Shown here piece by piece: positions 1-32,982 of a stretch of DNA of 32,982 nt. The stretch lies in contig NZ_RCZD01000023.1 of assembly GCF_006438725.1 (NCBI RefSeq), positions 1 to 32,982 on the forward strand, in the 5' to 3' direction. The position numbers were made by a program, and so were the translations under genes. This DNA comes from Ewingella americana (GTDB lineage Bacteria; Pseudomonadota; Gammaproteobacteria; Enterobacterales; Enterobacteriaceae). Below the pieces are notes generated by a model, which had not been told where the DNA came from, searched no databases, and saw nothing but the letters and a program-made list of their open reading frames with translations. How positions within the stretch are numbered: position 1 is the first letter of the stretch; each line of letters begins with the position of its first letter.

Positions 1-123
1 ACATTACTCACCCGTCCGCCGCTCGTCACCCAGAGAGCAAGCTCTCCTGTGTTACCGCTCGACTTGCATGTGTTAGGCCTGCCGCCAGCGTTCAATCTGA
101 GCCATGATCAAACTCTTCAATTA
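1..123 (-). rRNA. rrs: 16S ribosomal RNA, 5' end (partial)
   Basis: Reading leftward, the sequence begins AATTGAAGAGTTTGATCATG and continues into the universally conserved 16S 5' domain through the V1 loop to the conserved GGCGGACGGGTGAGTAATGT stretch. The gene runs off the left window edge, so only about the first 120 nt are present. The V1 hairpin (GGAGAGCTTGCTCTC type) is of the kind seen in Serratia and Rahnella relatives. The position, downstream of a leftward clpB, matches the rrnG locus of E. coli K-12. The exact mature 5' end is placed by alignment from memory and may be off by a base or two. Confidence 0.97.
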
Positions 124-287
124 AAAGTTCGATTTGCTTCAACTCGTGAAGCGGTGCTCAAAAATTAACTTTCGTAATAATTCACTTAAATGAATTACTG
201 CTTGGTCACTCTTTAAGACTTGATATTTTTTGCCACCGAAGTGGCTGATATCGTCTTGTGAGTGCCCACACAGATTGTCTGATAAAT

Positions 288-298
288 TGTTAAAGAGC
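288..298 (-). promoter_or_regulatory. rrn leader boxA antitermination element
   Basis: On the minus strand the leader reads GCTCTTTAACA followed by ATTTATCAGACAATCTGTG, the typical enterobacterial rrn boxA context. NusB/NusE (S10) bind boxA RNA to set up antitermination of rRNA transcription. It lies between promoter P2 and the 16S 5' end, as expected. Confidence 0.85.
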
Positions 299-337
299 GT
301 TCGTTACCGAATAAGTTCTCGGTAACGCGGGAGGCAG

Positions 338-365
338 ATAATACGCTTTCCCGCTGAAGAGTCAA
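338..365 (-). promoter_or_regulatory. rrn P2 promoter
   Basis: Minus-strand -35 TTGACT (360-365) and -10 TATTAT (338-343) are separated by 16 bp. This arrangement matches the E. coli rrn P2 promoter, which also carries TTGACT and TATTAT. It drives the 16S gene at the left edge. Confidence 0.85.
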
Positions 366-469
366 CCTTTTTCTCTTACGAGACGCGGTGTTTTCACCGG
401 GTTGAGACTTCCTGACTGGGCGACTTGGTTCTCGTTAGAGGAGTCGTTGTTCCCGGTCAGTGGAGGCGC

Positions 470-497
470 ATTATAGGGAGTTCTCAGACAGTGGCAA
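470..497 (-). promoter_or_regulatory. rrn P1 promoter
   Basis: Minus-strand -35 TTGCCA (492-497) and a perfect -10 TATAAT (470-475) have the 16-bp spacer typical of rrn P1. The downstream GCGCC discriminator is the sequence class linked to stringent (ppGpp/DksA) control. The A/T-rich tract at about 500-540 is where UP-element and Fis sites would lie. The region between the clpB terminator and the 16S gene contains no gene; the 69-codon frame at 362-571 lies across these promoters and is not credible. Confidence 0.85.
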
Positions 498-570
498 CCC
501 TTAATTTCAAATAATTTACTGACCGTTCTTTTTTTAGACAAAGCCGCCTGAATCGGGTGAATTACATACA

Positions 571-603
571 AAAAAAGAGGCTCAGATAAGCTCTGAGCCT
601 CTT
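571..603 (-). terminator. clpB rho-independent terminator
   Basis: A perfect 12-bp stem (AAGAGGCTCAGA paired with its complement, 575-586 and 592-603) has a 5-nt loop. On the minus strand it is followed by a run of T. It lies just downstream of the clpB stop codon and insulates the strong rrn P1 promoter. Confidence 0.9.
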
Positions 604-632
604 AAAGGTTATTTTAACTCGTTTTCTCTCGG

Positions 633-3206
633 TTATTGCCGGGCCACTATATGGTCATTTTCCACATCTATAGTGATTGGTTTACCCGGTATCAACTTAC
701 CAGACAGTATTTGCTGAGCCAGCGGGTTCTCGAGTTCCTGCTGGATGGCACGTTTAAGTGGCCGCGCACCGTATACAGGGTCGAACCCGGTATTACCAAT
801 CAACTCGAGCGCCGCATCGGTTAATGTGGCTGAGTAGCCTTTCTCTTCCAAACGTTTGTACAAACGTTCCAACTGGACCTTCGCAATATTTTTGATATGC
901 GCATGAGCCAGCGGATGGAAGACAACCACCTCATCAATACGGTTGATGAACTCAGGACGGAAGTTTTGTGTGACCACTTCCATCACTGATGCCTTCATCT
1001 GCTCATAAGTCGCCTCACCGAAGTGCTGCTGGATAACATCAGAGCCCAGGTTCGAGGTCATGATGACCACGGTATTACGGAAATCTACCGTTCTGCCCTG
1101 CCCATCCGTCAGACGTCCATCATCAAGAACCTGCAACAGGATGTTGAAGACATCAGGATGCGCCTTTTCTACTTCATCTAATAAGATGACGGAGTAAGGC
1201 CGACGTCTAACAGCTTCAGTTAAGTAACCACCCTCTTCATAACCAACATATCCCGGAGGAGCCCCCACCAAACGCGAGACGGAGTGTTTCTCCATAAACT
1301 CTGACATGTCGATACGCACCATGGCGTCATCACTATTAAAGAGGAACGTCGCCAGCGCCTTGCACAGCTCTGTCTTACCGACCCCGGTTGGGCCAAGGAA
1401 GAGGAATGAGCCGATCGGGCGGTTTGGATCAGACAATCCAGCACGGCTACGACGAATCGCATTCGATACCGCTTCAACCGCTTCATTCTGTCCGATAACC
1501 CGATGATGCAGCGCATCTTCCATGCGCAGCAGTTTCTCACGCTCGCTTTCCAGCATTCGGTCTACCGGAATCCCGGTCCATCGCGCCAGCACATCGGCAA
1601 TTTCCACATCCGTTACGCGGTTACGCAATAACTTCATCGTCTTGCCTTCAGCCTGAGTTGCTGCAGCCAGCTGTTTTTCCAATTCTGGAATTTTACCGTA
1701 CTGCAATTCAGACATGCGGCCGAGATCACCGACACGGCGTGCCTGCTCCAGCGTAATCTTCGCCTGCTCAAGTTCAGACTTAATATTCTGAGTACCGGTC
1801 AGCGAGGCTTTCTCAGCTTTCCACTCTTCATTAAGTTCAGAGAACTCGCGCTCTTTCTGATCAAGTTCAGTTTCAAGCATTTCCAGACGTTTAACGCTGG
1901 CATCATCAGACTCTTTCTTCAGCGCCTGCTGCTCCAGTTTCAACTGAATGATACGACGTTCAAGGCGATCAAGAGCTTCTGGCTTTGAGTCCATCTGCAT
2001 ACGAATGCTCGATGCCGCTTCGTCAATCAAGTCAATCGCCTTGTCAGGCAACTGACGGTCTGAAATATAACGATGCGATAACGTCGCCGCCGCCACGATA
2101 GCTGGGTCCGTGATCTGCACATGGTGATGCAGTTCGTAACGCTCTTTCAGACCACGCAAAATCGCGATGGTGTCCTCGACTGAAGGCTCAGCCACGAAGA
2201 CTTTCTGGAAGCGGCGTTCAAGCGCGGCATCCTTCTCTATATACTGACGGTACTCATTTAACGTTGTGGCCCCCACGCAGTGAAGTTCACCACGTGCCAG
2301 CGCAGGCTTGAGCATGTTGCCTGCATCCATTGCGCCGTCGGCTTTACCCGCCCCGACCATGGTGTGTAACTCATCAATAAACAGGATGACATTACCTTCC
2401 TGTTTTGACAGGTCGCTGAGCAAGCCTTTCAAACGCTCTTCAAACTCACCACGATATTTAGCGCCAGCCACCAGCGCGCCCATATCTAAAGAAAGGACGC
2501 GTTTGTTTTTCAGGCCTTCTGGCACTTCGCCATTAATGATGCGCTGAGCCAGGCCTTCGGCGATCGCCGTTTTACCGACACCCGGTTCACCGATTAATAC
2601 CGGGTTATTTTTGGTACGACGTTGCAATACCTGAATGGTGCGACGAATTTCTTCGTCACGGCCAATCACCGGATCAAGTTTTCCTTGTTCCGCGCGTTCG
2701 GTCAGGTCGATAGTGTATTTTTTCAAAGCCTGACGTTGGTCTTCAGCTCCCTGATCATCCACTTTGTCGCCACCTCTCATTTGATCAATTGCCGCACTGA
2801 TTTTCTCCACCGTTGCACCGCGCGCTTTGAGCAGGTCGGTCAAGGTGCCGCGGTCTTTGAGCGCCGCGAGAATAAACAGTTCGGATGAAATAAATGTGTC
2901 AGCGCGCTGCTGCGCCAATTTGTCACAATGGTTTAAAACACGTACCAGTTCACTGGATGGTTGAACATCACCACCGGTACCTTCAACTTGCGGCAATCGC
3001 CCCAAAGCCTGTTCTATGTCCGTGCGCAGTTTCGGGGTATCAATCCCGGCGGCGGTCAGTAACGGACGAACGGTCCCGCCTTCCTGAGTAAGCAAAGCGC
3101 TCATCAGGTGAACAGGTTCGATAAATTGGTTGTCGCGCCCAAGTGCGAGTGACTGAGCATCGGCGAGGGCAAGCTGGAATTTACTTGTAAGACGATCCAG
3201 ACGCAT
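633..3206 (-). CDS. clpB: ClpB protein disaggregase
   Basis: Hsp100 AAA+ chaperone that, with DnaK/DnaJ/GrpE, threads aggregated proteins through a hexameric ring in the cytosol. The protein is 857 aa, the same length as E. coli ClpB. Visible parts are the N-terminal Clp repeat domain (about 1-145), the first AAA+ module with Walker A GEPGVGKT at 206-213, the coiled-coil middle domain rich in Glu/Leu/Lys (about 410-525), and the second AAA+ module with GPTGVGKT near 605-612 and GYVGYEEGG pore loop. The start [10 protein letters not shown] is chosen because AGGAGG lies just upstream and the longer in-frame ATG at 3263 falls inside the heat-shock promoter. It is monocistronic, followed by its own terminator. 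Confidence 0.97.
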
Positions 3207-3243
3207 AACTCCTCCTATTCTGAACAAAATTGCTTCTGGAGAA

Positions 3244-3272
3244 TAGATGAGGTCAACCCTCAAATTTTCAAG
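3244..3272 (-). promoter_or_regulatory. Sigma-32 heat-shock promoter of clpB
   Basis: Minus strand shows CTTGAAA (3266-3272) and, 13 bp further, CCTCATCTA (3244-3252). These match the sigma-32 pattern CTTGAAA / CCCCATnTA. E. coli clpB is a known sigma-32 gene, so heat-shock control is expected. The spacing and both boxes are seen directly; factor use is inferred. Confidence 0.8.
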
Positions 3273-3336
3273 GTTATCTTGTCAGTATATTATGAGTACA
3301 ACGCCATGCGCCGGCGGATCATCTTGATAAGGAAGG

Positions 3337-4074
3337 TTATATAAGCCAAATTAAACTTGCCAGCCGTCCGGTGTTAACGTCACGTCGGTAAGAGTAAAAT
3401 TTTGTGCTGTCAGTAACAGTGCAATGTTCCCCGCCATAGATGCGAGTCACACCGCAAGAGTTCAAGCGCAGTCTTGCAAGATGATAGATATCCGCCAGGA
3501 ATTTACTCCCTTTAGGCTGGAAAGCAGCTTCAGCCGCTGAATCTACCGACATAAATGCATCCCGAACCTCACCGCCCACTTCAAACTGTTGCGGGCCAAT
3601 GGCGGGTCCCAGCCAGGCAATAATATCTGAAGGTTTTGCAGAGAATTCAGCCACGGTTTTTTCGAGCACACCCGCACACAGCCCCCGCCACCCTGCGTGC
3701 GCGGCAGCGACCTCATCCCCTGCACGGCTGGAAAAAAGCACCGGCAGACAATCGGCGGTCATGGCGGCACAGACAACGCCTGGCTGGTTGGTATAAGCGG
3801 AATCAGCCACAAGGGTTGGCAAATAGGGAGTCTTGGGAGTAAGTCTTACAACGTGGGTGCCGTGTACCTGTTCGAGCCAATGAGGCGCTGCGGGAAGAGC
3901 GGCTAAATCGATAAGACGCAGGCGGTTGGCACTGACGGACTGAGGATCATCACCAACGTGTGAACCCAGATTGAGCGAGTCGAAGGGCGGCAAACTGACA
4001 CCGCCCTGACGAGTTGTGACGCATGACCGCACCGTTAAAGGCTGCGGCCATTGAGGAAGGATGAGTGGGCTCAT
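3337..4074 (-). CDS. pgeF: Polyphenol oxidase-family purine nucleosidase PgeF (YfiH)
   Basis: YfiH/PgeF family (DUF152, multicopper polyphenol oxidase-like), 245 aa. In E. coli the protein is linked to peptidoglycan editing, preventing misincorporation of serine for alanine; purine nucleoside activities are reported for family members. Metal-binding residues expected for the family are visible: H in HxxxG segments (WLEQVHGTHV), C in AAMTADCLPV and H in AAAHAGWRGL. The start is ATG at 4074, whose A is shared with the TGA stop of rluD (TGATG), implying translational coupling. In-frame TTG and GTG codons just upstream are less likely starts. Function in this organism is inferred from family only. 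Confidence 0.93.
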   Translation of the reverse strand: MSPLILPQWPQPLTVRSCVTTRQGGVSLPPFDSLNLGSHVGDDPQSVSANRLRLIDLAALPAAPHWLEQVHGTHVVRLTPKTPYLPTLVADSAYTNQPGVVCAAMTADCLPVLFSSRAGDEVAAAHAGWRGLCAGVLEKTVAEFSAKPSDIIAWLGPAIGPQQFEVGGEVRDAFMSVDSAAEAAFQPKGSKFLADIYHLARLRLNSCGVTRIYGGEHCTVTDSTKFYSYRRDVNTGRLASLIWLI

Positions 4075-5051
4075 CACCAATTCATCTGATCCTTGAACTC
4101 TTCGGTATCGGCCTTCAGCGCATTAATCAAATCAACCATATCTTGAGGAAGCGGCGCGTGCCACTCCATCTCGATACCCGTTACCGGATGATAAAGACGT
4201 AGCATGGTGGCATGCAGAGCCTGACGGTCAAAACTACGCAGCGTGGCAATAAATGCCTCTGAAGCGCCTTTAGGCAAACGAGGACGGCCGCCGTAGAGTT
4301 GGTCGCCTAACAGAGGATGGTTGATGTGTGCCATATGCACACGGATCTGGTGCGTACGACCGGTTTCCAAACGCAGACGCATACGCGTATGAGCACGGAA
4401 ATGCTCCATAATGCGGTAATGCGTAGTAGCCGGTTTACCCATTGGATGAACCGCCATATGCGTGCGTTTGGTCGAATGACGGGCAATGGGTTGATCAACC
4501 GTACCGCCAGCTGTCATGGTGCCGATAGCCACTGCTTCATATTCACGGGTAATTTCGCGCGCCTGCAGTGCTTCAACCAGATGTGTTTGTGCCGGTACCG
4601 TTTTGGCCACCACCATTAAACCGGTGGTGTCTTTATCCAGACGATGCACGATACCGCAACGCGGTACATCCATGATCTCTGGGTAATAATGCAGTAATGC
4701 ATTCAGTACTGTGCCATCAGGATTTCCTGCGCCTGGGTGAACAACCAGATCGCGGGGTTTATTGATGACTAAAATATCGTTATCTTCGTAGACAATGTTT
4801 AACGCGATATCCTGTGGCAGCCAACGCGCATCTTCTTCAATTTGCGCATCGATTGCGATAGCCTCGCCACCCAACACTTTTTCTTTTGGTTTGGTCACTT
4901 TCTTGCCATTAACTTGCACCCTGTCATCCAGGATCCAATCTTTTATGCGAGATCGTGAATAATCAGGGAACAATTCGGCCAAAGCCTGATCTAACCGTTG
5001 ACCGAGTTGAGATTCGGCCACCGTTGCGGTGAGTTGTACTTGTTGTGCCAT
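4074..5051 (-). CDS. rluD: 23S rRNA pseudouridine(1911/1915/1917) synthase RluD
   Basis: Converts three uridines in helix 69 of 23S rRNA to pseudouridine, needed for normal ribosome assembly and termination. The 325-aa protein has an N-terminal S4 RNA-binding domain (about 18-75) and the RluA-family catalytic core with the HRLDKDTTGL motif; the catalytic aspartate is D139. E. coli RluD is 326 aa. It overlaps pgeF by one base in the same direction and is divergent from bamD, sharing a 130-bp intergenic region, the same arrangement as in E. coli. Confidence 0.96.
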   Translation of the reverse strand: MAQQVQLTATVAESQLGQRLDQALAELFPDYSRSRIKDWILDDRVQVNGKKVTKPKEKVLGGEAIAIDAQIEEDARWLPQDIALNIVYEDNDILVINKPRDLVVHPGAGNPDGTVLNALLHYYPEIMDVPRCGIVHRLDKDTTGLMVVAKTVPAQTHLVEALQAREITREYEAVAIGTMTAGGTVDQPIARHSTKRTHMAVHPMGKPATTHYRIMEHFRAHTRMRLRLETGRTHQIRVHMAHINHPLLGDQLYGGRPRLPKGASEAFIATLRSFDRQALHATMLRLYHPVTGIEMEWHAPLPQDMVDLINALKADTEEFKDQMNW

Positions 5052-5181
5052 ATGCAGCTTCTTGGTTAACGTTGGGTTTTCACGGCGATGCCGTTTAAAA
5101 TAATGTGCTATTGTAGCTGGTCTTTGTCGGGAGCTTAACGGACAGTCTCCCAGAATAACACCTGAGGATAATCAAAACGTC

Positions 5182-5916
5182 ATGACGCGTGTGAAATATC
5201 TGGTGGCAGCAGCCACGTTGAGCCTGGCGCTGGTCGGTTGCTCCGGTTCCAAAGAAACGGTTCCCGATAACCCGCCAAACGTACTTTATGCTACTGCCCA
5301 GCAAAAGCTGCAGGACGGTAACTTTAAGGGCGCGATTGCTCAATTAGAAGCGCTGGATAACCGCTATCCATTTGGACCTTACTCACAACAAGTGCAGTTG
5401 GATCTGATCTACGCTTACTATAAGTCTGCTGATTTGCCTTTGGCTCAGGCCTCTATTGATCGCTTTATGCGCCTGAACCCGACCCATCCGAACATTGATT
5501 ACGTCATGTATATGCGTGGTCTGACGGATATGGCGCTGGACGACAGTGCGCTGCAAGGCTTCTTCGGTATCGATCGTTCTGACCGTGACCCGCAACATGC
5601 ACGTGCCGCTTTCCGTGACTTCAGCCAGCTGATTCATAGTTATCCGAACAGTCAGTATGCAACCGATGCCAATAAGCGTCTGGTATTCCTGAAAGATCGC
5701 CTAGCCAAATATGAGCTGTCGGTCGTGCAATACTACACTAAACGTGGTGCTTACGTCGCCGTCGTTAATCGTGTAGAGGAAATGCTGAAGAATTACCCGG
5801 ATACCAAAGCGACGCGTGATGCGCTGCCACTGATGGAAAATGCTTATCGTGAACTGCAATTGAATAACGAAGCGGACAAGGTTGCTAAAATCATTGCTAC
5901 CAACAACGCGTCGTAA
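5182..5916 (+). CDS. bamD: Outer membrane assembly lipoprotein BamD
   Basis: Essential lipoprotein of the BAM complex, which folds beta-barrel proteins into the outer membrane. The 244-aa product has a lipoprotein signal peptide ending in the lipobox LVGC, so C20 is the predicted lipidated residue, followed by tetratricopeptide-like helical repeats (for example YFGPYSQQ-type segments and [11 protein letters not shown]). Length and sequence match E. coli BamD (245 aa). It is divergent from rluD and followed by a hairpin terminator, so probably a single-gene unit; a sigma-E link is known in E. coli but no clear site was identified here. Confidence 0.96.
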
Positions 5917-5954
5917 TTCAGTTAACAGGCTCATTAACATTTAGTGCAGAACAA

Positions 5955-5980
5955 ACGGTAGCTTAGGCTGCCGTTTTTTT
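5955..5980 (+). terminator. bamD terminator
   Basis: ACGGTAGC and GCTGCCGT form an 8-bp stem (one G-U pair) around a TTAG loop, followed by a run of at least eight T. It lies 38 bp after the bamD stop. Confidence 0.88.
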
Positions 5981-6133
5981 TGTGTTGAATAACTAAATTG
6001 ATGATTTTTAACGCAGAGATAACGCAGGAGCGGAAAGTTTTGCCGAGCAGATCTTATCGATACTGCGTTATTATTCTGAAAGTCTCAAGCCCTATCCGGC
6101 CGTTAATTACCCCAGCTCACAGTTTTGTAGTAC

Positions 6134-6204
6134 TTGACAAAAAGTGACAAAAAAACGTGATTTCTATCACGCATTTTGTCTCAAAGGCAGGTATGCTGAA
6201 CTTA
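6134..6204 (+). promoter_or_regulatory. raiA promoter with CRP-like site
   Basis: CGTGATTTCTATCACG (6156-6171) is a symmetric match to the CRP half-sites GTGA-N6-TCAC. A TATGCT -10-like box at 6192-6197 puts the start near 6204, so the CRP site centre falls at about -41, the class II activator position. A TTGACA lies further upstream at 6134. CRP activation of raiA is plausible and consistent with its stationary-phase role, but the start site is inferred. The rest of the bamD-raiA gap (5981-6133) shows nothing I can name. Confidence 0.65.
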
Positions 6205-6235
6205 TCCTAGACGGAAAGACAGAGAGGTAAATTAC

Positions 6236-6577
6236 ATGACAGTCAACATTACCAGCAAACAAATGGACATCACCACAGCGATTCGGGACCACGTCGAAGA
6301 CCGTCTAAAAAAACTGGAAAAATGGCAAACTCAGTTAATTAACCCACATATCGTTCTTTCGAAAGAACCTCAGGGATTCGTCGCCGACGCGACAATTACC
6401 ACGGCTAATGGGCCATTGGTTGCCAGCGCAACACATGATGATATGTATGCAGCCATCAATGAATTGATTGCGAAACTGGAACGTCAGTTGAATAAAGTTC
6501 AGCACAAAGGCGAGGCCCGCCGCGCAGAAAGCTGCGTGAAAGAGATCAACCTGGAACCTCAAGAAGAGGAGGAATGA
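6236..6577 (+). CDS. raiA: Ribosome-associated inhibitor A (RaiA, YfiA, protein Y)
   Basis: Stationary-phase and cold-stress factor that binds the 30S decoding channel, blocks tRNA and mRNA binding and favours stable 70S monosomes. The 113-aa protein matches E. coli RaiA in length and carries the signature MNITSKQM-type N-terminus, the LEKWQ helix, and the acidic C-terminal tail EPQEEEE that distinguishes RaiA from short HPF. AGAGAGG lies upstream as ribosome binding site. It sits between bamD and pheL as in E. coli, with its own terminator. Confidence 0.96.
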
Positions 6578-6603
6578 TTTCCAACTTTTAGTCACACAAA
6601 CAG

Positions 6604-6627
6604 CGCGCTCTCAGGAGCGCGTTTTTT
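6604..6627 (+). terminator. raiA terminator
   Basis: CGCGCTC-TCAG-GAGCGCG hairpin (6604-6621) followed by six T. Confidence 0.9.
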
Positions 6628-6645
6628 ATGCCCTCGCAAATTGTA

Positions 6646-6674
6646 TTGACACAATGAAAAGCCAGCGGTTACTT
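6646..6674 (+). promoter_or_regulatory. pheLA promoter
   Basis: TTGACA (6646-6651), 17-bp spacer, TTACTT (6669-6674). It lies about 30 bp before the pheL leader ORF and resembles the E. coli pheA promoter arrangement. Confidence 0.65.
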
Positions 6675-6707
6675 TAGGGTCAGACTTCATCAGAGAAATC
6701 ACTACAC

Positions 6708-6755
6708 ATGAACACCAAACTGTTTTTCTTCGCATTCTTTTTTACCTTCCCCTGA
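6708..6755 (+). CDS. pheL: Phe operon leader peptide PheL
   Basis: A 15-codon ORF encodes [15 protein letters not shown] with seven phenylalanines, corresponding to the E. coli leader [15 protein letters not shown]. Ribosome stalling at Phe codons under low charged tRNA-Phe allows antitermination into pheA. The Phe-rich core is identical to E. coli while the first residues differ, as expected if only the regulatory run and the RNA folding matter. It was too short for ordinary gene calling but the order promoter, leader, attenuator, pheA makes it certain. Confidence 0.95.
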   Translation: [15 protein letters not shown]

Positions 6756-6802
6756 CTGGGAGGCGTTTCGTCGCGAAAGAATGAATGCGAAGACGAACAA
6801 CG

Positions 6803-6829
6803 AAGCCTCCTGAAAAGGGGGCTTTTTTT
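6803..6829 (+). terminator. pheA attenuator (terminator hairpin)
   Basis: AAGCCTCC-TGAAAA-GGGGGCTT followed by seven T forms the terminator. The upstream segments around GGGAGGCG (6758-6765) and TTCGTCGCG/CGAAGACGAA can pair alternatively, giving the usual protector and antiterminator structures of the phe leader. It lies 55 bp upstream of pheA. Confidence 0.88.
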
Positions 6830-6884
6830 ATGCTCATAGTTTGGCAAATTCGAAAGCAAGAAAGCACATAAAAAGGGTGACATA

Positions 6885-8042
6885 ATGACCGAGAATCCAT
6901 TGCTGGCTCTACGTGAACGCATCAGCGCACTGGACCTTAAATTACTGGCGTTACTGGCAGAAAGACGCAATCTGGCGGTAGAAGTCGCACAGTCCAAAAT
7001 GCATTCTCATCGCCCTATCCGCGATAAAGAACGGGAAAAAGAACTGATCAATGCCCTGATTTTAGAAGGCAAAAAACAAGGGCTTGATGGTCACTACATT
7101 ACCCGTGTTTATCAGCTGATTATCGAAGACTCCGTTCTGACCCAACAGGCGTTACTGCAACAGCATCTGAACCAAACCACGTCTGGATCCGCACGCATCG
7201 CCTTCCTCGGACCGAAAGGGTCTTACTCGCACCTTGCCGCCAGACAATATGCCGCACGTCATTTTGAACAATTCATCGAGTGTGGCTGCCAGAAATTCCA
7301 GGATATTTTCACCCAGGTGGAAACTGGCCAGGCAGACTACGCCGTGCTGCCGATTGAAAATACCAGCTCCGGTTCCATCAACGACGTCTATGACCTGCTG
7401 CAGCATACCAGTCTCTCGATAGTCGGCGAACTGACCAACCCAATCGATCACTGCGTGCTGGTTGCGGCAGATACTGACCTCTCTCAAATTGAGACGGTCT
7501 ACAGCCATCCGCAACCTTTCCAGCAATGTAGCCAGTTCATCAACCGCTTCCCGCACTGGAAAATTGAATATTGCGAAAGTACCGCAGCGGCTATGGAAAA
7601 AGTGGCCGCATCAAAATCACCCCACGTTGCAGCGCTTGGTAGCGAAGCCGGTGGTGCGCTGTATGGCCTGCAAGTGTTGGAACATAATCTGGCAAACCAG
7701 CAACAGAATATCACCCGCTTTATCGTGCTGGCCCGTAAGGCTATCGAAGTGACCGAACAGGTTCCGGCGAAAACCACCTTTATTATGGCTACGGGGCAAC
7801 AGGCTGGTGCGCTGGTTGAAGCGCTGCTGGTTCTGCGCGAACAGGGGATCATCATGAGTAAGCTGGAATCACGGCCTATCAACGGTAATCCATGGGAGGA
7901 GATGTTCTACATTGATGTGCAGGCAAACCTGCGTTCAGAAGCTATGGAGTCAGCTTTACGTGATTTGAGCGCCATCACCCGTTCACTGAAAGTGCTGGGT
8001 TGCTATCCAGGTGAAAACATCGTCGCCGTTAACCCTGGCTGA
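6885..8042 (+). CDS. pheA: Bifunctional chorismate mutase / prephenate dehydratase (P-protein)
   Basis: Converts chorismate to prephenate and then to phenylpyruvate, the committed branch to phenylalanine. The 385-aa protein has an AroQ-type chorismate mutase domain (about 1-90), a prephenate dehydratase domain starting at [11 protein letters not shown] (about 104-285) and a C-terminal ACT regulatory domain (about 300-385). The ACT domain carries the GALV and ESRP motifs that bind inhibitory phenylalanine. E. coli PheA is 386 aa. Expression is controlled by the pheL attenuator, and it is convergent with tyrA across a shared bidirectional terminator. Confidence 0.97.
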
Positions 8043-8060
8043 CTCAGGCATTAAGTCACA

Positions 8061-8096
8061 AAAAAGGCCATCATGCTGAGCGTGATGGCCTTTTTA
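8061..8096. terminator. Bidirectional terminator between pheA and tyrA
   Basis: AAAAAGGCCATCA and TGATGGCCTTTTT arms around a short loop provide a T-tract on both strands, so the same hairpin can end pheA rightward and the aroF-tyrA operon leftward. Confidence 0.9.
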
Positions 8097-8112
8097 CTTT
8101 TTCAACCTGTCA

Positions 8113-9234
8113 TTAGCGACGGTTGTCGTTAGCCTGACGCAGCAATGAGCCGCTCTCTTTCAGGAAGCGTGGCGCATATTCGCCGAACCAGGTTTCAACC
8201 TGTTTAAACTTACCGATAAACGCCTGCTTATCGCCGTTTTCAAGCAACTTAAGCGCATCGCCAAACCGCTGGTAATAGCGTTTGATCAGCGCCAAATTGC
8301 TTTCCGAAGACATAATGATGTCAGCATAAAGCTGCGGATCTTGCGCAAACAACCGCCCGACCATGGCCAGTTCAAGGCGATAAATTGGCGAAGACAACGC
8401 CAACAGTTGCTCAATCTGTACATTCTCTTCACACAGGTGCAAGCCATAGGCGAATGTCGCAAAGTGTCGCAGTGCCTGGATGAATGCCATGTTCTGATCG
8501 TGTTCAACAGCGCTTATCTTGTGTAACCGAGCGCCCCATACTTGCAACTGCTCCAACAACCATTGGTAGGCCTGCGGTTCACGGCCGTCACAGTAGACAA
8601 CAACCTGTTTCGCAAGGCTGCCTACGTCCGGGCCAAACATTGGATGCAGCCCCAGAACGGGCCCTTCGTGTACCGCGAGCATTGCCTGCAACGGGCGATT
8701 TTTGACCGATGCGAGATCAACCAGAATGCAGTCATCCGGCAGCTTCGGTAAGCGGTTAATCACCTCTTCGGTCAGATGAATAGGTACACTGACAATCACC
8801 ATACCGGCGTCGGATAGCAGCGTTTCAGCTTGTGCCCAGTCTTCCTGCTCCAGCACTTTGACCTGATAACCCGACAGTTCAAGCATGCGGGTAAACAGTC
8901 GCCCCATTTGCCCGCCACCGCCCACAATGACGATAGGACGTAATTCAGGACGCAGCGTTTTGAAGCCTTTGTCGTTTTCGCTGGAATAGGACTCACGCAT
9001 AACGCGGCGTAAAACATCTTCAATCAGATCAGGAGGAACCCCCATCTGCTGTGCTTCCTGGCGGCGCGAAGCCAGCATGGCAGCCTCACGTTCAGGCACA
9101 TAAATGGGTAAACCGTAGCGGCTTTTCACCTCACCCACTTCCGCCACCAAATTCAGGCGGCGAGATAGAAGATCCAACAACGCTTTATCCACTTCATCAA
9201 TCTGATCACGCAATGCGTTAAGTTCAGCCACCAT
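8113..9234 (-). CDS. tyrA: Bifunctional chorismate mutase / prephenate dehydrogenase (T-protein)
   Basis: Makes prephenate and oxidises it to 4-hydroxyphenylpyruvate for tyrosine synthesis. The 373 aa equal E. coli TyrA. Residues 1-90 are an AroQ chorismate mutase domain ([10 protein letters not shown]), and the dehydrogenase follows with the NAD-binding glycine-rich segment [11 protein letters not shown] near 101-111. The start [10 protein letters not shown] is chosen over a longer frame whose first 34 residues fall in aroF coding sequence and have no family counterpart. It begins 7 nt after the aroF stop, so it is the second gene of the aroF-tyrA operon and shares TyrR control. Confidence 0.96.
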
Positions 9235-9241
9235 ATAACAC

Positions 9242-10318
9242 CTACTCTCCTGCGATTCGTGCCGCCAGCGACTCGCCCAATTCCTGATGCATAGTGCGCA
9301 GCAATGTTTCTGTGCTTTCCCAGTTAATGCAGGCATCCGTTACGGAAACACCGTACTTCATTTCTGAACGAGGTTGTTCAGAAGACTGGTTGCCTTCGTG
9401 CAGATTACTTTCCAGCATCAACCCGGTGATTGAACGGTTACCCGCTTTGATTTGATCGACGACTGACTGCGCCACCACGGTCTGACGGCGGTAATCTTTG
9501 TTCGAGTTACCATGGCTGCAATCTATCATCAAGGAAGGACGGAGTCCCGCATCCAGCATCTGTTTTTCACAGGCTTGCACATCTTCACTGCTGTAGTTTG
9601 GCGTCTTGCCGCCGCGCAAAATCACATGCCCGTCCGGGTTACCTTGCGTTTGCAGCAGACAAACCTGACCGGCCTGATTGATGCCCACGAAACGGTGCGG
9701 CATTTCCGCTGCACGCATGGCGTTAATGGCGGTGCTGAGGCTACCGTCGGTGCCATTTTTAAAACCCACCGGCATTGAAAGGCCAGAAGCCATTTCACGG
9801 TGAGTTTGAGATTCCGTAGTACGTGCCCCGATAGCTGACCAGCTGAACAGATCGCCAAGGTATTGTGGACTATTCGGATCCAACGCTTCGGTCGCCAGAG
9901 GCAACCCCATACCGACCAATTGCAGCAGCAGATTACGCGCAATATGCAGGCCCGCTTCGACATCAAAAGTGCCGTCCATGTGCGGATCGTTGATTAAACC
10001 TTTCCAACCCACGGTAGTACGTGGTTTTTCAAAATAGACGCGCATAACAATGTACAGGCGGTCACTCAGCTCTTCCGATAAGTTTTTCAGCTGACGCGCG
10101 TACTCCAGCGCCGCATCCAAATCATGAATTGAGCAAGGTCCGCAGACCACCAACAGACGCGGATCACGACCGTGCACGATATCTGCGATGGTCTTACGTG
10201 CCTGGGCAATATTGTTTTCGTCATTAATACCTAATGGAAAACGTACTTTCAGTTCTTCAGGCGTGATAAGAATCTGCTCTGCGCTGATGTGTACGTTATT
10301 AAGTGCGTCTTTTTGCAT
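9242..10318 (-). CDS. aroF: DAHP synthase, tyrosine-sensitive type
   Basis: Condenses phosphoenolpyruvate and erythrose-4-phosphate, the first step of the shikimate pathway. The product of 358 aa (E. coli AroF 356 aa) contains [10 protein letters not shown] with the metal-ligand cysteine, [14 protein letters not shown], and the C-terminal [11 protein letters not shown]-type segment (here [11 protein letters not shown]). The N-terminal [11 protein letters not shown] and pairing with tyrA mark it as the tyrosine-inhibited isoenzyme rather than AroG or AroH. The start is aligned to E. coli; an ATG three codons upstream is possible. TyrR boxes lie upstream. Confidence 0.95.
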
Positions 10319-10404
10319 GGTGGCCATCCGCTGTCAGTAAAAGGGTTGCAGTTTATCAACATGCGATGAAGATAACACAGGCTGTAAAGATCTCAACTCC
10401 TTAT

Positions 10405-10464
10405 TGTAAACTTATAATTACCATTACGGATGTAAAACCCAAAAAACGTAAACTTAAATTTACA
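10405..10464 (-). promoter_or_regulatory. TyrR boxes upstream of aroF
   Basis: CGTAAACTTAAATTTACA (10447-10464) matches the TyrR consensus TGTAAA-N6-TTTACA with one mismatch (strong box). TGTAAACTTATAATTACC (10405-10422) is a weaker box 42 bp away, four helical turns. Further TGTAAA half-sites are at 10383 and 10431. Paired strong and weak boxes are typical for tyrosine-dependent TyrR repression, as known for E. coli aroF. The leftward core promoter lies between these and the start codon but I could not fix it. Confidence 0.8.
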
Positions 10465-10469
10465 CAAAT

Positions 10470-10869
10470 ATTTTACTGACGCGAGACGGCATGACGTCGA
10501 TGAAGCCTGAGGCGATAAATCGGGTTATTGGGTACGAGATCGTCGTCGGCGTGGAGTGAAGCCGACAAGCATCGTCAGTCGTTTGATGTTTATGTCCGGT
10601 GAGTTGGCAGCATTTCAGGATGAGGTCAGGCGCGGTTGAGTCACAAATTCTTTGCAGTATTTTTGTCTACGATGTGCCGCCACTCAATATCAGCGAGCTT
10701 GCCGGCCTGAGCTATGGCCGCGATGGCGATGCTCATACCAGCAAATACATTCTCAGCCATAGCGTCAGATCGGCATGTGAGGCTGTGGCATGTCAGGTGA
10801 TAGAGGGCAATATCATTAACGTCATGGTGGTTAAGTCAACAAGACAGAAAAACACGGCGGTCATCTCCC
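10470..10869. other. Unassigned junction region between aroF regulation and the phage repressor
   Basis: About 400 bp without a gene I can recognise. A 97-codon rightward frame (10599-10892) starts with GTG, has no clear ribosome site, ends inside the convergent repressor gene and resembles no family I know. The minus strand, where a P2-type integrase would sit next to the repressor, contains no tyrosine recombinase HxxR...Y signature that I can see. I regard it as degenerate sequence at the left edge of the element; no attachment site was found. Confidence 0.4.
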
Positions 10870-11460
10870 TCAGAGATTTCGATCGAGGGTGATAAACACC
10901 TGTCCGAGCGCTGTTACTTCATCTACACCGCAATCAAAAGTGGTGGCCAGGCCGGTGATTTTAAGACGGTTACCGGGGATCCGCGCGACGTCGTAAACAT
11001 CGACATCGCCATCGATATCCAGCAACCAGCGACCATTACCAATATTGACGCTACCCAGATCGATGATCCATGAATGATGGCCTTTCACGATATAGGCCGG
11101 CTTGGCTAAAGAGGTATCCAGCAGCGAAGCATCCACGGCCCACCCCCCTTCCTCTTCCAGTGCACCGCCGCGCAGCCTTAATTTTGCAAGTTCACTTGTT
11201 TTTTCAACATCAACGCGTTGAGCCAGCTGATTGTCATGCATCGCGCCCTGACCGGTAGCCAGCCAGCGCAACGAAACACCGGTATCCAGCGCACAGACGA
11301 CGACAACATCACCGGGGAAATAATTTCTTCTTACCCAAGTACTTATGGTTCCTGACGACAGACCGAACCTATCCCCCAGCTCTTTCTGCATACTGAATCC
11401 GTATGCCTGCAGCATCCGCCCCAGTACCGCTTTACCACCTTCGAGTTCATCCAGCCGCAT
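10870..11460 (-). CDS. Phage 186 CI-like repressor
   Basis: A 196-aa regulator of the phage 186 CI type (CI repressor helix-turn-helix family). The N-terminus has a helix-turn-helix around residues 24-45 (KELGDRFGLSSGTISTWVRR) and a following ALDTGVSLRWLATGQG segment, matching the ALETGANLQWLLTGEG stretch of 186 CI. The C-terminus FDCGVDEVTALGQVF parallels FECGIDDIKTLGRVV of 186 CI. That family does not self-cleave; in 186 an SOS-induced anti-repressor (Tum) inactivates it. The gene faces left, divergent from the early genes, and its presumed operators are at 11499 and 26322. No integrase follows it, unlike in 186. Confidence 0.9.
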   Translation of the reverse strand: MRLDELEGGKAVLGRMLQAYGFSMQKELGDRFGLSSGTISTWVRRNYFPGDVVVVCALDTGVSLRWLATGQGAMHDNQLAQRVDVEKTSELAKLRLRGGALEEEGGWAVDASLLDTSLAKPAYIVKGHHSWIIDLGSVNIGNGRWLLDIDGDVDVYDVARIPGNRLKITGLATTFDCGVDEVTALGQVFITLDRNL

Positions 11461-11493
11461 CTTGCAAAAACCTCATTAGCTTTAAAAATCGCC

Positions 11494-11522
11494 TTGACAA
11501 CTTGCAAATACAAGTTTAAATT
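11494..11522 (+). promoter_or_regulatory. Early rightward promoter with repressor operator
   Basis: TTGACA (11494-11499), 17-bp spacer and TAAATT (11517-11522) form a good sigma-70 promoter reading toward the early genes. The spacer contains the inverted repeat AACTTG-CAAATA-CAAGTT (11499-11516), so bound repressor would cover the promoter. The same half-sites with the same 6-bp spacing recur at the ogr promoter. A lone CTTGC half-site is at 11461 over the repressor start. Confidence 0.75.
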
Positions 11523-11629
11523 TCATCTGTAACCTGAAATATGACCTGTAATGATACCAAATTTAGCGCAGGGGAGATCATTATCTATGCATTTTCAAAT
11601 TGCAATGCCCCGAGCCCCTGGAGGAAACC

Positions 11630-11905
11630 ATGTTTATGGGAAACGAAACCCAGCGTGAGCGGGGTTTACAGCAGATTGAAGCGATTAAGAAAACACATTT
11701 CCACGCTTCTGGCAGCCTTATACAAACACTATTTGATACGGCGCCAGTCGAATGGAAGATCACCCTCTGTTTTCATGCAGGGCTGAAAGCGCGACACACC
11801 AGAATGACTTTCGACGAATTATCCGCACAGGAAAAGCAGCTGATTATCGACGCCATCCTTTCATTTAAAAAGTTTGGCTACAAATTGAACACGCTTTTCA
11901 AATAA
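11630..11905 (+). CDS. Small early phage protein, possibly DUF5347-like
   Basis: A 91-aa product starting at ATG 11630 behind a strong GGAGG (an earlier in-frame ATG at 11600 lacks one). It is rich in charged residues: a helical N-terminal half (ETQRERGLQQIEAIKK), then ARHTRMTFDELSAQEKQLIIDAI. The latter recalls the DUF5347 family of small proteins found near repressors in enterobacterial prophages; this is from memory and uncertain. No DNA-binding motif is clear. Being the first gene after the early promoter, in the slot of cII/apl/cox in P2-186 phages, it could be a lysogeny switch component, but that is position only. Confidence 0.6.
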   Translation: MFMGNETQRERGLQQIEAIKKTHFHASGSLIQTLFDTAPVEWKITLCFHAGLKARHTRMTFDELSAQEKQLIIDAILSFKKFGYKLNTLFK

Positions 11906-11988
11906 GACTAAAGCGTCGTTAAAACCACCGCCTGATAAACAGTGACGTTCAACCCGTCGGGCATTCTATTACCTAAAAAGGAACTTCC

Positions 11989-12039
11989 ATGAAACATCAC
12001 TTTTTAACGGAGGCCGCTGATGGCCGACTGGATCGATGA
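11989..12039 (+). CDS. Possible 16-codon leader ORF
   Basis: ATG at 11989 follows AAAAAGGA with good spacing and encodes MKHHFLTEAADGRLDR, ending in TGA at 12037-12039. It overlaps the start of the zinc-finger gene (12020) by 20 nt in another frame, and its codons contain the GGAGG used by that gene. It could couple translation of the downstream gene; it could also be chance. No known homologue. Confidence 0.3.
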   Translation: MKHHFLTEAADGRLDR

Positions 12040-12241
12040 AGCCCAGGAGTGGCAGGCCAAATTACTGGACGCACAGATTGCTCAGGCGACGGCCTCTTCA
12101 CGTCTGCCTTCTGCCTTTATTTGTGAAGACTGTGGGGAAAATATTCCCGAAGCACGACGTCGTTTAATTATTGGCGTACAGCGCTGTATTTACTGTCAGG
12201 AAATCATTGAAAAAAATGCACGACATTTTCGTTGCGGATAA
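12020..12241 (+). CDS. TraR/DksA-type zinc-finger protein
   Basis: A 73-aa protein with a four-cysteine zinc finger, C35-x2-C38 and C56-x2-C59, in the sequence ICEDCGENIPEARRRL...CIYCQ. This is the DksA/TraR C4-type signature present in small proteins of P2-like phages (186 and P2 early regions). Family members bind RNA polymerase in the secondary channel; whether this one does is inferred. GGAGG precedes the ATG by 7 nt. It lies just upstream of the gpA-like replication gene in the presumed early operon. Confidence 0.88.
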   Translation: MADWIDEAQEWQAKLLDAQIAQATASSRLPSAFICEDCGENIPEARRRLIIGVQRCIYCQEIIEKNARHFRCG

Positions 12242-12254
12242 AGGGGAAAATATC

Positions 12255-14312
12255 ATGTCTGATATTCAGCGGGGGCGTTTTGCCCCGACTCCACCACCGC
12301 CATTTCTTATCGCACCTGCCACCCACTTTGTCGGTGCATGGTGGTGGAATTCGCCGCGCGAAGCGATTTCCAACCCGGTTGTCATTCCCTGCAATCGGGC
12401 CGCTAAAAAACATCAGGAAGCGGCCACGAATATGGCGCGGTTGCCCCACTGCCTGAGAGTACCGCTGCAAAGGCGCTATCAATTTCTGTTGCGGGAAAAA
12501 GGCCAGCAGACGGCGCAGCATTTTCTTCATAACACTTTTCTCGGGCGTCTGTGGCCACGTATTCAAAAAGTTAACCAGCAAAACGGCCTGAAGCGTCACC
12601 TTTCCCTGCGGTTTACCGCCGAAGAGGAGACGTATAACCGCCTTCCCGATCTCAATAAGAAAAACCTCGCCCGGCTGGCCTGGCAAATCGCGACCCAGTG
12701 CCATGAAGTGTATGAGAATCACTGTGAAAAACTGTTGATGCAGTACCCGGACACACCGGAGATCTTGCTGAGCGACAGCACGCAGAATCATATCTTCGCC
12801 ACCCTTGCCAGCATGACGCGTGCACTTAACGTGATGCCTTTACACTGGGCCAGGTTCTGTAAGGGAAAGCTCGATGCCACGGCCGCTGTCGCCAGCCTGT
12901 CGCGATTGGTGAATGCCGACTGGTGGACCCGCCAACTGCTTTCACAACAAACTCGCTGGCGGGAAGCACTGATGATAGCCGGGGGATACGTCAGCCGGGC
13001 AAGTTCGGCATACGCCAGCCAAAATGCGCTGCGTGAGCTCCGTTCCCGGCGCTTATCCACCCTGAACTATCTGCGCAGCTGCGACCTTGAGAATGAACAG
13101 ACCGGCGAGCGGATCGGCCTGCTGGACACGGTGATGTCCAGTATTTCCAATCCTGCCATCCGCAGGATGGAACTGATGACCATGATTGCCGGCATTGAAA
13201 AAGTGGCGAGTCTGCAGGGAGACTGCGGTTTATTCATTACGCTGACCACCCCGTCAAAATACCATCCGACCCGCACAACCGGACGCCAGCGTCAGGTACA
13301 GTTCAATACTAACTGGGATAAACACACCTATTCACCCAAAGATGCTCAGCGCTATCTGGTGGCAGTGTGGGCGAAAATCCGCACCACCTTTAAAGATCGC
13401 AACATCAAAATCTATGGCGTCAGGGTGGTGGAACCCCATCATGACGGCACGCCGCACTGGCATCTGATGCTGTTCACTGCCGCTGCTCAGCAAGCGCTGG
13501 CCGTTGGGATCATGCGCCGCTACGCTCTGACAGAAGAGGGTGATGAGCCTGGTGCGGAGCGTAACCGCTTCGATTGTAAACCGCTCAACCGGGGTGGTGC
13601 AGCGGCGTACATCGCCAAGTACATCTCGAAGAATATTGACGGCTATGCCCTTGAGGGGGAAACCGACTTCGATACCGGTAAACCGCTGACCGACACCGCC
13701 TCAGCGGTCACCGCGTGGGCATCGACGTGGCGCATCCCGCAGTTTCATCCGGTTGGCCTGCCCTCTGTCGGTGCGTATCGCGAGTGCCGCCGCATTCGCA
13801 ATTTAAGCCTGGCCGCGAGTTTTGGTCAGCGTGTTGAGGATGTACGCCAGGCAGCCGATGGCGGCGATTATGCCGCTTATATTCAGGCGCAGGGCGGTAC
13901 CAACGTTCCGCGCACCGAGCAGACCGTGCGGGTGGCGCGCAAAACCCGTGGCCGGGTTAATTCCTATCATGAAGAACAGTTGCAGGTGGTCGGTATCTAC
14001 GCGCCGCATTTGGGCGCTGAACACTGTTATTTGACCCGTTCGGCACGCTGGCGGGTTGTCCGGCGCACACCGCAACCGGATATTTGTGATACCGACAGCG
14101 CGAAGAGTGCATCGAAGAGTGCACCTAGGAGTTCTGTCATTAACTGTGGAAAACCTAATGTAACGCCGGTTGCGCCAAAAGGCCTGGCAGCAGACGATGA
14201 AAGGAAAAAAAATAGCGCCGATCAGCCCAAAATGCTGGCCTTTGGCCTGCAATCACCACCCAGCCGGTTCAATAAGAGATGGCAAAGAAACAACGTAGAA
14301 TCAAACTATTAG
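12255..14312 (+). CDS. A: P2 gpA-like replication initiation endonuclease
   Basis: A 685-aa relative of P2 gene A protein, the HUH endonuclease that nicks the phage origin and starts rolling-circle replication. The HUH motif is seen as PHWHLMLF (H401, H403) and the two catalytic tyrosines in YIAKYISKNI (Y452, Y456), matching the paired Tyr450/Tyr454 of P2 gpA. The start is ATG 12255 (MSDIQRGRFAP) with AAGGGG upstream; a longer frame begins inside the zinc-finger gene and is rejected. The reading frame has no interruption. It is unusual for a tail-only element to keep an apparently intact replication initiator. In P2 the nick site lies inside A; I could not locate one here. Confidence 0.92.
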   Translation: MSDIQRGRFAPTPPPPFLIAPATHFVGAWWWNSPREAISNPVVIPCNRAAKKHQEAATNMARLPHCLRVPLQRRYQFLLREKGQQTAQHFLHNTFLGRLWPRIQKVNQQNGLKRHLSLRFTAEEETYNRLPDLNKKNLARLAWQIATQCHEVYENHCEKLLMQYPDTPEILLSDSTQNHIFATLASMTRALNVMPLHWARFCKGKLDATAAVASLSRLVNADWWTRQLLSQQTRWREALMIAGGYVSRASSAYASQNALRELRSRRLSTLNYLRSCDLENEQTGERIGLLDTVMSSISNPAIRRMELMTMIAGIEKVASLQGDCGLFITLTTPSKYHPTRTTGRQRQVQFNTNWDKHTYSPKDAQRYLVAVWAKIRTTFKDRNIKIYGVRVVEPHHDGTPHWHLMLFTAAAQQALAVGIMRRYALTEEGDEPGAERNRFDCKPLNRGGAAAYIAKYISKNIDGYALEGETDFDTGKPLTDTASAVTAWASTWRIPQFHPVGLPSVGAYRECRRIRNLSLAASFGQRVEDVRQAADGGDYAAYIQAQGGTNVPRTEQTVRVARKTRGRVNSYHEEQLQVVGIYAPHLGAEHCYLTRSARWRVVRRTPQPDICDTDSAKSASKSAPRSSVINCGKPNVTPVAPKGLAADDERKKNSADQPKMLAFGLQSPPSRFNKRWQRNNVESNY

Positions 14313-14334
14313 TGATTTTCAAAGGCAGACAGTA

Positions 14335-14379
14335 TTGACGTGATCCGTTAATTAAATAATACTGTATATAAACACAGTG
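14335..14379 (+). promoter_or_regulatory. LexA box and promoter before the 64-aa ORF
   Basis: TACTGTATATAAACACAGTG (14360-14379) fits the LexA consensus TACTG(TA)5CAGTA, with the invariant CTG-N10-CAG. A TTGACG (14335-14340) with a TAATAC (14357-14362) at 16 bp gives a plausible promoter whose -10 overlaps the box, so LexA should block it until DNA damage. Confidence 0.85.
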
Positions 14380-14395
14380 ACAGAAGGGTCGCACG

Positions 14396-14590
14396 GTGGA
14401 AAACCTGAATAAACAACAATTAATACTTTCACGGATACAACTCATTGCGGATATTTCGCAGACAGCGCAGTGTAATTCACAAGAGTTTCTAATCGTCATG
14501 TCACTGATTTCTGAACTGGCGAGTCAGGCTTTACCTGAGAATCACGACGATGCCGCACCTTATGACCTCAGCGAAATAGATTCTCACTAA
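14396..14590 (+). CDS. Unknown 64-aa protein under predicted SOS control
   Basis: GTG-start ORF with AAGGG 7 nt upstream. The product MENLNKQQLILSRIQ... looks mostly helical in residues 5-46 with an acidic tail (ENHDDAAPYDLSEIDSH). I do not recognise a family; it is not similar to DinI or to the DinI-like C-terminal domain of 186 Tum. Its promoter overlaps a near-consensus LexA box, and it sits between gpA and the late genes of an element governed by a 186 CI-type repressor. By analogy with Tum, which is LexA-controlled and inactivates 186 CI, it is a candidate anti-repressor; this is inference from context only. Confidence 0.7.
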   Translation: MENLNKQQLILSRIQLIADISQTAQCNSQEFLIVMSLISELASQALPENHDDAAPYDLSEIDSH

Positions 14591-14735
14591 CGCCTGACTG
14601 AACCCGGGTACTCTGCGCTAAGCCTCTCCTTTTCGGGCTGCCCGAAAGCAGGCTAGCGCACCCCGTCCTCTTCCTGCTGTATCTCGTATTACCTCCCTGT
14701 TTTTCCCACTGTACTGACCTGTTTTCTCTGCTTCG

Positions 14736-14755
14736 GTTGTGCCACAAGGTTCACA
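14736..14755 (+). promoter_or_regulatory. Ogr-type activator site, late promoter 1
   Basis: GTTGTGCCACAAGGTTCACA contains TGT-N12-ACA (14738-14755), the dyad recognised by Ogr/Delta activators about 55 bp upstream of P2 late transcription starts. It lies 104 bp before gene X, so would drive the X-to-R lysis/tail operon. The rest of the 14591-14839 gap has a possible hairpin (TTTCGGGCTGCCCGAAAG, 14631-14648) and otherwise nothing I can identify. Confidence 0.75.
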
Positions 14756-14839
14756 ACTGCGTTTCATTGCCGCTTCCCCGCCGATTAAGGACACTGGAAT
14801 CTCTCACCAGCCCATCCGCTCCAACACCGGGAAACTAAG

Positions 14840-15043
14840 ATGAAAATTTATGCACAACAAGGGGATACCGTCGATTCGATGTGCTGGCGTTTTTATGGAC
14901 GCACGGCATCGGTAGTCGAGAACGTTTTCAACGCCAATAAAAACATCGCAGAATTTGGCCCCTTATTACCTCACGGTACGCCTGTGGACATGCCCGATAT
15001 CAGCGCAGCGCCAGTAAAAGAATCACTCAAATTATGGGACTGA
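14840..15043 (+). CDS. X: Tail protein X (P2 gpX-like)
   Basis: A 67-aa protein matching P2 gpX in size and sequence type (YAQQGDTVDSMCWRFYG...NIAEFGPLLPHGTPVDMP). gpX is an essential small tail protein with a LysM-like fold. It overlaps the holin gene by 10 nt (stop 15041-15043, holin start 15034), the typical packing of P2 late operons. In P2 it follows the head gene L; here nothing of the head operon precedes it and the late promoter stands directly in front. Confidence 0.93.
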   Translation: MKIYAQQGDTVDSMCWRFYGRTASVVENVFNANKNIAEFGPLLPHGTPVDMPDISAAPVKESLKLWD

Positions 15044-15255
15044 GCACAGAGCGCGTGACCTCAACCTGCGCCTATCTTATCGCCACCTTTTTGGCCTGGC
15101 TCGGCGGGCTCTCGCTGGAAGATATTGCTTTTCTGGTCGGGACTGCGGTCGGTGTAGGGACTTTTCTTGTCAATTGGTACTACCGGCGCAAAAGCTACCT
15201 GCTCCTGGCCCGTAGCGGGCTAAGTAAGGAAACCTATGAACGCCTCAACGATTAA
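15034..15255 (+). CDS. Holin
   Basis: A 73-aa membrane protein with two predicted transmembrane stretches (about 10-28, TCAYLIATFLAWLGGLSL, and 31-49, IAFLVGTAVGVGTFLVNWY) and a basic tail starting YRRK. It resembles the class II-type holins of HP1/P2-like phages and lies between X and the lysozyme gene, the place of P2 gene Y. Holins permeabilise the inner membrane at a set time and activate the endolysin. It overlaps the lysozyme gene by 20 nt. Confidence 0.88.
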   Translation: MGLSTERVTSTCAYLIATFLAWLGGLSLEDIAFLVGTAVGVGTFLVNWYYRRKSYLLLARSGLSKETYERLND

Positions 15256-15745
15256 AAAATGCAGCGCGGCCGTCGTTCTCGGGTTACTGGCGTTACTGCC
15301 GGGATATCTCACGTTATCCACCTCGGAGGCAGGTTTGAAACTGATAGCCGATTTCGAAGGTTGCCAACTGGCACCGTACCAGTGCAGCGCCGGGGTCTGG
15401 ACCAGCGGCATCGGCCACACTGCCGGCGTCACGCCACGCGGCCCCATCACCGAACAAAAAGCAGCAGAAAATTTACTCGCTGATATCAAAACCGTAGAGA
15501 AAGGGCTGCAGACCTGTATGCCCGTCGAGATGCCACAAGCGGTTTATGACGCGGTGGTGGCCTTCACTTTTAACGTCGGGGTCAGCGCCTCCTGCAACTC
15601 GACGCTGGCGTTTTTCATCAAAAAACAGCAGTGGCGCGATGCCTGTGAACAGCTGCCGCGCTGGGTGTTTGTTAAGGGGGTACGCAGCGCAGGGCTTGAG
15701 CGTCGCCGGGCCGCCGAACGCGCCTTATGCCTGAGTGGCGCCTGA
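15236..15745 (+). CDS. Phage lysozyme (GH24 endolysin) with N-terminal membrane anchor
   Basis: A 169-aa muramidase of the T4/P21 lysozyme family. The catalytic triad pattern E-x8-D/C-x5-T is present as E41...C50...T56 in FEGCQLAPYQCSAGVWTSG. Cysteine replaces the usual aspartate, a variant known in the family. Residues 11-27 are hydrophobic (AAVVLGLLALLPGYLTL) and suggest a signal-anchor-release or uncleaved anchor, as in P21-type endolysins. It shares TGATG with the next gene. Its role would be to open the wall so that tail particles escape. Confidence 0.92.
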   Translation: MNASTIKKCSAAVVLGLLALLPGYLTLSTSEAGLKLIADFEGCQLAPYQCSAGVWTSGIGHTAGVTPRGPITEQKAAENLLADIKTVEKGLQTCMPVEMPQAVYDAVVAFTFNVGVSASCNSTLAFFIKKQQWRDACEQLPRWVFVKGVRSAGLERRRAAERALCLSGA

Positions 15746-16173
15746 TGATACGTACCCTGATTTTACTCACAGGCACGCTGCTGCTGGCTCTGCTGCTGCT
15801 GTTTTTTTACAACCACGAATTACAGCAGGAGAAAAATAGGCTCGCCCACGACCGTGATGCACTGGCGCTGCAACTCAATGGCCGTGACCAGCAAATAGCC
15901 GAACTTGCCCGGCAGGTGCAGCAGCGTGAAAGCGCTGAACTGGCGCTGCGTCAGGCACTCGGCAAAGCCAGCACGCTGACCGTACAGCGAGAACAACAGT
16001 TTCAGAGGAGCCGTAATGAAGATCCTGCCGTTAAAACATGGGCTGACAGCGCTCTGCCCGCTGCTGTTAGCCAGTTGCACCAGCGCCCCGACTTCGCCTC
16101 CGCCACAGATTATTTACGTTGGCTGTCCGCTGGTCAGCCCCTGCCCGATACCCGGCAGCCAGCCGAAAAATAA
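15745..16173 (+). CDS. lysB: LysB-like inner-membrane spanin (Rz)
   Basis: A 142-aa protein with one N-terminal membrane segment (about 3-22, leucine-rich) followed by a long coiled coil (about 25-90) rich in Gln/Glu/Leu/Arg. This is the layout of i-spanins and of P2 LysB. ATG 15745 is preferred to an ATG at 15727 because it overlaps the lysozyme stop as TGATG. It contains the start of the o-spanin gene in another frame, the classic embedded Rz/Rz1 arrangement. Spanins fuse inner and outer membranes in the last step of lysis. Confidence 0.9.
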   Translation: MIRTLILLTGTLLLALLLLFFYNHELQQEKNRLAHDRDALALQLNGRDQQIAELARQVQQRESAELALRQALGKASTLTVQREQQFQRSRNEDPAVKTWADSALPAAVSQLHQRPDFASATDYLRWLSAGQPLPDTRQPAEK

Positions 16174-16306
16174 CGGCGATCTTAGTGCCGACGTTCGTCA
16201 GCTTGAGGCCGCTTTGCTCACCTGCGGCCTGCAGGTCGACACCATCAAACAATGTCAGGAGACACAACGTGTTAAAACCCACTCAACTGCAACAACGGCT
16301 GATTGA
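16016..16306 (+). CDS. lysC: LysC-like outer-membrane spanin lipoprotein (Rz1)
   Basis: A 96-aa lipoprotein with a signal peptide and lipobox LLAS-C, so lipidation is predicted at C21, followed by a proline-rich CTSAPTSPPPQ start of the mature chain, typical for Rz1. It begins inside lysB in a different frame and extends 133 nt past it, overlapping the first 38 nt of gene R. GAGGAG lies just before the start codon. It pairs with the coiled-coil i-spanin across the periplasm. Confidence 0.9.
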   Translation: MKILPLKHGLTALCPLLLASCTSAPTSPPPQIIYVGCPLVSPCPIPGSQPKNNGDLSADVRQLEAALLTCGLQVDTIKQCQETQRVKTHSTATTAD

Positions 16307-16730
16307 GCAGATCCCGCTGCTCAGCACACAGCCTGAAAAACTGGTGATACTCACCGGTAACGGCAACGTGGTTTCCACGCTGGCCCCTTCACTTTCTTTC
16401 GAATACCGCTTCCCGCTAACACTGACCGTCAGTGACAGCGGACTCAGCGACAAACTGGCGGATCTTATTGTCGTCACCGTACTCGATTGGCTGACGGAAA
16501 ATCAGCCCGACATTCTGAGCAGCAGTACCCGCAGGCTGACCGATGTGAGTTACGCGCGGCAGGAAAACAGCCTGACGATGACCTTGCAGCTGACCGAGCG
16601 CGTTCAGGTTCAGGACACTGACGGCGTACGTACCATTACGCATCTGCCCGAACCACCGCGGCCTGAGGATAACGTCCGGCCACATCAGGTTTATCTCAAT
16701 GGCGAACTGATAAGCCACTGGGCTGAGTGA
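16269..16730 (+). CDS. R: Tail completion protein R (P2 gpR-like)
   Basis: A 153-aa homologue of P2 gpR (155 aa): LKPTQLQQ at the start, TLAPSLSFEYRFPL, WLTENQPDI, and the C-terminal YLNGELISHW, which parallels YINGELVSKW in P2. The start is GTG 16269 with AGGAG 8 nt upstream; a longer frame to 16119 overlaps the spanin genes and lacks support. gpR terminates the tail tube or sheath at the head-proximal end. In P2, gene S follows; here S is absent, and the next gene is V after a late-promoter region. Confidence 0.92.
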   Translation: MLKPTQLQQRLIEQIPLLSTQPEKLVILTGNGNVVSTLAPSLSFEYRFPLTLTVSDSGLSDKLADLIVVTVLDWLTENQPDILSSSTRRLTDVSYARQENSLTMTLQLTERVQVQDTDGVRTITHLPEPPRPEDNVRPHQVYLNGELISHWAE

Positions 16731-16750
16731 CCCGGTTTCCGTCACCGTTC

Positions 16751-16770
16751 GTTGTGCCACGGCCCGCCGG
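16751..16770 (+). promoter_or_regulatory. Ogr-type activator site, late promoter 2 (half-degenerate)
   Basis: GTTGTGCCAC is repeated exactly from late promoter 1, but the distal half of the dyad is CGG rather than ACA. It lies 68 bp before gene V, the position of the P2 PV promoter. The 88-bp R-V gap is where P2 gene S would end, so the spacing suggests a clean loss of S with retention of the promoter. Confidence 0.6.
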
Positions 16771-16818
16771 GCGCTGACTGATTGTCGACTTCCCCCTCTA
16801 AACGGCATCCTTAATTTC

Positions 16819-17460
16819 ATGAATACACATACACAACTCAACGACATCATGCGGCTGCTCAACAACCTTGTGCGCATTGGGACTGTCACCGCCATCGACC
16901 TCGAAAATGCCCGCTGCCGGGTGACCACGGGCAACAACATCACCGCCTGGCTACCCTGGATGACCAGCCGTGCCGGACGCACCCGCAGTTGGTGGGCGCC
17001 GTCAGTCGGCGAACAAGTTTTATTACTGTCGATGGGGGGCGAACTGACGACGGCATTCGTGCTGCCGGCTATTTTTTCGGATGCCAACCCGGCACCGTCG
17101 GCGTCAGCGGATGCCGTTCACCTGAGCTTCCCGGACGGTGCCGTGATCGAATACGAACCGGCCAACGGTGTGTTGACAGCCAGCGGCATCAAGTCCGCCA
17201 ACATCACCGCTGCCGACCATATTTCGGTCACTGCACCGCTGATTGCATGCCATGCCAGCACCCGCATCACCCTGGAGACCCCTGAAGTGGTGTGCAGTAG
17301 CAAGCTCATCACCGGCTCGCTTGAGGTCAAACAGGGCGGCACCATGACCGGCAATATCAGCCACAGCGGGGGAAGCTTCACCTCGAATGGCATTGCTTTA
17401 CACACCCACCGCCACAGCGGCGTACAGACTGGCGGCGGTCAAACCGGAGGCCCGCAATGA
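16819..17460 (+). CDS. V: Baseplate spike protein V
   Basis: A 213-aa homologue of P2 gpV, the trimeric spike that tips the tail tube and pierces the outer membrane. The OB-fold N-terminal part contains WWAPSVGEQVLLLS, followed by the beta-helix stem (PDGAVIEYEP, TPEVVCSSKLITGSLEVKQGG). The C-terminal HTHRH (H195, H197, H199) includes the HxH motif that binds iron at the spike apex in P2. All spike features are intact, so membrane piercing should be retained. It overlaps W by ATGA. Confidence 0.96.
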   Translation: MNTHTQLNDIMRLLNNLVRIGTVTAIDLENARCRVTTGNNITAWLPWMTSRAGRTRSWWAPSVGEQVLLLSMGGELTTAFVLPAIFSDANPAPSASADAVHLSFPDGAVIEYEPANGVLTASGIKSANITAADHISVTAPLIACHASTRITLETPEVVCSSKLITGSLEVKQGGTMTGNISHSGGSFTSNGIALHTHRHSGVQTGGGQTGGPQ

Positions 17461-17807
17461 GTGATCCCAAGTACCTTGGCATGGCGCGCGAAAGCGGTCT
17501 GGCAATAGAAGATCTCGACCATATTCGCCAGTCCATCAGCGACATTTTGCAGACACCAATAGGTACACGCGTCATGCGCCGTGACTACGGTTCACTGCTG
17601 TCGACGCTGATTGACCAGCCGCAAAACGATGCGCTGCGCCTGCAAATCATGGCGGTGTGCTACTCCGCGCTGTTGCAGTGGGAGCCCCGAATCTCGCTGA
17701 CCGCCATCACCTTTAACGCCGGTAACAGCGGCAAAATGGTGGTGGATATGACCGGATACCGTAGCGATACGGCGACGGATTTTTCCCTGAGCATTCCTGT
17801 GAGCTGA
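17457..17807 (+). CDS. W: Baseplate wedge protein W (gp25-like)
   Basis: A 116-aa protein of the gp25/lysozyme-like baseplate family (P2 gpW, 115 aa). It includes the RVMRRDYGSLL segment, close to the conserved sequence that contacts the sheath and triggers its assembly in contractile systems. It overlaps V by 4 nt and is followed 4 nt later by J. Confidence 0.95.
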   Translation: MSDPKYLGMARESGLAIEDLDHIRQSISDILQTPIGTRVMRRDYGSLLSTLIDQPQNDALRLQIMAVCYSALLQWEPRISLTAITFNAGNSGKMVVDMTGYRSDTATDFSLSIPVS

Positions 17808-17811
17808 CACT

Positions 17812-18720
17812 ATGGCGACTATCGATTTAAGCCAGTTACCTGCCCCGGACGTGGTAGAGCAACTGGACTATGAAAGCCTGTTTGAAGAGCGAAAATCCAC
17901 CCTAATCTCGCTCTATCCGGCCGAACAACAAGCGGCCATCAGCCGCACGCTGGCGTTGGAGTCCGAGCCGCTGGTCAAGCTGCTGCAGGAGAACGCCTAC
18001 CGCGAAGTGATCCTGCGTCAGCGGGTCAACGAAGCCGCCCGCGCCGTGATGGTGGCTTATGCTACGGGCAGTGATTTGGACCAGTTGGCGGCGAATACCA
18101 ACGTTGGGCGCCTGGTGCTGCAACCAGCAGACCAGACAACGGTACCGCCGACTGACGCCGTAATGGAAAGTGATACGGATTTCCGCATGCGCATTCCGCA
18201 GGCTTTCGAGGGGTTGAGCGTGGCCGGTCCGACGGGCGCTTATGAATACCATGCCCGCAGTGCCGATGGACGGGTTGCCGATGCATCGGCTATCAGCCCG
18301 TCACCGGCTGAAGTCACCATCACTATTCTTTCCCGTGACAATGAGGGTAAGGCTTCTGCCGATTTGTTGGCCGCCGTCGACAAAGCGCTGAATGACGAAG
18401 ATGTGCGTCCGGTAGCAGATCGCGTCACCGTTCAGGCAGCCAACATCGTCCCTTATGAAATCAGGGCGGTACTGTTTGTATTGCCGACCCCTGAAATTGA
18501 GCCGGTACGCGCGGCTTCCGAAGCCCAACTCAAGAAATACATCAATACACAAAGCCGGTTAGGCCGGGATATCCGTCTCTCTGCTATCTACGCCGCCCTG
18601 CATGTCGAAGGGGTCCAGCGCGTGGAACTGACGTCTCCCGTAGCAGATATCGTGCTGGATAAAACGCAAGCCTCACTGTGCACCGCCTATACGTTATCCG
18701 TCGGAGGATCTGATGAATGA
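17812..18720 (+). CDS. J: Baseplate wedge protein J
   Basis: A 302-aa protein, the same length as P2 gpJ and of the gp6/J baseplate family. It opens with MATIDLSQLPAPDVVEQLDYE and contains TGSDLDQLAANTNVGR and the EGVQRVELTSP segment near the end. It forms the iris of the baseplate with W and I. It overlaps gene I by 8 nt. Confidence 0.95.
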   Translation: MATIDLSQLPAPDVVEQLDYESLFEERKSTLISLYPAEQQAAISRTLALESEPLVKLLQENAYREVILRQRVNEAARAVMVAYATGSDLDQLAANTNVGRLVLQPADQTTVPPTDAVMESDTDFRMRIPQAFEGLSVAGPTGAYEYHARSADGRVADASAISPSPAEVTITILSRDNEGKASADLLAAVDKALNDEDVRPVADRVTVQAANIVPYEIRAVLFVLPTPEIEPVRAASEAQLKKYINTQSRLGRDIRLSAIYAALHVEGVQRVELTSPVADIVLDKTQASLCTAYTLSVGGSDE

Positions 18721-19327
18721 TCGTCTGTTACCTTCTGGCTCTTCGACACTGGAGGTGGCTGCGGCACAAGCTCTGGCTCAGATAGGGTTGATTCCGGTAC
18801 CGCTGCGTCAGCTCTGGAACCCGGACACCTGCCCGCTGCCACTGCTGCCCTATATTGCCTGGGCATTCTCCGTCGACCGCTGGGATGAGCACTGGACAGA
18901 AACCGCCAAGCGTTCAGCCGTACGATCTGCCTGGTTTGTGCATAAACATAAAGGCACCATCGGCGCCCTGCGCCGGGTGGTTGAACCTCTGGGTTACTTA
19001 ATTCGCGTCACCGAATGGTGGCAGACAAAGGATGTCCCAGGCACCTTTCGCCTGGATGTTGGCGTACTGGAAACCGGTATTACCGAAGAGATGTACGAGG
19101 AGCTCGAGCGCCTGATTTCTGACGCCAAGCCATGCAGCCGCCATCTGATTGGGCTCTCTATCAATCTGGATTTCACAGGTGACCTTTATATGGCGGCCGC
19201 CACCTATGACGGCGAAGAGTTGACTGTTTACCCCTATTTCCCAGAGACCATCATCGCGTCCGGTTCTGCGTTCACCGGTTCGGCTATTCATTTAATCGAC
19301 AACCTGAGAGTAAATTATGACAGCTAA
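18713..19327 (+). CDS. I: Tail formation protein I
   Basis: A 204-aa P2 gpI homologue (P2 gpI about 176 aa). Characteristic stretches are LLPSGSSTLEVAAAQAL, LPYIAWAFSVDRWDEHW and RSAWFVHKHKGT. gpI connects the wedges to the tail fibres. It is slightly longer than P2 I at its C-terminus, which is where it meets the fibre; the gene overlaps H by 11 nt. Confidence 0.94.
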   Translation: MNDRLLPSGSSTLEVAAAQALAQIGLIPVPLRQLWNPDTCPLPLLPYIAWAFSVDRWDEHWTETAKRSAVRSAWFVHKHKGTIGALRRVVEPLGYLIRVTEWWQTKDVPGTFRLDVGVLETGITEEMYEELERLISDAKPCSRHLIGLSINLDFTGDLYMAAATYDGEELTVYPYFPETIIASGSAFTGSAIHLIDNLRVNYDS

Positions 19328-20603
19328 ATACTATGCCCTACTGACCAATCTGGGCGTCGCCAAACTGGCCAACGCGACTGCGCTCGGTACACAACTGAGC
19401 CTGACGCAAATGGCCGTCGGTGACGGCGGCGGCGCATTGCCAACGCCGGATCCAGCGCAAACCAAACTGATCGGTGAAAAACGCCGCGCCTCACTGAATT
19501 CACTCAGCGTTGACCCGGCAAATACCAATCAAATTATTGCCGAGCAGATCATTCCTGAAGATCAGGGCGGTTTCTGGATCCGTGAAATCGGCCTGTTCGA
19601 CCAGGACAATACGCTGATCGCCATCGCTAACTGCCCGGAAACCTATAAACCGCAGCTGCAGGAAGGCAGCGGCCGCACGCAAACCGTACGCATGATCATC
19701 GTGGTCAACAGCACCGAAGCCGTGACACTGAAAATCGATCCGTCAGTGGTGCTGGCAACCCGGAAATATGTCGATGATAAAGTGATTGAAGTGAAGGCTT
19801 ATGCTGATGATGTGATGGCAAAGCATCTGGCGGCAGCGAATCCACACAATCAGTATTTGCAAATCAGTAAGTCTTTGGCAGAAATTAAAGCAGTGGGGCC
19901 TGATGCTGTGGCGGCGGTTCTTACTAATCTTGGTTTGGGAGTAAATAAATTTCAGGGCCGTATTTTAAATATTCTAAAATTCACTAAAAGCGGAAGTTAT
20001 TCCCCTACCGAGGGAACGCGATTTATTAAGGTTTACGTCACTGGCGGCGGCGGCGGCGGCGGTGGTGCTGTAGCTACGGGCTCGAATCAAGGGGCAATCG
20101 GGTCCGGCGGAGGTGCTGCTGGTACTGCAATATCTCATTTAATAATTAGTGATCTATCATTGCCTGTCAATTTTACCGTGGGTACTGGCGGAAGTGGGGG
20201 TAATGGAGCACAAGAACCACAATCAGGAAAAAATAGCAGCTTCGGAACATTTTTGACGGCTTCTGCAGGTGCGCGGGCAGCAAGCGGGCAAATATTCAAT
20301 TTTGGCGAATCTAGAATACTTGCAAATGGCGGAGCAGGTATTGGAAATGGTGGGAATTTCTTAAACTTAAAAGGGCAACCGGGTACCCCAGCGCTTACCT
20401 TTTCGGGAAGTTATGAAAGCGGTGGTGGGGGCGCATCATACTATGCTGGGGGCGGTGATCCTATTGCAGCTGGAGTAACTTACCCTGGCCAGGAGGGTAT
20501 TTTAGGGGCCGGTGGGGCAGGTGCTTTTAATGTCCAAAACTCTCCGAATCAGCAAGGCGGAAAAGGTGGTGACGGTATTATAATTATTGAGGAATACACA
20601 TAA
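19317..20603 (+). CDS. H: Tail fibre protein H with glycine-rich tip
   Basis: A 428-aa fibre, much shorter than P2 gpH (669 aa). The N-terminal 150 residues (MTAKYYALLTNLGVAKLANA, GGFWIREIGLFD) are the conserved baseplate-attachment domain of P2-like fibres. After a short linker (about 155-220) the tip from about 228 is glycine-rich, with an eight-glycine run at 243-250 and repeated GGxG segments to the end; it resembles Gly_rich_2 tips of enterobacterial fibres. The DNA of the distal third is visibly A/T-richer than the proximal part, a sign of exchange of the receptor-binding module. No fibre-assembly chaperone (gene G) follows. Confidence 0.93.
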   Translation: MTAKYYALLTNLGVAKLANATALGTQLSLTQMAVGDGGGALPTPDPAQTKLIGEKRRASLNSLSVDPANTNQIIAEQIIPEDQGGFWIREIGLFDQDNTLIAIANCPETYKPQLQEGSGRTQTVRMIIVVNSTEAVTLKIDPSVVLATRKYVDDKVIEVKAYADDVMAKHLAAANPHNQYLQISKSLAEIKAVGPDAVAAVLTNLGLGVNKFQGRILNILKFTKSGSYSPTEGTRFIKVYVTGGGGGGGGAVATGSNQGAIGSGGGAAGTAISHLIISDLSLPVNFTVGTGGSGGNGAQEPQSGKNSSFGTFLTASAGARAASGQIFNFGESRILANGGAGIGNGGNFLNLKGQPGTPALTFSGSYESGGGGASYYAGGGDPIAAGVTYPGQEGILGAGGAGAFNVQNSPNQQGGKGGDGIIIIEEYT

Positions 20604-20620
20604 TAATAAATATCTTTTCT

Positions 20621-20664
20621 TTATAAATAACAATGACGCATTAAGGCGTCATTGTTATTTATAA
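20621..20664 (+). terminator. Long perfect inverted repeat after the fibre gene (likely terminator)
   Basis: Two perfect 19-bp arms (20621-20639 and 20646-20664; core AACAATGACGC) around loop ATTAAG. It stands 18 bp after the fibre stop and ends the V-H operon. There is no strong T-run, only TTATTTATAA inside the stem. It may also act bidirectionally. The remaining gap up to FI (20665-20741) is A/T-rich and shows no gene. Confidence 0.7.
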
Positions 20665-20741
20665 GCTTGCAGGCCATGCAATCAATTTAGATAGTTTTTC
20701 TATAAAGCGTAAAAAACTTATTATTCTGCATTACCCCCTCT

Positions 20742-20761
20742 GTTGTGCCACTCCCCCCACG
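20742..20761 (+). promoter_or_regulatory. Ogr-type activator site, late promoter 3
   Basis: Third copy of GTTGTGCCAC, here with ACG at the distal half-site (TGT-N12-ACG). It lies 94 bp before FI, the position of the P2 promoter for the F-I to D operon. Confidence 0.65.
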
Positions 20762-20835
20762 CCTGCCATCGAATGCGCTTTCTTTTGTGAACCGGCATCC
20801 TTGCTTCACCACCCACAAAAGAGAGAGTCACCCCG

Positions 20836-22005
20836 ATGGCTGATTATCACCACGGCGTACGCGTTATTGAAATCAATGACGGCACCCGCGTTATTTCTAC
20901 TGTTTCCACTGCCATTATCGGCATGGTGTGTACCGCGAAAGATGCGGATGCCACCCTGTTTCCCCTCAACACACCGGTGCTGATCACCGACGTTCTGGCC
21001 GCCAGCGGCAAGGCGGGTAAAACCGGCACTCTGGGCCCGGCGCTGCTGGCTATCGCCGATCAGTGCAAACCTGTCACCGTGGTCGTTCGCGTTGAAGAAG
21101 GTGAAAACGAAGCGGTAACTACGACCAATATTATCGGCGGCTCTGACGCTAACGGCCGTTACACCGGTATGAAAGCCCTGCTCTCTGCACAGGCGGAGCT
21201 GGGCGTGAAACCGCGTATTTTGGGCGTCCCTGGCCATGACAATCAGGCGGTGGCCACAGCACTGGCAGCAGTTTGCCAGCAGCTGCGCGCGTTCGGTTAC
21301 ATCAGCGTATTTGGTGCAAAGACCATTGCCGATGCCATTAAGTACCGCGACAACTTCAGCCAGCGTGAGCTGATGCTGATTTGGCCGGACTTCGTTAACT
21401 GGAATACCACCACCAGCCAGTCGGATACCGCTTACGCTTCGGCACGCGCACTGGGCCTGCGTGCCAAAATCGACCAGGACACCGGCTGGCATAAAACGCT
21501 GTCCAACGTTGGCGTCAACGGCGTAACCGGTCTTTCCGCCAGCGTGTTCTGGGACTTACAGGCCACCGGCACCGATGCCGATCTGCTGAACCAGGCCTGC
21601 GTCACCACGCTGGTGCGTAAAGACGGCTTCCGCTTCTGGGGCAACCGCACCTGTAGCGATGACCCGTTATTCGCGTTCGAAAACTACACCCGTACCGCGC
21701 AGATCCTGGCTGACACCATGGCCGAAGCGCATATGTGGGCAGTCGACAAGCCAATGACCCCTTCCCTTATCCGCGACATGATCGACGGCATCAAAGCCAA
21801 AATGCGCGAAATGAAATCTGCCGGTTACCTCATTGATGGCGACTGCTGGTATGACGAAGCGGCTAACACGCCGGAGTCATTGAAGGCGGGCAAGCTGTAC
21901 ATCGATTACGACTACACGCCGGTTCCACCACTGGAAGATCTGACTCTGCGCCAACGCATCACCGACAAATACCTGGTGAACTTTGCCGCTTCCGTGAACA
22001 GCTAA
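20836..22005 (+). CDS. FI: Tail sheath protein FI
   Basis: A 389-aa contractile sheath homologous to P2 gpFI (396 aa), about 42-43 kDa. The start MADYHHGVRVIEINDGTRVI and the C-terminal TDKYLVNFAASVNS are typical, as is the KPRILGVPGHDNQ segment. Contraction of the sheath drives tube and spike through the envelope. Serracin P, a tailocin of Serratia plymuthica, was reported to contain a subunit of about this mass. First gene of the FI-FII-E-T-U-D operon. Confidence 0.97.
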   Translation: MADYHHGVRVIEINDGTRVISTVSTAIIGMVCTAKDADATLFPLNTPVLITDVLAASGKAGKTGTLGPALLAIADQCKPVTVVVRVEEGENEAVTTTNIIGGSDANGRYTGMKALLSAQAELGVKPRILGVPGHDNQAVATALAAVCQQLRAFGYISVFGAKTIADAIKYRDNFSQRELMLIWPDFVNWNTTTSQSDTAYASARALGLRAKIDQDTGWHKTLSNVGVNGVTGLSASVFWDLQATGTDADLLNQACVTTLVRKDGFRFWGNRTCSDDPLFAFENYTRTAQILADTMAEAHMWAVDKPMTPSLIRDMIDGIKAKMREMKSAGYLIDGDCWYDEAANTPESLKAGKLYIDYDYTPVPPLEDLTLRQRITDKYLVNFAASVNS

Positions 22006-22019
22006 GGAGATTTTGACTC

Positions 22020-22529
22020 ATGGCACTCCCTAAGAAACTGAAATACCTGAACCTGTTCAACGACGGGAACAGCTACCTCGGCGTGGTCTCCTCTCTGACC
22101 CTGCCAAAACTAACCCGCAAGCTGGAAAAATATCGCGGCGGCGGCATGAGCGGTTCAACCTCCGTGGACTTCGGTCTGGATGATGACGCGCTGGCGCTCG
22201 AGTGGTCCATCGGCGGTATTGATGAACTGGTTTTGCAGCAATGGGGCAGCACAGCGGATATTCCCCTGCGTTTCGCCGGTTCATTCCAGCGCGACGACAC
22301 CGGTGAGATCTCCGCCGTAGAAGTGGTGATGCGCGGCCGTCACAAAGAGTTTGATTTTGGTGAGTATAAGCAGGGTGAAGATACCGAAACCAAAATCACC
22401 ACCGACTGCACTTACTTCAAACTGACCATCGACGGCAAAGAGCTGATTGAAATCGATACCGTCAACATGGTGGAAATCGTCAACGGCGTCGATCGCCTGG
22501 CTGAACACCGCACGGCACTCGGTCTTTAA
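22020..22529 (+). CDS. FII: Tail tube protein FII
   Basis: A 169-aa major tube protein like P2 gpFII (172 aa): MALPKKLKYLNLFNDGNSYLG, VDFGLDDDALALEWSIGG, and VNGVDRLAEHRTALGL at the end. It polymerises into hexamer rings inside the sheath. It follows FI by 14 nt with AAGGAG as ribosome site. A hairpin (22539-22558) follows the gene. Confidence 0.96.
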   Translation: MALPKKLKYLNLFNDGNSYLGVVSSLTLPKLTRKLEKYRGGGMSGSTSVDFGLDDDALALEWSIGGIDELVLQQWGSTADIPLRFAGSFQRDDTGEISAVEVVMRGRHKEFDFGEYKQGEDTETKITTDCTYFKLTIDGKELIEIDTVNMVEIVNGVDRLAEHRTALGL

Positions 22530-22538
22530 CTCCCCACG

Positions 22539-22558
22539 GCCGGCAAAATATTGCCGGC
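22539..22558 (+). promoter_or_regulatory. Hairpin between FII and E
   Basis: GCCGGCAA-AATA-TTGCCGGC forms a perfect 8-bp stem and 4-nt loop 10 nt after the FII stop. No T-run follows, so it is more likely an RNA-stability or partial-attenuation element that lets sheath and tube be made in excess over E and T; function is inferred. Confidence 0.5.
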
Positions 22559-22585
22559 TGCTTCTCTGACTAAGCAGGAATCCTC

Positions 22586-22864
22586 ATGAGCCTCGAAGAA
22601 AATACCGTCGTTCTCGATGTACCCCTTAAACGCGGTGACGTTGAGATTACTGAAATCCAGGTAACCAAACCCAATGCCGGTAGCCTGCGTGGGATTGGTC
22701 TGGCCGCACTGGCCAATGCCGACGTTGACGCGCTAATCACCATTTTACCGCGCATCACTTACCCGAACCTGACCAAAGAAGAGTGCGCCCGTCTTGAATT
22801 ACCGGACCTGATCGCCCTGGCTGGCAAGGTGATCGGTTTTTTGTCGCCGAAACTGGCCGGGTAA
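22586..22864 (+). CDS. E: Tail assembly protein E
   Basis: A 92-aa homologue of P2 gpE (91 aa), a tape-measure chaperone needed for tail assembly but not kept in the particle. Contains VTKPNAGSLRGIGLAAL. Near its end, in frame, is the slippery heptamer T-TTT-TTG (22837-22843), which allows a fraction of ribosomes to shift -1 and make the longer E+E' product. Confidence 0.94.
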   Translation: MSLEENTVVLDVPLKRGDVEITEIQVTKPNAGSLRGIGLAALANADVDALITILPRITYPNLTKEECARLELPDLIALAGKVIGFLSPKLAG

Positions 22865-23019
22865 ACATCGATCCCCGACTGACCGTTGAAGATCTGATGG
22901 CAGATATCGCGGTGATTTTTCATTGGCCGCCGTCCGCAATGGACGGCATGTTTCTCACCGAGTTGATGAACTGGCGATATAAAGCGTTGCAACGCAGTGG
23001 AGTAAAAACAGATGAGTAA
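22843..23019 (+). CDS. E': E' extension made by -1 frameshift (E+E')
   Basis: Downstream of the TTTTTTG slip site, the -1 frame reads VAETGRVNIDPRLTVEDLMA through ADIAVIFHWPPS to MNWRYKALQRSGVKTDE and stops at 23017-23019. It adds 58 residues to the first 86 of E, for about 144 aa. P2 produces an equivalent E+E' by -1 shift at the same kind of T6G heptamer. It has no start codon or ribosome site of its own. Its stop overlaps the start of T. The conserved shift is strong evidence that the tail is functional. Confidence 0.9.
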   Translation, partial: VAETGRVNIDPRLTVEDLMADIAVIFHWPPSAMDGMFLTELMNWRYKALQRSGVKTDE

Positions 23020-24697
23020 TTTCGAACAGATCCCCGCCACGTTGGGGAAAATCATTCAACAACTCCAGCCCCTGAAAAATGCCACCTCTGACGTCTGGAA
23101 GCGTTTTACCCAATCCCCGCCAAGAACCTTATTTAGCCGGATGTCAGAAGATATCGACCGCACGGCCGAAGAACTTCAGGGATTGGGAAAAGGGTCGCAG
23201 GTATTAGATAAATTATCTGCTGCCCGGAGCCAGCTCGCGGTCAATGGCCCTGCCCTCTTACGACGTCCAAAACCTGCCGAGTCGAGCAGTCAGCAACCAT
23301 TCGCCGGCAACCGGCCACACCCGGAGAGTCAGAAGCAGCAAGGCAGCGACATCGGTCAACAATACAGAGCCCGGGCACAGAAGATTGATCAGCTGAAAAA
23401 CACCAGTTCGTCGATGGTCGCCTTTGCGCAGCCAAAACTTGAGCTGGCAAAAAACATCTTCCAGCCTGGTGCTGATTTGCAAAAAGGCTTATCCGAAATG
23501 CAGGCGAAGCTTGGCCTGAAGAATAGCGATCCGCGCCTTGCAGCACTGCGTCAGCAAACTCTGTCCATGGCGAACAGTGGCCATAGCCCGGCAGACGTCC
23601 TGACTCAACAAAGCAATCTGGCAGCTAACGGTTTAAATGCGGATCAGATTCTGGCCCAAACGCCGGCAGCCCTTAATGGTGCAACACCGGTCGCGCAAAC
23701 CGAGGTACGGGTGAAGGGTGACAATCTGGACGGCGATATCACCAAGCTGTTCGCCACCTGGGACACGATCCGTATCAATCTATTTGACGGGCAAAGCGCT
23801 GCACTGCGCGAACTGACGCAAACAGCAACTGGCTGGCTGACCACCCTGAACACCTGGATAACCGATAATCCCCAGTTGGTGAACTCATTAATGACGGTAG
23901 CACTGGGTATAACCGGCTTAGTGGGCGGCTTGGGTTTTCTTGGCACGGTCATCGCTCCGGTACTCAGTGGGGTCAATATGTTAATGGCAGCCGCAGGTTT
24001 GCTTGGTGGCGTGTTCACCAGCACCGGTGGCGTTATCGCGGCGGCTTTCGCTGCTATCGGATTGCCCCTGCTGCCCGTTATCGCGCTGATTGCCGGGATT
24101 GGCATTGCAGTGGTCAAACTCTGGGACCCCATCAGCGCCTTTGTCAGCGGCATGATTGAAGGTTTCAGCTCCGTGATGGGGCCGGTAAGTGACGCTTTTG
24201 CCCCCTTCCAGACTGCGCTGACCTGGATAACTGATTTATTCGCGCCCATCAAATTCAGTAAAGATGAACTTAATGGCTACAGTGAAATTGGTAAAAATGT
24301 CGGCGAGGCACTTGCCGCTATTTTCGTCACGCTGAATAAAGCCGTTGCGCAGATCGGGGAAGTGTTCAATTGGGCCAGAAAAGGAATTGATTCGGTCTTG
24401 AATTTCTTCAGCGACGACTCGAATGAACCACCAGCGCAGCAAAATACATCCGTGGATTTTGGCAATAGCATGACACCCAGCGGCGGCGTATTAAGTTTGT
24501 ATCAGCCGGCGAAGGTCAACGCGGCAAACACGCTCGCGGACAACCGGGCTACTACAGTTAATTTAAGTTTTACCGCCACCCCGGAGACCGATCAACAGCA
24601 GGTCCAAAAATGGATATCAGAAGCCATTGATCAACACGACTCAAACAAAACCACTGCCCAACTGAGTCAGTTCGGGTTCGGAGGATATTATTCATGA
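23012..24697 (+). CDS. T: Tail tape measure protein T (short form)
   Basis: A 561-aa tape measure, the scaffold that sets tail length, with a hydrophobic region (about 285-375) that includes several membrane-like stretches (LGITGLVGGLGFLGTVIAPVL; VIAAAFAAIGLPLLPVIALIAG). P2 gpT is 815 aa. The N-terminal half is rich in Gln/Ala/Ser and carries PKPAESSSQQ-type low-complexity sequence. Using the P2 ratio (815 aa for a tail of about 135 nm), the particle should be roughly 90-95 nm; this is an estimate. The start overlaps the E' stop and the end overlaps U. Confidence 0.92.
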   Translation: MSNFEQIPATLGKIIQQLQPLKNATSDVWKRFTQSPPRTLFSRMSEDIDRTAEELQGLGKGSQVLDKLSAARSQLAVNGPALLRRPKPAESSSQQPFAGNRPHPESQKQQGSDIGQQYRARAQKIDQLKNTSSSMVAFAQPKLELAKNIFQPGADLQKGLSEMQAKLGLKNSDPRLAALRQQTLSMANSGHSPADVLTQQSNLAANGLNADQILAQTPAALNGATPVAQTEVRVKGDNLDGDITKLFATWDTIRINLFDGQSAALRELTQTATGWLTTLNTWITDNPQLVNSLMTVALGITGLVGGLGFLGTVIAPVLSGVNMLMAAAGLLGGVFTSTGGVIAAAFAAIGLPLLPVIALIAGIGIAVVKLWDPISAFVSGMIEGFSSVMGPVSDAFAPFQTALTWITDLFAPIKFSKDELNGYSEIGKNVGEALAAIFVTLNKAVAQIGEVFNWARKGIDSVLNFFSDDSNEPPAQQNTSVDFGNSMTPSGGVLSLYQPAKVNAANTLADNRATTVNLSFTATPETDQQQVQKWISEAIDQHDSNKTTAQLSQFGFGGYYS

Positions 24698-25173
24698 TGA
24701 TGACACTGGGATTATTTGTTTTCAAACTCAGAACCCTTCCCTACCAGACCCTGGATCGGGACGTAAAATACAGTTGGGCGGAAAACAGCCGCATCGGCCA
24801 GCGCCCGATTTCGCAATATCTTGGCCTCGGCACTGAAACCATTGCGCTGGCCGGACAGCTGTTACCGGAACTGACCGGTGGTCTGCGCTATTTGCAGATT
24901 TTGCAGAATATGGCGGATTCGGGACGCGCATGGCCACTGATTGAAGGCAGCGGGACGATTTATGGCATGTTCGTGGTGCAGAACATCCATCACAACAACG
25001 CGCAGCTAAATGCCGATGGCCGCGCGCGGAGTGTCAATTTCACATTGACGCTAAAACGCGTAGATGAATCCTACTCTGCGATGTTTGCAGATCTGCAGGA
25101 TCAGGCATATGGCTTGTATGAAAAAGCCAGTTCGGCGGTCAAACAGTTTTACCCGGGCGGGATAAGCCTATGA
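24694..25173 (+). CDS. U: Tail protein U
   Basis: A 159-aa homologue of P2 gpU, equal in length: MMMTLGLFVFKLRTLPYQTL, NSRIGQRPISQYLG, GRAWPLIEGSGTIYGMFV and RVDESYSAMFADL. gpU-family proteins act in baseplate hub or tail assembly. Three ATG codons in tandem overlap the T stop, so the exact first residue is ambiguous by one or two positions. Confidence 0.95.
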   Translation: MMMTLGLFVFKLRTLPYQTLDRDVKYSWAENSRIGQRPISQYLGLGTETIALAGQLLPELTGGLRYLQILQNMADSGRAWPLIEGSGTIYGMFVVQNIHHNNAQLNADGRARSVNFTLTLKRVDESYSAMFADLQDQAYGLYEKASSAVKQFYPGGISL

Positions 25174-26318
25174 TCACTCAACTTCAATTACCCGCTGGCG
25201 CACGGATCGTGCCAGACTTTACACTGATGGTGAAAAATAAAGCCCTGGAACAAAGCGTGCGCGAGCGGGTGATGTCGATCAAAATGACCGACAACAGCGG
25301 CTTTACCGCCGATACCCTGGAAGTCCTCTTTGATGACAGCGACGGCGCCTTTCAGATGCCGGAACGAGGTACTGTATTGCACTTGCACCTGGGTTGGTCG
25401 GGGCAGGCGTTATACGACTGTGGCTCGTTTATCGTTGATACGGTGACCCACAACGGTGCGCCGGACAGGCTGAGTATCGTGGCCAGAAGCGCTGACTTTC
25501 GTGGAAGCTTTGATACTAAGGGCAGTTATTCTTATGACGACACCACCCTTGGCGCTATCGTTCGCCTGGTTTCCCAACGCAATAAACTGCAGCTGCCACA
25601 GCTATTGCCTGAGCTCGATGCAATTACCATTACGCATATTGATCAAACCAATGAAACCGACGCCTATTTCCTGATGCGTCTGGCCCAGATGAACGGTGCA
25701 CAGGCTACGGTAAAACAGGGAACGATCCTTTTTATCAAGCCAGGCTATGGCCTGACAGCATCGGGCAAGGCGATACCCTGGATGAGTATTAACCGCTCGG
25801 ATGGTGACTCACATTCATTCAAAATCATCGATAAACAGGCTTACTCCGGGGTCACAGCCATCTGGCATGACGTCAAAAAAGCCCAGTCTCCCCAGGTTGC
25901 CCTTCAACGTAGCGGTGCAAAACCTGGCGCGGCGAGTTCACCGCACCCTGCGTCGAAAATGAGTGGTGAAAGTGCCGGGAGTGATGCCACTGAGCAGAGT
26001 TATATGGCCGGCGCTAAAGAGAACCTTTTAGTGCTGAGCAAGATTTATGCTGACCAGGAATCTGCTACGCGGGCCGCTGACTCAGTTTTCAAGCAGATTC
26101 AATCTGGTGTCGCGTCGTTCAGTATTAAGCTGGCTTTGGGCAGGGCTGATCTTTTTCCTCAAACTCCGGTGGTGGTCAGTGGATTCAAAGATGTCATCGA
26201 TAGTCAGCGCTGGATCATTGATTCAGTGGTGCACGATGTCGCTGACAAAGGGTTCGTCACCACCTTGAATTTGAAAGTTTATATTAATGACATAACTTAC
26301 CAGGCCTCAATTACATAA
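25170..26318 (+). CDS. D: Baseplate hub protein D
   Basis: A 382-aa protein homologous to P2 gpD (387 aa), structurally the gp27-like hub that sits between tube and spike (often named phage late control protein D). The N-terminal MITQLQLPAGARIVPDFTLMVKNKAL and the segment NETDAYFLMRLAQMNGAQATVK are characteristic. It overlaps U by ATGA and is the last gene of the FI operon. It ends just before the ogr promoter. Confidence 0.95.
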   Translation: MITQLQLPAGARIVPDFTLMVKNKALEQSVRERVMSIKMTDNSGFTADTLEVLFDDSDGAFQMPERGTVLHLHLGWSGQALYDCGSFIVDTVTHNGAPDRLSIVARSADFRGSFDTKGSYSYDDTTLGAIVRLVSQRNKLQLPQLLPELDAITITHIDQTNETDAYFLMRLAQMNGAQATVKQGTILFIKPGYGLTASGKAIPWMSINRSDGDSHSFKIIDKQAYSGVTAIWHDVKKAQSPQVALQRSGAKPGAASSPHPASKMSGESAGSDATEQSYMAGAKENLLVLSKIYADQESATRAADSVFKQIQSGVASFSIKLALGRADLFPQTPVVVSGFKDVIDSQRWIIDSVVHDVADKGFVTTLNLKVYINDITYQASIT

Positions 26319-26320
26319 CT

Positions 26321-26353
26321 TAACTTGCTTTTGCAAGTTATTCGTTTCATAAT
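26321..26353 (+). promoter_or_regulatory. ogr promoter with repressor operator
   Basis: TAACTTGC-TTTT-GCAAGTTA is a perfect 20-bp palindrome (26321-26340) that contains AACTTG-N6-CAAGTT, identical in half-sites and spacing to the operator at the early promoter (11499-11516). It overlaps the -35 of a promoter TTGCTT (26325-26330), 17 bp, CATAAT (26348-26353). In phage 186, CI represses both pR and the pB promoter of the Ogr homologue B, so direct repression of ogr by the CI-like protein is expected here. Confidence 0.75.
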
Positions 26354-26387
26354 CATCTCAACGCTCACCAACAAGCCGGAGGTTTTT

Positions 26388-26579
26388 ATGATGCATTGTC
26401 CACTGTGCGGTAAGGTCGCCCACACCCGTTCAAGCCGCTATCTCAGCGAGTCGACCAAAGAACGCTATCATCAGTGCCAGAATATTGAGTGCAGCTGTAC
26501 ATTCGCCACACACGAGTCCGTCGCCCGCGTTATTTCCAAGCCGGGCGTGACTTTGCAAGCAGGAATGCAAACAGCCTGA
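26388..26579 (+). CDS. ogr: Ogr/Delta-type late gene activator
   Basis: A 63-aa zinc-finger activator like P2 Ogr (72 aa) and 186 B. Zinc ligands are C4, C7, C30 and C35 in MMHCPLCGKVAHTRSSRYLS and YHQCQNIEC. Ogr contacts RNA polymerase alpha and binds TGT-N12-ACA dyads upstream of late promoters; matching elements are at 14738, 16753 and 20744. GGAGG lies 5 nt before ATG 26388. The C-terminus is somewhat shorter than P2 Ogr. It is the last gene of the element. Confidence 0.95.
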   Translation: MMHCPLCGKVAHTRSSRYLSESTKERYHQCQNIECSCTFATHESVARVISKPGVTLQAGMQTA

Positions 26580-26624
26580 CCCGACTTCTGACAGAACACG
26601 ACTCTGTTTTTTGCTCCTATCTTT

Positions 26625-26649
26625 GCCTGCTGCCCCGCAGGCTTTTTTT
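26625..26649 (+). terminator. ogr terminator, right end of element
   Basis: GCCTGC-TGCCCC-GCAGGC followed by seven T. A weaker hairpin with six T (26591-26612) precedes it. No direct repeat typical of an attachment core was recognised here. Confidence 0.88.
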
Positions 26650-26674
26650 CATCGCCATTTTGCCGCCACATAAA

Positions 26675-26706
26675 CAAAAAAGGGGTTAGCCGATGGCTAA
26701 CCCCTT
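26675..26706 (-). terminator. rpsP-rimM-trmD-rplS operon terminator
   Basis: AGGGGTTAGCC-GAT-GGCTAACCCCT (26681-26705) with a T-run on the minus strand, 39 bp after the rplS stop. It also has TTGTTT on the plus strand and may stop read-through from ogr. Confidence 0.9.
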
Positions 26707-26744
26707 GTTTCATATTAACTAGTCGATGTCGCGTTAGCGATACC

Positions 26745-27107
<363 letters not shown>

Positions 27108-27146
27108 CTAGGTAAACTGATATATCGGGAAGGCTTGGCGTAGTGC

Positions 27147-27914
27147 TCAAGCGGTCCCTTCATAGTTTTGTTGACTAAGCCGATGTTCCTTTTGGAACTC
27201 TCTCAGCAACACCTCTTGCTCGTCAGTCAGAGCTAGGTTTTCCAGAAGTTCAGGTCTTCTAAGCCAGGTTCGACCCAGCGACTGTTTCAGGCGCCAGCGA
27301 CGTATATCAGCATGATTTCCCGACAGTAGAACCGGCGGTACCTCCATGCCTTCTAACACTTCAGGTCGGGTATAGTGGGGGCAATCGAGCAACCCATCAG
27401 CAAAAGAATCTTCCTCTGCTGAAGACTGATGACCCAGAACGCCCGGAATAAAACGGGAGACTGAATCTATCAGCGTCATTGCCGGTAACTCTCCACCACT
27501 GAGAACGTAATCGCCAATTGACCATTCTTCGTCAATTTCGGTTTTGATCACACGCTCATCAACCCCTTCATAACGACCACACACCAGAATAATTTTCTGA
27601 TGGGCCGCCAATTCGCAAACACCGGTTTGATCCAGTTTGCGTCCCTGAGGTGAAAGATAAATCACTTTCACACCTTCGCCTGCCGCCGCTTTAGCTGCAT
27701 GAATCGCTTCCCGTAAGGGTTGCACCATCATCAGCATTCCGGGACCACCGCCATAAGGCCGCTCGTCCACGGTACGATGTCGATCGTATGCGAAGTCACG
27801 AGGACTCCAGCAATTTACGCTCAACAGGCCATTCTTTACTGCCCGGCCAGTTACCCCGTAGTCGGTAATTGCGCGAAACATCTCAGGAAACAGGCTAATT
27901 ATACCGATCCACAT
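27147..27914 (-). CDS. trmD: tRNA (guanine-N1)-methyltransferase TrmD
   Basis: Methylates G37 of tRNAs reading CUN, CCN and CGG codons, preventing +1 frameshifts; uses S-adenosylmethionine bound in a trefoil knot. The 255-aa protein (same as E. coli) shows [21 protein letters not shown], the [11 protein letters not shown] segment, and the knot region [12 protein letters not shown]...[11 protein letters not shown]. Third gene of the operon, with an 82-nt gap after rimM. Confidence 0.98.
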
Positions 27915-27996
27915 AGCCCACTCCCATTAGACAACATTCCACCCAACCTGCCTTCAGCGACTTCAGTATAAAATACGTCAGTAAACGCTACGGAGG

Positions 27997-28545
27997 TCAA
28001 AAACCAGGATCCCAATCTACTTCGATGATTCGAGTAGTGAGATCGACTTTCTTAATAACCTGCCCATCGAGGAACGGAATTAACCGCTCCTTGATTCCGA
28101 AGGCATCTTTCAGGTTGGCTTTAACAACAATCACGTCATTAGAACCGGTTTCCATCATATCGATGATTTTACCCAGCTCGTAACCGGTGGTTGTGACTAC
28201 CTGGCAGCCAAAAAGGTCTTTCCAGTAGTAGTCGCCGTCTTCCAGTGAAGGAAGTTGCTTTGAATCGACCACAATTTCGCAATTGGTCAGAAGATTCGCA
28301 GCATCCCGATCGTCAAAGCCTTTGACTTTGATGATCAGGTCCTGAGTGTGACGTTTCCAGCCTTCCAGCTCGACAACGTGCCACTTACCGGCTTGTTGGA
28401 TAAACCAAGGCTGGTATTCGAAGATGCTTTCGGCGTCTTCGGTGGATGAAAACACTCTGAGCCAACCACGAATGCCGTATGTTGACCCCATTTTGCCGAG
28501 GACTATCGGCTCAGCGGGCGTCACTGGATTGAGTTGTTTGCTCAT
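27997..28545 (-). CDS. rimM: 16S rRNA processing protein RimM
   Basis: Assembly factor for the 30S head that binds S19. The 182-aa protein matches E. coli RimM throughout: [52 protein letters not shown] and the terminal VDWDPGF. ATG 28545 is chosen; a GTG three codons upstream has no counterpart. It starts 18 nt after rpsP. Confidence 0.97.
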
Positions 28546-28563
28546 TGTTACCACCGCGACAGA

Positions 28564-28812
28564 TTAAGCCGCTTTCTTAAAGTCTTTGATCAGCGAAGAT
28601 ACGCGATCAGAAACGGTTGCACCCAGATCTACCCAATGGGTAATACGATCCAGGTCCAGACGCAGTGCTTCAGCCTGGCCAGAAGCCAATGGGTTGAAGA
28701 AACCTACGCGCTCGATGAAACGACCATCACGAGCATTGCGGCTGTCGGTCACTACTACTTGATAAAATGGACGCTTTTTTGCGCCGCCACGTGCTAAACG
28801 AATTGTTACCAT
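28564..28812 (-). CDS. rpsP: 30S ribosomal protein S16
   Basis: The 82-aa protein begins [20 protein letters not shown], the S16 signature. The start at 28812 follows AGAGGATGTT; the longer frame to 28899 covers the operon leader and is rejected. First gene of rpsP-rimM-trmD-rplS. Confidence 0.98.
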
Positions 28813-28835
28813 AACATCCTCTTTAGTTAATAAAA

Positions 28836-28869
28836 CAACCAGACCCCATCGGGGAACGGGGTCTGGTTG
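28836..28869 (-). terminator. Terminator-like hairpin in the rpsP leader
   Basis: 12-bp arms CAACCAGACCCC/GGGGTCTGGTTG with a 10-nt loop, followed on the minus strand by TTTTATTAA, lie between the promoter and the rpsP ribosome site. The structure looks like an intrinsic terminator inside the leader and could attenuate the operon. Functional status is inferred. Confidence 0.65.
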
Positions 28870-28888
28870 CAATATAAAAAGCCCCAAA

Positions 28889-28916
28889 ATTTTACTCATT
28901 TTGGCGCAAAAAGCAA
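28889..28916 (-). promoter_or_regulatory. Promoter of the rpsP-rimM-trmD-rplS operon
   Basis: Minus strand TTGCTT (28911-28916), 16-bp spacer, TAAAAT (28889-28894), then a GGGGC discriminator typical of ribosomal protein promoters under stringent control. Confidence 0.6.
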
Positions 28917-29001
28917 TCGAAAGCGTAGATTGCCTCCGTCGCTATTTGCCTGAGTATGCTTGGGGCCGTTTATGTGGCTGATAAATAGCCAGTGTTGTCG
29001 A

Positions 29002-30363
29002 TTAACGGCCTGGGAAACCTGGTGGCATCATACCTTTCATGCCACGCATCATTTTTGCCATGCCGCCATTCTTCATTTTCTTCATCATGCGCTGCATGTC
29101 ATCGAACTGCTTGAGTAAGCGGTTGACGTCCTGCACCTGCATGCCGGAACCCATCGCAATACGGCGCTTACGGGAACCTTTAATAATCTCTGGCTTGGCG
29201 CGCTCTTTAAGCGTCATCGAATTGATGATCGCCTCCATGCGCACCAGCACTTTGTCATCCATTTGCGATTTGACGTTATCAGGCAATTGGCCGACGCCAG
29301 GCAGTTTGCTCATCATGTTGGCCATGCCACCCATGTTGCGCATTTGCTTGAGTTGGTCGAGGAAGTCGGTCAGGTCAAAACCGTTGCCTTTCTTGAGCTT
29401 GTTCGCCAGCTTTTCAGCCTGTGCTCGGTCAACTTTGCTCTCAATATCTTCGATAAGCGTGAGAACGTCGCCCATGCCCAAAATACGGGAAGCCACACGA
29501 TCTGGGTGGAATGGCTCTAGCGCATCCGTTTTTTCGCCCATCCCGAGGAATTTAATCGGCTTGCCGGTAATGTGGCGGATAGACAACGCCGCACCGCCGC
29601 GCGCATCACCGTCGACTTTCGTCAGGATCACGCCGGTTAACGGCAGCGCCTCATTAAAGGCTTTGGCGGTATTGGCCGCATCCTGGCCGGTCATCGCATC
29701 GACAACAAACAGGGTTTCAACCGGCTTAATGGCCGCATGTACCTGTTTGATTTCGTCCATCATCGCTTCGTCGACGTGTAAACGGCCGGCGGTATCGACA
29801 ATCAGAACGTCGTAGAATTTGAGTTTAGCTTGTTGCAGCGCGCGGTTAACGATGTCGACCGGCTTCTCTTGCGCATCAGACGCGAAGAAATCAACGCCAA
29901 CCTGCTCGGCCAGCGTCTCCAGCTGCTTGATCGCCGCAGGACGGTATACGTCGGCAGAAACAACCAGCACTTTCTTCTTTTTCTTTTCTTTAAGGAATTT
30001 CGCCAGCTTCGCCACACTGGTGGTTTTACCGGCGCCTTGCAGGCCGGCCATCAGCACAACGGCCGGTGGCTGAGCAGCAAGATTAAGCTCGGAGTTGGCC
30101 TCGCCCATGGCTGTTTCCAGCTCTTTCTGGACAATTTTTACAAATTCCTGGCCCGGTGTCAGGCTTTTGTTGACCTCATGGCCAACGGCGCTCTCTTTCA
30201 CCCGGCTGATGAAGTCACGCACGACCGGCAGCGCAACGTCCGCTTCCAGTAATGCCATTCTGACTTCACGTAATGTTTCTTTAATGTTCTCTTCGGTCAG
30301 CCGCCCACGGCCGCTGATATTGCGCAGTGTGCGCGACAATCGATCGCTTAAATTCTCAAACAT
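29002..30363 (-). CDS. ffh: Signal recognition particle protein Ffh
   Basis: GTPase that with 4.5S RNA recognises signal sequences on nascent chains and delivers them to FtsY at the membrane. The 453-aa protein (as E. coli) has an N domain, a G domain with the P-loop GLQGAGKTT (about 104-112), DTAGRLHVD, TKVDGDARGG, and a methionine-rich M domain with the SRP RNA-binding RKRRIAMGSGMQVQDVNRLL. The C-terminal tail is Met/Gly rich. A 258-codon open frame on the opposite strand inside ffh is a shadow. Divergent from ypjD. Confidence 0.98.
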   Translation of the reverse strand: MFENLSDRLSRTLRNISGRGRLTEENIKETLREVRMALLEADVALPVVRDFISRVKESAVGHEVNKSLTPGQEFVKIVQKELETAMGEANSELNLAAQPPAVVLMAGLQGAGKTTSVAKLAKFLKEKKKKKVLVVSADVYRPAAIKQLETLAEQVGVDFFASDAQEKPVDIVNRALQQAKLKFYDVLIVDTAGRLHVDEAMMDEIKQVHAAIKPVETLFVVDAMTGQDAANTAKAFNEALPLTGVILTKVDGDARGGAALSIRHITGKPIKFLGMGEKTDALEPFHPDRVASRILGMGDVLTLIEDIESKVDRAQAEKLANKLKKGNGFDLTDFLDQLKQMRNMGGMANMMSKLPGVGQLPDNVKSQMDDKVLVRMEAIINSMTLKERAKPEIIKGSRKRRIAMGSGMQVQDVNRLLKQFDDMQRMMKKMKNGGMAKMMRGMKGMMPPGFPGR

Positions 30364-30526
30364 CGTCTCTTGCTCAACGTAATGACAGGCCGCCTTAGCG
30401 ACACAATTGCGGGATTATAACACGAAGCGTTGACGATCTCTGCTTTGGCGTCTCAGATAGGTTGGAGCGTGACGCGCGTAACGTTATACTGACTGTCTCA
30501 TTCATTTTTGATGCTAATGAAACGCT

Positions 30527-31321
30527 ATGTCAGTTTTTTCCGTTATCGCCATGTTGGCCTACCTGCTCAGTCTTGCCCTGATCATCCCGAGCATTATCAG
30601 GAAGAATGGTGCATACCGGCGTTTAGCATTGATATCCGTGATCGTCGCACTGATTTGCCATGCTGGAGCACTTCAGCAACGCATCTTCGATGTCAGTACT
30701 GGCCAGAACCTGAGCCTGGTGAATATCGGCTCGGTGGTCAGTCTGATTATTTGTACGGTAATGACCATTGTTGCTTCACGCAACCGTGGCTGGTTTATTT
30801 TACCGATTGTTTATAGTTTCGCACTGATAAATCTGGCTTTCGTCACCTTCCTTCCCGGCGAGTTCATCACTCATCTGGAGCAAAGCAAAGGGTTGCTGGT
30901 GCATATTGGCCTGGCACTATTTTCCTACGCGACGCTTATCATTGCAGCTCTTTATGCACTGCAACTGGCCTGGCTTGATTATCAGTTGAAAAATAAACGT
31001 CTGACATTCAACAACGATATGCCCCCGTTGATGACTATCGAGCGTAAACTCTTTCACATCACGCAGGTTGGCGTCATTTTGCTGACACTAACACTCTGCA
31101 CCGGCCTGTTATATATGGATAATCTGTTCAGCCGGGAAAACATCGACAAAGCGGTGTTATCGATTCTCGCATGGTTTGTCTATATCGTTTTGCTGTGGGG
31201 CCACTATCATGAAGGTTGGCGCGGTCGCCGCGTGGTGTGGTTCAGTCTGACTGGCACCGCATTACTGACGCTGGCTTATTTCGGTAGCCGCTTCATTCAG
31301 CAACTCATGGTTCATCAATAA
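30527..31321 (+). CDS. ypjD: Inner membrane protein YpjD, cytochrome c assembly (CcsA/CcmC) family
   Basis: A 264-aa polytopic protein with about eight hydrophobic segments (for example VIAMLAYLLSLALIIPSII and ILAWFVYIVLLWGHYHEGW). The WGHYHEGWRGRR segment carries histidine residues typical of the CcsA/CcmC haem-handling family. E. coli YpjD (sometimes CorE) has this size and place next to corB, and is linked by name to magnesium/cobalt resistance; its biochemical role is not settled. It is 34 nt upstream of corB and probably co-transcribed. Confidence 0.93.
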   Translation: MSVFSVIAMLAYLLSLALIIPSIIRKNGAYRRLALISVIVALICHAGALQQRIFDVSTGQNLSLVNIGSVVSLIICTVMTIVASRNRGWFILPIVYSFALINLAFVTFLPGEFITHLEQSKGLLVHIGLALFSYATLIIAALYALQLAWLDYQLKNKRLTFNNDMPPLMTIERKLFHITQVGVILLTLTLCTGLLYMDNLFSRENIDKAVLSILAWFVYIVLLWGHYHEGWRGRRVVWFSLTGTALLTLAYFGSRFIQQLMVHQ

Positions 31322-31355
31322 ACCGCAGTTCAATCAATAAATAAGGAATTCCCCG

Positions 31356-32645
31356 TTGGAGCACGTCTCGACAACTACCCTCATCATCATATTGATCATA
31401 ATGGTGGTGGTTTCGGCTTATTTTTCCGCCTCCGAGACCGGCATGATGACGCTCAACCGTTACCGTTTACGTCACCTCGCCAAACAAGGCAATCGTGGAG
31501 CGCGCCGCGTTGAGAAACTGCTGAAACGGCCTGACCAACTGATAAGCCTGGTTCTCATCGGTAATAACCTGGTCAACATTCTCGCTTCCGCTCTGGCAAC
31601 AATTGTGGGCATCCGTTTGTACGGGGATGCAGGAGTGGCGATAGCGACCGGTATTCTGACCTTTGTCGTGCTGCTGTTCGCTGAAGTGTTGCCGAAAACC
31701 TTTGCGGCGCTGAACCCTGAGCGTATTGCGTTTCCAAGCAGCCTGCTGCTGCGCCCGTTGCAAACAATCATGATGCCGCTGGTGTGGATCCTCAACAGTC
31801 TGTCTCGTCTGCTGATGCGCATGTGTGGCGTAAAAACCAACGTGGGAATTAGCGATGCTATGAGCAAAGAGGAGTTACGCACCATTGTAAACGAATCCCG
31901 CTCGCAGATTTCACGCCGCAATCAGGACATGTTGCTATCGGTTCTCGATCTGGAAAAAGTCACCGTTGATGACATCATGGTGCCGCGTAATGAAATTGTC
32001 GGCATAGACATCAATGACGACTGGAAGTCGATCATCCGCCAGTTGACGCACTCCCCGCATGGCCGCATTGCGCTTTATCGTAATTCTCTGGATGACGCCA
32101 TTGGTATGCTGCGCCTGCGCGAAGCCTACCGCATGATGACCGAGAAAAAAGAGTTCACCAAAGAGAACCTGCTTCGTGCAGCCGATGAAATTTACTATAT
32201 TCCCGAAGGCACACCGCTCAACATTCAGCTGGTAAAATTCCAGCGCAATAAGAAGAAAGTGGGCATCGTGGTCGATGAATATGGTGATATTCAGGGGCTG
32301 GTGACGGTCGAGGATATTCTTGAGGAGATCGTGGGCGACTTTACGACATCCATGTCCCCGACGCTGGCAGAGGAAGTTACGCCACAAAGCGACGGTTCTG
32401 TCGTCATTGAAGGCAGTGCGAACGTTCGTGAACTGAATAAAGCCTTCAACTGGACCTTACCTGCTGATGGCCCGCGCACCGTGAACGGCATGCTGCTGGA
32501 GATTCTGGAAGAGATTCCGCAAGTAGGTGCCAACCTGCGCGTGGAGAACTACGCGGTAGAGATCCTCGCGGTGCAGGACAATATGATAAAACAAGTGCAG
32601 GTACGCCCAATGCAGCCATTGCATAACACGGTAAATCGGCGCTGA
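31356..32645 (+). CDS. corB: CorB/CorC-family transporter (UPF0053, YfjD)
   Basis: A 429-aa membrane protein with an N-terminal DUF21/CNNM transmembrane domain (about 1-180; FSASETGMMTLNRYRLRHLA), a pair of CBS domains (about 190-330; VDDIMVPRNEIVGID and VDEYGDIQGLVTVEDILEE), and a C-terminal CorC/HlyC domain (about 345-420). CorB and relatives are involved in Mg2+/Co2+ efflux. The start is TTG with AAGGAATT upstream, giving MEHVSTTTLIIILI as in E. coli YfjD. The terminator expected after it is disrupted by an insertion sequence. Confidence 0.95.
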   Translation: MEHVSTTTLIIILIIMVVVSAYFSASETGMMTLNRYRLRHLAKQGNRGARRVEKLLKRPDQLISLVLIGNNLVNILASALATIVGIRLYGDAGVAIATGILTFVVLLFAEVLPKTFAALNPERIAFPSSLLLRPLQTIMMPLVWILNSLSRLLMRMCGVKTNVGISDAMSKEELRTIVNESRSQISRRNQDMLLSVLDLEKVTVDDIMVPRNEIVGIDINDDWKSIIRQLTHSPHGRIALYRNSLDDAIGMLRLREAYRMMTEKKEFTKENLLRAADEIYYIPEGTPLNIQLVKFQRNKKKVGIVVDEYGDIQGLVTVEDILEEIVGDFTTSMSPTLAEEVTPQSDGSVVIEGSANVRELNKAFNWTLPADGPRTVNGMLLEILEEIPQVGANLRVENYAVEILAVQDNMIKQVQVRPMQPLHNTVNRR

Positions 32646-32669
32646 TTCCTGATCACCCAACATAAAAAA

Positions 32670-32684
32670 CGCCCACTTTTAAGC
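32670..32684 (+). terminator. Truncated corB terminator stem
   Basis: AAACGCCCACTTTTAAG looks like the left arm and loop of an A-tract/GCCCACTT hairpin, but the expected AAGTGGGC right arm stops after AAG where the insertion-sequence end begins. The original terminator is presumably split by the insertion; the other half would be on the far side of the element. Confidence 0.5.
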
Positions 32685-32685
32685 G

Positions 32686-32982
32686 TAATGCCGTTCACTT
32701 AAGCCTCACGTGACTTAAAACTGAACGGATATTTAGGTGGTATGTAAAGCACTGTACGATCGTATCGTCGGTGCTTTCTTTTTTCCGGAAGGATAAACGC
32801 TTTTACATTTTCCCTCATTCCTTTCAGATGCTTAGGGATGTTTCCCGCAGCGCCTTTACCGCTCACTCTGACCTGCGATACCAGGATATTTAATGCCGCA
32901 ACAAAGCTAATTCGCGTCGGTATGACTCCAGCCTCCCCTGCTATATCAACCATTTCCTTTCTCAGCAGATTATAGGAGACCA
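32686..32982 (-). mobile_element. IS4-type insertion sequence, transposase-3' end (partial)
   Basis: TAATGCCGTTCACTTAAG at 32686 resembles the IS4 terminal repeat (TAATGCCGATCAGTTAAG from memory), and a transposase C-terminus reads into it. Only this end is in the window. The corB-proximal target sequence is consistent with insertion into a transcription terminator hairpin. Confidence 0.75.
32699..32982 (-). CDS. IS4-family transposase, C-terminal fragment (continues past window)
   Basis: The open frame continues to the right edge, reading YNLLRKEMVDIAGEAGVIPTR then ISFVAALNIL, IPKHLKGMRENVKAFILPEKRKHRRYDR and a stop at 32699-32701. YN(L)(V/L)R...GVxPTRISF...IPKHL is the typical IS4-family DDE transposase C-terminus. 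The catalytic D, D and E residues lie outside the window, so intactness cannot be judged. The ATG at 32953 is internal, not a start. Confidence 0.88.
   Translation of the reverse strand, partial: VSYNLLRKEMVDIAGEAGVIPTRISFVAALNILVSQVRVSGKGAAGNIPKHLKGMRENVKAFILPEKRKHRRYDRTVLYIPPKYPFSFKSREA

Follow-up and report, generated by a model that had tools for sequence, protein, structure and literature searches.

The closest described systems are coliphage 186, Salmonella phage PSP3 and two P2-like phage-tail bacteriocins of the Enterobacterales, the Dickeya dadantii 3937 tailocin and the Yersinia enterocoliticin, to which the element analysed here is alike. For 186, the interplay of SOS, LexA, Tum and CI is described in passages of PMC7708051, and the sequence record (NC_001317) lists two CI sites "for repression of pB", three at pR, and the further sites FL and FR. 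The same record gives a putative LexA site at p95, a LexA-repressed tum whose product "inhibits CI DNA binding", and a terminator, tB, for transcripts of pB and of the late promoter alike. In PSP3, according to a passage of PMC3121763, antirepressor activity is encoded by the upstream half. Enterocoliticin carries an ORF annotated as CI in part of PMC13030884, in the searched text of which ogr, LexA and SOS are used 0 times; in that of PMC10719855, a term search found ogr, repressor, operator, promoter and SOS used 0 times. The literature searched, a limited library, yielded no paper on the operators of this tailocin group.

The window, i.e., the whole 32,982-nucleotide stretch of Ewingella americana DNA that was analysed (NZ_RCZD01000023.1), holds an element flanked by rplS and an aroF-type DAHP synthase gene. 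Known here from its genes, it has the content of a P2-like tailocin: tail and lysis genes are present, and no capsid, portal, terminase or integrase was found among the 25 window ORFs scanned with PHROGs. Among the same 25 ORFs no match was annotated as cII, apl/cox or int, several of them (e.g., 11541-11786, 11600-11905 and 10599-10892) matching only families of unknown function, or none. The features that matter for its regulation are as follows, in window coordinates.

10870-11460, minus strand: cI, repressor of 196 aa with one HTH and a C-terminal domain (Pfam domains, PHROGs, structure match)
11494-11522, plus strand: early promoter, TTGACA-17-TAAATT (promoter scan, conservation in kin)
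11499-11516, no strand: predicted CI operator in the early promoter, AACTTGCAAATACAAGTT (motif scan, promoter scan, conservation in kin, cross-prediction)
11600-14312, plus strand: early operon, with a phrog_602 ORF (11600-11905), a DksA-like ORF (12020-12241) and the gpA replication protein (12255-14312) (domain and PHROGs matches)
14362-14377, no strand: LexA-type box CTGTATATAAACACAG at the -10 of a promoter-like TTGACG-17-AATACT (box scan, conservation in kin)
14396-14590, plus strand: tumA homologue, 64 aa, putative antirepressor of CI (alignment comparison, BLASTP)
14738-14755, plus strand: Ogr-type box TGT-N12-ACA before the lysis/tail operon (pattern scan, recurrence in kin)
14840-20603, plus strand: late operon 1, with baseplate hub (gpX-like), holin, endolysin, spanins, tail terminator, baseplate and fibre (PHROGs)
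20836-26318, plus strand: late operon 2, with sheath, phrog_55 protein, E, tape measure, U and D (domains, PHROGs)
26322-26339, no strand: predicted CI operator over the -35 of the ogr promoter, AACTTGCTTTTGCAAGTT (motif scan, conservation in kin, cross-prediction)
26325-26353, plus strand: putative ogr promoter, TTGCTT-17-CATAAT, with a weak -35 (conservation in kin)
26388-26579, plus strand: ogr, late activator of 63 aa, Ogr_Delta zinc finger (domain and PHROGs matches)
26625-26642, plus strand: terminator-like hairpin 3' of ogr, at the place of 186 tB (terminator scan, 186 tB annotation)

The 196-aa protein has the domain pair of the 186-type CI repressors, Phage_CI_repr (PF07022, 4.9e-26) with its HTH and Phage_CI_C (PF16452, 3.5e-20), and among solved chains it matches 2fjr (E 3.5e-23), titled "Repressor protein CI" and taken to be 186 CI. 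Palindromic sites at the early and ogr promoters, as expected of such a repressor, are also there. The first-pass annotation had claimed two copies of AACTTG-N6-CAAGTT, at 11499-11516 and 26322-26339; both are exact, they are the only exact copies in the window, and 14.8 kb separates them from one promoter to the other. The first had been placed in the spacer of the early promoter, and the promoter scan indeed found TTGACA-17-TAAATT around it, directed away from cI, with the -35 at 11494-11499 and the -10 at 11517-11522, so that the operator fills the spacer, beginning at the last base of the -35 and ending at the -10. No leftward cI promoter was identified by the promoter scan. The second copy, said to lie over the ogr -35, does cover the putative TTGCTT at 26325-26330 (with the -10 CATAAT at 26348-26353), a promoter missed by the strict scan and called from its conservation in kin.

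About 0.0009 exact copies of the motif are expected per window under a third-order Markov model in which the halves are treated as independent. The annotation had named many copies in unrelated loci as the outcome that would speak against its reading, and the count in the own genome (5.35 Mb, 39 contigs) gave two exact copies, both on the same contig, as against none for the reversed control. When up to two mismatches were allowed, four sites were found in the window (25921 and 26262 being the additional ones), with a shuffle mean of 1.41 and four reached in 1 of 100 shuffles. Up to one mismatch, the genome holds 8 copies of the motif and 10 of the reversed control, so the one-mismatch copies elsewhere are background. 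The family-wide scan of 295 genomes likewise found the exact motif no commoner than its control (40 genomes, mostly with a single copy, versus about 46 counted from the same table); a lone copy is therefore no evidence, and it is the pair on two promoters of one element that is.

Close relatives of this cI were found at 14 loci in Ewingella americana, two Enterobacterales assemblies, Rahnella species and Chimaeribacter, and in all 14 of these single-HTH loci an aroF-type gene adjoins the element. Conservation was followed in 11 single-HTH tailocin loci, i.e., the own locus and ten from the Ewingella group, Rahnella and Chimaeribacter, three of the ten being on split contigs. At the early site 0-2 mismatches are seen in 11/11 loci, and in every one it starts 39 nt before cI, within a promoter whose -35 is TTGACA or TTGACG and whose -10, TARAKT, abuts the operator (11/11). 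The ogr site has 0-2 mismatches in ten and three in the remaining one (G024), and the candidate ogr -35 overlaps it in 10/11, the operator of G103 ending just before the likely -35; in G296 (L222/L223) the site is shifted by about 6 bp. Mean column identity is 0.92 at the ogr site versus 0.55 upstream and 0.66 downstream, and 0.90 at the early site versus 0.83 before it, a stretch that includes the cI start, and 0.64 after it; these columns were aligned on the best-matching copy of the motif, a procedure that favours the site.

The strongest argument for one protein reading both sites comes from cross-prediction. Four site models were built, from the early sites of Rahnella and Chimaeribacter, from their ogr sites, and from the same two places in the other Ewingella-group loci, and each ranks 11499 and 26322 as the two best sites of the window, the training sites having been chosen by likeness to the motif inside fixed windows of 20 bp (early) and 70 bp (ogr). 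This shows that both places carry one motif in the kin, and that it recurs in the window only at 11499 and 26322. Lying 60 bp ahead of the ogr operator, 26262 comes third under each of the four models and was considered as a third operator; it scores at most 6.9 in 9/11 loci, is found in G000 and G024 only, and was taken as gpD coding sequence.

The proposal of the annotation that one repressor serves both ends of the tailocin is thus supported by the CI family, by the sites kept in the kin and by their mutual prediction, all of it read from sequence. Very probably, CI holds the early promoter and ogr off, SOS and TumA free both, and Ogr drives the late genes. A dimer of the 196-aa CI would bind AACTTGCaa-type half-sites at both promoters and block RNA polymerase, with the spacer filled at the early promoter and the -35 covered at the ogr promoter, and with no Ogr made, both late operons, one for lysis, baseplate and fibre and one for sheath, tube and hub, would stay inactive. 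DNA damage would then lead to the cleavage of LexA and the synthesis of the 64-aa TumA, which would bind CI and free both promoters, and the Ogr so released would activate the late operons, whose transcripts could read through gpD into ogr, giving positive feedback, and terminate at the hairpin 3' of it. The predicted circuit, in which LexA represses TumA, TumA inhibits CI, CI represses the early promoter and ogr, and Ogr activates the tail genes, offers a testable full wiring for domesticated P2-like tailocins: the silencing protein, its two sites and the release by DNA damage.

Another DNA-binding protein, either a host regulator or Ogr itself, might use both sites, autoregulation by Ogr being conceivable. 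A host regulon would not be expected to have just two exact copies in the genome, neither operator holds an exact match to the Ogr-type TGT-N12-ACA, and a start 39 nt before cI in 11/11 loci is that of a repressor's own operator, which leaves this reading very improbable. It is also conceivable that the ogr copy serves as an RNA hairpin or terminates transcription where gpD ends, and that it resembles the early site by coincidence; 26321-26340 can form a hairpin and is listed as terminator-like by the scan, and when 70 nt were folded from each of the 11 loci, the energies ranged from -6.5 to -21.0 kcal/mol and nine loci had a hairpin at this position. Against this, the best folds of G024 and G296 are without it, the early copy sits in a promoter spacer, models made from early sites only find the ogr copy, and a separate terminator-like hairpin, with a T run in the scan, lies 3' of ogr at 26625; such an incidental likeness is hardly credible.

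Even if CI binds both sites, repression of ogr might be minor, with the early promoter as the real control and the level of Ogr set by late read-through or basal ogr expression. The operator hairpin is the sole terminator-like site of the scan in the gpD-ogr interval, and 186 tB is annotated as ending pB as well as late-promoter transcripts, which would both fit read-through. This read-through requires Ogr beforehand, and the ogr site is conserved like the early site while its flanks are less so, which makes a minor role unlikely, and repression by CI at both promoters remains the preferred reading.

For the late operons, TGT-N12-ACA, presumably the definition of the P2 Ogr box, occurs in the window no more often than by chance (6 versus 7.4), and it is found 327-378 nt 3' of the LexA box in 12/12 kin loci where that box was located. 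The string TTGTGCCAC is present three times on the plus strand, at 14737, 16752 and 20743, two of which directly precede the two late operons, and 20743 looks like a degenerate Ogr box. The phrog_55 protein of the second operon is labelled "head closure" and was called tube by its position. Elsewhere in the genome lie more genes like ogr (52%; 62% over 37 residues) and another CI-like gene (31%), at G000:C12:504613, G000:C35:390918 and G000:C36:78646. Control of these other P2-type genes by the present CI was considered and dropped, the best scores in the 3-kb loci around the two ogr-like genes (L062, L065) and the second CI (L037) being -0.7, 3.7 and 3.9.

Induction would follow the plan of 186, with a LexA box before a homologue of the Tum antirepressor, behind gene A, the antirepressor role being putative here. 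The 64-aa ORF is present in 13 of the 14 named single-HTH tailocin loci, L242 ending short of it. An alignment of 16 TumA rows compared by hhalign with single sequences matched PSP3 TumA at 97.8% (E 8.8e-13) and the N-terminus of 186 Tum at 84.7% (E 6.7e-6), and BLASTP to PSP3 TumA gave E 4e-8 in one comparison. In the window, one exact LexA box does not stand out from chance (mean 0.44), so the evidence for it is its conservation: it lies at -37/-38 of tumA in 12/13 kin, as CTGTATATAAACACAG in 11 and as a variant in L248. The remaining locus, L236, which goes with L222/L223 (G296), has no LexA box before tumA, and the missing box together with the shifted ogr operator suggests that this tailocin is perhaps uncoupled from SOS.

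Coliphage 186 and the tailocin each have a repressor of the CI family, CI sites (predicted in the tailocin) on the early promoter and on that of ogr (B), a LexA-controlled tum behind gene A and a terminator, here predicted, behind ogr. CI of 186 had been invoked as repressing both pR and pB, and this is so annotated in its record; as a precedent for the same operator at both promoters, however, 186 does not serve, its pR sites differing in sequence from those of pB, FL and FR. The pR sequence is ATCTCTCAATTGGGAGAT, FL, FR and pB having another (TTCAC...GTGAA type), whereas the tailocin has one sequence at both promoters. CI sites of 186 are known as A-type and B-type. They are grouped at pR and pB, in contrast to one good site per promoter in the tailocin, and 186 is a full phage with int, apl and cII, whereas the tailocin is not; moreover, the tailocin TumA of 64 aa has no DinI half. 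Unlike 186, the tailocin has no good FL- or FR-type auxiliary site in the window: 11175, inside cI, scores 7.8 at the FL place, and no window score exceeds 6.5 at the FR place. The FL place scores 14.3 and 13.0 in two of the 11 loci and at most 7.8 in the others, and 11175 was taken as a relic. The scheme as such is known from 186, and what appears to be new is the one operator type at both promoters across the tailocin group.

The operator type is shared by PSP3, where three model scores exceed 20 in a 5.5-kb stretch, at the pag/ogr promoter, within cI and ahead of cII. PSP3 and PSP3-like prophages also have the split tumA of the tailocin. PSP3 CI, however, is a protein of 286 aa with two HTH domains, as against 196 aa and one HTH; its cI-upstream stretch has no strong tailocin-type site (next best 8.3), and PSP3 has cII and int, neither of which was found in the tailocin.

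Over a wider family of 57 related cI/ogr pairs (the own, 51 on one contig and five on two contigs), the cI and ogr regions of the same element were more alike than permuted ones (14.63 versus 13.95, sd 0.13; 0/5000). This held for the 46 pairs left without the 11 tailocin kin (14.28 versus 13.76; 1/5000), and for one element from each of 17 clusters (14.27 versus 13.54; median p 0.0033, the lowest value this test can give). Several elements, among them G258, G207, G162 and G221, show no more likeness to their own ogr region than to foreign ones, and a free test of 18-mer sharing per element was underpowered, single elements often being uninformative. A clear diverged case is G119, where a 20-bp stretch with TTCACTTTATGTGAA is common to both regions and is of the 186 FL/FR/pB type. 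In 7/8 Serratia tailocin-type loci a tailocin-type site (12.3-21.4) lies near the start of a cI of double-HTH length, with no promoter mapped there. On account of these seven, sharing of one operator type by both promoters is not claimed for the single-HTH tailocins alone; it is evident in them, and Serratia may have it too. Three single-HTH prophage loci, from Citrobacter, Franconibacter and a contig under the label Chryseobacterium, carry different palindromes in their pR spacers. Among these loci (L249, L250, L251), the spacer palindrome of L250 still scores 16.5 in the tailocin model, and the sites about 350 nt from the cI start score 21.5 in L251, 9.9 in L249 and 9.3 in L250. Perhaps these repressors have two operator types each, as in 186, with a strong tailocin-type site in L251 only.

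One Serratia locus (L258, Serratia sp. AKBS12) has only cI, tumA and ogr found between the rplS and aroF-type genes, at 7816-14841. Its 20.8 kb gave no match to gpA or to 12 tail and lysis proteins of the window, several of which are matched by each of the other seven Serratia loci, and its ogr operator is kept with one mismatch (G032). It is either a regulator-only remnant or a set of regulators acting in trans.

The domesticated tailocin family adjoins the same aroF-type gene in the Ewingella-group, Rahnella, Chimaeribacter and Serratia loci. Domestication may have trimmed the lysogeny switch, with int, cII and the auxiliary sites lost, the antirepressor left without a DinI half, and the repressor, two operators, LexA box and Ogr kept. 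In PSP3-like cI genes a tailocin-type palindrome lies between the HTH domains (in PSP3 at L232:2836-2853), at the place matching the early operator, 39 nt before residue 1. Tentatively, and with somewhat less than even confidence, the tailocin switch can be viewed as a two-operator phage switch collapsed to one operator, the early operator descending from this intragenic palindrome; loss of the first HTH would have exposed it, and one single-HTH repressor would then have served both the early and the ogr promoter through one sequence. The opposite course, in which duplication of operator and HTH gave rise to the double-HTH form, fits the same data.

Among 36 long-form cI genes read in an upstream-extended frame, with the double HTH shown for PSP3 only, most carry an in-frame linker palindrome, e.g., TTTGCAAATGCAAA, and in 30/36 it is no more than a codon away from the position that is homologous to the tailocin early operator. 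Alanine codons in the linker palindromes are GCA in 42 of 49 cases, versus 74 of 382 elsewhere in the pieces analysed; as the palindromes were picked by a score that itself favours GCA, in related genes, this excess only suggests selection on the DNA.
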